A stretch of DNA of 64,000 nucleotides from Watersipora subatra (taxonomy: Eukaryota > Bryozoa > Gymnolaemata > Cheilostomatida > Watersiporidae): contig NC_088715.1 in assembly GCF_963576615.1 (NCBI RefSeq), forward strand, positions 65,113,981 through 65,177,980, read 5' to 3'. Position numbers and translations under genes: made by a program. Of this stretch, positions 1 to 64,000 are shown piece by piece. How positions within the stretch are numbered: position 1 is the stretch's first letter; each line of letters starts with the position of its first letter. The notes beneath the pieces were generated by a model. It was not told the origin of the DNA. It did not search any database and saw nothing but the letters and a program-made list of their open reading frames with translations.

Positions 1-3000
1 GTCCGTGTCTGTCTCATCCATTTCATCGGCTATAACTTACCAAAGGTGAGGAGCTACACATGTTTGGCTCTGTGTTATTATGCGCATACTATGCAGCTCA
101 GGGATGTAGAGTCATACACATGAGATTGTGTAAGCAACAGTAGTAACTCATGCTGAGATCTCATGTAAAATTTCATGTTATTGTTGGGAGAAATGCAAGA
201 TGCACGAGGGATGCTCTCTTTAGTCTGAACTTCTGCTGTGTCAAAGAGTTATATAGACTGACATTGAAGTAATTTAACTGGTGTAAACTTCCAGGGTGTA
301 TTCTGATGGAAAACAATAGTTTTCAGACGGAGCTATTGATGTTCTGTTGGCCTCTTAGAAAGTTTGTTGACAAAATCCATATTTGAGTTGCAGGGTTTGC
401 ATGAAAAGAAATCAAATAGTTTTTCATAATTTTGCGAAGATCATTTTTTCTTGATGAAAAATCTTGTTTTGATGTGTAACAAAATCTGCAAACACTCCTC
501 TGTCATGAATTAACACGCATGATGGAGATAATTGACTTTATGTTTAGAACAATGCTATAGAAAGACCTTTTAAGTTAGGACCTATGAGTTAATTTAGTAA
601 ACCACAAAACAGGATAAATTGTGAGGTATCAACTGTAACTGGTACAGTTTTTACTCGCTACTCTGTTTAATAGAGGACATTGTGGCATCAAACTTTACTG
701 CAATCAGCTCAAGTACAAGCATGGATGAATGTTCTACGCCTCTGGTTCCATTCAATCCGAAATAAAAAACCAGCTAGGTACCAAAGAACCAACAATGTGG
801 AATTTATATTTCTCGTTGATCAGCCGCAACAATCACCTCAAGGAAGAATGACTTGAATTTTTTATAGTGACTTGTGATGTGAAACTGCTAGCAGCTCTGC
901 TCCACTAACTTACATGAAGGTTGCCCACTATAATTTTATATAACTGTCAAGTGTGAGAAATACAGGAAGCTGTCAATCGAAAGGATGTAAGTTACTAATA
1001 CTGAAAAGTGGGTTCACCAGAATTCTGATATGCAATGCAATTCACAAATCATTGCATGATCAAAAATGAGTGAAAAGATCAAATTTAACAAAAAAATTGA
1101 AAGAAAATTAATTTAAATATAAAAATGGTGGTTTGTTTCAACCCTGTTAAGTAGTTCATAGCAGGGCTGTATTGTTCATTTTTAGGATGTCTCTGCCAAT
1201 ATCTTGAGTAGCCCTCTTCGGCGATTTGTGAGGGCTGTAGGTCCGGGCGGGGCGGGGCGGGCTCGGGAGGGGTGCAACGCCCTCCCGAATATTGAAAAAC
1301 TTTTACAGAACACACACAAAAAACCCTGTTTGAGAGCAGTTTTAATTGCATTATTGCAACTTATACAAGCAAGCATAATACTAAAAAGGTCTCTAAAAAA
1401 TCATGAAGATTGCTGTGTATCACCTTCCGTACGAATTATTGAATATATGTCATGTGGTATGTAAACTTGTGCCAGGGGTAAGAAAGAAAAATATTATGAT
1501 TATTGATTAAGATTTGATAATAAACTCTAAACAGCAAATCTATAAATAAAAGACTAAAAATTATTTAAAATTGAATATTAGAAGGTTTGTGATTCTGCTG
1601 AGAAAAAATAATGGTAGAACAATGAAACTAACTTAAGCTGTCTAAATCTATAATAAGAGCACCAGTCACTGAGTGACTCAAAGTTCAATGTGATATCAGA
1701 GTTCTTTCCTAAATATTATTTAAATTTGAAGATGGTAGATTTTGGATATAACAAAGTTAGAGATTTTTCTCACGCCTTGGGTGATCAGGTTTGGTGCTGA
1801 TGGTACAACCCTTACTCATGGATAAACAGGTTCAACGAGTGAGCATAAAATAAAAACTATACAATAAATATTTCCATGCAAATATAGATAATAACATAGC
1901 TCACTAAACAAACAAATTATAGACATATAATACATGACTAGAACTTGTCAAGCAGGATGATATTAAAAAAGAAAAACACAAAATTACGAAAAGTTTAAAT
2001 CAACTGTTACATGTATGCAGCCTCAGAAAATCTTGAGTTGATTTCTTTGCAATGAAGTAGATGTTTTCACGTAAAGATAGTGTGAAAAAAATTAGCAAGC
2101 ATACTCGATATATGAGCAATAAGAAGAAAGTTCGCGGCATTTGAAATTAGTAATCAGTTCAGTGACTATCGTCAGAATATTTCGTAAAACTGCAATAAGG
2201 CTAGTAAAGCCAACCAAGAATTACTCTACGGGATCCCGTAAGTAATTGGCTTCTCATAATTATCAAAATAATTATAAAATAATATAATATTAATTATTCA
2301 TCTTAAGAGGTAGTAAAGGTTTTGAAGACCAGAATTTATGGTAGTCGTCAAAATCAAAACTCTTCGTCTGTTCAACAGCGTCTAGCACATTTAAACTTAA
2401 CCGTTATCATTACTTATGTGAATCCAGAACAGACAAAACCGAAACATCTGTTCTCCGTTCCCTTCTCAGCAGTAAAAAGAAAGGTGTCGAAATGGATTCG
2501 CTAGGTTTGCAACCACTAGTAGTATCCTGAAAACGGGCTCTGCGCGATACGTTCGCACCTTTCGTCCGAACATTGTCGACACTAAACAACAAGAAAATCA
2601 CCGTTTGGCCATTCTGGGTGCTGAAATTTTGCCTCTGCACAGCAGAAGCTGCCTCATAGAACAATACGGCCCTGGTTCATAGTAGAATATCCCTGTGGAC
2701 AACTTGGAGAGATACTGGCCACTCCCATCAGAATGTAAAGTTAGACTTTCACTTACACGATGAACCGTTTGAGTTTGTAGAGTTTTATGGAGACGAAGAG
2801 ATAATAGGTGATGGAACTCACTTATCAGCGCAGGGGATGAGCAATCTCTTAAGAATGGAGCAAATGCTCTCAGCTAATGGTGATACAAATGGACAACAGT
2901 CTGAAGAGGGTGAGTTATTCCTGCATTATGTCATGTCTGGGTTTGCTTCCCCCTTCCCAATGAAAAGGGGCCCAAAGCAAACGGCTTTCACTTGGCTCAC

Positions 3001-3427
3001 TAAAATCATGAAGATCTCAGACTCGTATTGACTCACATAAAATGAATCCTGCCAAATATGGTGAATTTTATCAGCATGTCTCTGCACTCAGTCTCTCGTA
3101 TAATGTGTTCAGGTTATGTAAAAGCATTCTGCTCACTCAGTTATTGGCCTTGTGTTTAGTTTATCAAGAACATTGCAAACCATGTAAACATGGTAATTAT
3201 ATTAAATGTAGCCGATTACATGTTATTTTATATTATTTTACATTTTAGATGTACAGTTTTAATAAGCCTGAAACTTATTACGATAAGAATTAATTGTTTT
3301 GCTAATCGTGTTGGGACATCATATTAGACACCAAATAGTTTACAAAGGAAAACTTTCAAATTCAAAATCATGCGGACTCATTTTATTTTGCTGTAGCGCT
3401 GATAAACTTGATGTAATATCACCGCAA
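1..3427. other. Intergenic region, no gene recognised
   Basis: AT-rich sequence with no ORF resembling a known protein and no exon pair I could join. The only notable part is a short GC-rich patch near 1210-1290, listed separately. It lies downstream of the minus-strand AGA gene. Confidence 0.5.
1245..1287. other. GC-rich patch: G-quadruplex motif plus hairpin
   Basis: GGGCGGGGCGGGGCGGG (1245-1261) has four G-runs separated by single C, a textbook G-quadruplex pattern. It is followed by CGGGAGGG ... CCCTCCCG (1264-1287), a perfect 8-bp stem with an 8-nt loop. This stands out sharply from the AT-rich surroundings. Confidence 0.6.
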
Positions 3428-3715
3428 GCACCTCTGTACCTGTACATGTATATCCATACCTGTACATGTATATCCATACCTGTATATGTATATCCATACC
3501 TGTACATGTATATTCATACCTGTGGATGTATATCCATACCTGTACATGTATATTCATACCTGTGGATGTATATCCATACCTGTAGATGTACCTGTATTTT
3601 TGTATCTGTGTATGTACATGTATTTTTGTACCTGTGTTTATGCGTGTCTTTTTGTACCTGCGTATATATGTGTATATCTATACCTGTGTACATACGTGTA
3701 TATCTATACCTGTGG
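3428..3715. repeat. Minisatellite, ~20-bp unit
   Basis: About 14 imperfect copies of a unit like TACCTGTACATGTATATCCA, degrading toward the right end. Open reading frames across it are repeat artefacts. Confidence 0.85.
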
Positions 3716-5195
3716 ACCCTCTTGCATGACCCAACATTATTTTAATTATTAGACGAGATGGATGAAGGGGGACAGTTTGAGAATGCCTGAATCATTTGTG
3801 GACGAGATAAACTCAGTGAACTTTCCTTTTGTCTTGAAGAGCAGTTGTCTTACTCGCTACTGTACAGTATATTGCTTATTGTGAATAGCCCTTTTTTTAT
3901 TTTGTACATAATACAATAATGGTACTGCATGACATCACATCTCTGATCTATAATTATTGATTGGTACTGATTGGTAGAAAGCATGCTAAAAGGCTGAATC
4001 GCGATCTATCCAGCTGCCAGGTTGTATCTGTATCTGATCATTTACTCCTATCAGCTATGACATCACGTATAACATTTGGCTGAGAGCCAACACCATCCCA
4101 CCCAATAGTTCCCTCACTCTGTTATTCATAGATTATCTTGCTAGAGCTTTTATCTTGCTAGAAAATCCTTAGCTCTTATGACATCCATGGCATATTGAGA
4201 CTATGCTGTTGCACATCCTGCTGTATGTCTATTTCCCACATTGCAGAATGCTATAGGGATCAATGTCTATGGTCCATCTCTTTTTTCAAATATCTGTATT
4301 TCAGATGCTATGTTTCTGTGTTTAGCTGATAATTTATGCATGACAGTTATACAAAACTTAAACCTTTCTTGCTAAAGTTGTCAGGAGTCAAAAGGTGTCT
4401 TGGATTTATCATTAGATGCATTGGTATCTGCTAAATTATATTAAATAGAGTGATCCAGATTGATGAACTGAAATATTAAAATCCCAACAGCCATGTCATG
4501 TGAGTTTTTATCACAGGTCCATATTATGAATAACTCGGAACCTGTTTGACTTACGACTGAATAAAATAGCCCACTGAAAATATGATCAATATGGTCATTT
4601 TACATTGATAGAAAATGTGATAAATATGATTGACAGTTGAAAACTACCAAGGTACTAGAAGCCATTAAACGTAACTATTTTGTCTTTCTTATAAATAGTT
4701 ATCAAAAGATTTTCATGTGCCGAGCGCAAATCGACAAAAGTTTTGTGCCCAGAAATAAATTACTTTAATAATTCTATACGAGGTCATTCAGTTAGCTCTA
4801 TTTATAAAACCTCACAATCCATCACACCCTTTAAAAACATCAGGTACTTGATGTATTTCACTCCTTTGGTTTTCCTTTACAAATTCGATGTCGAAACTGA
4901 CAAATCTAAACACTGAAATCTTAAGGGCAGTCTGTTAAATTATTTATTTAACAGACTGCCCACAAATCGATCGTTGTTGTAAAGACTTGGCAAGAGAAGA
5001 CAAGTCAGGTATGGGATTCAACAGTGGAGAATAAAATTCCAGCAGTCCACAGCTATTCAAGTGCCTCTACTGTTACTTTACTAAATCACACCTGAAAACA
5101 CTGACCTAAACAACCTCGGTGTCCAGGGAGACTTGCTAGAGGCTAGAGTCATCACATGCAAAGTGGGAGCCAATGGCAAATACACAACCAAGGGA
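3716..5195. other. Intergenic stretch without a recognisable gene
   Basis: No coding signal found. It contains one perfect hairpin at 4925-4961, listed separately. Confidence 0.45.
4925..4961. repeat. Perfect 16-bp hairpin
   Basis: Arms GGGCAGTCTGTTAAAT (4925-4940) and its exact reverse complement (4946-4961) flank a 5-nt loop. It may be a collapsed palindromic insertion or a structural RNA stem; nothing else supports a gene. Confidence 0.7.
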
Positions 5196-5716
5196 AGTCG
5201 ACATTACATAAACACTCCCTGAGGAAGTCAATATTACATAAACGCTCCTCGAGGAAATCGAAATTACATACATTACATAAACATTCCATGAGGAAGTAGA
5301 CATTACATAAACACTCCTCGAGGGGGCCAGCTCTACATAATCACTCAATGAGAAAGTCGACATAACATAAACACTCCTTGAGGAAGTCGACATTACATAA
5401 ACGCTCCCCGAGGAAGTCGACATTACACAAACACTCCCCGAGGAAGTCGACATTACACAAACACTCCCCGAGGAAGTCGACATTACATAAACACTCCCCG
5501 AGGAAGTCAACATTACATAAACACTCCCCAAGGAAGTCAACATTACATAAACGCTCCCCGAGGAAGTCGACATTACATAAACATTCCCAAGGAAGTCGAC
5601 ATTACATAAACGCTCCCCGAGGAAGTCGACATTACACAAACACTCCCCGAGGAAGTCGACATTACATAAATGCTCCCCGAGGAAGTCGACATTACATAAA
5701 CATTCCCAAGGAAGTC
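5196..5716. repeat. Minisatellite, 30-bp unit
   Basis: About 17 copies of a 30-bp unit containing GAAGTCGACATTACATAAAC. Because the unit is a multiple of three, long repetitive ORFs appear on both strands; these are artefacts. Confidence 0.9.
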
Positions 5717-6240
5717 AAAAATGAGAATTGAAATTTGAGGCACTTTAGCAGGTCTCGTAACCAATCTACCTGCAGCCTTTTTACAGCAGTGGGTGTGGTA
5801 ATGTGGCATATCCAATGTCACCCTTAAATTTCTTCAGTTTCTCTTAACTGCTGACCATGATCACATGCTGTGGGAGTGAATAGATCCATCTGTTAGCTTC
5901 ACAGTTGCACAAACCTGATTTTGCCGGTTAGACCAACCTTTGCATACAATGCATGTAGCGAGCAATGCTTTCTATACACAACTAATTCAGCAGTTGTACC
6001 ACCTTACAAATTAAATGGAGTATTTCCCACGCCGCATTTGAATAATTTTAGGCATTTGTTAAGCTAGTGTAGTCTGACCAGCTGTACAGACATCTCGCAC
6101 ACACTATAACATAGAGCTTGTGCTGACACACTTCTATGTTACTCATCACAAAGTCATCTCACTGAGATAGATGGTGATATATTTAAAAATTATAATGACA
6201 GTAGAATAATGCAACGACAAACTGAAGAGCAGAAGAGTAA

Positions 6241-6362
6241 TCAAGGCCTTGGGACAGGAATATCTGGAGACTGCGTACAGTTGAGGGTGACAGTCTCAAC
6301 TTGAGCATCTTTGGCGGTTCTGTAGGAAAAGGGAAAAGCGTCAAAGCCGTGACAAGCTGCTC
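6241..6362 (-). CDS. AGA: AGA exon 8 (C-terminus)
   Basis: Encodes [19 protein letters not shown] and VETVTLNC, then ten residues and TGA at 6241-6243. Acceptor TCTATTGCAG|GAGC. A GAAC motif followed by a late Cys is typical of the enzyme's C-terminus. A longer ORF in another frame here is a shadow. Confidence 0.94.
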
Positions 6363-9300
6363 CTGCAATAGACAATGTCAAAGGGTTCTGGTTGTATTAT
6401 GTTAGAGGCAAAATAGTGTGGGATGTTGTCGCTAAAATTAAGGGAGGCAAGAAGCTATGCTGAAGATTTTGTAATAATTATAAACCATCTGTTACTCTTA
6501 AAACTGCTAGAGTAACATCTGCAAACTGGGTCAGAACTCTGATATGACTGCGAATATAATGTATGTACTGATAACTCCAGATGCAGTGTGATATAAGCAG
6601 TGAATTGCAGTCAGTTATTGCTGGTCCCTACCATGGTAAAGGAGCCGAAAAAGTTTCTCACCTAAGGTGCCATTCATTGTGGTGGCCACTATGGCTCCGT
6701 CAAAGTTTGGGTAGAATTTAACAACCTTAGCGAGAGCGATGGAGGCAGCTTCCGAGGGAGCCTTACCCATAGACATCAGGGTGACAGTATGATAACTAGA
6801 GAGTCATACATAAAGGTGACAACATTGTTTTATAAAAGAGCAGAGCATGATATAGAGAACAGTGAATGCCATGCCGGTGAAATGACCTTCTGTGAACATA
6901 GATGCAGTCAAGTGACTAGCATTTCATGTGATGAAAAAGATTCAAGAACTAAAGGTTTTCCTCACGTTGGCAGCAGCCTCATCATGACATCACCATCTCC
7001 AGTTGCAGCTGCACCCCCAACACCTTGCTCTGCATATGCCCCAGCACCTGCTATTGGGCTGTCACCTACTCTCCTATCAATATAAACAAACACCTGCTAC
7101 AAGGCCATCGCATATTTGCCTCTCAGCTTGTACAAGCACTTGTTACAGGGCAGTCACACACTGTTCTACTAGTTGGTACAATATGCTACTACAAGACTGT
7201 TACATAATTTTCTACAAGTTTTCACAAGCACCTGCTACAAGCCTGTCACATATTTTCTTATCAGCAGCAGACATGATAATTGTTACAATGATGTTAACCA
7301 ACTCCATGCAGCAAACATTTATATATAAGCATCATCTATAAATCAAATCAAATTTTGGAAAAGCGCAATGAAATCGGAGTTAGCCTTATTTCGACGAATT
7401 AAATAATAAAAAATAGATAAAACAGTGCAGCAGACTCGTCCGTCGTTCTTTCACATTTAAAAGTATTCTTTATTTCCAATTACTTCTTTTAACCATTAAA
7501 TTTAAGTGGGTTTTTGAGGCAATCAAAAGTGTAAAACGCAAAAACTCTTATGGTATTATCAGAAGGTAGACTTACCCAGGCACTTTATGATTTAGTCCAT
7601 TGGTGGAAGTACCTGCTGCGATGTGTCCTTGGTTGTCAATAGCTATCATGCCTATTGTGTCATGATTATATTGAGTAACCTGGGCAGTTCGCCATGTACA
7701 GCCCTCTTCATGATGAATGGGCGTATACGGACCACAGGAAGTCCGTGAATCAGGAGATACATTCTGTAACAAAAATCAGCAATCCTGATTGTAGGGCAAA
7801 TTAAAGCTTTGATGTCATTGAGTTTAACAAACCTGCTGACTAAAGCAACCAAAACTTTTGTGGAGAATCATAAAGGACATGGTCTTCAATCAACAATGTC
7901 AAGGTTGAATTATCATCATCATACATGTAGTGACAAACGAGCTTTCACCAAGTTTGTAATTTTGGTTATTATTAATCCTAATTAGAAAGAAGCTTTTAGC
8001 TAGAAGTGCGATCATGACACTGATGTAAACTGGTGAGCAACGCATATAATACTTCTAATATTTGTGATGCTGCCTGCTAAACAGTCTCTAGCTAAAAAAC
8101 AAACGTAACTATAAATTTAGTTAGTTTTATTAGTAGAGTTTTATAGTAGTGGAGTACACAGTATAAGGCACAGAACTCAATATATCTATGATGGTGCGTT
8201 TACACTGGCCGATTTTGTCGTGCACAGACAAATTTGATGAGTCGGTGTCGGTAGGTGTGAACAGAAAGATCGGTGTCGGCACCGATCTGAAAGTCGGTGT
8301 CGGAGAAACCCAGCAGTGCCCGGTTGCACCGACAAATCGGACGCTTATCAGCCAATCAGAAGCTAGGAGCCTCTGATTAAATGAGCCTAGGCTTTAATGA
8401 CAGTGCTAAGTTTATGAAACGAAAGGGCTAGGTTTAATGAGAGGCTAGGAGACTGTCATTAAACTTTCCCTCGTTCTCTTTTTAATAGTGAACCAGCATG
8501 GCTAGCAACGATGTGAACGCGAGAGTACCAAAAAATCAAGTTAGCTCTTTAATTTAAATTAATTAAAAGTGAATAGCCAGTTGTACGACTACTACTAGTT
8601 CTACTACTAGTACTACTGTAAAGGAATTTGCAGGCCCTTGGCACGATCTAGATTATGTCATACAGAAATAAATTGCGTGCGATTTCATTCAATGTTTTAT
8701 TAGTGATGGAAATTCACTAGCCGAGGAGCGTACGGCCATATGCTCTGTCTACTAAGTGAGCGTTGCTCCCTTATATACAATAAAATTGCCCGTTCCGGCT
8801 AACAGGACCGAGTGAGAACACCGGCTAACAACGTTTAAATGGCCAATAATTAGGCCCGCTAGTGCGTTGATATGACAACATAAACGACGACAATTGATAG
8901 CGTAATTAACGAGTAACAAGGCCAACAATAAAAAGAGAATAAAAAGGACAACCCATATAATAAAATATTTACAGACATCAAATATATACAAACAAATAAT
9001 TACAAGAAGTGTAAAGTGTTGGCCCGGCGTCCACCACACTACTTCTACCACAAATATACATTCACCATTCAATCTTCTTCATTATTCATTTTATTTATTA
9101 TAATTACTCGGACGAAAGAACTGTACGTACAGTTCTTTGCTCGGATTTTCATTGCCCCATCATTCATTCATTGCTTGGCATTCAGTAGTTGCTTCTAGTA
9201 GTAGGAGCAGTAGTAGTGTAGTACTAGCATATAATTTTCCACATCAAGCGTGTTGATTTTTATGTGTACTCGTCTTCGCGTGGTCGGGTGAAGGTCAGAA

Positions 9301-12300
9301 CGGCGAAACGCTGTGATTGGCTGTTGGTACAGACAAAAATCGTTTGATCGTTGCAATGTAAAGGGGGAGTCGGTGTCGGTACCCATGCGTGAAATGTCGG
9401 AGGTACCTGTCTGAGTCGGGGTATTGGCAGCTAATTGAAGTCGGTGTCGGCCAGTGTAAACGCACCATGACAAGCACTGGCTTTAGCATACAATCAACAG
9501 GAGGCCCAACAGAAGCATGATCTTGCTACGGAGTAATGGCTGATAACTCCAAGTCTGTCTGCTATGATAAGACAGCTTCACTATCAAATCCCAGCAACTG
9601 ACTTGTTATGATGGTTGTTAGCTGATATGTATGACTGTATCACCTGGTACATCAACTGTATCAGCTAATATAATGACTGTATCACATGGTACATCAACTG
9701 TATCAGCTAATATAATGACTCTATCACCTGGTACATCAACTGTAACAGCTAATATAATGACTGTATCACCTGGTACATCAACTGTATCAGCTAATATGAT
9801 GACTGTATCACCTGGTACATCAACTGTATCAGCTAATATAATGACTGTATCACCTGGTACATCAACTGTATCAGCTAATATAATGACTGTATCACCTGGT
9901 ACATCAACTGTAGCAGCTAATATAATAACTGTATCACCTGGTACATCAACTGTAACAGCTAATATAATAACTGTATCACCTGGTACATCAACTGTAACAG
10001 CTAATATAATAACTGTATCACCTGGTACATGATGACAACAGTACTATCAGCAAAATGTACACTAAGATCACTACACAGCCTGGTAATACAGATATATTAC
10101 CTGTCTGTAATTTGGTTGGCAATTATTCTCCTTCCACTCCTTCTCAAGCTGCCTAGACTTGTTCGTAGAAAGATCGGTCTCATTGAAGCCCATCTCAACA
10201 GCAAACCTTAAACAGAGACAGCATATACTCTCATTCAAGCCTATCTCAACAGCAAACCTTGAACAAAGACAGCATATACTCTCATTAAAGCCCATCTCAA
10301 CAGCAAACCTTGAACAAAGACAGCATATACTCTCATTAAAGCCCATCTCAACAGCAAGCCTTGAACAGAGACAGCATATACTCTCATTGAAGCCTATCTT
10401 AACAGCAAACCTTGAACAGAGACAGCATATACTCTCATTAAAGCCCATCTCAACAGCAAACCTTGAACAGAGACAGCATATACTCTCATTAAAGCCCATC
10501 TCAACAGCAAACCTTGAACAGAGACAGCATATACTCTCATTAAAGCCCATCTCAACAGCAAACCTTGAACAGAGACAGCATATACTCTCATTAAAGCCCA
10601 TCTCAACAGCAAACATTGTACAGAGACAGCATGTACTCTCATTAAAGCCCATCTCAACAGCAAACATTGTACAGAGACAGCATGTACTCTCATTAAAGGC
10701 CGTCTCAACAGCAAAACTTGAAAAGAGACAGCATATACTCAAAAATTAACCGCTCGACTGCTATAACCAGCAAAATATCTCAGCTTTTCAAACGAAGGGC
10801 TTCCATTGGAGGAAAGAAAGTCAGATCTTCAGGGCGACTGCATGTGGCGGGTGAGGTCTCATAGTAAACATCAGACTTAGGAAAATGAGTAGCGTGTGAG
10901 ATTGTGCGTAAACATCTATCAATTGGATTTGTCTATGATGGATACATGTACCATGTGACGCACATTTGAGAGAGCATTAGTTTCTTTTTACCTCCATCCA
11001 TAAAGTTGGTGACAGGGTTAGACATGACACAAGGTAAGACATTTTAGTCAGGCTTGCCCCAGCTGCATCAATACCTACATTGGTTATGTAATAACACAGA
11101 GCGGTGATCGAGTAGAATCAGTATAATGCCTAACATTGGAATTTGAGAGCAGATATAATGAATTATATAAAGCAGATATAATGCGAGCAATTGAAACTGT
11201 CTCAGTATTAACAGAGAACGATATCATCACAATGCAATATGTAATGACTTATTTAATACATGAACTTAGCACTACCTATAAGACATAGATGAGAGTGCAT
11301 AGGTAATTTCATTAGCAATATTATTGAAATATAAATTCAAGCTGCTACAATCCATCTTTGCTCTTACGTAGGCAGTTTAGCACAATATGTAGGAGTTGTG
11401 ATACCCTTGATTAAGCTGACATGCATCAACCTGCCACATGAGTAACAACATGATTTTCCTACTGTATAGCCAGATTTCCTACATACGCAGCAGAGTGAGT
11501 TAGACTGATTAAACTTAAAACTGATTAAACAGTTAAACTTGATTTCCAGCATACAATTAGGCATGTCTGGGTAGTAAATCTTGAGCTACGGAAAGCTTAT
11601 ACAAATCAGAAAAGCTTATATTAGGGGCAATAGTGGGTGAACCCATGTGTGAGGTGTGAAGACCAATGTTTGAGGTGTGTAGACCCATGTGTGAGGTGTG
11701 TAGGGCCATGTTTGAGGTGTGTAAGGCCATGTGTGAGTTGTGTAGACATGTGTGAGGTGTGTAGACCCATGTGTGAGGTATGTAGGGGCATGTGTGAGGT
11801 GTAGACCCATGTGTGAAGTGTGTAGACCCATGTGTGAGGCATGTAGACCCATGTGTGAGGTGTGTAGACCCATGTGTGAGGTGTGTAGACCCATGTGTGA
11901 GGTGTGTAGACCCATGTATAAGGTGTGTAGACCTACGTGTGAAGAGTAAAGACCCAACCCGTTTTACCATCATAGCAGAATCATCTTCTGAGAAATCTCA
12001 TATCTGAGGCGCTCAACGAACATCAGCAATGGAAAGCGTTGCAATCTATAGCTTTTTTGGGCAAGTACCGGTATATACAGTAAGTCTGACAGAGTCAGGC
12101 AGTCTGACAGTCCAGTAGCTTGCAGTATCTACATTAACTACCCATTGTGGTGGCATATGACTAAGAGATCTCTCTTGACCTCAGTCGATGAGGCTACTTA
12201 ACAAACATATACATACTCAAACACATTATATAATTCAGTGTCTCACCGGTACTAACTACTTGCCAACTCACCTGGTTGCAGACTCACCCACAAGAAGGGT

Positions 12301-15300
12301 GTGTGTCGTGTAGGTGAGAACTGCTCTTGCCACAGACATCGCTTCCTTCACTCGGCGCAGACCACCCACAGCTCCAACGTCATGAGTGACCCTGATAATC
12401 AAAATAACATGACTCGGTAACGTACTCTCCTTCTACAGGCTAATCTAAATAATAGGTAGTTACTGTTGTCACAAGCACTGTAGTTATATTCTACAGTGCT
12501 TGTGACAACATGTAGGACAACAAGTAATCAGTCGTTGTCTCAAGTTTAGAGAAACTAAACTCACACTTACCCATCCATAATCATGGCATCTAAGGTTGTT
12601 TCTCCATTTTCATCAGGACTTCCGCCATAGCCAACAGTGCCATCACACTGGTCCACCTCACATTGGCTGCATCCTGACTCTACTGCATCTAATGCTGAAC
12701 CTCCTTTCACCAAAGCATTCCAGCCTGACACACAAAGTGCAATGTGCTCATCAGGTATGATTGGTAAGGAAACACACTTAAGAACCTGTTTTGCCTGGCA
12801 ATAAAAGCTCAACACCATAAGTGTTGAGCTCTTGAGTGCTTCTCATTGGTGAAATGCCATGAAGGGTGTGTGTAGTTAATGCTTTATTTCTTTTAAACAG
12901 GCAGCGTTGCAAATATAAAAGGCATCACGGAATGCATTAAACCAAGTCCGGGTGGTTAACAATATTTTCGTAAACATTCTTTGGCAATGTTTAGTAAGCA
13001 GAATATCAAATGGTCTTCAAATGTGTATAAAAAATACAAAAACAATGCGGACAAGATGGTTGGACAGAGCAGAGGTCCAATTGCAGAGGGTAGAATTGCA
13101 TTTATTTACCACAAAAACGTAGTGCTAGTGTTGACCTTAAGCATGTTCCAAAGAGCTGTTTTAACACTTGAAATACTTTTATCTTCCTTATGTGCCCATA
13201 AGGATTGGCAATGACTTCCTACAAATAAATGTAGGATAATGCCAATCAACCAGCTAGCAATCGCCATCGCCAGCCATAAGGCGCCACCCAGCCAATGGCT
13301 AGGTGACTCCTCATCCACTACCCTATTAGAGTTGTGGATGTAGAGGGACCTAGCCAGACACTAGTGGCAACACTCGGCTAGCTCGCTCGCATGATACAGC
13401 AGCAAACATGAAAAGTTGAAAAGCTGCAAAAGTGACCCAGTTCAACCAAAGAAGTAACCTAGCCGAGGTCCACCTTTTGCTGGAGTTGCAGCAAGAAGGG
13501 GCACGTTCGTAAGGACTGTCCTAATCAGAGGTTGACTCAAAGAAATGGTAGAGCATGGCAAAAGTAGCGCTTGCTGCTGGTTGCACCAGAGCCCCCTGTT
13601 TCCCAACACAAGAGCAAGATGACCCAGAGTCCTTTGAAATTGACAGATGGATGGATCTATCGTGGAAAGGCTAGATGATGCAAGGGCAAGGCAGAAAACA
13701 CCTTTGTGGCCACTCGCAATTACTATCGGCCCTTATATTGGCCCAGCCACAGTGGGGCTGCAGAACTTGACCAAACATACGTCTCCACACCTACCTGTGA
13801 ATGAACAGGTTCAAGTTAGAGATGAGAGATACTGGAGGGGCCTTTTTAGCCTCACTTCCAATGACACATGGCCAAGAAACCAGGCAGGATACCTGCCTTA
13901 AAAACGGCAGGACCGATCCAAAACCGGCTAAAAGCTCCAGCTGCCAGACTAGCTGGACCTTCACTCCAAGAGCGGACGAAGCCGGCCCGGTGGAACCATT
14001 CATGGAAGTTCGTACTGGCTTCATTTTCGGCAAAAAATTCCAAAGTCTTCTTTAAAAACTGCAGGACAAAACTTTACATGACCCAGGAGAGCCAACTTGA
14101 GGCTGTACAACAAACTTGTAAAGTAAACAAAATTTTGACTGGTTGCCCGGAATTGTAAAGGGCAGGCTGAAGGAAAGCAACAGCCGCAGGCTGTTGGCAG
14201 ATGGAATGCGATTACCATTTTTCGAGGTAATCCAGCTTCCCATTCATCTGTGTGGTATAAACATGGAGAAAGTCTTTGTGGCGATTCACATCAGTGAGGA
14301 CGACATATTGGGGATGCCAGTTTTGATGGCTCACAAGTGTTCTTTGGAGCTTGATCAGCTCATGGTCCGAGTGGATAGAAAGCCATTGACTGGTATGGAC
14401 AGACACGGTCGCCTGCTGCACACATGATGACGATGAGATGGTAATACTGCCCTGAAGAAAAACATGTCTACAGAGCGGAGCCCCTCAAAAATGGCATTTC
14501 GACCAAGCCTCAAAAACTGGTCTGCATCTATGATATTGACCAAATTGATAAGGGGTGTTGACTGGCCAGCAAAACCCTGAAGAGTGCCAGAGAAGGAGAA
14601 CCTGGCAGCTTTTCCAGAATAGAGATGCATGGGTCAAAGCGATGCAGGCTATGAGATATCACTGTCGACAGCGACACGAACTCTGCTGAGCAGGGCTTCT
14701 GATGGAAAAGATTAGCTGGTTGGAGCATGAGGCCTGGCAGCACAGGGCTTAGGTAGCACAGGCACAGGGCGGCACACAGCTGGCTCTTCCACCAGAATTC
14801 TAATTGAAGAAAAGTGCTTCCAATGGGGAGTGTGTGGTGAGAGCCACCCGGCCCCATGTCCTGGCCAGTTCTCAACTCGACCAAGCTACCAGAGAACGAA
14901 AAGACTGGCCTGGTATGCAGTAAAGGAGGCAAAGTTTCCTTCACCTTCATACATATATAGAGAGGAATGGCACATGCGAGAAGCAGAGCACCTTTGTGTC
15001 TTTTCTATATATGTGCTTCATTGTATACGCTGATATACAAATACATGTATATTTAACTACCACTGTGCAGTTATTCTGAAATCTGAAGGAGTTTCCGAGA
15101 GTTCCTTTACAGTATTTTGATGTGCTAGTACTGTGAAATCACAATATTGCTAAATTCACAGTTATGTAATACTGTTGTATAGAAGTACTAGCAAAAGCAG
15201 GTAACATAATGAAGAAATGCCTAAACCACCGGAAATATACACAATAAACATGGCAACCTAATACATCAGAGAACCATCAGAAGAACATTCATCATATACT

Positions 15301-18300
15301 AATCTACAAGCAGATTAGAAATCTGATATGGAAGTTACTCATGAAAAAAAAATCAATTGGCTTGCCAAAAAACCATCAAATGAAATTAGACCTCAACCAG
15401 ACACGACTAAAACAATTGGAGTCGGTTATCAATTCCAATCATTACACTCTCATGATGTTCTTAATTAGTTACCCATGATCTGCTACATAAAGAACAGAGC
15501 CTGAGCACCTAAACACCTTCTCACAGACGAACAGAGATGTCTATAAAAAAGAACAGCCTCAGTCTCTTTCCTGAAGGCCTGCTGAGGCTCTCTTTTTCCT
15601 AAGGGCCTGCTGAGGCTCTCTCTTTCCTAAGGGCCTGCTGAGGCTCTCTTTCCCATGCTGAGAATCTTTCTTTCCCCCTGCCTGCTGAGGTGCTTTCCTC
15701 TCTTTGTGGAGCCTCCCTCTCTCTCTTCCCTTTGCCTGTAGAGCCACTTTCTTTTCTCTCTGCCTGCTGAGCCTTTTTCCTCTGCTTGTTGAGCCTCTAT
15801 TTTTTCCCTGTTTATCGAGCCTCCTTCTCCATCATCAGCTGAGCCTCTTCTACTTCACTATCTGAACTGCCAAGCTTCATTATCTATGAGCTGTCGTGAA
15901 TCTCATTTGACTGTTGAGACTCGCAACTGTACAAAACTGAGCAATGAACATGGACAACCATTCGACTAAGGGTGTAACTTTTATTGGCTATTTTAATATT
16001 TTGTCATTAATATTGTTTAGAGTTTTGTTAGTTAGGTATTTTTATTGTTTGACTTATAGAATAAAAAAGTGCCTATTATTGGTAATTATCAGTATTGCTT
16101 ACAATAGTTTAACGCTTTCACTGGTACCTGAACCAGTAATAATCAATTCAGTTGCCACAAGCTAAGTAAAAGTGCACAAACTGAACATGGTCAAAAGAGA
16201 ATAAAATAACAAAGAAGATTGTTGTTTGTTTATGTTTTATAGCTGAAACATAAATTACTAGAGCGAGCGTTGAGACAGTATATTTTTCATATCAGTTCAA
16301 TATGACAGCTACAACAGGAGTAACCAAGCTTTTAATCACACCATAACACGTATTATCAACAGCTGGCAAGCCAAGCTAGAACAGCAAAAAAATGCCACAT
16401 AAACGAGTAAGCTATAATTACATTACACTAGAAATAAGCTATGTAAAGCTTGACAAAAGGACAATAATATTTCAACACTCCCACTAGGTTACTGATTTTG
16501 TAATATCAAGTAAGTCCCATCAGATTTAGTAATTTTGTGAATCTCTCATGTGGTATCAGTTTAGTCAGGATGTCAGCTACCATACTATCAGTAGGGCAAT
16601 ACTCTAAACTAATCTGTTTGTTTACTACAGCTTCTCTCGTGAAGTGAAATTTGATGTCTATATGTTTTATGGAGCGATGTCCATTAGAATTTTGTGCGAT
16701 TTTTATGGCGGCTTGATTGTCAACCGTAATCTTGGTTGGTTCAGCAGATGCTGATAGACCAATGTCGGCGATGAGTTTATTCAGCCACATTGCTTCTTTA
16801 GTACCATAGAAGAGTAAAATATATTCATATTCAGCCGTAGACACTGCTACCACATTTGCCTTTTGCTTAACCAGCTGATCAGCGCACCAGATAGTAAGAA
16901 TATGTTTCCAGACGTAGAGTGTCGATCATCCAGATCTCCTGCCCAGTTAGCATCAGTGTAGCCAACCACTTTGTTATTACTAGATCGGTGATATGTGATT
17001 CTGATGTCGAATGATCCCTTGAGGTAGCGTAATATGCGCTTTTCTGCTGTTAGATGAGCTTCTGTTGGGGCCGCACAGTATTTAGAGACTGCTCCCACTG
17101 CATGAGAAATGTCTGGACGAGTTGCTATAGTTAAATATAAGAGACTTCCCACCATCGCTTGGTAACTCTTCGGTTGCACAGGCTTGCTAACACCATCATC
17201 CTTTACGAGCTTAACATTCACATCGGCTGGTGTTGGCACCGGTTTTGCATTTTCCATGCCAAATCGTTTTAGAATCTGTAAAATTTTGTGATTTTGATGT
17301 AAACTAAGAGTTTCCTCCTCTTGTTTAATGTTGATGCCCAAGCAGTAATGCAACTTTTCAAGATCTTTCATTTTGAAACGTTGCCAAATTTTGTTTGACC
17401 AAGCTCATCTCTTGTTCAGTGTCACTCATGATAATGAGATCATCAACATACACAGCTATAACTGTTTTAACATTATCATTATCTCGAACATAAACACAGG
17501 AATCTGCACCAGATCGTCTGAAATTGATTGATTTGAGATATTTATCTAAGACGGTGTTCCAACATCTTGGTGATTACTCAAGTCCGTACAGCGATTTGCG
17601 AAGTTTGCATACTAGGTCGGCCTGTTGTGGTTCAATGAATCCTTCCAGTTGAGTCATAGAGATATCCTCTTCCAGGACTCCGTTCAAGAATGCAGTGTAA
17701 ACATTCATCTGATGTATACTCAATTTGCGCTGTAGCGCATATGCCAACAGCGTACAAATAGATGTGAATTTGACAACTGGCGCAAATGTTTCTTCATAAT
17801 CTATTCCAGCCTTTTGTGCATATCCTTTGGCGACTAAACGCCCCTTAAACCTGTCTACAGTTCCATCAGCAGCGAGTTTGGCTTTAAACACCCATTTAGA
17901 TCTTATTGGCGTTCTACCTGGAGATAATGGTACAAGGTCCCATGTATCATTTTCTATTAGAGATTGGTATTCAGAATTAGCGGCAGACAGCCACTCCTTA
18001 GCCTCAGAACTTCCTCTTGCTTGCTCAAATGTTTGTGGTTCAATAATTTGACAAGCTTGATATGCAGTATGAGAAATTTGTGATGTTTGATCCGCATATT
18101 CGTCTAGGCCGCAATGTACAGGGGCTCTTCGTACACGATTAAATCGCCTCGGCTCTTCAACGATTTCATGTATAGTGTCCTTGTTAGCTTCTTGGGGTGC
18201 AGGCACAATAACGTCTACAGTGGCTACTGGTACATTACTTGATATCTCTATCTGACTCCCGAAGTCTGGCTCATTAAATACAACATCGCGTCGAACGATA

Positions 18301-21300
18301 ACCTTTCTAGTTTGCTCGTTGAACAATTTATAAGCTTTCGATGTGATACTGTATCCAATAAAGCGTAATTTCTCCGTTTTGATATCTAACTTTTGCCTCT
18401 TTTGATCTGGGATATGGGCATAGGCTGCGCATCCAAACACTCGTAAATGCCTAACATCTGGTTTCCGACCATACCATTTTTCGAAAGGAGTTATGTTGTC
18501 ATTGTGTGATCTAGTGGGAAGACGATTCCTAACACATACCGCTGTAGCAACTGCTTCAGCCCAGTATTCTTTTGAAAGTTTTGCATGAAACATCATAGCT
18601 CGAGCAGGTTCACCAAGTGTATGATTGAGCCTTTCTGCCACACCACTTTGTTCTGGAGAATAGGTTGAAGTTACTTTGTGACGAATTCCTAGTGTATTTA
18701 AATAGCTATTGAACTCGTTTGACACATACTCGCCCCCACCATCAGACCTAATAGTACCTATCTTTTCCCCTGAAAAGTTTCTAACTAGAACTTCAAATTC
18801 CTTAAATTTGTCAAGCACTTCAGATTTATAATGTAAAAAATACACAGCAGATTATCGAGAAAAATCATCAATGAATGATACAAAATATTTACTACCACCA
18901 ATCGATTCAGTCTCAAAAGAGCACACATCTGAATGAATTAATTCTAATCTACATTTAGATCTGATACCTCCCACTGAGTGAAATGGTTTTCGAGTCATTT
19001 TTCCTTCCACACAGCTCTCACAGAAAGAAATACTGCCACTTGGAATTTTGGTTCCCATTAATACATTGTTATAATTCAACTTAGAGTTGTTTCACTTGCA
19101 TGAGCAAAGCGTTTATGCTAAGTGCCGTACTAAGTGCTATACTGGCTCACAATCCAGAAAATAAACTTTATTCCTCATAGGACCCATAGCGCGTACTCTC
19201 TTTTGTTCATCCTTCAACCGACATCTACTTTTACCAAACTGGATAATTTTTCCTTTTTCGGTGGCTGATCTTACAGAAAACAAGCTTCCAGCTAGACTTG
19301 GCACGTGTAAGACGTCATAGATAATAGCCGTCCTACGAACTTTGCACCCTAGGTTGAGCATTACATGAACGTTACCAACGCCTATGGCATCAACTATGTG
19401 TCCATCACCCAGGCTGACTTTCTCCGAGGTATCTAAGGTATGGTACTCACTAAACCACTTACGGTAAGGTGTCATGTGACGAGATGCACCTGAGTCTATA
19501 ATCCATACTGAATTTTGTGTTGATGTAGAGTTTTCTACAACGAATGCAAAGTCAGTATTACTATTATCTGTTGATACTTGTTTTGCTGTGTTCTGCTGTG
19601 ATCTCTCTTGATTGTCTAGACAGTAACGACGAATATGTCCTTGTTTTTGGCAGCCAAAACATACCAAAGGCTGTCTCGGCCTGCTGTAATGTTTTTAGTG
19701 ACCAGAGCAGCATCGGGTGAGTGATTTAAGTTGCTTCCATCACGTTGCTTTTTTAGTCGTTTCTGCTCTTCATTTTTCAACGATTGCTGTACAAATTCTA
19801 AGTTTAAATCATCCCCTCAAGCCTCAAGCGCTGTTACTACGTTACTATAGCTGTCGAGAATGCTGCCTAGCAGTGTGACCACCTGATCCTCTTCATCAAC
19901 AGCTGCATTGATTGCTGCAAGTCTATCAGTTAAGACTTTCATATGCTTAAGGTGATGTTCTATAGTTGTACCTTCTTTCATAACACTTTGAAAGTACTGC
20001 TTTTTTAAAAACAGTTTGTTTGCCAAGGTATTTCGTTCAAAATGTGCTTGCAATTTATCTCATGCAGATTTTGCATCTGCACATTCTGTTACAAGATACA
20101 GTACATTGTCACCTACTGCAAGCACTATAGTAGAGAATGCTTTGCTGCAATTCTTCGTGAATGCAGATTTGACATCGGCAGCTGCATCATTTGCAGAAGC
20201 TTCTTCGGTACCCTCCACAAAACCATACAATTCTTTGGCTATCAGCAGATGTTTCATTTTGAATTTCCATGTTGAGTAATTGGTTCCCCTCAATTTGTCT
20301 ATCGACCATTTTTCCTCAGCCATTTCGAGTGATTACTCCAGAGGTATAATATAGTCTTTGCAACTAAATAATCCAGTTTTCCAACAAAGAGTCAAGCAAT
20401 AGTCAATCTGGTAACTGGGCCCATAACCTGTTGTTCGTTTATGTTTTATAGTTGAAACATAGATTACTAGAGCGAACGTTGAGACAGTATATTTTTCATA
20501 TCAGTTCAATATTAAAGCTACAACAGGAGTAACCAACCTTTTAATCACACCATAACAAGTATTATCAACAGCTGGCAAGCCAAGCTAGAAAAGCAAAAAA
20601 AGCCACATAAACCAGTAAGCTATAATTAAATTACACTAGAAATAAGCTATGAAAAGCTTGACAAAAAGGACAATAATATTTTAACAAATTCAACACTGAT
20701 GTTGTATGTAGATTCCGATTAATTACGTCTAACATAATCTCTCCCTAAAGACCTATGACAATACTTCTTCCCTCTAACTGCAAGTAAATTCTTAGACATA
20801 AATAGATCTCTTTTATAACTTTCAATGATGTTGTATGGAGATATTGCGAAAACAACATACCAAAAAGGAATACAGCCAGACCACAAGATAACCATATAAT
20901 ATGTACAAGTAGAACGACACCCAAAGACATCAAAAGATCCAATAGCTAGAAAACGGCAAAAGAAAATTAGGAACTTCAAAATTGGAGGAGTCACAGCAAT
21001 TAAACCGACCAACTACCATCACCAGGAAACCACCAAAGAAACATTTAAGACGAATCAAATAAGTATACATATACAGATCTACCATTCCTGTCAAACATGA
21101 CCTAGATATCAGGAGTAAGTCACAAGCTCCACCCTAAATGTTTACATCACATACGCCAGCTGAAGACTTACGCAAACAAGATATCTTCACACGCTTGACA
21201 TAAAGCATTGAACCTTAACACTCAACCTACTGCCACATGCTAACCATCCCACATGCCAGACACCTATAAAAGAGAACAGCTCCAATGACTCAGCCTCAAT

Positions 21301-24300
21301 CTCTTTTTCCTAAGAGCTTGTAGAGCTCTCTCTTTTTTCCCTGAGGGTATGCAGAGCTCTCTCTTTCCCAAGGGCCTGCTTAGGCACTCTCCCCTCTGCC
21401 TGCTGAGAAGCCTCTCTCTTCCCCCCCCCTATGGAGCCTCATTCTCCTTCATCAGCTGAGCCTCTTCTACGCCACTATCTCAATTGCCGAAACTCTCTAC
21501 CTATAGACTGTCACGACTCTCATATGACTGTCGAAACACACTCACAGCTGTACGGGACTGAGCAAATAGGCATGAACGACCATTCGATTAAGGATGTAAA
21601 TTTCATTAGCTATTGTTATTAATATTATTGTTTTAGAATGTTGTTAAATGTGTATTTAATTGTATGTTTATAGAATAAGTATTGCTTACAATAGCTTAAC
21701 ACCTTAACTAGTACCTGAACTAGTAATAATCAAATTAGTTCCAACAAGCTAGGCAAAAGTGCACAAACTACACATAGTTGTTGTATAACCGGGTTTGTGG
21801 GCTATAATCGGGTTATAATCGGCCCCAGGCTACGCTAATGTCTGAAATCACGGCAGTTACAGGTAGTGACGAGAAGTTAAATGAGAAGTCGGTGATGTAG
21901 TAGTGAAGGAGTAGAGGGAAGGTTATAAAAGCAAGTGAAACACAGGAGAAGTCCCTTTTTTGCTTTATTTCATGTAAGTTCATCCATTTATACAACATGG
22001 CGCAGCTGACAAAACTCTAAAAAAAAATTTTTTTGTAGTTATCATTTGTAAAAATTTTCTGGTGGTGTTATAAGTTTAACAATTGACGGTACACTTTCAA
22101 AGGCGTGCAGGTGAGGTGAGATGTAGTGGTGTAGTGTTATGCAGGCGAGTTGTCTCAGCTGTGAAGTGTCGAAGCTGTGAGGTAACGTGATTAAATATAT
22201 AAAGGTTAGGCGTGAACATTTATTATTTGCGAAAGAGGAGTGAATTAAAAATATAAGGAGAGGAGGCGTAGAGTGAATTGCATTGATGATAAAGAATTAA
22301 TTGTGTCGTGAAGCAATGGAGGCCAGTTATCCGAAGCTGGTATTTGGTGAGCATGGTGATAGTTCGTAGGAGAGATTTGTAGAAAAGATGAATTTATGAA
22401 TCGAGAGCGCAGTTGAGGGAAGAGGTTATGAAAATAAAGATGGCGACAGAATGTCTATTATAAGAGGTAGAGCTAAAATCGCCGCAATTGAGAGCTATTA
22501 GAAACAGTGGTCAAATGATAAGAGGTGCAGGATTTTAATGTAAATGGCGAAAATCCCACTTATGAAGAGGCAGTGGGGATTTTGCAGAAATATTATGGTA
22601 GACAGGAGAGCATGTTTGTGAAGGGGCATAAGTTTTTGACGACAAGACAGGCACTTGGTAAAAGTGATAGAGAGCTCTTGCTACAAGTTGAGAGTTTAAG
22701 CAGATATGCTGGGGTAGCAGGTAATGCTGATAGAGTAAGGTTTGGTCTTATAGTGGCAGTTAACGGGTTGAGAGATAGAGAAGTGAGTAAAGACGATGAA
22801 AAATGTCAATTTGACTTGGGTGGTGTTGAATGAGGCATTGAGGGCTCGTGAGATGGCGAATAATTCAGACAGGTTTTTGAAAGCAGAGAGTAGAGGTAGC
22901 GACTTAAAAAGTGAAATTAAGAAGGAGGTAGCGAAGGTGTCAGAATGCGACAGTCGTGCGCAGTACCGGAGTGGTGGTGATAGAGGGTACGACTCAGAAG
23001 GGTACGACTCAGGTAGATATTTTCCTAGAAGCAGTCCTAGAAGTGGTAAAAAGTAATATGGCAATAGTAGTGATGAGCGTGATGTTATTAGGTATGGGGC
23101 AAGAAGTCGAGAGTATAACAAGGACAGGGACAGTAGGAAATATAGAGACAATAGCAAAAAGAAGTATGTCTCTAGACATGGAGCAAATAGTAGAGAAGGA
23201 GTGGAGATAGATTTTGCTACAATGGCAAGCGTAATGGCCATGAGATGCGAAGTTGTCCCTCCATTAACTGTTTTTCTTGTGGGAAACGAGGACACGTATC
23301 CCGATATTGGAGGGATAAGGGTAGAGAAGTAAGGTATGACAGTCGAGATAGCAGTAGAGAGAGGTATTGGGGCAGAAAAAGCCCTCATGATGTAAGAGAT
23401 AAGTGGAGTAGACCCAGAGATTACAGTGTGAACAGGTATGAGAGAGACAGTCGGTATGAGAAGCAAGAGATGAATAGGCATGATGAACAGTACAGTGACA
23501 GTAGCAGGGGTAGAGTGCAAGATTTGCTGGCTCTAGAGATAAATATGGTAAAAATAAATGACTAGACCAGACAATTGTGCAGTATTTAGTAGTTAATGGA
23601 GTGAATGTTGAGTTTACGTTCGATACTGGGGCTAAGGTGTCAATAGTAATCGAGGCAACAGCCAATAGGTTAAACCTATGGTTAAAGAAGCCATTAACAG
23701 TTTCAGAAAATGCTGATGGTAGTGAATTGAAAGTGGTTAAAAGTGTGGTAGTTCATTTAGAAAATAAACACAGAACTATGGATGCTGAAGTTCGTGTGGT
23801 GAAAAGATTGAAAACAAATTTTTTGAGCATAACTGAGTTGAAGTAGCTAAAATTATTGGCTGTTGTAAATGCGCTATGCAAGAGCAAGTTTAAGCCTGTT
23901 AAGGAGTGTAGAATTATTAAACCAGTTAAACCGTTTTTGTCAAGAGTTATTACCGCTGGGTTAAGTCGTCATGTTTCAGATGATGTAAAGTTGCAAAACC
24001 TGACAAATAAGTCTGTCAGGGAGACCGATGTTGAGAAAGGCTATACAGGTCGAGACTTGTAGACTTGTGAAACCAAGAGAGTGATGAGTAGTGGATGCGC
24101 AGTAATGTGAGGTGTATTGGAACCAGCACAAGGACAGTGGTGGAGACAATGGTAGTCAAAGAAGGACAGCCGAAGGCACCAGAGAGGTAAAAGTGTCTAT
24201 GGGGCATAATAGTCAGTCATGCTGAGGTAAATGAAGGTGCTAAAAAGGTAGCTGGACCAGTATCTGTAATAGAGAAGGTTTGCTCTTTTTTAGCTGAGGT

Positions 24301-27300
24301 GTCCAGCGATGGAATGATCAACAGAAATGGTTATGAGAGAAAGGTAGTGGAGTTTGAGAGAGAAGGAAAGCAGATACAGAAGAAGTCTGAGGAGAAAAGC
24401 CAAACGTGAGGCAGCAGTCACAGAGTTGGAGAATACCAAGGCATTCAGGGTAGCTACGCAGCAGTTAGCCAAGGTTTAGAGGAGGATTGCAAATAGTAGA
24501 ACTGCACCAGTAGAAGGTCAAGCTTAGCTAGACAGGTCTTGGCCTATGTCAATTCCTAGCTCTGTGGTGCCATCCTCTGTGCAGCCGATTATGGCCCAGG
24601 TGGAGATCTCTCACAGGCTGCTCGCCAATCCCGCCTCTATGGAGAGAGCGGGATGAAGACAGAAGGAACAAAACTCAAGGCCAGTTGAAGGTAGTGCAAG
24701 TAGTGGTGATGTTGGAGGTCAACTAGTGATGGTGTTGGTAATGATAGAGGTCACGGTGGTGGCGCAGGATGTAGAGGGCATAGCATGATGGGCGTGATAG
24801 CGGCTTGGACGAATTGATGGACCAGTCATAAGGAGCAAGGTAAACTACACCAGCAAAGTAAGTCACTGGATGAGTTAATGTGTATTTTTTGTCATGCGAC
24901 TTTCTGGAAGGTTTGAGGCCTGAAGAAAAAAAGAAGGGCAGGTTGTATAATCGGGTTAGTGGGCCAGGGCTACGCTAATGTCTTAGATCACAGCAGTTAC
25001 AGGTAGTGTTGAGAAGTTAAAGCACATGAATTATATAATTTTTTTATTATATAGTTCAATACATCAGAGTCTTGGCTTTCAAATGAGCCTATATTCAATA
25101 CACAAAAAATAATAGAACTACGAAAAACGGGGTGTCAAAAGTATGTTCTGCAAAAAATAAAAACATTTGGTTGCGGTTCCCACAATGTGATGTCATAATT
25201 GTTATTTAGCTTTAGGTAGTCGATCCCTTTCGCTGCCATTGAGGCTGCGCTTTTCTGTGACAAACCCAGAGAGCACTAACAATAAACTGGGATTCTAGAT
25301 AATCAACAACACCCGGGGATCGTGCTAACGCCCGACCAATACAAACACATGGTCTGGGTTAATTAATTATGCTTCAATAAATATACTGTAATTGATAAAG
25401 GTTATGAAATCACATCGATTAAATTGTGACCTGCAATTGCATGGCCCTAGGACTATATGTCAATCGCACTTTCGCAAGATCACGCAATGCTTGAAATTAA
25501 TTAGTCTCAGTCATGCCCCTCAACATCACAATAAAGAGAGAGGGCTAGTGCATAATATCATCGCGAAAACATAGTATGGTGCTTTGAATCTGAGTTATTT
25601 ATCATAGAAATAATCTGTACATGGAGAGCTAATGACACTGATTCTTTTGTCATCTTCATTGGTTACCTGGAGTTGTCCTACCTTCACCTGCCACTAGTGT
25701 CATTATCGTAGTTGATAAATAAAAGCGATAAGCAATAAAATAAGCGGTAAGAGCGCACAACGCCTAATATGAAAATTGTGACGTCACAATTTTCAAGGCT
25801 ATGCCATTGAACAATTCTGCGGTAGAGCTCTGGAGAAATCCTATAAACAACAACCAATGTCTGGCTCACCATGTCAAACAATGGCTCATTCGAAAGCCAA
25901 GACTCTGATGTATTGAAATACATGATAAAAAAATTATGTAATTTATGTGCTTTAAACGTAAAGTCAGTAACGTAGTAGTGATGGAGTAAAGGGAAGGTTA
26001 TAAAAGCAAGTGCAAGACACAAGGAAGAAAATGACAAAGCAATTTCAACACTGTTGTTGTATGTGGATTTGGATTAGTTATGCGTAACACAATTTCTCCA
26101 CATTAACCTATAACAATGCACACATGCATGTAATTCATCTAAGTATGTTAAGTGTGTTGCATACCAGGAGTCTCTCATGCGCCTGACTAGGAAGCCAGAT
26201 AGGCTTTAGAAGACAAAAAGTGAAATTTATAAACAATCTATTTGGGCATAGATGATGGCATGAGATGTCAGAAAAATTATTTAGACAGGTAAATGATTCG
26301 AGGAGTAGCTGCCAAGCAAGACTAATACTGAAACGATGTTTTTATCTTGGTTTCTCTAAAGTATAGAACAGGATTTACTCCAATGATTGACTACACATCC
26401 AGAGTCAATTGCCAACCCCAACCAAGAATTCTCGCCCCAACATTGACCTACATATCACCAAATGTTATAGTCTCTTGCGATAGACGACGATGAGAAGAAA
26501 GAGAGAGCTTTCTTCTCACCGTCGCCTATCGCAACGATTGGAGTACCCGTGTTATAAACAGTGATGTACTGCTAACCTTTCTTTAACCATAACTGTAAAG
26601 TTGAGATAAGTGGGTGTAGGTGACCAAGAGACGACACGCGACTCCACTGCCAGGTAGTGGCAGTTGGAACAGCTGGGGAGTGATGTAAGCCCCCCAGTGG
26701 GAGGCTTTGGTGGCGGGGCGAAGCCCCGCCTGCCAAAGCCTACAGGGCTTTAAAATCATGTATATGATATGATAAATGAGCACATCTGTACTCTATAGTA
26801 ATAAATAAGTTGAGGAAATAACAAAAATCAATGCCTTTGTCCTTTAGTACAAATGCTGACTGCCATTGGTTTGCTGTAATCTAATCTTAGCCTTTGTTGT
26901 AGACAACCAATTAGGATCACAATCTTGTCATGTTACATGACCATTACATCACTGTATTGTACTGCATCCTGCTTTTATATTGAATGGCCATTGAATGTCG
27001 ACTATAATGACATTAGTGTACTGGAATCAAGGAAATAGAGCTATAATTTACCTTGAGAATTGGCAAAGTCTAAAATTTTTTAATCTTAATTATAGTTATA
27101 CTTGAAAAACACACAAATTTTCTAACCATAACTTAGAGAGAGTTAGGGTATCACTACATCACTGGTCATAAACCCTATGTAATGATGAAATACTGACCAG
27201 TTTCGGTAGCTGTTCGAAAAGCCCACGTATTCACAACAATTTCGTTTGTATTTAAATTTTTAGAAAACTCTGCAGAGCACAATTCGCATGTTACTGCCCA

Positions 27301-27357
27301 CGATAACAAGAACAAATGACAGCAAATTGCTGTAAACCGATCCATTGGCGGTGGCAT
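6241..27357 (-). CDS. AGA: Aspartylglucosaminidase (N4-(beta-N-acetylglucosaminyl)-L-asparaginase), 8 exons
   Basis: Lysosomal Ntn-hydrolase that cleaves the GlcNAc-Asn bond during glycoprotein breakdown. Exons on the minus strand: 27357-27198, 12724-12571, 12391-12272, 10206-10101, 7763-7576, 7073-6966, 6795-6662 and 6362-6241. All junctions join in phase, giving 1092 nt and 363 aa (human about 346). Residues 1-29 look like a signal peptide. The autocleavage and nucleophile site is NHDTIGM with Thr216. Trp45, Thr234 (GTSTNG), Arg244 and Asp247 (GRVGDSP), and Thr267-Gly268 (AATGDGD) sit at a constant +10 or +11 offset from the human catalytic and binding residues as I recall them. The C-terminus ends VETVTLNC plus a short tail. 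Introns are GT-AG. Intron 1 is about 14.5 kb and full of retroelements. The start is Met1 (27357); Met5 is an alternative. It is head-to-head with GSR. Confidence 0.95.
6662..6795 (-). CDS. AGA: AGA exon 7
   Basis: Encodes [20 protein letters not shown] and [12 protein letters not shown], matching the family helix and strand before YGAAC. Acceptor CTCTCTAG|TTATC; donor TTAG|GTGAGA. Confidence 0.93.
6966..7073 (-). CDS. AGA: AGA exon 6
   Basis: Too short to stand out as an ORF. Encodes [21 protein letters not shown] and MMRLLP, the substrate-binding Arg/Asp and Thr-Gly region. Acceptor TTGATAG|G; donor CCAAC|GTGAGG. A 46-bp imperfect repeat starts at its acceptor end. Confidence 0.94.
7040..7262. 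repeat. Imperfect ~46-bp tandem repeat seeded at AGA exon 6 acceptor
   Basis: About five diverged copies, each with CACCTGCTACAAG-like starts and a CTnTCAG or CTATCA-like end. The first copy is the 5' part of AGA exon 6 plus its splice acceptor. The others lie in intron 5. Confidence 0.6.
7576..7763 (-). CDS. AGA: AGA exon 5 (catalytic Thr)
   Basis: Encodes [20 protein letters not shown], containing the threonine freed by autoproteolysis as the nucleophile, then STNG. Acceptor TGTTACAG|AATG; donor GG|GTAAGT. Confidence 0.97.
8192..9467. mobile_element. Non-autonomous inverted-repeat DNA transposon, 1276 bp
   Basis: Both ends carry the inverted repeat TGGTGCGTTTACACTGGCC. Direct TGA trinucleotides flank it (8189-8191 and 9468-9470), suggesting a 3-bp target duplication as in PIF/Harbinger-type elements, though three bases is weak proof. 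Subterminal AGTCGGTGTCGG motifs repeat near both ends. I see no transposase ORF. It lies in AGA intron 4. Confidence 0.75.
9631..10030. repeat. Minisatellite, 42-bp unit
   Basis: About 9.5 copies of a 42-bp unit containing ATGACTGTATCACCTGGTAC, in AGA intron 4, ending about 70 bp from exon 4. The 133-aa ORF across it is an artefact of the 42-bp period. Confidence 0.9.
10101..10206 (-). CDS. AGA: AGA exon 4
   Basis: Encodes [14 protein letters not shown] and NCQPNYRQ, matching the family's FAxxMGF...DLST...NCQPNYW region. Acceptor CTCTGTTTAAG|GTTTGC; donor CAG|GTAATA. The acceptor end of this exon is the apparent source of the adjacent 51-bp minisatellite. Confidence 0.95.
10207..10740 (-). 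repeat. 51-bp minisatellite carrying copies of the AGA exon 4 splice acceptor
   Basis: Eleven tandem 51-bp units directly abut AGA exon 4. On the minus strand each unit reads as the pyrimidine-rich intron end (CTGTCTCTGTTCAAG) followed by the first ~29 nt of exon 4 (FAVEMGFNE codons). Most units keep AG at the junction; the two with CTM have ACAATG instead. The unit is 17 codons and stop-free, so the whole array is open in the AGA frame. Confidence 0.9.
10741..11640. other. AGA intron 3, unique part
   Basis: AT-rich intronic sequence between two arrays, with no coding signal recognised. Confidence 0.4.
11650..11950. repeat. Minisatellite, ~21-bp unit
   Basis: About 14 copies of a unit like GTGTAGACCCATGTGTGAG in AGA intron 3. 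Overlapping ORFs in several frames are repeat artefacts. Confidence 0.9.
12272..12391 (-). CDS. AGA: AGA exon 3
   Basis: Encodes [20 protein letters not shown] and [11 protein letters not shown]. Acceptor GATTATCAG|G; donor CAG|GTGAGT. Outgoing phase 2. Confidence 0.96.
12465..12509. repeat. Perfect 19-bp hairpin in AGA intron 2
   Basis: Arms GTTGTCACAAGCACTGTAG (12465-12483) and its exact reverse complement (12491-12509) enclose a 7-nt AT loop. It sits inside the 179-bp intron 2, between exon 2's donor and exon 3's acceptor. Confidence 0.8.
12571..12724 (-). CDS. AGA: AGA exon 2
   Basis: Encodes [20 protein letters not shown] and [21 protein letters not shown], a hallmark block of the family. 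Acceptor TGTGTCAG|GCTGG; donor GG|GTAAGT. Confidence 0.96.
13430..14960 (+). pseudogene. Ty3/gypsy-type retroelement relic (gag zinc knuckle and protease fragment)
   Basis: Around 13472-13530 one frame reads [14 protein letters not shown], an intact CX2CX4HX4C zinc knuckle. Near 14150-14400 another frame has the protease-end pattern seen in gypsy polyproteins ([24 protein letters not shown], then HKCSLE). Frames are interrupted, and no reverse transcriptase or LTR pair was found. It lies in AGA intron 1 on the strand opposite to AGA. Confidence 0.6.
15470..16219. repeat. Dispersed repeat family A, copy 1
   Basis: Shares ordered blocks with 21236-21779: a CTATAAAA-type box followed by AGAACAGC, CCTGCTGAGGCTCTCT-like repeats, GAGCCTCTTCTAC, ACCATTCGA, and AAAAGTGCACAAACT. 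The layout resembles an LTR (TATA box, then body), but no termini could be fixed. It directly abuts the copia LTR. Confidence 0.6.
16220..16477 (-). repeat. Copia element 3' LTR (258 bp)
   Basis: Begins TGTTGTT and ends CAACA. It is nearly identical to 20429-20686, differing by roughly 13 substitutions and two 1-bp indels in my reading. Just inside it, read on the minus strand, is a purine-rich AGTGGGAG tract fitting a polypurine tract. Confidence 0.92.
16506..20323 (-). pseudogene. Ty1/copia retrotransposon gag-pol, broken
   Basis: Minus-strand order is typical of copia (integrase before reverse transcriptase). A gag start (20323-20060) is followed by an in-frame stop, then more gag (20053-19817). 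Next come a CX2CX4HX4C knuckle ([14 protein letters not shown]), protease motif [12 protein letters not shown], integrase pieces ([25 protein letters not shown]), reverse transcriptase ([20 protein letters not shown], then YVDDLIIM near 17440), and RNase H (YTDANWAGD). At least five interruptions separate open segments (19817-20053, 19137-19667, 18852-19079, 17574-18845, 16847-17371, 16506-16853), so it is not a working copy. It lies in AGA intron 1 in the same orientation as AGA. Confidence 0.93.
20415..20428 (-). other. Copia primer-binding site, initiator tRNA-Met anticodon half
   Basis: Directly inside the 5' LTR the minus strand reads GGTTATGGGCCCAG, complementary to the anticodon-arm sequence CTGGGCCCATAACC of eukaryotic initiator tRNA-Met. 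Drosophila copia is known to prime from a 5' half of that tRNA, not its 3' end. Confidence 0.8.
20429..20686 (-). repeat. Copia element 5' LTR (258 bp)
   Basis: Pairs with 16220-16477 and has the same length. No matching 5-bp target duplication is visible outside the two LTRs (AAGAT versus AATTC). Confidence 0.92.
20687..21779. repeat. Dispersed repeat family A, copy 2
   Basis: The right half (21236-21779) matches copy 1 block by block, including CCTATAAAAGAGAACAGC. The left start (ATTCAACACTGATGTTGTAT) matches the start of a third partial copy at 26041. It sits between the copia 5' LTR and the gypsy-type 5' LTR. Confidence 0.6.
21782..21997 (+). repeat. Gypsy-type element 5' LTR
   Basis: Begins TGTATAACCGGG and ends TTATACA or TATACAACA; the termini are short inverted repeats. 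It matches 24944-26038 and contains the uninterrupted GAGAAGTTAAATGAGAAG site that is split by an insertion in the 3' LTR. It is followed by TGGCGCAGCTGACAA, which fits a TGG-type primer-binding site. Confidence 0.75.
22250..24900 (+). pseudogene. Gypsy-type retroelement relic: gag, degenerate zinc knuckle, protease
   Basis: Segments 22525-22833 and 22796-23056 resemble retrotransposon gag ([29 protein letters not shown]). At about 23265 the knuckle reads [14 protein letters not shown], with the last Cys replaced. 23577-23846 has the aspartic protease motif [12 protein letters not shown]. No reverse transcriptase or integrase is visible before the 3' LTR, and frames are broken, so it is internally deleted or degenerate. 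Confidence 0.7.
24944..26038 (+). repeat. Gypsy-type element 3' LTR, split by an insertion
   Basis: 24944-25020 and 25956-26038 match successive parts of the 5' LTR. Between them lies the TTAA-flanked element. The purine-rich stretch GAAGAAAAAAAGAAGGGCAGG precedes it (polypurine tract). The right end is truncated relative to the 5' LTR. Confidence 0.75.
25021..25951. mobile_element. TTAA-flanked inverted-repeat element, 931 bp
   Basis: Imperfect terminal inverted repeats of about 70 bp begin AGCACATGAATTA and include ACATCAGAGTCTTGGCTTTC near both ends. The element is flanked by TTAA on both sides, and the paired 5' LTR shows the empty TTAA site. TTAA duplication is characteristic of the piggyBac superfamily, but the terminal bases are not the usual piggyBac ends. 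No transposase is seen. Confidence 0.8.
26041..26460. repeat. Dispersed repeat family A, copy 3 (left end only)
   Basis: ATTTCAACACTGTTGTTGTA and the following ~60 bp match the left end of copy 2. The rest is not clearly alignable by eye. Confidence 0.45.
26475..26534. repeat. 27-bp stem hairpin
   Basis: TTGCGATAGACGACGATGAG... pairs with ...TCACCGTCGCCTATCGCAA, 25 of 27 positions complementary, with a 6-nt loop. It is either a fold-back insertion or a small structured RNA; there is no further evidence. Confidence 0.7.
26703..26740. repeat. GC-rich compound hairpin
   Basis: GGCTTTGG and CCAAAGCC enclose GGCGGGGCGAAGCCCCGCC, an 8-bp stem with a GAA triloop stacked on a second 8-bp stem. It is much richer in GC than its AT-rich surroundings and lies in AGA intron 1. 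Confidence 0.7.
27198..27357 (-). CDS. AGA: AGA exon 1 (signal peptide, mature N-terminus)
   Basis: Encodes the hydrophobic signal sequence ([16 protein letters not shown]), then [15 protein letters not shown], matching the family's VVNTWPF...AT motif. The donor is ACTG|GTCAGT and the outgoing phase is 1. It lies 14.5 kb from exon 2. Confidence 0.9.
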
Positions 27358-27686
27358 TTTTCGCCCGAAATACTTGAAAAGTCGATTTTTGCGGAGCCTT
27401 GTTGTTTCCCGTATAACTAAGGTAAATTTTTATATATCAGCTATTAAACAAGTTTCAGTTTTTCTCGGCATTCATAACGGCTTTTAAAAACGGGTTGTTT
27501 ACGATCGCTACTTATAGCCGTATATTTTATGTAGCTTGGTCGTTTACGCTCGTTAACCGTAATTCCTTTTCAGTCCAGAGCAACTCTCACAATAAGGAAT
27601 CTGGCAATTGAAGAAGTTACGCTTTGTATGCAAATAAATCACGAGTTTAGCAAGTCATTGTCGAGAGGGTCATTTGTCATCTTTCA
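27358..27686. promoter_or_regulatory. Shared head-to-head interval of AGA and GSR
   Basis: Only 329 bp separate the AGA start codon (minus) from the GSR start codon (plus), so both 5' UTRs and core promoters must lie here unless there are further non-coding exons. No single convincing TATA box was assigned. Confidence 0.65.
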
Positions 27687-27896
27687 ATGACACATACCCT
27701 ACTTCGTTTTCAAAAGCTTTGCACACAGCTTAGCCGAAAATTTTCGTTATCTGCAGCTACAATGGCGCCCACAGTTCACAAATATGACTATTTAGTTCTC
27801 GGTGCAGGTTCAGGCGGAATTGCTAGCGTCAGAAGAGCTGCCGAGTTTGGGGTGAACTGTGCAGTGATAGAAAGGGGTGCTTTGGGTGGCACATGT
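27687..27896 (+). CDS. GSR: GSR exon 1
   Basis: Putative presequence, the FAD-binding GAGSGG motif, and LGGTC ending on the first redox Cys. Donor ACATGT|GTAAGT, phase 0. Confidence 0.95.
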
Positions 27897-30800
27897 GTAA
27901 GTTTTTTGTTTGATACTCTGTTTCGTTTATGTGTTTAAGTCAATTTAATACTGTTAATTAGAAGCATCATATCTGCGTGTAGTAGATGTCGAAATCATCA
28001 CGAGCTTTTGTATCTTCTGTAGGTAAACGTAGGATGTGTTCCCAAAAAAGTTATGTTTAACACCGCTATGCTGTCTGAGCAGTTACACGATCATGCTGAT
28101 TATGGGTTCAGCACCAGTATGGAAATGTTTGACTGGAGGTAAGAACGGATTTTAACGTGAATGTCTGGTATGGATATTCTGGCCATATGGCAAAATTAGC
28201 TTTACAACCGAGAACTTACTGGTTCTAGCGTAACGCACACATTTTTTGGCAGAAAAGGGCAAGTTTCTATGATTTTTACACGAAATTGAACATGTTAGAG
28301 AATTATTTAGCTCCCCTTTGGACAGCTTAGGTCAGTTGTGCTGTTAAGTTTTAAGAAATCTTAAAATACTCGAATTTGAGTTAGTAGTTGTCTACTTGTG
28401 GACCAAAGTTGAATATTTTGTTGGAAAAAATTGAAATATTTTTGATTAAAAATCAACACTTGTGACCAGTAGCCAAGCCTATCAATAAAGTCAATCAAAT
28501 CTAATCAAAACAGTAAGCCATTCACTCGAGCATTATAAAGAATTCTAAAACCATTAATTAAAGTGACTGTTAGTCACTAACAATGAACAAATATATTGGG
28601 GGTTGATGACCTCTCAGTATTTACTGATGTTTAAAACCACCTTCTTATTGTGACCAAATGAGAGCCAGGGTCAGCAAGCTCTCTGGTTAAAGCAAAAACT
28701 TTGTCATCATAATGTTCCAATGTTGAGAGACGTTTCTACTTTTGTGAATTCAGCATGTGGCGCAAGTTCTTCTTTTGCCTTTTCTCATTTGAGGGTCGCC
28801 ACTACAAATAGTATATTCTGGTACAAAATATATTGTGACTATTTGCCCATGAAATTTGGCACATGGGAAATTGTGGCTGGATGCCCTTTCTAACACCACC
28901 GATGGTTGTTCTGGGATTCGAACCGCTGACCTACTGATTATTTGCCAGTGCACTAACCACTGAACGCTGATGTAATCCAAATTGTTGCTCTAATATTTAG
29001 TCTAGTATTTAGCAGGCTCTCACTCCTTGGGCAGACATGATTTACCTTCAAGGATTGAGAATACTTAGAGGTTGACTTGCAACAAAATTCACATTACAGT
29101 TATTTGGTATCAAAAAATTCACCAGGTTTTACTCTGTTGTGTTGTAAGTGCCAAATATGTGGAAATGTGATTACAAGCTCTTAAAAGCTCAAAAACGAAA
29201 AGCCGCCATAGATTGGAATCTGTTTATTTCTCTGACGTAGTCATGACAGTTTGGTTATTGTCTTGTCACGTGATGTTCTCACGTGAATTGAAAGGCCAAT
29301 AAAAAGCTCTATATAAAACTTATTGTTGCACTAATTAATGACAAACACTTCGGGTTTTACCGAAGACCCCGTATCAAATATAGATGCTCGTTACTTTACA
29401 GTTTTATTTCGGCTTGATCTAATCGTCAAGTCGTAATCTGATCATGTGACCCAATACTTCGCAAATAATTTTTGCAGCACTTTTCGATTATCACAGGTGA
29501 CCAACAGGCTTGTCTTGATTATCAGACAATGATATGTACTCCTTCGAGGTAAGGTTAAAAAAGTAAATAAATTTTTACGGTAGGTTATAAGATATCACTG
29601 CTAAAAGTGACAGCATTACAATGACGATAAAATACACGTATAACAACAATAGACATGGTTTTATTGAATGCGGGAAGTATATTTGTGAAAATATTTCGAC
29701 GAATGAGGTTGCATGAAAGTGTGAACAGAAACCATCTCCTACAACTACGTGACATTTGAACCGTTTTGAAAAGAGAATCCAAACTACGGCGGTCTTGTGT
29801 GGCTGCGATCAACTGTTCGTTTTTTAACATTTAAGAGCTTGTAATCACATTCCTATATATTTTGCACCTACAACACAACAGAGTAAGACATGGTGAATCT
29901 TTTCATATCAAATAACTGTAATGTGAATTTCGTTGCAAGTCAACCTTCAACAATAGGCAGTTGTCTTTCCTATCTCAAAAATATCTTTCTTTTCCTTAGC
30001 TGTTTAGTGCCAACCAAACCAGCCTGTTTACAATGTTTTAGCGTTATCAAGAAAGCAAGGGATGCGTATGTGAAAAGGTTGAATGGAATATATGGCAACA
30101 ACCTGGATAAGGTAATCCATGAGACATTTTAGACAGGTTTGTCACCTGTTTACTAAACTAACTTAAAAACTTGTAGGTTTTACTGTTGTATTTAGACTGC
30201 AGAGGTATTTGTCTTTCTGACAGATTTGTCAAACTGTCAGAAGTTGTCAACTTGTGACACCAGCAGTTTTTGCTGTGGTTCGCATCTCGCAGCTGTATTA
30301 AGGTTCGACATTTTTTACTCCGCTTCTTTGAGCTGTTAGTATTTGCAGGACGATGTATTCAGCAACAAAATGCTGGCAGTTGGCTGCTTGTAATTATAAC
30401 TTCAAGCTGCCTGTGTCAGTCTAGAACGATGAGCATTAATAATGGTTTGATCTATTTGCCATCCAGTTAGAGAAGGCTGTACAAACCACCCAGCATGTTT
30501 GTTGAAGGACATAAAGTTATTGTTAACCTTTATAGCAGGGGTCAAGAACCTTTTTGACTGAGAGAGCCAAAAACCCACATGTTTCATAATTTAATTCAAG
30601 GAGAGCCATATGTATATTTTATGTATATGTACATGGCGCGAGAGCCATAGGTTCCCTACCCCTGCTTTATAGTTTTAATTGGAAGGCGTGTCTGAAGCTG
30701 GGTTCATGTTGTGTGAAATGCGGTCTTGCTATGCCCATGCTCAACTGCTCTGAAGTGGTGGTCCAATCAATGTCCATCTATTAGTTAGGTGTATATGCTA

Positions 30801-33800
30801 TTTGCCTGTCGAGTGATTCATCAGGAATGTGCCGGCCCCCAGCTCATTCTACATCTCATCAATCAGGTTTTTTGTTTTAGTTAAAATTGCTCAGGTACTA
30901 TTGTTCCCTACCTCTCTTCGATGAGGTTCTGATTTGTACTTGAAATTTATGGGTAGCTATTCAGGTTCAGACAGCACTGCCCAGTCCATGATAGTATTGT
31001 GTCTATTACACATGTGAAGTTTGTGGTAATAGACAATAGTGTAGTTACTAGGAATTCTGGCTTTTATAAGTGTCAGTATGGGTAGTCTAACCTACTCTCT
31101 CAATTGTTCATTGCCCCAGCAAATAAAACCTTAGGCTAATGTAGAGCTACTCTCCCAATTGTCTATGGCTTCTGCAAACAAAAACGTGGGCTAATGTAGA
31201 TATTGTTGAAACAACTCCATGTCACACCTGCGCACTATTGTTGTCTTGTTTACTGTGAGTTTTGTGTTTTTCTGCAAACAATCTCCGATTGCGTAGCTTG
31301 TTTGGTCTGTGCAGCTCCTCGCCGCTCTCTTCTCTTGCTTACAGTCCGAGTGTATGTAGCTCATATTTGCAGTCAAAGGTTGAGGCAATACGGGGAGAAG
31401 CAAGGTTTATAGATGAGAAACTAGTAGAGGTGAATGGGGAGAAGTACACGGCTGATCACATTCTCATCGCTGTTGGAGGTCATCCTACCATTCCTAATAT
31501 TCCTGGCGCTGAGCATGCGATCACTAGCGATGGATTCTTCGAGCTCGAAAACTTGCCAAAGTAAGCCCCTGTTCCCAAGTTGCATTCATTTAAGCGTGTG
31601 ATTTAGTGCCTCACAGATTCTTGCCTTTACCACTTGTATGTTTTAGCCCACTGATGAGTCTGGCGTGGTCTCCGTCAGCTGTATGTTTATTTCAATGCAA
31701 GCTCGTAGTTGTGTCCGGTATTTTATGTCTTGTTTGCCTGCTGCTAGCATCACGGAGCAGGCAATTGAGGAATAATTCTTTATAATGGCGCTAACACCTC
31801 TGTCTTGTTTCCACTATTTACTTTAGAATTTGTTCTGGTATTTTGTCAATTGTTTTGTTCAGGAAGGCAGTCGTAATAGGTGCTGGTTATATTGCTGTGG
31901 AGCTAGCGGGTATACTGAATGCATTGGGTAGTGAGACCCATGCCCTCATCAGGAAAGACCAGGTCCTTCGCACATTTGATGAGACAGTCTCACAATTGTT
32001 AACCCAGGAGATGGTATCAGCTGGCATTCACCTGCATACACAGACTCAGGTATGTCACTATGTAACTCATTTCTACTTGTAGACAGACTCAGGTATGTCA
32101 CTCGTTTCTACCTGCACACACATACTCAGATATGCCTCCTTCTTGCAGGTGCTATTTAGACAAGACTTTCTCTAGCAAATGTTATTCAGACAAGACTTCC
32201 TCTAGCAGGTGTTATTCAGACAAGACTTTCTCTAGCAGGTGTTATTTAGATAAGACACTCTTTAGCAGGTGATATTTATATGCTGTTGCAAAGTATTGTA
32301 ACGCTTGTAAACAACTAGTAGCTATGTTGCAGGTATCAGAAATAGCAAAGGAGTCAAGTGGTCTGTTGACTCTCAGCACAAGCAAGGGCGTTATTGACAA
32401 TGTTGACTGCGTGATATATGCTGTTGGTCGTGAGCCGAACACCAAATACCTCGGCCTTGACAAAACTGTGAGTTTTGCGCGTGACATTTGATGACGGGTG
32501 AGCTGGACTTTAGAAACTTGTCAATATTACTTGCCTTCACTAGATACAAACATTTATATACAGGGAGTAGCGATGGACAGCAGGGGTCATGTTATAGTTG
32601 ATGACTACCAGAACACCAACATCTCAGGAATCTACGCTGTTGGAGATGTCATTGGTAAAGCCCTTCTCACTCCAGGTGTGTTATTACTATATAGAAACGC
32701 AATCTTACTGTTTCATAAAGGGCACATCTGCTCATTTTATTGATGCCTGATTCAGTGAGCATTTATTGACAGCCTTGCTTGCAGTTTCTATTCTCGTGTG
32801 TCTATTTACAGTTGCCATTGCGGCTGGCCGCAGACTGTCTCACAGGCTATTTAACAACGAGTCAGATCTGAAATTATCCTATGATAATATTGCTACTGTT
32901 GTCTTCAGTCACCCGTTGGTTGGTACAGTTGGCCTCACTGAAGGTATGTTAATATTCTATATTATATGTCTAAATTATACTACTGTTATATGCTATGAGG
33001 CTGGTCTCTAAGACGTGCCCTCCTGTCGTGTTCCATTTCTCTCAGGCAGCATTGCCGACACAGGTCAAGATGATAGAACTGTTTGTTATTCGAGTAGTTG
33101 ACACCTGTTCATGCTGGACAGTACGCTCTTACCAGTTGCGCATTAATTGTCATGTGCTGTATCATTGTCATGAATTTATGTAGTTGTTTTCTCTTGATCA
33201 TACTAAATGCTCATAGCCTACTACAGTGTTTCTCAAAGGTTGGCATGTGTTTTTTGGTAGAGTATAAACAATGACTTGCAGAAGTTAGTTATGCTTTTTG
33301 TTAGCACACATTGTACAAAGACTCTCTCAAATCTACACTCTAGCATTTAGCCATCATTCTTGGTGAGTCTGTGCAAGAATTGTAAGTACAGTGTACCTCC
33401 TGATTATGGTGTCCCTGTTTTACGGTTAATGAAGTTTGCCTTACGATGTTTTGTCCCCCCCTGTTACAGCAATTTTTTCTCGCCATACTGCATGAACAAA
33501 AGTGTCTCTCGAAATTCAAATTTGGCAGTCGGTATGCTGAATACGTCGGAATCACAAACATGCGGGTATCCTATTCAACGAAATAAAGTAGATTGTCTTC
33601 TATAGCAACATATGTTACTATAAGAGATGATCTACTCATATGTTACTATAGAAGATGATCTACCCATATGTTACTATAGAAGATGATCTACTCATATGTT
33701 ACTATAGAAGATGATCTACTCATATGTTACTATAGAAGGTGATCTACTCATATGTTACTATAGAAGATGATCTACTCATATGTTACTATAGAAGATGATC

Positions 33801-34930
33801 TACTCATATGTTACTATTGAAGATGATCTACTCATATGTTACTATAGAAGATGATCTACTCATATGTTACTATAGAAGATGATCTAATCATATGTTACTA
33901 TAGAAGATGATCTACTCATACGTTACTATAGAAGATGATCTAATCATATGTTATTATAGAAGATGATCTACTCATGTTACTATAGAAGGCTATCTATTCA
34001 TATGTTACTATAGAAGATGATCTAATCATATGTTACTATAGAAGATGATCTACTCATATGTTGCTATAGAAGATGATCTACTCATATGTTACTATAGAAA
34101 ATGATCTACTCATATGTTACTATAGAAGATGATCTACTCATATGTTACTATAGAAGATGATCTACTCATATGTTATTATAGAAGATGATCTACTCATGTT
34201 ACTATAGAAGGTGATCTACTCATATGTTACTATAGAAGATGATCTAATCATATGTTACTATAGAAGATGATCTACTCATATGTTACTATAGAAGATGATC
34301 TACTCATATGTTACTATTGAAGATGATCTACTCATATGTTATTATAGAAGATGATCTACTCATATGTTACTTTGCTGTATACTTCTGTTATACAGCTGAG
34401 GCAAGGGCTAAATACGGTGCTGACAGAATAAAGCTCTACACAAGTGTTTTCAACCCCATGTATCATGCGGTTACCCAGCGGAAGGTCAAGGCTCTTTCTA
34501 AACTCGTCTGTCTTCTACCTGATGAGAAGGTCCATCTGAGTGATTGCTGCTTCAGGTGTAGCCTGGCAGTTATATAGCTAGTATTAGTAGTGAATTGATT
34601 GTGCATGTCTGTATGCATTAATCAGTGTTTCTCATTTCTTGCTTTTCCTATACCAACCCTTGCTTGTTATTCTTGTCAAATCACCGGCTGTTTCCTTTTT
34701 TAAAAGCCTCTCCATGTGACGGCAGAGAGACTCATATGAATCGATACTTTCTGCTGAGCTTTGTTCATTTTTTCCTGCAGGTTCTTGGCATACACACGAT
34801 GGGACCCGGCTGTGATGAGGCTATGCAAGGTTTTGCTGTCGCTGTCAAGATGGGAGCTACTAAAAAGGACTTAGATCAGACAGTTGCCATTCACCCGACT
34901 AGTGCTGAAGAGCTCGTCACTTTACGATAA
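27687..34930 (+). CDS. GSR: Glutathione reductase, 10 exons
   Basis: FAD/NADPH flavoenzyme that reduces glutathione disulfide. Exons: 27687-27896, 28023-28138, 30042-30111, 31373-31560, 31863-32049, 32333-32467, 32564-32675, 32812-32943, 34396-34529 and 34781-34930. All join in phase to 477 aa, close to the animal cytosolic form (about 478). The FAD loop is GAGSGG (39-44). The redox pair is Cys70/Cys75 in [13 protein letters not shown], split by intron 1. The NADPH site is GAGYIAVE (201-208), with arginines in [13 protein letters not shown]. The second FAD motif is [16 protein letters not shown]. The catalytic His466/Glu471 pair is in [12 protein letters not shown]. The C-terminus ends there with no selenocysteine tail, which rules out thioredoxin reductase. 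Residues 1-25 are basic, Ser/Thr-rich and acid-free, like a mitochondrial presequence; Met26 could start a cytosolic form. Confidence 0.96.
28023..28138 (+). CDS. GSR: GSR exon 2
   Basis: Encodes [16 protein letters not shown] and DHADYGF. Acceptor TTCTGTAG|GTAAAC; donor GGAG|GTAAGA, phase 2. Confidence 0.95.
28745..28980 (-). repeat. tRNA-derived SINE
   Basis: On the minus strand a tRNA-like head has A-box-like TGGTTAGTGCACTGG and B box GGTTCGAATCC. It is followed by GTTAGAAAGGGCATCCAGCC and a tail with GTGGCGACCCTCAAATGAGA, a SINE body/tail style seen in fish and molluscs. It lies in GSR intron 2. A fragment of the same family is at 42565-42612. Confidence 0.8.
29069..29946. mobile_element. 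Fold-back / MITE-like element with ~140-bp inverted repeats
   Basis: The left end AGGTTGACTTGCAAC... and right end ...GCAAGTCAACCT are inverted copies extending about 140 bp, including ATTACAAGCTCTTAA near the inner edge. No coding capacity was found, and no clear target duplication outside. It lies in GSR intron 2. Confidence 0.75.
30042..30111 (+). CDS. GSR: GSR exon 3
   Basis: A 70-nt exon encoding [20 protein letters not shown], matching the RDAYVxRLNxIY helix. Acceptor TGTTTTAG|C; donor AAG|GTAATC. Confidence 0.93.
30536..30664. mobile_element. 129-bp hAT-type MITE with 8-bp target duplication
   Basis: Ends CAGGGGTC...GACCCCTG-like (left CAGGGGTCAAGAACC, right GGTTCCCTACCCCTG). Exact CTTTATAG octamers lie on both sides (30528-30535 and 30665-30672). 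An 8-bp duplication and CAGGG termini are hAT hallmarks. It lies in GSR intron 3. Confidence 0.88.
31373..31560 (+). CDS. GSR: GSR exon 4
   Basis: Encodes [17 protein letters not shown] and [13 protein letters not shown]. Acceptor ATTTGCAG|TCAAAG; donor CCAAA|GTAAGC. Confidence 0.95.
31863..32049 (+). CDS. GSR: GSR exon 5 (NADPH site)
   Basis: Encodes [20 protein letters not shown] and [13 protein letters not shown]. Acceptor TTGTTCAG|G; donor ACTCAG|GTATGT. The donor junction is repeated twice more just downstream in intron 5. Confidence 0.96.
32130..32275. repeat. Short ~30-bp tandem repeat in GSR intron 5
   Basis: About four to five imperfect copies containing CAGACAAGACTTTCTCTAGC. It follows the duplicated exon 5 donor junction. 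Confidence 0.75.
32333..32467 (+). CDS. GSR: GSR exon 6
   Basis: Encodes [19 protein letters not shown], matching DCLLWAIGRxPNTKDL of the family. Acceptor TGTTGCAG|GTATC; donor AAACT|GTGAGT. Confidence 0.95.
32564..32675 (+). CDS. GSR: GSR exon 7
   Basis: Encodes [20 protein letters not shown] then [10 protein letters not shown], the FAD-contacting GD motif. Acceptor TATACAG|GGAG; donor CCAG|GTGTGT. Confidence 0.96.
32812..32943 (+). CDS. GSR: GSR exon 8
   Basis: Encodes [13 protein letters not shown] and [16 protein letters not shown], the start of the dimer interface domain. Acceptor TTTACAG|TTG; donor GAAG|GTATGT. Confidence 0.96.
33600..34376. repeat. Minisatellite, 28-bp unit, GSR intron 8
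   Basis: About 27 copies of a 28-bp unit containing TATGTTACTATAGAAGATGA. It ends just upstream of exon 9's pyrimidine tract. Confidence 0.93.
34396..34529 (+). CDS. GSR: GSR exon 9
   Basis: Encodes [18 protein letters not shown] and LVCLLPDEK. Acceptor TTATACAG|CTGAGG; the donor GAGAAG|GTCCAT is weak but gives a perfect in-phase join to exon 10. A 28-bp minisatellite ends about 20 bp before it. Confidence 0.93.
34781..34930 (+). CDS. GSR: GSR exon 10 (C-terminus)
   Basis: Encodes [20 protein letters not shown] and [14 protein letters not shown], then TAA at 34928-34930. Acceptor TTCCTGCAG|GTTC. Confidence 0.97.
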
Positions 34931-35850
34931 CTCCTGATTGGCTCAAATCAGCGAACATTGACTTAGTTATTTTTAGAACTGCGATATGGTCTAGAAGTAC
35001 ATCATCAATCACATTCTGATTTAGAAATAAGTTTATAGCCTGAGATCCTGCAAGGAGGTGAATCACAAACATATTTCCTTTGCTCAGACTAGACCTGCGT
35101 GTAGGGAGTGGAATCACTTATACCATGCTCTACATATAATGTTGGCTACGTATTCTTCTACTTCGCCTCTTCGCTGTACTTCTGCCATAGTTTGCTTTTT
35201 ACACCTTTAATGCAGAGTTATCTTCTTTTTGTATAAGGAGTTCCATATCATTCTATGATATGACAATTTCAAGTGAGGGCTATACAATATTTTCATAACA
35301 TCAATTCATATTGGTCTTTCAATAGGTTGTTTAGATGTATTGTGCAAAACATCCAGAATTGAATTTTTTGTTTTTGTGTATTGGCAGTTTTTCATCGTTA
35401 GACCGTAGATGCATTATTTCTGTATCTGTTATTGTAATAACAGTGGCAGACCCGGCATAGTAGAGAGGAAATGCTGGTATAGCAAAGAGTGTGTCCTGTT
35501 GCCGCACCGCAAAGTGACCAATAGCAAAAAATAGAGACAGCCAACAATGGTACAGCAAAAAAATGGTAGGATTATCAATTCGATCTAAGGGTTTTCATAC
35601 ATGCATTACAAAACCTTGACATCGACCTTCACTTGTCTCAAGCAAAGGTCATTCGTTAATGTTTTTATGGCCGACAAAGGAAAAAAATATACAGTAGACT
35701 GGTTACCTTCAACATTTATAAAATGGTCTACTAATCTATATATTAGGAAACATTTTCATGTCATATACACTTTTTTAAACACACTACAGAGATGTTGCCA
35801 ATTGACACACTTCGTAAATATACCTTGTTAACAGCCTCTGTATATGCATG
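34931..35850. other. GSR 3' flank
   Basis: 3' UTR and spacer. I could not assign a convincing polyadenylation signal. No further gene recognised. Confidence 0.4.
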
Positions 35851-36257
35851 CTCTATAAAACTCTACAACCACACACTATAAATGTGTCCGACAGGTTTGC
35901 TCTAAAAACATCCTATAAACATGCTCTTTAAACATACCCTTTAGACATACTCAGACATGCCCTTTAGAAAATACTCGTTAGACATACCCTTTAGACAGGC
36001 CCTTTAGACATACCTAATGGAAAGAGTCCACTGTTGCCACGCCTTATCCAGTGATGTTTTTATTCCATTTTTAGATAAAATTACCCCTCCCTTGCAGGGC
36101 AGGTGATTGCAGGTGATTTAGATATCTAGTAGTATTATGGCATTTAAATAGATCTCGCATAACAGTTGATGCACATTATTAAGTTATTAATATAACAAGG
36201 TATCCTAATAACTCAACAATTGCTTCAGATTAGGATAACGGGTTATCCTAATCTGAA
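35850..36257. repeat. Dispersed repeat family B, copy 1, ending in a palindrome
   Basis: Shares ordered blocks with 41900-42470 (AATGTTTTTATT, CAGATAAAATTACC-like, ATTATTAAGTTATTAA, TTAGATTAGGATAAC-like). It ends with arms TTCAGATTAGGATAAC (36224-36239) and the exact reverse complement (36242-36257) around GG, a 34-nt near-perfect palindrome. Confidence 0.6.
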
Positions 36258-36485
36258 ATTGAATCTGGTTTTTATATCACTATCTCATCACGACAGATCA
36301 AAATATTTAGATGACTGAAATCATCCAACTATGTCCATCTTCTATAAAGACTGTTGCGCAAAGGGAGTCACATCATGACACCTGCCGCTGCCTAACCCTG
36401 AGACCTTGTGATCAGTCAACCAGTATCAATATATGCAGCAGGCAGCATCGTAGTATGACAGTTAGAAAGAGGCAGCAGTTCTGCA

Positions 36486-36744
36486 ATGGATGCACAGTTT
36501 CAGAGCTTTCCAGACGAGGACGGTAGAGACAGCATAGAGATAGGCATGAACAACAGCAAGAGAATGTACGACAGGTTCAATCGCACCAGCAGGGTGTTTA
36601 CTGTAGATCGTGTGAGGTTCACTCTGCTGTTTTTGCTGGCAGCATCAGCACTGGTAATATCTATCGTGAGTCTCACCAAGGGATCAGCATATGGCTCTTA
36701 TTGGAGTCCACAGGAGACACCTCAGTCATCTGGACAAGAACAAA
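36486..36744 (+). CDS. Exon 1 of the uncharacterised membrane protein
   Basis: ATG at 36486; cytoplasmic tail and transmembrane segment. Donor CAAA|GTAAAT, phase 1. Confidence 0.7.
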
Positions 36745-39700
36745 GTAAATAGTTCTTTTAATCGTTTCCCTTCCTGCAAAGGGTAGTTTTATGTAAATCC
36801 GAATTTTTATGCTGGATAAACTCTACTGGACTTGTCATGGAAGCTGTTACCTGCTTTTGTCTGCCATTCAATACGGTCTTGTCTCACATCAATCTGGCTG
36901 TTGACCCACTATGTTAGTTGGTCTGCCTCTGTTAGTAGGAGATTTTGTTAGACACAAACTCAAGAAACATAAACTGTGGTGTCAACGCATGAACTGTGTC
37001 ACTGTAACTTGATCTCCAGATATTTAGCTGTTTTATCAATTGGATTAATTGAGCCAATGCAGGTTATGCTGACAGAACATACTGAGAGGTGAAAGGTCTA
37101 ACAGCATTTTGCTGCAGCCACTGCATGTACTGTAGCTATTACATATTTAGCTGTTTACAACTGATTTAATCTTAGAGATATTTCTGAGGCATACAAAGGG
37201 TAGATGTAAGTGTAAGTAGCGACCGTAACTGCAGGCAGCCAGAAACAGATATAGAAAGTATAGTCAGAATTTGTCAAAGTTCCAGATATAGGCAGAGCTG
37301 TAAAAATGAGAGCTGAACGGAATTAAATGAAATGCATAGAAATACATAAATGTAAATACAAGTGTAAATAGCGAGAAATAGAGTTAGAGGCAGCAACACG
37401 AGAATAAACAAGTTTAGAGATGAGTGACTTGATGACTTGATGCTGAATTAAACTGCTTTGAGGTAAACTTGTAAGAGTAAAATATTGAGACGACAAACTT
37501 ATAAGTTGCTTTGTGACTAAAGAGGCAAATTCCTCATGTTTAGTGCGTTATAAATTGTCCATCAGTTTCATAGAAGTATTCAGAGAGTCGTGAGAAGATC
37601 TTTTCAATTAGTTATCATTCAGCGGTGGCTCCTCTTCAACAACCAACTAAATGCAGGTGCTTTGGTCAGAGCTAGAGCTCCAATAATTTCATCCAATAAT
37701 ATTATGTATGAATGTGACTGCTTTTGGATTTCGTAGGAGATAGTTGGGCTCTGACCACATGACACTCATTATTGTAGGGAAATACAACAGCTTGTTACTT
37801 GCTTGACAAGAGTAGACAATAACTGACAAGAGTTCCATAATTGACAAGAGTAGACAATAACTGAGTTGCAGTCTATTGCCAGTCGAAGCAAACATATCGA
37901 AAGTTGTGAATCAAAAATCTTTGTAAATATTAAATGTTTTTAGTATCTAGTAATCAATTGCTTGCCTTTTAACAAAAACATTCTGCGGTAAAAATCTTTT
38001 ACTGGATTCGTTCGTAGGTCATCAATAGAGTAATTAGCATTTTGGTGACATACCAATAAAAACAGGATAGAGAAGAAAGCTCCATATTTAAACAAATGGT
38101 AGTGAGGTATCCGACTTCTCATTCAAAATTCTTTAAGCATTATGTCATGTCTAGACCTCCAAGAGATGCATAAGGAATCAGATTATATATATTAACATCT
38201 GTTATTATGTTAACATATATAATTAACTCCTTTATTAACATCTCAATTTCATTTTTCTATTCACAGTTCTAGCAGTAGGAAGTCTCTACTGCGGAGGTGA
38301 TGATGCTTTCAAACCGTTGATGAATGCTTATGTAAAGGAGGGCATAATCGGCACCCCAAACAGCCAGTTAATGTCAAACACCTCTGGCTATTTGCAATGC
38401 TATAAAGCTTGTATCAAGGCTTATGGAGAAAACTGCAGTTTTTACAGGTAGGAAGTCTATTCTTTCACGTCTGAATTCATGATTGTCTATGAATGTCTAT
38501 GTCTATTGTCTATGAATGTCTATGTCTATTGTTTAATGAACTAAATATGACAGGCCACAGTTAGTAAACATGCATACACATACATACATAGTCAGTCTGC
38601 TCACCTACTAGCAGATAAGGTTCTGATGTCAGTACATTCAGAGCACATGTCTTCACCACACTCAGTAGTAACCAAATGTGTTGGCTGTCCTGCAAGATAA
38701 AGTTTCTAGAATGTTCTGTGTGAATATCAATTTATACTTTGTGTGGTTTTAGAAAACTGCACAACATTTAGATTGTAGAGATCAACTGTGCAATCTATAT
38801 GCATTGTGCTGCTTTAATTGTTAACAGTTACCTATTAATAATTGAAAAGTTGGCTGTTAACAGTTAAAAGTTAGCAGTTAACTGTTAAGAGTTAAAAAGT
38901 TAAGAGTTACATGTTAACAGGTAACAATCAATTGTTCACAGCTAAAAGGTTAACTACTAACAGTTAAAATGTTAGCTGTTAACAGAAATTAAACCTGTGA
39001 CAGCTAATAATCTTTCACAAGTTAGTGTATCTAAGTTCTAATAGACAAATGGCGGGCGTTGCACGGGTGATAGAATAATAACCTAATGAATTTGAGTAGC
39101 TCACCTGGTATGCTAGTAGTTTAAATCTTTACTAAAATAATAACCCTGTTTGAAGCCAGTTTAATAGTCGTTACGTGTAATTATCAGTCGTGCTAGTTAA
39201 TAACCTTAAGCCTTTTCAGAGTGAGTAGTTTAACTGATGTAGTGAATGTCATCACAATCATTCATCATCACGGTTAGTTGGACATCGTAGTGTAGTGGTT
39301 TAGATTGCTGGTCTGCAAGCCCGGGGTTCCAAGATCAAATCTTCTGCAAAGTGGACTTTTCATCGCTAGATTTTACTTGCTATGACTGGAGGACACAGGG
39401 ACAACAGACCAACAAACAAAAGACTAGCAAACTTTGAGATTTATATATTTAGATTAATGTCAAATAACTTTCACTGACACATTATCGTTTGGAGGGAGAC
39501 AATTCCAACCTTGAGGATGTTCTTTATAATGGTTTTGCAGCTTTAACATTTAAAAATATGTCTGTCTGTCTGTTTTATCCAAAGTCAAATATTCTGAGTC
39601 ACATAATCATACTGTTTTAGTAAGAGTGTTGTTAAATAGCCTATAGATAAAAGGAGAAGGGGAGCAGGAGATATACAGCAATATCTGTGTAGGTTTACAC

Positions 39701-42700
39701 ATATATATATATCAGATAGATACGTGTATATCAGATATATACGTTTATATCAGATATATACGTTTATATCAGATATATACGTGTATATCAGATATGTATC
39801 AATAAGTGTCAGATAATTATGCTTGAAATACTTTATCTAAAGACACAATGTTGAATCTGTGAACTTTATAGCGTGTTGTAGAATAATTCTCAAACTATAA
39901 GTAACTTTGGTTGGTTTTATACGGCAGCTACAACTCTATGGGAGGGCCGTGCACCATAAGCTCAGCTGATTTCTATTCTACCTGGACATTAGCAGAAGAA
40001 GTTGATGGTGCAATTACATGCTTCAAGTACAGGACAGGTAAAATATACAAAAGATGATTACCTTGACTCACTAAGTAGGCAACATTTGAAGAGCAAATTT
40101 TCAGTGTGCTTAGGTGGATTACATAATGCTACAGAAATACTAGAGAATTCTAATTCAAGAATGACTAATAGAAATACTCTGTAGCAGTCACAATAGAACA
40201 GTGTAAAGGAGACAACTCCACAACATGAACAATCAGTTCTGGAAACGTTTAAGCTGTACGAACTGTAAAATGTATGTAAACTGTAATCCATGTACTGCAT
40301 GTAAGCCTTTGCGGTGGTTCAGTAAAGGTCGTACTGTTTCTGTCTCCAAAAAATAAAAATGACTTTTTATCTTGCAATTGGTTTATTAAATTAACATACT
40401 ATTTTTGCAATATCTGCAGTGTACTAATTTTGTTACAGTAGATGCTCTTACAATAGATATAATCCATTCCGGGAACATTTACATTACAGGGATTTTACAT
40501 TATAGGAACAGTAAAATACATAATCTTCCCAGATTCACCCCTTTGGCACTTCAAAAAAAACTAAACATAACTACTTATTTTAATGACTGTACAATAACTG
40601 TGGTATTATTGGGTGTGTACAGTAACTGTGGTATTATTGGTTGTGTCCAGTAACTGTGGTATTATTGGTTGTGTCCAGTAACTGTTGTATTATTGGTTGT
40701 GTACAGTAACTGTGGTATTATTGGTTGTGTACAGTAACTGTGGTATTATTGGTTGTGTACAGTAACTGTGGTATTATTGGTTGTGTACAGTAACTGTGGT
40801 ATTATTGGTTGTGTACAGTAACTGTGATATTATTGGTTGTGTACAGTAACTGTGGTATTATTGGTTGTGTACAGTAACTGTGGTATTATTGGTTGTGTAC
40901 AGTAACTGTGGTATTATTGGTTGTGTCCAGTAACTGTGATATTATTGGTTGTGTACAGTAACTGTGGTATTATTGGTTGTGTACAGTAACTGTGATATTA
41001 TTGGTTGTATACAGTAACTGTGGTATTATTGGTTGGGTACAGTAACTGTGGTATTATTGGTTGTGTAGAGTAACTGTGACATTATTGGTTCGTATCGACG
41101 AGTTTTCTTTTTTTTTTCTTATGGCTTTTTGATTATGGAGTTCATGATTACGGCAATTTTACATTAAATTCAGGCAATCCCGAACCTTCAATGTCAATTT
41201 AAAATGATTATTTCCCTTTTTTCTAGAAAGCAAGGTCATAAATGGAAAGAAAAACATGAAAGATTTTGCATATGTGTATAATATACTAAAAACAAATATA
41301 TGTATTTACCATCGTAAGAGCGGTTCCTGCATGTTTGTTCATTTTTCCAAGGCCAGGGTTTGAGGTTAGGATAAACGATAGCTTTTCACGAGACTACAAC
41401 TCTTAACATTCAGGTTGTTAGACTGATACTCTAACACCTGAGCTGTTCGACCACCTTTGAGTATTCCTGAATAATTGTGCAGCTACTTATTCTCTTTGCT
41501 TTATCAGCACTCCTAACCATCTCTCACAGCACACTAGACTGAGAGGATACTAGTATTTATGTACACTAGACTGAGAGGATACTAGTATTTATGTACACTA
41601 GACTAGTATATATAATAGAGATAACCTTATATGATGTTTTCTTTTCCAAGTGCGGCAAAAGAGAAAATAATATTTTTAAACCGAACAATGGTACTCTCAT
41701 TATTAAATCGAATCTAAAAACCTGGACTAGCTTGAGGCTTTACGTAATACGAAGCAAAGTCTTTACATAAATTCTTTACGTTAAGTGAAGTTTACGTTAT
41801 AGGAGAAATCTGCTGTACTAATCATGCACACTACATAGCGCTCTGTCAGTCCTTGATGAAGACTTGTAAACAGTAGTGATCATTAGACAAACCCTTTACA
41901 AGACTTTTCAATATTGACATAAGCTACATTTGTAAAAGAAATATGATCCCATCCTATAAAAAAACCTTAACAAACACACCCTATGGGCAGAGTAAATCGT
42001 GGTCACCCCTCTCTTGTAATGTTTTTATTAAATTTTCAGATAAAATTACCATTTGCTTACCAAGTATAGGTGATGTGACTATTGAAGTATCACAGCATAT
42101 TTACATAGATCGGACTTCGCAGTTGGTGTATATTATTAAGTTATTAAGATAAATTGTTAAACTAATAACTTAATCATAGCTTTAGATTAGGATAACAAGT
42201 TATCCTAATAATAGCTTTAGATTAGAATAACGAGTTTTCCTAATAACTTGATAATAACTTTGGATTAGGATACGAGTTATCCTAATAATTTAATAATAGC
42301 TTTAGATTAGAATAACGAGTTTTCCTAATAATTTGATAGTAACTTTGGATTAGGATACGAGTTATCCAAATAATTTAATAATAGCTTTAGATTAGAATAA
42401 TGAGTTTTCCTAATAATTTGATAGTAACTTTAGATTAGGATAACGAGTTATCCAAACTACTTGAAAATTTGATGCTTGCTAATCATCTGCGAGAAAACAG
42501 ATTTTTTCTTGTAAGCAATGCTTACATACAGTACTTTGAATTGATGGGAGAACAGCAGTGATTGTCATTGAATGCCCTTACTAACACCACTAATGGTTCC
42601 CAACCGTTGACCATAGTGTGACCAAACCAATGACATACTGATCATGAGTTGATACCATAACCAGTGACATACTGAACATGAGTTGGTGCCGTAACCAGTG

Positions 42701-45700
42701 ACATACTGATCATGAGTTGATGCCATAACCAGTGACATACTGATCATGAGTTGGTACCATAACCAGTGACATACTGATCATGAGTTGATGCTATAATCAA
42801 TAACATACTGATCATGAGTTGATGCCGTAACCAATGACATGCTGTTCATGAGTTGATGCCGTAACCAGTGAACCAAAAATAAGGACTCAAACTTTTATAA
42901 AAAGGTTTAATTAGCAAGAAATCTGCTGTAGATCTTTGATGAGAGATTTTCATTCTAATGCTGGCTACTAACAGCTGAATGGGTTATCAAAAACCTTTAC
43001 TATAATAGAAGCTGTGTCTGTCTGTTTGTTCTTACGAAGCCACACTTGGAGTGTTAGGAAAAAATGCATCACATGATAATTTAAATCATACATTTGAATT
43101 GGTGGACTAACCAATACACTCTTCGGTCACCTTGCTACATCATGGAATAATTGTACACATAGTTATTACACATGAAAATTTCTCACAGCACACAGGAGTG
43201 GTAGTGTTTTAGTTTTTACTATAATAAGAACCGTGTCTGTCTTGGCAAAGCCACGATTCGAGACTAGGAGAAATGGTTGCATCATAAGGGGTTTGAACTC
43301 ATGACATTCAGTTTTACAGCCTGGTATACTACTACTTACCTTATTCATTTGCCTTCTAGCATTATAGAGTAGTTATGCGCATTTATCTACTTATTCTCTA
43401 AACTCTACCGACACCCCTTATGGCACACTAGACTGCTATGGTCCCTTATGGCACACTAGACTGCTATGGTCCCTTATGGCACACTAGACTGCCATGGTCC
43501 CTTATGGCACACTAGACTGCTACGGTCCCTTATGGCACACTAGACTGCTATGGTCCCTTATGGCACACTAGACTGCTATGGTCCCTTATGGCACACTAGA
43601 TTGCTATGGTCTCTTATGGCACACTAGACTGCCATGGTCCCTTATGGCACATTAGACTGCTATGGTCCCTTATGGCACACTAGACTGCTATGGTCCCTTA
43701 TGGCACACTAGACTGCCATGGTCCTTTATGGCACACTAGACTGCTATGGTCCCTTATGGCACACTGGACTGCTATGGTCCCTTATGGCACACTAGACTGC
43801 CATGATCCCTTATGGCACAATAGACTGATATGTTCCATTATGGCACACTAGACTGCCATGGTCCCTTATGGCACAATAGACTGCCATGGTCCCTTATGGC
43901 ACACTAGACTGCCATGGTCCCTTATGGCACACTAGACTGCCATGGTCCCTTATGGCACACTAGACTGCCATGGTCCCTTATGGCACACTAGACTGCCATG
44001 GTCCCTTATGGCACACTAGACTGCCATGGTCCCTTATGGCACAATAGACTGCCATGGTCCCTTATGGTACACTAGACTGCCATGGTCCCTTATGGCACAA
44101 TAGACTGATATGTTCCATTATGGCACACTAGACTGCTATGGTCCCTTATAGCACACTAGACTGCTATGATTCCTTATGGCACACTAGACTGCCATGGTCC
44201 CTTATGGCACAATAGACTGATATGTTCCATTATGGCACACTAGACTGCCATGGTCCCTTATAGCACACTAGACTGCCATGGTCCCTTATGGCACACTAGA
44301 CTGCCATGGTCCCTTATGGCACAATAGATTGCCATGGTCCCTTATGGCACACTAGACTGCCATGGTCCCTTATGGCACACTAGACTGCCATGGTCCCTTA
44401 TGGCACAATAGACTGCCATGGTCCCTTATGGCACACTAGACTGCCATGGTCCCTTATGGCACACTAGACCGCCATGGTCCCTTATGGCACACTAGACTGC
44501 CATGGTCCCTTATGGCACACTAGACTGCCATGGTCCCTTATGGCACAGTAGACTGCCATGGTCCCTTATGGCACACTAGACCGCCATGGTCCCTTATGGC
44601 ACACTAGACTGCCATGGTCCCTTATGGCACACTAGACTGCCATGGTCCCTTATGGCACAATAGATTGCCATGGTCCCTTATGGCACACTAGACTGCCATG
44701 GTCCCTTATGGCACACTAGACTGCCATGGTCCTTTATGGCACAATAGACTGCCATGGTCCCTTATGGCACACTAGACTGCCATGGTCCCTTATGGTACAC
44801 TAGACTGCCATGGTCCCTTATGGCACACTAGACTGATATGGTCCCTTATGGCACACTAGACTGCTATGGTCCCTTATGGCACACTAGACTGCTATGGTCC
44901 TTTATGGCATACTAGACTGCCATGGTCTCTTATGGCACACTAGACTGCCATGGTACTCATTTCAATAAAGAAATGAGTAGTTGGATAAAAATTCATAAAA
45001 TTTACAAAACTGTTGCAGCTAACAGATGGAAGACAATGTACAAAAGACCCAAGTTAACAAAGTCAGGCTACAACAATGAAGTGACTGGCCCATGGATTGA
45101 CAATGACTATTTCACAAATGGCTCGCTCCATGCACACGGTGACGAACTCGCATCTAGTTCATCCTGGACTATACTGAAGAGCCAGCTATGCAGATACTGG
45201 AACGATCTCAATGTTGACAAGGTAAGCGTGTCTGTATGCCTACCAAGGTTGGCATGTCTGCCTGCCCAGCAAGAAGGAAATCTGTTGTTTTCCTAACAGA
45301 TTTGGCATATCTATCTGTTGGCATGTATGTTAACCTAACCAGGTCAGCATGTCGTCTGGTCAAACAAGATTGGCATGTCAGACAACCCAACTGATGCCCG
45401 GTTGGGACAACCCAACCCAGTTGATGCTGGCATGTTCGCAGGCCCAACAAGGTTGTCATGTCTGCTAGTTTAACCAAGTTGGCATGTCTGCTAGTTTAAC
45501 AAAGTTAGCATGTCTACCTGACCAACAAGGTTGGCATGTCTGCCTGACCAACAAGATGAGCATGTTTGCCTGCCCAACAAAGATGGAATGTCTGTTTTCC
45601 TTACAGATTTGGCATGTCTATTTATTGGCATGCATATTGGCATTTCTGCTGGTCTAACAAAATTGACATGTCTGCACGCCCAACAAGGCTGGAATGTCAG

Positions 45701-48700
45701 CCAGCCCAACAAGGTTGGCATGTCTGCAGGCCCAACAAAGTGGCCATGTCTGCTAGTCTAACAACCTTGGCATGTCTGCAGGCCCAATAAGGTTGGCATG
45801 TCAGCCAGCCCAACAAGGTTGGCATGGCTGTCTCAACCTGAACTCAACACATGAATTTCTGAACATGCAGTGTAAAATTTAGCAAAGTTTTGTCTCAAAC
45901 ATTTAACATTGGAAGTTGCTCGAAGCATTGTAATTGAATAAATTCAAATGTACTGACGAGTAAAAATAGACGAAATGTTAAAAATATAAAAAAATGTAAG
46001 ATAAGTTAGCCTACACTTCAACTAATCTAAGTTACAGTACGTTACAATAAGTTACAGCAAGTTACAGTAAGTTACAATAAGTTACAGCAAGTTACAGCAA
46101 GTTACAGTAAGTTACAATAAGTTACAATAAGTTACAATAAGTTACAATAAGTTACAGCAAGTTACAGCAAGTTACAATAAGTTACAATAAGTTACAATAA
46201 GTTACAATAAGTTACAATAAGTTACAGTAAGTTACAATAAGTTACAGCAAGTTACAATAAGTTACAGCAAGTTACAGTAAGTTACAATAAGTTACAATAA
46301 GTTACAATAAGTTACAATAAGTTACAACAAGTTACAATAAGTTACAATAAGTTACAATAAGTTACAATAAGTTACAATAAGTTACAGTAAGTTACAATAA
46401 GTTACAGCAAGTTACAGTAAGTTACAATAAGTTACAGTAAGTTACAATAAGTTACAATAAGTTACAGCAAGTTACAGCAAGTTACAATAAGTTACAATAA
46501 GTTACAGTAAGTTACAATAAGTTACAATAAGTTACAATAAGTTACAATAAGTTACAGTAAGTTACAATAAGTTACAGTAAGTTACAATAAGTTACAGCAA
46601 GTTACAGTAAGTTACAATAAGTTACAATAAGTTACAATAAGTTACAATAAGTTACAATAAGTTACAATAAGTTACAATAAGTTACAATAAGTTACAATAA
46701 GTTACAGTAAGTTACAATAAGTTACAGCAAGTTACAGTAAGTTACAATAAGTTACAATAAGTTACAGCAAGTTACAGTAAGTTACAATAAGTTACAATAA
46801 GTTACAATAAGTTACAATAAGTTACAATAAGTTACAATAAGTTACAATAGGTTACAATAAGTTACAATAAGTTACAATAAGTTACAGCAAGTTACAGTAA
46901 GTTACAATAAGTTACAGTAAGTTACAATAAGTTACAGCAAGTTACAGTAAGTTACAATAAGTTACAATAAGTTACAATAAGTTACAATAAGTTACAATAA
47001 GTTACAATAAGTTACAATAAGCTACAATAAGTTACAATAAGTTACAATAAGTTACAGTAAGTTACAATAAGTTACAGCAAGTTACAGCTGTATATATATA
47101 TCTCTATTACCATCTCTACTTTCAAATAAGATAAGCATTCTACGGCTACGGATCTGCAAATAGATTTACTATTCAGCATTGACAAAGATGGTACTCGCTG
47201 TAAAGGAACTCGCTGCATCACTTCACCACTCCACAAGAAACCAAACCCAAACCACTTGAGTACAATAGCAGAATAGATATTTCCCAAATATAGGCCTATA
47301 TATAGTTCAGAGTATGCAATAAACATACTCTGAACAGCATCAACTGCGATGCGGGACTGCCAGGTGCTTGGCAGTCTTGGCTTATCTCTACTCCTTTCAG
47401 ACATATCTGAGGAAGTAATCTTGCCCCCTCGATCGCAGAGGCTGAGTCGGTGACTGACCAAGCAGCCCTACCAAGGGCTATACTTCCAGCTGAGCCAGTG
47501 GTTGGTCTCTTCGTTGCTCTTGATCATTTCAGATGGGTCAGGCTAATCTCCTTGAGTCATCTCGGTAATCTCTATGAGCTAGCTCGTCTCAGCCCTGAGC
47601 CAGTCGAACTGCCGCCACACTATTAACATTGAAATATAAACACTGTCATACACGCGCAACCAACAATTTCTTCAACCTACATAATATTTGAAAAATAAAT
47701 TTTAAGCTAATTTGTTGAATTGATGATGACCTTGATATACTACCGTCAGGAATACTTATGATATGTCCGTATTAATCTGAGCAGCATGATGTAACCGACT
47801 ATAGTAATTTTATCAGGAGTTGCTTTCTCTTGGTAATAGCTAGTTCGCTATCCAGAATAGCTTTTACAGATAAGAAGTGTGCCAGTAACTCCACATTTTT
47901 AGTAAGGCCGGAGCCAATAGCTTGTTTAACTAGTAGCCATGCTGTTTCTTGTTTACATTTTGTTTGCGCTGTATTATGTAGCCTACTCTATAATCAACGC
48001 TAGGTCAAGGTGAGTCTCTACAAAGATGGTAGAGAAGTCCATCAACTTATATTTAATGGCCGAGGCTCCAACATTGAAAGCTGGTTTCACGATGCATTTC
48101 TGCTAGAAACAACCTGGACGGACTTGAGCCCGGCTAATCCCCCTTTGTATATAGGATGGTGGTACAAGGATTAGTGAGTATTCGTATCAAGTCATTTCAT
48201 TTCACTGTTGAGCTCTTGATGCTTTAATGTAGATGGACCAGCTGTAGCTAGCTTATGCTATTTTATATTTTAAAATAGATAGTAAGAAATATTTTTCTTA
48301 TTAGGCTGTCGTCAAAAAGGTTTTGAAAAGAAATGCAAAAACTTATTCGCTACTCAATGCTATGAAGCTTGCCTACTGAGAAATGGAATTGAACAGAACT
48401 GCAATGTGAAGTATATTGAGTTGATCTGAAACTTTGCAAATTTTTTTTGTTATAAGCCCAACATTAGACTTTACATTAATAGGCAAATCCTAACAATAAG
48501 TCAAAAAATTTTAATAAAAAAAATGGGAGTCATGACTACTCCCATTCTATTAGTGGGAGTCACAACAAGTCCCACAAATAGAATGTAACCTGCAGGTTTA
48601 ATAAAATCCCCTCGCTCTAGCACAACAAGCAGATGTAAACTACACTTACATCGATTGTACGTAAAATATTCAAATAGCCACAGCATGTGCCTCGGACTTC

Positions 48701-48978
48701 TCCTTCTCTGCCTCTTTACTGCAGTCAGTAGAGGGCTAATCAGGAGTAACCTTATCTCTTATAGCGCTAGAGAACTAACTGACAGAGCCATGTATGTAGC
48801 CAGTCGGCATAACGGATGCCCCGATGACAAATTGTGGATGGTAATAATACAAAACCAAAAGGATATTGTGTGTGATTGGGAAACCATTGGTGAACAGAAT
48901 GTGCCAAGACTCTTTTATGCTCCCAATAAGATGGAGGCCGGAATAACGGAATGTAAGCAGGTCGAATTACTAGCCTGA
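36486..48978 (+). CDS. Uncharacterised single-pass type II membrane/secreted protein, 6 exons
   Basis: Exons 36486-36744, 38267-38447, 39928-40037, 45019-45221, 48004-48173 and 48765-48978 join in phase to 378 aa. After a polar 44-residue N-terminus comes one hydrophobic segment (about 45-63, FTLLFLLAASALVISIVSL), so a type II membrane or shed protein is likely. The ectodomain has many Cys (YLQCYKACIKAYGENCSFY, GGPCTISS) and N-glycosylation sites (NTS, NCS, NGS). Its C-terminal part, VKVSLYKDGREVHQLIFNGRG, SWFHD...TTWTDL, then SRHNGCPDDKLWMVI and CDWE, resembles from memory a common but unnamed invertebrate extracellular domain with a VxLYKDG...FNGxGS...WF...GGCxxDxGW pattern. The function is unknown to me. 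The least certain junction is exon 5 to exon 6; it uses a strong GTGAGT donor and the only phase-compatible acceptor that avoids a stop. Confidence 0.7.
36745..38266. other. Intron 1 of the membrane-protein gene
   Basis: AT-rich, no coding signal. Contains a small local repeat of GACAAGAGTAGACAATAACT near 37800-37860. Confidence 0.4.
38267..38447 (+). CDS. Exon 2 (Cys-rich module)
   Basis: Encodes GSLYCGGDDAFKPLMNAYVK and QCYKACIKAYGENCSFY. Acceptor TATTCACAG|TT; donor TACAG|GTAGGA, phase 2. A related exon-like segment lies at 48305-48411. Confidence 0.75.
39280..39425 (+). repeat. tRNA-derived SINE (plus strand)
   Basis: GTAGTGTAGTGGTTTAGATT (A-box region) and GGTTCCAAGATCAAATC (B-box-like) are spaced as in a tRNA, then CTTTTCATCGC, a phrase common in invertebrate SINE bodies. 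It lies in intron 2. Confidence 0.65.
39928..40037 (+). CDS. Exon 3
   Basis: Encodes YNSMGGPCTISSADFYSTW and AITCFKYRT. Acceptor TACGGCAG|C; donor GACAG|GTAAAA, phase 1. Confidence 0.72.
40600..41088. repeat. Minisatellite, 28-bp unit
   Basis: About 17 copies of a unit containing GTGTACAGTAACTGTGGTAT in intron 3 of the membrane-protein gene. Confidence 0.92.
41310..41470 (-). repeat. Possible tRNA-related SINE fragment
   Basis: The minus strand reads CAGCTCAGGTGTTAGAGTAT then ACAACCTGAATGTTAAGAG, resembling a tRNA D-arm/A box with an anticodon arm. No clean B box. A similar tRNA-like stretch is at 43255-43335. Confidence 0.35.
41900..42470. repeat. Dispersed repeat family B, copy 2, with expanded palindromic motif
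   Basis: The left part matches 35850-36257. The right part tandemly repeats TTAGATTAGGATAACGAGTT and its partner TTATCCTAATAA about five times, so the terminal palindrome has become a local array. Confidence 0.6.
42600..42875. repeat. Minisatellite, 34-bp unit
   Basis: About seven copies containing ACCAGTGACATACTGATCAT, starting within a SINE fragment (42565-42612) in intron 3. Confidence 0.85.
43413..44955. repeat. Large minisatellite, 28-bp unit, ~55 copies
   Basis: Unit contains CCCTTATGGCACACTAGACT, with a TGCCATGG or TGCTATGG variant. Variant types are clustered (CTATGG at both edges, CCATGG in the middle), suggesting internal amplification. It ends about 60 bp before exon 4. Confidence 0.95.
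45019..45221 (+). CDS. Exon 4
   Basis: Encodes NNEVTGPWIDNDYFTNGSL and LKSQLCRYWNDLNVDK. Acceptor ACTGTTGCAG|CT; donor GACAAG|GTAAGC, phase 0. The donor region is the apparent seed of the 26-bp array that follows. Confidence 0.72.
45222..45835. repeat. Minisatellite, ~26-bp unit, starting at the exon 4 donor
   Basis: About 23 diverged copies containing AACAAGGTTGGCATGTCTGC. The first copy overlaps the splice donor GACAAG|GTAAGC of exon 4. Confidence 0.8.
46030..47088. repeat. 10-bp satellite-like array, ~106 copies
   Basis: Almost unbroken GTTACAATAA decamers with two variants, GTTACAGTAA and GTTACAGCAA, in recurring orders, for over 1 kb. It lies in intron 4 of the membrane-protein gene. 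Confidence 0.97.
47305..47335. repeat. Perfect 12-bp hairpin
   Basis: GTTCAGAGTATG (47305-47316) and CATACTCTGAAC (47324-47335) around a 7-nt loop, inside an unrecognised 129-aa minus-strand ORF. Confidence 0.6.
48004..48173 (+). CDS. Exon 5 (LYKDG domain, first half)
   Basis: Encodes VKVSLYKDGREVHQLIFNGR then GSNIESWFHD and TTWTDL. Acceptor ATCAACGCTAG|GTC; donor GGATTA|GTGAGT, phase 2. If read through, TAG follows at once, so this donor choice matters. Confidence 0.68.
48305..48411 (+). pseudogene. Exon-2-like duplicate within intron 5
   Basis: One frame encodes CRQKGFEKKCKN and TQCYEACLLRNGIEQNC, similar to exon 2's QCYKACIKAYGENC. The acceptor-like TTATTAG lies before it and a GTATAT donor after GTGAA, giving the same phases (1 in, 2 out) as exon 2. 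It cannot join exon 5 without a stop, so it is a decayed duplicate, an exon of a lost paralogue, or an alternative cassette. Confidence 0.5.
48765..48978 (+). CDS. Exon 6 (C-terminal domain)
   Basis: Encodes ARELTDRAMYVASRHNGCPD then DKLWMVIIQNQKDIVCDWE, ending TGA at 48976-48978. Acceptor CTTATCTCTTATAG|C. An ATG-started ORF beginning at 48655 overlaps it but includes the intron's pyrimidine tract. AATAAA occurs at 49522. Confidence 0.68.
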
Positions 48979-51725
48979 AATCCTTAGTTTATGGAAATAT
49001 CTATAATAGTGTATAATCCTAATAGTAGATCTTCACTATGATGCAGCTACTCCCTAGCCTTAGCTCTACCGTTACGGTTGTAGTGGATGAAGCAGACTAC
49101 ATGGTCATATCGATCAGCTTCCCTCTCATACTAGAAGAAAACCTTTCTGATAGAATTCTCACAGACATCTAACCTCTTCCACGGGCCAACCACGACAGTT
49201 GCCGCATCTGCACACATTCATGTGCAACAATATGTCTCATGTATAGTGTAATCAGTGACAACAGCAGTGTAGTGCTTGGTGTCACATTTAGACTGGGCTT
49301 GTTAGTACTTTATCATGTTGCTCAGTACAGGTATAGAGAGGGGGGGGCCAACTGTTGCTAGCAGAGGCTAGCATTGGATATTCACTGATTTCTTTTGCTG
49401 ATATATTAATTTTTTTTCACTAGTAAACTTCCACACTTATGGTTATCTGTTGACATACACATTGCTCCTGTCATACGTACATACGTACGTACATACGTAC
49501 ATATATATATATTCTATTACAAATAAAACCAGGTAGTCACTAAGCTTAGACCTGAAATGCAAGGTATTCAGCATAGAAGTAAATATATTTTTACAAATGA
49601 AGAAGTTTTCAGATGTATAAGCAGATGAAATAATAACCAGTCATATTCGAGTAGGATGTTGTAGTTACTCGGTGTTGAGCTTCCAACCTCAACTTTATAC
49701 ATCTGTTGTTTTAATTTAAAGCTAAGTACAGTTTTTATCATCTGCAGAATGTTTCAAGCTCTAAATGGACAGCTCTCTTCATACCTTTTAGTGACAAACA
49801 AATGGTGAGATGCACTGCAGGTTTGACTGTTACATCTCCCTAGATATGGGTTTAATTGCTGATTGGTCTCTGCTCACCACTTTATTGGTGAACACTTTAT
49901 CTAACAGGTATTAATTAGCAAGCACACGCTCCAGCCATGACTGGCGGTTGTAGAGCTGCCACATGCTGTCGATGCTTGCTTTACCAAACTCTTGTTTAGT
50001 TTTGTTTCGCTTTGTGTAGTTTTTTCCCAGTGCAGCTATATATGTGGTAAAAGCTGACATGTGGTTGATCGGTTGTTGATAACTTAAGGCTTGATGACTC
50101 ATACTGGTGGGAAGTCTGTGAGCTTTAGGAGCTGGTCACTGTTTTTTTAATTACGACAACCATTTGCAACTTAATTTTATAGCTGATTTTATACTTCAAA
50201 AAGACCTTTAAACCTTGAAAGGTCCTTAAAAAGGACCTCTGCCTTTATTGTACATATGGTTGTGGTGCAAGAGCATCATGAGACTTGGAAACTAGTATGC
50301 TGTACAGCTACTAGTAGATCATCCTTTATAAGTTTAACAATTTTAATCACCTGGGCTTTTGGCCAACAAATCTCTATGGTTGGGTGGCCTAGAGTTGTAC
50401 CAAGGCTTCATTCCAGCTTATAAAGGTCACGTATCCTATGATTTCTCTTCGCTTACAAATATAAAACAAAGCTCACAAAAAAGTGACATGCCAAAAAAAG
50501 TCGATGACCAGCAACTAGTACTAGAAAACAGCATGTAAGACAGCCACTGTAGCGTGTGGCAAATGTAAAACAGAATACAACAAATGAGTTACTAAAGATC
50601 CTTCTAAATGCTGTGACTGTTGCTGTGGGTCACCCTTTTGAGGAGTTTCAATTTTCCTACCTGAAGTTTTTCACACCACACTGTCTATATGTCACTACCA
50701 TATTTTGCTAGTGAACTGCAAGAGCGTCGAGCCTTATTTGGCTATAATATGTTAAACTATTACGCTTTCTGCAAACTAAATAAATTTAGCTGTTCGTGAC
50801 ACCCCTGTGGCAGATATGCTTTTACGATTTCTTTTGTCAGAAATCTGCTGAATCATGTTATTGCGAAGATTAGTTGTGTTGCCTAGTTGTTAGCAGGCCC
50901 AGTCGTCTGGCATAAAGATCAGCTTGCATAGCAACAGCCTACCCTGCAGCAAGTTCTGTGGCTTGGCATTGTTACGCTAGCAGCTAACCAATGGCATGGG
51001 TCTTCACGATATTAAAAACCTTTAATATAATCAACCGAAGGACAATACAAAAACTGGTGAGAAAACAAGGAAAAGTTGAGAAAAACACCTGTTCAATCGA
51101 TTAGTCATTTGAAAAACTTTCTATATGTGATTCACTTGGCAGACGGGTAAGAATAAGAGGGTTGCACTGTTGGAGGTCTCTAGAATTCTTGCTATTGTTA
51201 CTAATGTAAGAATTGCTGACCCTTTCATCTGTAAGCCACTCTAGGTTGCTGTGACATCCCTGCCAAAGAGTTTTGGAGAAAATCCAAACAGATAAGAACA
51301 GATAAGTACTGTTGCAGATAGTGGCAGAAATGACACTAAATGGCTCTTGGACAATTTGTGAAATGCAATAAATATGCATGACCTTTGAACTCTGTCTTTT
51401 TTAGTTTATATTTAGTGTTATTTGATTAATTTATCATAACTGGTCTAAACAGGAAATAGCTTATAGAGCTACAGCTGTCTTCTCTAGCAAGAGCACTGTG
51501 AGCACCTGCTCTTAATCGTCACAAAATTCATATGGCATACTGTAAACACTATGGTACATCTCTACCTTAATTTTTTCAGTGTTGGACTAATAATATTCTA
51601 GGAACTACTGGTCAAACAGAGCAACACTAAAATTGATTTTGTTTGTTATCTCTAGACACTGTGAACACTTTTATTTTTGGAATAATTGAAATGATGAAGT
51701 GGCGTATTGTTTGCTCATCTTTTCT
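48979..51725. other. Gene-free stretch
   Basis: No protein motif or joinable exons recognised. A short ACGTACGTACATACGT run is near 49490. Confidence 0.4.
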
Positions 51726-52292
51726 AGGACATGTATTGACAGGTGAGGGTTAAGACATGGGTTGATAGGTGAGGGTTAGGACACGTGTTTACAGGTGAGG
51801 ATTAAGATATGCTTTGATAGGCGAGGGTTAAAACATGGGTTGACAAATGAGTCAGTACAAGTGTTGACCAGTGAAGGTTAAGACATGTGTTGAGGGTTGA
51901 GAGTTAGGCCGTGTGTTGACAGGTGAGAGTTAAAACATGTGTTGACAGGTGAGGGTTAAGACATGGGTTGATAGGTGAGGGTTAGGACACGTGTTTACAG
52001 GTGAGGATTAAGACATGTTTTGATAGGCGAGGGTTAAAACATGTGTTGAGGGTTGAGAGTTAGGACGTGTGTTGACAGGTGAGAGTTAAAACATGTGTTG
52101 ACAGGTGAGAGTTAAGATGGGTGTTGACAGTTGAGAATTAGGACATGTGTTGACAGGTGAGGGTTAGGACATGTCCTAACTCTCACCTGTCAACACATGT
52201 ATGTGTTGATGGGTGAGGGTTAGAACATGTATTGACAAACGAAGGTTAGTAAATGTGTTGACAGGTGGAGGTTAGTAAATGTGTTGACAGGC
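51725..52292. repeat. Minisatellite, ~26-bp unit
   Basis: About 20 imperfect copies containing ACATGTGTTGACAGGTGAGG. Near 52170 a local inverted copy (CCTAACTCTCACCTGTCAAC) makes a short palindrome with its neighbour. Confidence 0.88.
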
Positions 52293-54284
52293 GGAGATTC
52301 AACGAATTTTGCATTTACTTTATTGCTAATAGCAGCCAACGCTCAGCATGCAAAATGGTTTCAAACAACTTAGTGATTGGACTTGCGGCACATTATCAAC
52401 TTACAGGTAAGTTAGGGAGTACCTATGCTAGTAATTAAAAAGGCTAATCTCATAAGCTAAGACAACTGTTAATATTTGTCACAGGAGAACTATGAATCCA
52501 CTAGACAGATGGTAGCGAAGCGAATGACCACTCCAAAATTAAAAGGTAGTAGTTGTGTTCTCCTTAGAAAAGAGCTGATATCTATGGTCACCTACAGTAC
52601 TTTCATGCATTGTTTGGAAACTGGCCAAATAGCAGTTAATCATCTACCCTACTATGATATACGCTGTACATACAGTAGATACATACACATAGAATGTTTA
52701 ATGGAGTCCAACATCCAACAATCCCATATTCTGATTACACAATCACATCACTAATACTCTCATAGGAGGAGGCAATTTCTATGAGAGGAGGAATTCCTAC
52801 GAGAAAAGACAATTACAGTTCTTAACCTCTCATCTAATTTCGGGTCTGACTATTGGTGAGCCTAAAGCTATACCCTATCATTGTGTGAGCTGAAATAGCT
52901 GCAGTCATTGTGTTTATATATTTCCATCACCAGAACCCTGAATTACTAGTGCGAGGTCTAGTTCATGCGGTTTTTGCTGGAACAATGCTTTGGAAGATCT
53001 ATAAAACTCTACAGGTCCCCCATTCTGCAAGACCTGGCCATGCCAGCTGTCAAAACCAGTTCCATAACCATGGTTTATATCTTGAGCTTTAATGCAACAT
53101 GTTTTGGCAACTTGTTCTGTAGTATTAATAGATTTACTGAAAGATATCACACTGTGTTATATTGGGTTTATATAGAAATGGCATAATACTCTGGGTAGAT
53201 TTGAAGAGTAGAAACATTCACACATTATCTATGCTAACATGGGTTTAAAATAGCAATCTATCAAGTTATCAACACTGTTTCAGCTGCTATGTATATCTGC
53301 GACAGATCTCTCTATTCCTCAATACTAGAATCTTCTATACTGCCCACAAACCTTTAGCTGCCTTAAAGCTAGCAGGGAGAGGAGCATTAGGGTAACCTTG
53401 TATCAACCCATGGCTACGGATTTATACCGAACTGAGCATAGTGAGGCAAAAAACAAACTAATTGTGTGGCGCATAGACTTCCAGGGAGTTTGAAGTCAAG
53501 ATGTCATTGCATGAAAAGCTTTCAGCTTTACTTAGACCACACTCTATTGCTGCTCAAAGCTGCGCAGGCATTCTACAAATGCTATCGGCTATAGTGACGC
53601 AAGCAGTGTTTAAGTCTGCCAAATTATATAAGACATAATACAGGTTTCTGATAGAGCGATTCAATGAAGTTAAGTTTGGTATCTTGCCGGCTGTGGACCT
53701 CTAAACCACTGGTTGGTTACCCTGTTCCCTGTTTTTGCACTAAAGCTAGCTTTCTAAAGAATGTCTTCCAAAAACTGAGACCGATAAGTTATAATTATTA
53801 TTGTGCAATACGTACAATATTTGTGACTATTAGCTCAGCCTGTTTGAGGATTTCTGGCTGATAAAATGCGTATTTGAATTTTTTTCATTGTAGAATATAA
53901 TCTTTTTCTGACTAAGACTGTACTAAGACAAGTATGCAGCGGTAACATGACGTTTAAATTTTTATGTTTGTGACAATAATTGATGTTGATTGAATCCCAC
54001 CTGCTGCCTTATTGTTTGTTATTGCCATTGGATCCTTAAAGTGAACTCGTAAGGGAACCAGATTAAATAATCAGTGAGAAAATGACTAAGTTACTAAAGT
54101 GTGAATTGTCTGCTCCTGACCCGAACGAATTCAATTTTAGTACCAATGGTTAGAAATAGACTCAAGCTGAGGGCAAACTATAGAGAGAGTAACTTATAGC
54201 TTCTCGATGGGAGTATTGGTATTACGAAAAACTGCCTGCCACAAAATAATAGATGTGATGATAACAAGGTAGTAGCTTTACTGA
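52293..54284. other. Gene-free stretch
   Basis: Only short ORFs; no recognised motif. A possible exon-like segment at 52315-52408 with a GTAAGT donor could not be tied to anything. Confidence 0.4.
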
Positions 54285-54678
54285 TAAGAGGATAGTAACT
54301 ATAGGCCTACTGATATAATAGTAGTAACTATACTGATAAGAGAGTAGTAACTATACTGATATGAGAGTAGTAACTATACTGATATGAGAGTAGTAACTAT
54401 ACTGATATGAGAGTAGTAACTATACTGATATGAGAGTAGTAACTATACTGATATGATAGTAGTAACTATACTGATATGAGAGTAGTAACTATACTGATAT
54501 GAGAGTAGTAACTATACTGATATGAGAGTAGTAACTATACTGATATGATAGTAGTAACTATACTGATATGAGAGTAGTAACTATACTGATATGAGAGTAG
54601 TAACTATACTGATATGAAAGTAGTAACTATACTGATATGAGAGCAGTGACTATACTGATATGAGAGTAGTAACTATAC
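54285..54678. repeat. Minisatellite, 23-bp unit
   Basis: About 17 copies containing GTAGTAACTATACTGATATG. Confidence 0.93.
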
Positions 54679-55454
54679 CGTTTCTAACTCCAACAAAATC
54701 AACTGAGAATCAGCAGTTATGCAAATCATGTTTGATGCTAACCAAATACTAAAACAGCGTATTGACACATCTATAATTTTTATTGCATAGAATTATAGAA
54801 TTGCACACACATTGATTGCATACGAGTCTACATTGCACTTTACGTGCCTACTCAGAAACTGATCGAGGCCAGCTATAGACCAAGTAAAGCACACGCACAC
54901 AACAAAATATCAAGTCTTTATACAGGGTACTGGACGGATTGCGATATGACTTGAAAATGATAACAATATCAATAAAAAGCTATAAATACCAATAAATATA
55001 ATAGATAAAATAATTAGCGTATACACAGAAACACGGACGGACAACGATAAGATTAAAACCAGGATAGAGGTGGAGATATATATAGTGATAGAATTTATCA
55101 CAAGAATAAATAAAACATGAAAATTGGTAAAAGAGATCATACTTGAACAGCAAATACAAAAGAGAATAAAAGAAAGAAACTAGGGAGCGATTTAAAACAA
55201 CTGTCAAAAAACCGACGCTAAAAATAGAGAGAACAACTCCACACTCTGTACAAGTTTATCACATTTCACTTTGATAAAGGTTCACATGTGCACATAGAAA
55301 CAAAATAAATAGGAATAAATAATAATAAATAATACGAAAAGTAATAAATATTGTGTATTAATAAATATGGTTAGTGAAGCGCATAAACAGGGTTAAGTTA
55401 CGAGTACCGGAACACGAATTATTGCTAAGTCTCCATAAAGATTCATGAGAACAA

Positions 55455-55672
55455 GCCATGTATGATATGAGTGAGGCTGCCATATCATACATGAGTGAGG
55501 CTGCCATATCATACATGACTGAGGCTGCCATATCATACATGAGTGAGGCTGCCATATCATACATGAGTGAGGCTGCCATATCATACACGACTGAGGCTGC
55601 CATATCATACATGAGTGAGGCTGCCATATCATACATGAGTGAGGCTGCCATATCATACATGACTGAGGCTAG
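55455..55672. repeat. Minisatellite, 24-bp unit
   Basis: Nine copies containing GAGTGAGGCTGCCATATCAT, 250 bp downstream of the PLK4 stop. ORFs of MSEAAISY and its antisense are artefacts. Confidence 0.93.
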
Positions 55673-55919
55673 TTGAATATATAGAAACAAATCAAACGAT
55701 TGGCAGCTACGTAGCTATTGACCAACCAGGACAGTCCTTTGTCAAGGACACTAACTAAATAATTTATCAAAGCATTTAAGCAGAGATAAGTCGCTACTAT
55801 GCGAAGTGCCGAACAAGTTGGCAGCCTTCCAAGCCTGCCACAAATGACAGCCGCTAACATCTGAATGAGTAATGACAAGGCAAGTTTTAGCTAAAAAGCA
55901 AATTAAAAAGTGGAACATT

Positions 55920-56031
55920 TTAGCAAGTGGATGAGAGAGGCCCATGCATCGCTGCCAGAGATGAGATCACATGACCTAAGGACTCCAGCTTTGATCTCAC
56001 AATATCTGGCAGCTCATCTTTTTCTGTGAAC
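55920..56031 (-). CDS. PLK4: PLK4 last exon
   Basis: Encodes FTEKDELPDIVRSKLESLGH, matching the ENEKLPDYIKQKLQ helix of polo box 3; stop TAA at 55920-55922. Acceptor CTTCTGTAG|GTTC. Confidence 0.92.
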
Positions 56032-59000
56032 CTACAGAAGGTCAACTGTACATCAGGATGAGTAGGGTAGCAACGTGACCAAACTGAATTCTCTGCAACA
56101 ACTTTACCGCATGATGGTTTAACTAGGCTGGATAATGCCTCTCTATAGAACAACAAGTGACACATCACGGAAAGATAATTATGATAAAAATCTACATGAT
56201 TTAAATGACCGACAAAAACTCCACAATGTGCAAAAAGAAAGGATGGAAGTGTCTTCTAATTAATGAAAAGGCAAATCCCAAATGTGAATCTACAGCTCAG
56301 AAAATGACAGTAGCTGTTGTCTTCCACTCAAGCTGTTCATTACACTTAGTAACACTCTAAATAAACTTTGGTTTCTACTTGTCCAGAGATTATCATTCAC
56401 AGCTTTAAAGTTACTGAACTAACAGGTTCTGTTGACGAGTCTATCAATGAGTCTATCGATGTGTCTATTGATAGAGGCGTGTCTATTGATAAAGGCGTGT
56501 CTATTGATAGAGGGGTATCTATCGATAGAGGTGTGTCTATCGATAGAGGTGCGTCCATTGATAGAGATGTGTCTATTGATAGAGATGTGTCTATTGATAG
56601 AGGCGTGTCTATTGATAGAGGCGTGTTTATTGATAGAGGCGTGTCTATTGATAGAGGCGTGTCTATTGATAGAGGCGTGTCTATTGATAGAGGTGTGTTT
56701 ATTGATAGAGGCGTGTCTATTGATAGAGGCGTGTCTATTGATAGAGGCGTGTCTATTGATAGAGGCGTGTTTATTGATAGAGACGCGTCTATTGACAGAG
56801 GCGCATCTATTGATAGATGCGTGTCTATTGATAGAGGTGTGTTAATTGATAGAGGCGTGTCTATTGATAGAGGCGTGTCTATTGATAGAGGCGTGTCTAT
56901 TGATAGAGGCGTGTCTATTGATAGAGGTGTGTCTATTGACAGAGGCGCGTCTATTGATAGATGCGTGTCTATCGATAGAGGTGTGTCTATTGATAGAGGC
57001 GTGTCTATTGATAGATGCGTGTCTATCGATAGAGGTGTGTCTATTGATAGAGGCGTGTCTATTGATAGAGGCGTGTCTATTGATAGAGGTGTGTCTATTG
57101 ATAGAGGCGTGTCTATTGATAGAGGCGTGTTTATTGATAGAGACGAGTCTATTGACAGAGGCGCGTCTATTGATAGATGCGTGTCTATTGATAGAGGTGT
57201 GTTAATTGATAGAGGCGTGTCTATTGATAGAGGCGTGTCTATTGATAGAGGCGTGTCTATTGATAGAGGCGTGTCTATTGATAGAGGTGTGTCTATTGAC
57301 AGAGGCGCGTCTATTGATAGATGCGTGTCTATCGATAGAGGTGTGTCTATTGATAGAGGCGTGTCTATTGATAGATGCGTGTCTATCGATAGAGGTGTGT
57401 CTATTGATAGAGGCGTGTCTATTGATAGAGGTGTGTCTATTGACAGAGGCGCGTCTATCAATAGATGCGTGTCTATCGATAGAGGTGTGTCTATTGATAG
57501 AGGCGTGTCTATTGATAGATGCGTGTCTATCGATAGAGGTGTGTCTATTGATAGAGGCGTGTCTATTGATAGAGGTGTGTCTATTGACAGAGGCGTGTCT
57601 ATTGATAGAGGCGTGTCTATTGATAGATGTGTGTCTATTGATAGAGGCGTGTCTATTGATAGAGGTGTGTCTATTGATAGAGGTGTGTCTATTGATAGAG
57701 ATGTGTCTATTGATAGAGGTGTGTCTATTGATAGAGATGTGTCTATTGATAGAGGCGTGTCTATTGATAGAGGTACGTCTATTGATAGAAGTGCGTCTAT
57801 TGATAGAGGTGCGTCTATTGATAGAGGTGCGTCTATTGATAGAGGTGCGTCTATTGATAGATGCGTGTCTATCGATAGAGGTGTGTCTATTGATAGAGGC
57901 GTGTCTATTGATAGAGGTGTGTCTATTGACAGAGGCGCGTCTATCGATAGATGCGTGTCTATCGATAGAGGTGTGTCTATTGATAGAGGCGTGTCTGTTG
58001 ATAGATGCGTGTCTATCGATAGAGGTGTGTCTATTGAGAGGCGTGTCTATTGATAGAGGTGTGTCTATTGACAGAGGCGTGTCTATTGATAGAGGCGTGT
58101 CTATTGATAGATGTGTGTCTATTGATAGAGGCGTGTCTATTGATAGAGGTGTGTCTATTGATAGAGGTGTGTCTATTGATAGAGATGTGTCTATTGATAG
58201 AGGTGTGTCTATTGATAGAGATGTGTCTATTGATAGAGGCGTGTCTATTGATAGAGGTACGTCTATTGATAGAAGTGCGTCTATTGATAGAGGTGCGTCT
58301 ATTGATAGAGGTGCGTCTATTGATAGAGGTGCGTCTATAGATAGAGGTGTGTCTATTGATAGAGGTGTGTCTATTGATAGAGATGCATCTATTGATAGAG
58401 ATGCGTCTAAAATGGAATTGATGTGAATGGGAATACCAACCACTATAAACACTTGAAATTTTAAAATTTAGAGTCTGAAGAAGAGATGTATGATTTATCA
58501 AAATGTTTTGCTTGAAATGCTTGAATATGTGAGGAAATTGTGGGTAGGGTGAGAGTATAGGATAATCATGTGCCATGAACTATGTGTCAGGTTGGTGAAA
58601 GTTGCCTGAATCCATATGACATCTCCTAGCCAAGGGTACAACTGTGGTCAGCTATAAAAGGACTTTGAGAAATTGTTGTTGGACTGTTCTGAATCATCTA
58701 TTGAATAGAGAATGCCCCATCTGAATGGAGGATCACATCCCCACATAAAGGAGTATCCACCTGTACACATGAGAGTCATCTATCTAGACAACAGACCACG
58801 TACCACTAAAACTTACAAAAGACTACCCATTTAAGTAGAAAGAAATGGATGGAAGACTGGAACCCTGGATGAAAGACAAGCCTGTAAAATGAAAGACAAC
58901 CTAGCCATATAGGAGACCACCCAAATGGATAATAGACCCACCCACCTGGAGATGACGCCTGATGTATAAACGAAGGTCACCTCTGACTTGTGTGCGTAGA

Positions 59001-62000
59001 CTGTGAGCTGGTACCCATCATCAAACTGGACACAAACAGCACCATTCTTGAGTTGACTAGCATATCCGATGTCTATAATTCAGTGAAACACAGGCTAGCA
59101 TAAAATCCAAAGAACTTTTGGAATATTATTAAAAAAGGTCAGCTAAAACAGGAAGTTCCAAAATATAAAAAGAAATGCATACTAATGCCCCATCAATCTA
59201 GGAGTTAGAGTGACCATATGGTACAAATGCTGTTCCTAGCCTGTGATTTGTAACCATCAGGTACCAATCAGCTAGCACCAAATGCTGTTCCTAGCCTGTG
59301 ATTTGTAACCATCAGGTACCAATCAGCGAGCACCAAATGCTGTATCCTAGCCTGTGATTTGTAACCATCAGGTACCAATCAGCTAGCACCAAATGCTGTT
59401 CCTAGCCTGTGACTTCCAACTATCAGGTACCAATCAGCGAGCACCAAATGCTGTATCCCAGCCTGTGACTTGTATCCATCAGGTACCAATCAGCTAGCAC
59501 CAAATGCTGTCTCCTAGCCTGTGATTTGTAACCATCAGGTACCAATCAGCTAGCACCAAATGCTGTTCCTAGTCTGCGACTTCCAACCATCAGGTACCAA
59601 TCAGCTAGCACTATACTCATGACACAAACTTCATCATGCTTTTAGGGGGAAATAATAACATTTTTAAAACTGTCACTTTTTCTCTTCAATTTAAACATTA
59701 TTAATTTTTTGATATTGAACCACTTTAACCAATAGTTATAAAATAGTAACTATATGGTAACTGTCAGATATCTCTGCAAAATATATTCCAGTTTTACAAC
59801 AGCCAGAGCTGCAGTAGCTAATGATTGAGACTGCTCTCTGCTAGGGTTGACCCATCACAACTGTTTCAGGCAGCGCTGACCTAGCACATGTTTTCTAATA
59901 AAGCTGCAAAACCACAACTAAAGTCGAGCTCCTTGCTCCATGTCCCAGACAATATTTCTTGCGTACAAGATGGTAGGCATCATTCAAGTTAAGAGAGGTG
60001 ACTGTGGCCACCCTTACTCAAGTTAAGTGAAGACACTATGGTCACCCTCACTCAAGCTACGAGAGGACACTGTGGCCACCCTTACTCAAGTTGAGTGAAG
60101 ACACTATGGTCACCCTTACTCAAGCTACGAGAGGACACTGTGGTCACCCTTACTTAAGCTATGAGAGGACACTGTGGTCACCCTTACTTAAGCTAAGTGA
60201 GGACACTGTGGTCACCCTTACTTAAGCCAAGTGAGGACACTGTGGTCACCCTTACTTAAGCTAAGTGAGGACACTGTGGTCACCCTTACTTAAGCTATGA
60301 GAGGACACTGTGGTCACCCTTACTTAAGCTAAGTGAGGACACTGTGGTCACCCTTACTTAAGCTATGAGAGGACACTGTGGTCACCCTTACTTAAGCTAT
60401 GAGAGGACACTGTGGTCACCCTTACTCAAGCTAGGTGATTGCACAATAGTCATTTTTCATATCGTGACATTCGCCAACTAAATACTCACTCTTAACGTGT
60501 CGCCGCAGCAGGATCTGGGATGACTCCTCCGAGGTTGTGATGCTCACAGTCTTTTGGTAGGGAGGAAGTACGATGTGCCTCTCTTCAGGTGAGAGCCTGG
60601 TGGGCCTCGTGCGCAGAAAAGTTGTGGCGGAGCTCATAAGGGAGCCATCAAAAGAGCACATCTAAATAGACAAACATCACCAGTGCGAAATAAAAAGGAA
60701 AACCAAAATTCTACTTGTATCGTTTCTCCATGGCAACCATTAACTCCCAATTCACTAAGAACATTCGGAAGAAATTAAGCTAAACCGTTGCAACTGAACT
60801 TCACGGGGTAAAAGTTACTGATAACCATGTAATAACAATTCCTTTTCAGAAAGGTTAGGCACTGCATGCAGATATGAGAAAGCCTGTTTTCTATCGTAAC
60901 AATGTGGCGTAAAACAGTTCATACTTTTAAATAAATTTACAAAAATACATGCTAACGGAATACATCAACGTCTAGTGGTTATTATGAGCTAACAATTCTC
61001 TAAAAAACAGCCTTATATAACTACAGAGCTACATGTATGAGCTAATAATAATACAGACGAGTGTGTAACAGTAACTCAGTAAAGTAAATATACTTACTGT
61101 GGGCGGCAGCGTGTCAAAATCTGGCTCTCTTGGAGCAGTCGAATCAGGAAGACAGCTATTAGCTGTCCATCTGCTGCCAATGATGACAGGGAAATGGGAG
61201 GAGTCAGCGCTTGAAGAATGTTCTGCTGTCGTTAGCATCTTTTCCAGATTCAGACAGTGCTCCCTGCACATCTTTATGTGCTGCCACATATCATGAACTT
61301 CGGCTGACAAGAGACTGGACTCAGACTCTGTGTCAAAACTGATGTTCATGCCTGTCGTATCAATGACCTTGACATGCTGGGAGCTGATGGTGAACTTGGG
61401 ACCTACAGAGTAACGAGTAAGTATAAATGTGGCTTCAATTCAATTCGTGCTGTGTAAAGGATAGTACAGAATATTACAGCGACAGACAACTGCTATCATA
61501 GGTATTAGAGTTAAGTAGGCACGGGCTCCTATGGAAACATACCCATTGCCATAGACTCAGGAGTGGAGTATATAAATAATATCATAGATACATGCCTGAG
61601 TAAAAGACAGCTTCAAATTCCTCAGCTGACTCCATGAGCATACACTTTGCCTGGTCAGAGAAATACGTGACTTTGGGTGTCTTTGATTTGACCATCTTGA
61701 TGAACCTAACAGAAATGACATCTGAATGTAGATATGTACTTGGCAGATCAACTCACTTATATAGCTAGATGAAGAGTTCTCTACCTGATCTTAAAGAATC
61801 AGCAGACGTGATTCTGGACTTGATGCATATACTACCAAGCGTAGTAACTAACTAGTAAAATCATAACTAACACTAATACACTAACACGAATACTAGACAT
61901 ACAGACAGACAAACTCATTAACTATTGTGTACATGAGAAGAAATACGCAGGTATACGCACGCGCACATACTGATATAATCTATCGCAACATGCCTAGAAG

Positions 62001-62356
62001 CATAAAGATATTTCTTCCAGTACTTCTTGGGTAATGTAACATTGGTGTACTTGTTGGCGGTAGATGGCAGGGCAGTGGGCGTGTCTGTGGTTCCAGCAGG
62101 CAGTGAGACAGAGCCTTTTACAGGCCTATAGATGCTCACCTAAAACCAATGAGAAGAGATGATGAGACACGAGTTATGATTAGTGTTGAAATATCTAGGA
62201 ATAATCTATCAAAAAGAGAGCATTGATCATGCAGATGCAGAAAGACCCTACCTGGGTGCCATCCCAAGAAATATTGAAAATCTCAGTGATTGCTGCAGTG
62301 GGAGATCGGGACTTGAGAAACTCGAGTCGAACATCTCCATTGTCGAGAATGTTAAC
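55920..62356 (-). CDS. PLK4: Polo-like kinase 4, C-terminal polo-box part (partial gene, 7 exons)
   Basis: Master kinase of centriole duplication. Seven minus-strand exons (62356-62252, 62139-61994, 61705-61596, 61402-61098, 60661-60490, 59072-58946, 56031-55920) join in phase to 358 codons plus stop. They cover the cryptic polo-box pair (VNILDNGDVRLEFLK, LPKKYWKKYLYASRFIKMVK, TPKVTYFSDQAKCMLME), a linker with FPVIIG, and polo box 3 (NIGYASQLKNGAVCVQFDDG, EKDELPDIVRSKLESL). Polo boxes 1-2 bind centriole scaffold proteins in known PLK4s; box 3 aids dimerisation and STIL binding. The kinase domain is absent because the gene continues past base 64000. Two adjacent introns start with GC instead of GT. 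The last intron is about 2.9 kb and mostly an 18-bp array. Confidence 0.93.
56430..58415. repeat. 18-bp minisatellite, ~110 copies, in PLK4 last intron
   Basis: Unit GTGTCTATTGATAGAGGC with G/A/C variants. Larger blocks are themselves repeated (56770-56960 versus ~57130-57320; 57590-57860 versus ~58075-58345). Because 18 is a multiple of three and units lack stops, ORFs up to 561 codons appear on both strands; all lie in an intron and are not supported as genes. Confidence 0.97.
58946..59072 (-). CDS. PLK4: PLK4 exon (polo box 3 core)
   Basis: Encodes IGYASQLKNGAVCVQFDDGY then QLTVYAHKSEVTFVYTSG. Acceptor AATTATAG|AC; donor TCCAG|GTGGGT. Confidence 0.94.
59223..59610. repeat. Minisatellite, 55-bp unit
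   Basis: Seven copies containing TGATTTGTAACCATCAGGTA in the PLK4 intron between polo box 3 core and linker exons. Confidence 0.92.
59990..60437. repeat. Minisatellite, 34-bp unit
   Basis: About 13 copies containing GACACTGTGGTCACCCTTAC, in the same PLK4 intron, ending about 50 bp from the linker exon's donor. Confidence 0.93.
60490..60661 (-). CDS. PLK4: PLK4 exon (linker to polo box 3)
   Basis: Ser/Thr-rich linker ending QILLRRHVK, equivalent to the LLKSVFVK segment before polo box 3. Acceptor CTATTTAG|ATG; donor AAGA|GTGAGT. Confidence 0.85.
61098..61402 (-). CDS. PLK4: PLK4 exon (polo box 2 and linker)
   Basis: Encodes KFTISSQHVKVIDTTG, the helix VHDMWQHIKMCREHCLNLEK, and HFPVIIG, a landmark after polo box 2. 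Acceptor TCTGTAG|GTCC; donor CACA|GTAAGT. Confidence 0.93.
61596..61705 (-). CDS. PLK4: PLK4 exon (polo box 2 start)
   Basis: Encodes FIKMVKSKTPKVTYFSDQAK and EEFEAVFYS. Acceptor CTGTTAG|G; donor TCAG|GCATGT, again GC, required for FYSGPKF. Confidence 0.92.
61994..62139 (-). CDS. PLK4: PLK4 exon (polo box 1 end)
   Basis: Encodes VSIYRPVKG and LPKKYWKKYLYAS. Acceptor GGTTTTAG|GTG. The only donor that keeps the YASRF family sequence is CTAG|GCATGT, a GC donor. Confidence 0.9.
62252..62356 (-). CDS. PLK4: PLK4 exon (polo box 1, first strands)
   Basis: Encodes VNILDNGDVRLEFLKSRSP and ISWDGTQ. Acceptor CAATTCCAG|GTT; donor CAG|GTAGGG; phase 0. Confidence 0.9.
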
Positions 62357-62384
62357 CTGGAATTGAGAAGACAGTATCAATAAC

Positions 62385-62621
62385 CAATAAACCACTCTAT
62401 ATAATACAGGAGTATCTAAGAATAAACTACAGACTACTATATATAATACAGGAGTATCTAAGAATAAACACACTACAGACTACTCTATATAATACAGGAG
62501 TATATTAAGTATAGACACACTACAGACTACTCTGTATAATACAGGAGTATATTAAGTATAGACACACTACAAACTACTCTATATAATACAGGAGTATATT
62601 AAGTATAAACACACTACAGAC
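62385..62621. repeat. Minisatellite, ~47-bp unit, left part
   Basis: About five copies containing ACTACAGACTACTCTATATA, upstream of the PLK4 polo-box exons. It continues at 63748 on the other side of the hAT-like insertion. Confidence 0.92.
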
Positions 62622-63747
62622 TAGAGGTGGAACGAGACAGGTTTTTTAAGCTCGAGACGAGACTCGAGACACTGTCTTGTAAAAATTCGAGACTCGAGAC
62701 ACGAGACAGTAAAATAATGAGCATTTGGTGATGATTTTACTACACAAGTACTAGCTACTTGGTATATATAAAATTAATAAAACTCTTTTTAAATTGAATT
62801 TTCACCTGGTGTAAACGATTTAAATACAACATTTTAATAGTGATATGCATGTAGTTTTTGTAAACAAAAGTGACACAAACAGCTCTAAAATACCGAAGTT
62901 ATATATTCTAAGAATTTTGAGCTTGATTGATCATAATTATTATAAACATATTGCTTTGTACATGTATATTTTTACCATCTATTGAATAGTTCTTACTTTT
63001 TAATGTAATGTGTAATGAAACCGATAGCCGTCACTCTACAAAGAAATACCGCAACTAAAAGAACACACGATAACACTTTCATTCTTATCGTTTCATTAAA
63101 GTTTGCTTTGTGTATTAGCTGTAGTATGTGAATTATATTTAAATTGTACTCATGAAATTATATTAATTACTGTATACATGTATATTCTTACATTGAGCTA
63201 ACAAAACGTCATTGTTAACCGAGCACGGACTATGGTCGACACAGCCTTTCGTTCGTTTCTCCGTGTCCGGGCAAGTTTTACCCGCGATTGGTAGTATATA
63301 CGTAAAAGAGGCCCGAATTTTATGAAGGGCAGTTGGTGTTTAGACACGATACGATAAAATACAGACATTTTACCCGCAAAAGTCTTATTTATTAAATTGG
63401 ATTATCCGAAGAGTAATTAGATACGACCCGGTATCTGTTTTAACGACACAGAACCGAACTAAAAAATAACAGGGCCGTTGTCCGGACTACATGATTAGAC
63501 TCAGTGGCCAACATAATCAGTAGCAACAGGTAGTAACGGACCGGGTATAACTTTAAAGGCAGTTGCCCGCAATCCATTACAATATATGGAGTTGTTGCTA
63601 TCGCAAGAAGCCATGTTTTAACAACCGTGCGCATGCGCTTTAGTTCTACTTCCTGTCTCGAGTTTGGCAATAGTTAACTCGAGACGAGACCGATACGAGA
63701 CGAGACAGGTCGATACTCGAGACGTCTCGTGTCTCGTTCCACCTCTA
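62622..63747. mobile_element. hAT-like non-autonomous element, 1126 bp, inside the 47-bp array
   Basis: Termini TAGAGGTGGAACGAGACA and its inverted copy at the right end. Exact octamers CTACAGAC flank it (62614-62621 and 63748-63755). Both the 8-bp duplication and the TAGAG end fit the hAT superfamily. Dense CGAGAC and CTCGAG motifs in both subterminal regions. No transposase is seen; the interior has only a 76-codon ORF. Confidence 0.88.
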
Positions 63748-64000
63748 CTACAGACTACTCTATATAATACAGGAGTATATTAAGTATAGACACACTACAG
63801 ACTACTCTGTATAATACAGGAGTATATTAAGTATAAACACACTACAGACTACTCTATATAATACAGGAGTATATTAAGTATAGACACTACAGACTACTCT
63901 ATATAATACAGGAGTATATTAAGTATAGACACACTACAGACTACTCTGTATAATACAGGAGTATATTAAGTATAGACACACTACAGACTACTCTGTATAA
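63748..64000. repeat. Minisatellite, ~47-bp unit, right part
   Basis: Same unit as 62385-62621, running off the window's end. Confidence 0.9.

Follow-up and report, generated by a model that had tools for sequence, protein, structure and literature searches.

The AGA gene of Watersipora subatra

The window, i.e. the whole 64-kb stretch of DNA that was analysed (contig C8, positions 65,113,981-65,177,980), includes the Watersipora subatra genes coding for aspartylglucosaminidase (AGA), a lysosomal enzyme, on the minus strand and for glutathione reductase (GSR) on the plus strand. The GSR exons were located with a human query and their numbering is ours. The predicted 363-amino acid AGA protein matched the Pfam family Asparaginase_2 (E 1.8e-82) and human AGA 1apy_A (E 5.2e-68). 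The exons of AGA, together with the repeats that overlap exon boundaries of both genes, are listed in Table 1.

The acceptor of AGA exon 4, an exon preceded by an intron of 2065 nt and followed by one of 2337 nt, reads ...CTGTTTAAG/GTTTGCTG, with the first exon base at 10206 on the minus strand, as had been proposed in a first-pass annotation of this DNA. The protein that results from splicing at this position aligns with the alpha chain of human AGA (1apy_A) with no gap over the exon 3/4 junction (.../GESATTFAQSMGF in the alignment text) and therefore the acceptor at 10206 yields a family-typical enzyme. The point at which any additional residues would be inserted is ungapped in the alignments to 1apy_A and 3ljq_A, the two inspected among 56 matches, and the nine residues FAVEMGFNE coded for by the beginning of exon 4 are aligned, also ungapped, to human FAQSMGFIN. 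This protein evidence points to 10206 as the main acceptor.

Table 1. Location of the AGA gene, its exons, and the boundary repeats found in the window. A slash marks the exon-intron junction; PWM, score with the position weight matrix.
Feature	Position	Strand	Score or basis
AGA gene, 8 coding exons, predicted protein of 363 aa	6241..27357	-	Pfam and PDB matches
AGA exons 1 to 8	27357-27198, 12724-12571, 12391-12272, 10206-10101, 7763-7576, 7073-6966, 6795-6662, 6362-6241	-	
AGA exon 3, donor CAG/GTGAGT, phase 2 join to exon 4	12272..12391	-	
AGA exon 4, 106 nt, donor CAG/GTAATA, first 29 nt are the exon part of unit 1	10101..10206	-	
Mirage array of eleven 51-bp units	10178..10740	-	TRF and unit dissection
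Authentic acceptor AG, unit 1, TTTAAG	10207..10208	-	PWM 5.1 (leave-one-out, own genes)
Units 2 to 8, seven intact alternative acceptors	10229..10585	-	PWM 3.0 to 5.0
First exon bases of units 2 to 8	10257, 10308, 10359, 10410, 10461, 10512, 10563	-	
Units 9 and 10, mutually identical, AG changed to AT	10586..10687	-	PWM -6.7
Unit 11, outermost, AG retained (TTTTCAAG/T)	10688..10738	-	PWM 2.4
Second mirage, decayed, 46 bp x 4.7, over the intron 5/exon 6 acceptor of AGA	7043..7258	-	Permissive TRF
Third mirage, GSR exon 5 donor CAG/GTATGT duplicated	32040..32139	+	

A minisatellite composed of copies of the intron 3/exon 4 boundary

TRF identified at 10178-10740 a tandem repeat with a period of 51, 11.0 copies, 95% matches, and a score of 986. 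All eleven units have the same structure, in which the last 22 nt of intron 3 are joined to the first 29 nt of exon 4, and the latter portion includes one base, the nine codons for FAVEMGFNE, and one further base. The repeat is therefore what has been called a mirage, the name given to minisatellites built from copies of an intron-exon boundary. The first-pass annotation had correctly described this unit anatomy but had extended the array to 10101..10740; its limits are 10178-10740, and nucleotides 10101-10177 correspond to the remainder of exon 4, which is read from the minus strand.

The real intron 3/exon 4 boundary is located in the 3'-most unit, named unit 1. The acceptor dinucleotide AG is present in units 1 to 8 and 11, i.e. 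in 9 of the 11, which define the authentic acceptor and eight alternatives. The two units that lack it, designated 'CTM' in the first-pass annotation, are units 9 and 10. Contrary to that description they are not the most distal ones, as the outermost position belongs to unit 11, which retains the AG. In unit 11 the base that follows TTTTCAAG is a T instead of a G, and its acceptor score of 2.4 is the lowest among the AG-bearing units. When compared to unit 1, the exon portions of units 2 to 10 are identical at 27 or 28 of the 29 positions, and that of unit 11 at 25; this level of identity indicates that the units are copies of the exon boundary rather than chance resemblances.

The number of changes with respect to the consensus in units 1 to 11 is 2, 3, 1, 1, 3, 0, 0, 0, 3, 3, and 4, respectively. 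Units 6 to 8 are thus identical to each other, unit 11 is the most changed, and unit 5, in the middle of the array, has three changes. Adjacent units share changes (9 with 10, and 2 with 3), which together with the identity of units 6 to 8 fits the prediction for tandem turnover. The array gave a single match in the primary assembly, which comprises 783.72 Mb in 239 contigs. The assembly tzWatSuba1.1 of this cheilostome bryozoan is described as including 240 scaffolds, the alternate haplotype being deposited separately (PMC12902671). The one-contig gap between both figures may be the mitochondrion; a COX1 search of the genome contigs produced no match.

Two other boundary repeats in the window

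A second mirage was found in the same gene, over the acceptor of exon 6, which starts at 7073. Its identity at lag 46 was 0.635, a value to be compared with 0.424, the highest that 1000 shuffles reached at any lag from 20 to 79, although the stretch used in this test had been chosen from the same data. An AG is found at three of its four intronic copy boundaries. The PWM scores of the four range from -8.8 to 2.2, and each of them would lead to an early stop if used. The third mirage is located on the donor side, in GSR. The exon 5 donor lies after nucleotide 32049, and a copy with the same nine bases lies after 32092, 43 bp downstream; a third copy, recognized by eye, is decayed and has lost the GT (CTCAG/ATATG). 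Reading through this duplication leads to an in-frame TAG. Neither of these two mirages was present in the TRF output at score 50.

A single 64-kb window of a bryozoan genome therefore includes three mirages, which represent both acceptor and donor sides and differ in their state of decay. Only the exon 4 array is frame-neutral, and it is also the longest and the best preserved. Since its two sisters are not frame-neutral, the tolerance of mirages does not depend on the reading frame.

Repeat background

The 32 boundaries of AGA and GSR were placed by sequence, and three of them are located in local repeats. For comparison, 300 random positions of the window yielded 63 such cases, and 300 drawn from 20 interior 10-kb samples yielded 33 (Fisher p of 0.16 and 1.0, respectively), using a score threshold of 18 that was picked after the values had been seen; when it was raised to at least 25 the counts were 1/32 boundaries, 55/300 positions in the window, and 25/300 in the interior samples. 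Repeats thus do not strike exon boundaries more frequently than the rest of the DNA. Minisatellites with periods of 10-100 numbered 62 in the 200 kb of interior sample, and tandem repeats accounted for 19.8% of the bases in the window versus 8.5% in the interior sample. About 376 kb separate the window from the end of contig C8.

Exons of other loci were also surveyed, taking the ends of the profile matches as exon ends in all 19 loci. The aldehyde dehydrogenase profile identified 13 exon loci, and the AGA family search six, of which four belong to the AGA gene described here and two to a second locus on contig C7. A repeat with a score of at least 16 overlapping the exon by at least 8 bp was found in none of the 13 aldehyde dehydrogenase loci and the two C7 loci. 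Four of 13 ADH_zinc_N matches were taken, and at one of them (L044) an array touches the profile match over its initial 9 bp; it was not counted because, as judged by eye, it stops within the acceptor's pyrimidine tract. This pyrimidine-rich array (CCATCTTGTCTC-like, located approximately at 961-1509 of L044) reaches the probable acceptor of the ADH_zinc_N exon and may constitute its polypyrimidine tract.

Frame neutrality and coding constraint

On the minus strand, an open frame of 224 amino acids runs from 10745 to 10071. As the first-pass annotation had stated, the use of a distal acceptor would produce no stop and would add 17 residues per additional unit with the frame conserved; this holds for all 11 boundaries when they are joined to exon 3, including the two that lack the AG. 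Three cysteines would be added with each unit.

The differences between units were compared with those expected without constraint. The 14 distinct changes with respect to the consensus include 12 nonsynonymous, two synonymous, and no stop, and the transition-weighted expectation is 0.75, 0.21, and 0.03, respectively. Without constraint the chance of finding no stop is 0.61 and that of finding two or fewer synonymous changes is 0.41, figures that with only 14 changes have weak power. This spectrum of changes, from a small sample, gives no support to coding selection on the array. An open frame was also rejected as a sign of function: among the 24 arrays of the window that measure 100 bp or more, five, one of them the AGA array, combine a period that is a multiple of three with a fully open frame in at least one of the six. 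A Pfam search with the raw frame of the array produced TMP_C and HARP barely above the cut-off and UBA and UBA_7 below it, none of which we believe. Taken together, the spectrum of changes, the frequency of open arrays, and the out-of-frame condition of both sister mirages indicate that the frame neutrality of the AGA array is probably accidental and without meaning. A used array would nevertheless also have its 11 boundaries in frame.

Strength of the acceptors

Acceptors were scored with a rough PWM built from the 16 acceptors of AGA and GSR, which assigns -6.6 to the accepted acceptor of AGA exon 7 when this is left out. By this small gene-derived matrix the acceptors of units 2 to 8, with scores of 3.0 to 5.0, are close to the authentic one, and the range for all the AG-bearing distal acceptors is 2.4 to 5.0 versus 5.1. 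Of the eight AG-bearing distal units, seven (all except unit 4) have a full match to the branch-point motif TTAAT upstream of their acceptor. On the other hand, the only candidate upstream of the authentic acceptor is TTGAA, at -29, within the exon-derived portion of unit 2. Unit 11 adjoins unique intron DNA with a TTAAT candidate at -30 and probably represents the ancestral position of the acceptor. As far as these scores and motifs go, no sequence feature compels the use of the acceptor at 10206.

In mammals, pairing across the exon is described as favored where the flanking introns are long, and in a mammalian survey the choice between alternative 3' sites separated by 20 nt or more leaned toward the upstream one, a tendency that long flanking introns only reduce (PMC9225289). 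This upstream lean, the scores of the distal acceptors, and the TTAAT motifs make the use of distal acceptors quite possible. We also considered single-unit mini-exons of 29 nt, extending from an acceptor to the donor-like sequence AGA/GTATAT. These are unlikely as the donor scores were 0.4 to 1.2, on a scale on which the 16 donors of the AGA and GSR models range from -1.5 to 11.7 (leave-one-out), although two real donors, those of AGA exon 6 (0.5) and GSR exon 9 (-1.5), score as low.

Origin of the array and alternative explanations

The explanation that we favor, with a probability of about 0.8, is that the array is a neutral product of slippage, a mirage minisatellite, and that splicing occurs mainly at the 3'-most acceptor, 10206. 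The array most likely does little. According to this model a segment spanning the intron 3/exon 4 boundary of AGA would have been duplicated in tandem and then amplified to 11 copies by slippage or unequal exchange. Exon 4 is the founder and the intron copies its derivatives, given that human AGA conserves the residues coded for by the exon. Once displaced into the intron, the copies are intronic and free to drift, and the expansion would have moved the exon away from an ancestral acceptor at unit 11. The enzyme would be produced mainly through the acceptor at 10206, which may be favored because exon 4 lies between introns of roughly 2.1 and 2.3 kb and its donor could pair with the nearest acceptor across the exon. 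The branch point serving the 10206 acceptor would then be located in the exon-derived portion of unit 2. Splicing to units 2 to 8 or 11 may happen at a low level, and its products would be in frame by luck of the 51-bp period. A neutral product of slippage was among the readings offered in the first-pass annotation and is the one that the evidence supports; the splice buffer, also proposed there, finds no support.

A less probable possibility, compatible with the neutral origin just described, is that the distal acceptors are used as low-level noise, giving in-frame products that are harmless or degraded and have no role. The nearly equal scores of the acceptors, the preference of competing 3' sites for the upstream one in mammals (PMC9225289), and the alternative transcripts described for human boundary repeats (PMC2812944) are consistent with this idea, although amphioxus mirages reportedly leave regular splicing undisturbed (PMC3087553). 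As part of the same proposal, a frame-neutral period may have let the AGA array outgrow its sisters. Frame neutrality is indeed seen just in the longest and best preserved of the three mirages, but one in three is no test and the exon 4 array may just be younger.

That the array serves as a source of functional length variation, as the first-pass annotation had suggested when it described a tunable source of protein length variants, is improbable. Regulated distal acceptors would add 17 residues per unit, so that copy number and acceptor choice would tune the length of AGA. The AG found in 9 of 11 units, the 11 stop-free, in-frame boundaries, and the distal scores near that of the authentic acceptor are what such a system would show, and a human IFI6 minisatellite reported to provide alternative splice donors (PMC4526556) and the boundary repeats that accompany alternative transcripts of human paralogues (PMC2812944) offer possible precedents. 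Against it, the units show no sign of coding constraint, with their 12 nonsynonymous, two synonymous, and no stop changes, and both sister mirages are out of frame. Furthermore, the insert would be placed in a conserved, gap-free region, with three cysteines per unit, of a lysosomal enzyme. The first-pass suggestion is accordingly not upheld. An extended version, a hypervariable frame-preserving acceptor cassette in which allele length and acceptor choice would determine the number of 17-residue additions while the exon-derived DNA would act as the branch-point region of its own intron, seems just as doubtful.

It is very unlikely that the array is a coding repeat within exon 4, spliced from the putative ancestral position at unit 11 with 510 additional nt. 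Unit 11 does retain its AG next to unique intron DNA with a TTAAT candidate, and the frame is open throughout the array, but this arrangement would put 170 residues, 30 of them cysteines, into a region that is gap-free in the family, the units have drifted at nonsynonymous positions, and unit 11 has the weakest of the AG-bearing acceptors by PWM. Finally, mis-assembly is common in tandem arrays, but an artefact is hardly credible here given that the assembly is described as HiFi-based with a consensus quality of QV 63.2, that 30.93 Gb in 5.33 million reads correspond to about 5.8 kb per read, ten times the array (PMC12902671), and that the units include distinct, ordered variants.

Comparison with known boundary minisatellites

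Among the open-access literature matches listed, mirages by that name are found only in amphioxus. Those described are in Adh3 and the globin genes BflGb6 and BflGb9 (PMC3087553, which cites Canestro 2002 as the original report on Adh3), as well as in the troponin C gene (TnC) and PGBD5 (PMC3902484). The copied boundary is reported to be the 3' end of the intron in BflGb6 and the other boundary in BflGb9, the unit of the Adh3 mirage measures 10-72 bp, the AG or GT is kept in many but not all copies, and inner units are in concerted evolution (PMC3087553). Haplotypes of BflGb6 with six and three units are described, and Adh3 data together with RT-PCR of the globin genes suggest that splicing is regular (PMC3087553). 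The AGA array has the same characteristics in that its units hold the end of the intron and the beginning of the exon of a real gene (11/11) and that the splice dinucleotide is found in many, but not all, copies (9/11). It differs in belonging to a bryozoan rather than to a cephalochordate, and the genes are AGA and GSR; moreover, with its 11 units it is longer than BflGb6, which has six and three, and the period is a multiple of three that leaves every copy in frame. While transcripts of the amphioxus mirages have been examined, the AGA array is known here from genomic sequence.

None of the open-access matches listed describes a bryozoan mirage, and the titles on bryozoan minisatellites do not deal with splicing; this is weak evidence of absence. 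The presence of three in one bryozoan window, on both sides of exons and at various stages of decay, suggests that mirages are a general by-product of minisatellite-rich genomes instead of a cephalochordate oddity. They constitute natural tests of how the spliceosome chooses among near-identical acceptors, and gene predictors may err at them.

A minisatellite in the human IFI6 gene (6-16/G1P3) was reportedly found by Turri in 1995 to give multiple splice donors. Two downstream repeat units of IFI6 have been reported to be used as donors (PMC4526556). As is the case for the AGA array, this minisatellite lies on an exon-intron boundary, and its repeats can act as splice sites. In recent human paralogues located in segmental duplications, variable boundary minisatellites with an average of 30 bp x 4 have been associated with new introns as well as with transcripts in which the repeat is either retained or missing, an alternative transcript retaining the repeat being described for 66% of the intron modifications (PMC2812944). 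The IFI6 repeats are on the donor side and their use is reported, and those of the paralogues, as described, lie in exons with the new introns inferred from transcripts, whereas the AGA copies are on the acceptor side, within the intron, and were read from the genome. As a consequence of the use of the IFI6 donors and of the alternative transcripts of human paralogues, boundary repeats should not be assumed to be always silent.

The Rogers model, in which introns are gained through tandem duplication of AG/GT segments (cited in PMC3087553 and PMC2812944), shares with the AGA array a tandem duplication over a splice site, although in AGA no new intron is evident. Intronic minisatellites have also been tied to multiple splicing decisions in Caenorhabditis elegans (PMC4039745); as described, these are regulatory motifs within introns, in contrast to the boundary copies of AGA.

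Other features of the two genes

Intron 1 of AGA is about 14.5 kb long and includes, at 16509-19694 on the minus strand, the remains of a Copia-like retrotransposon in which zinc knuckle, integrase-like, and reverse transcriptase-like frames were recognized by eye. AGA exon 1 (27198-27357, minus strand) is arranged head to head with the beginning of GSR (from about 27651, plus strand), leaving a gap of approximately 0.3-0.4 kb; because of this layout a shared promoter is possible. Two other arrays lie near exons. In one intron of GSR, a 28-bp array with 27 copies (33609-34371, plus strand) ends 24 bp upstream of an exon whose first base is 34396. In intron 4 of AGA, right after exon 4, a 42-bp array with 9.5 copies (9631-10030, minus strand) repeats the donor-like sequence CAG/GTGATA on the gene strand and has an open frame on each strand.
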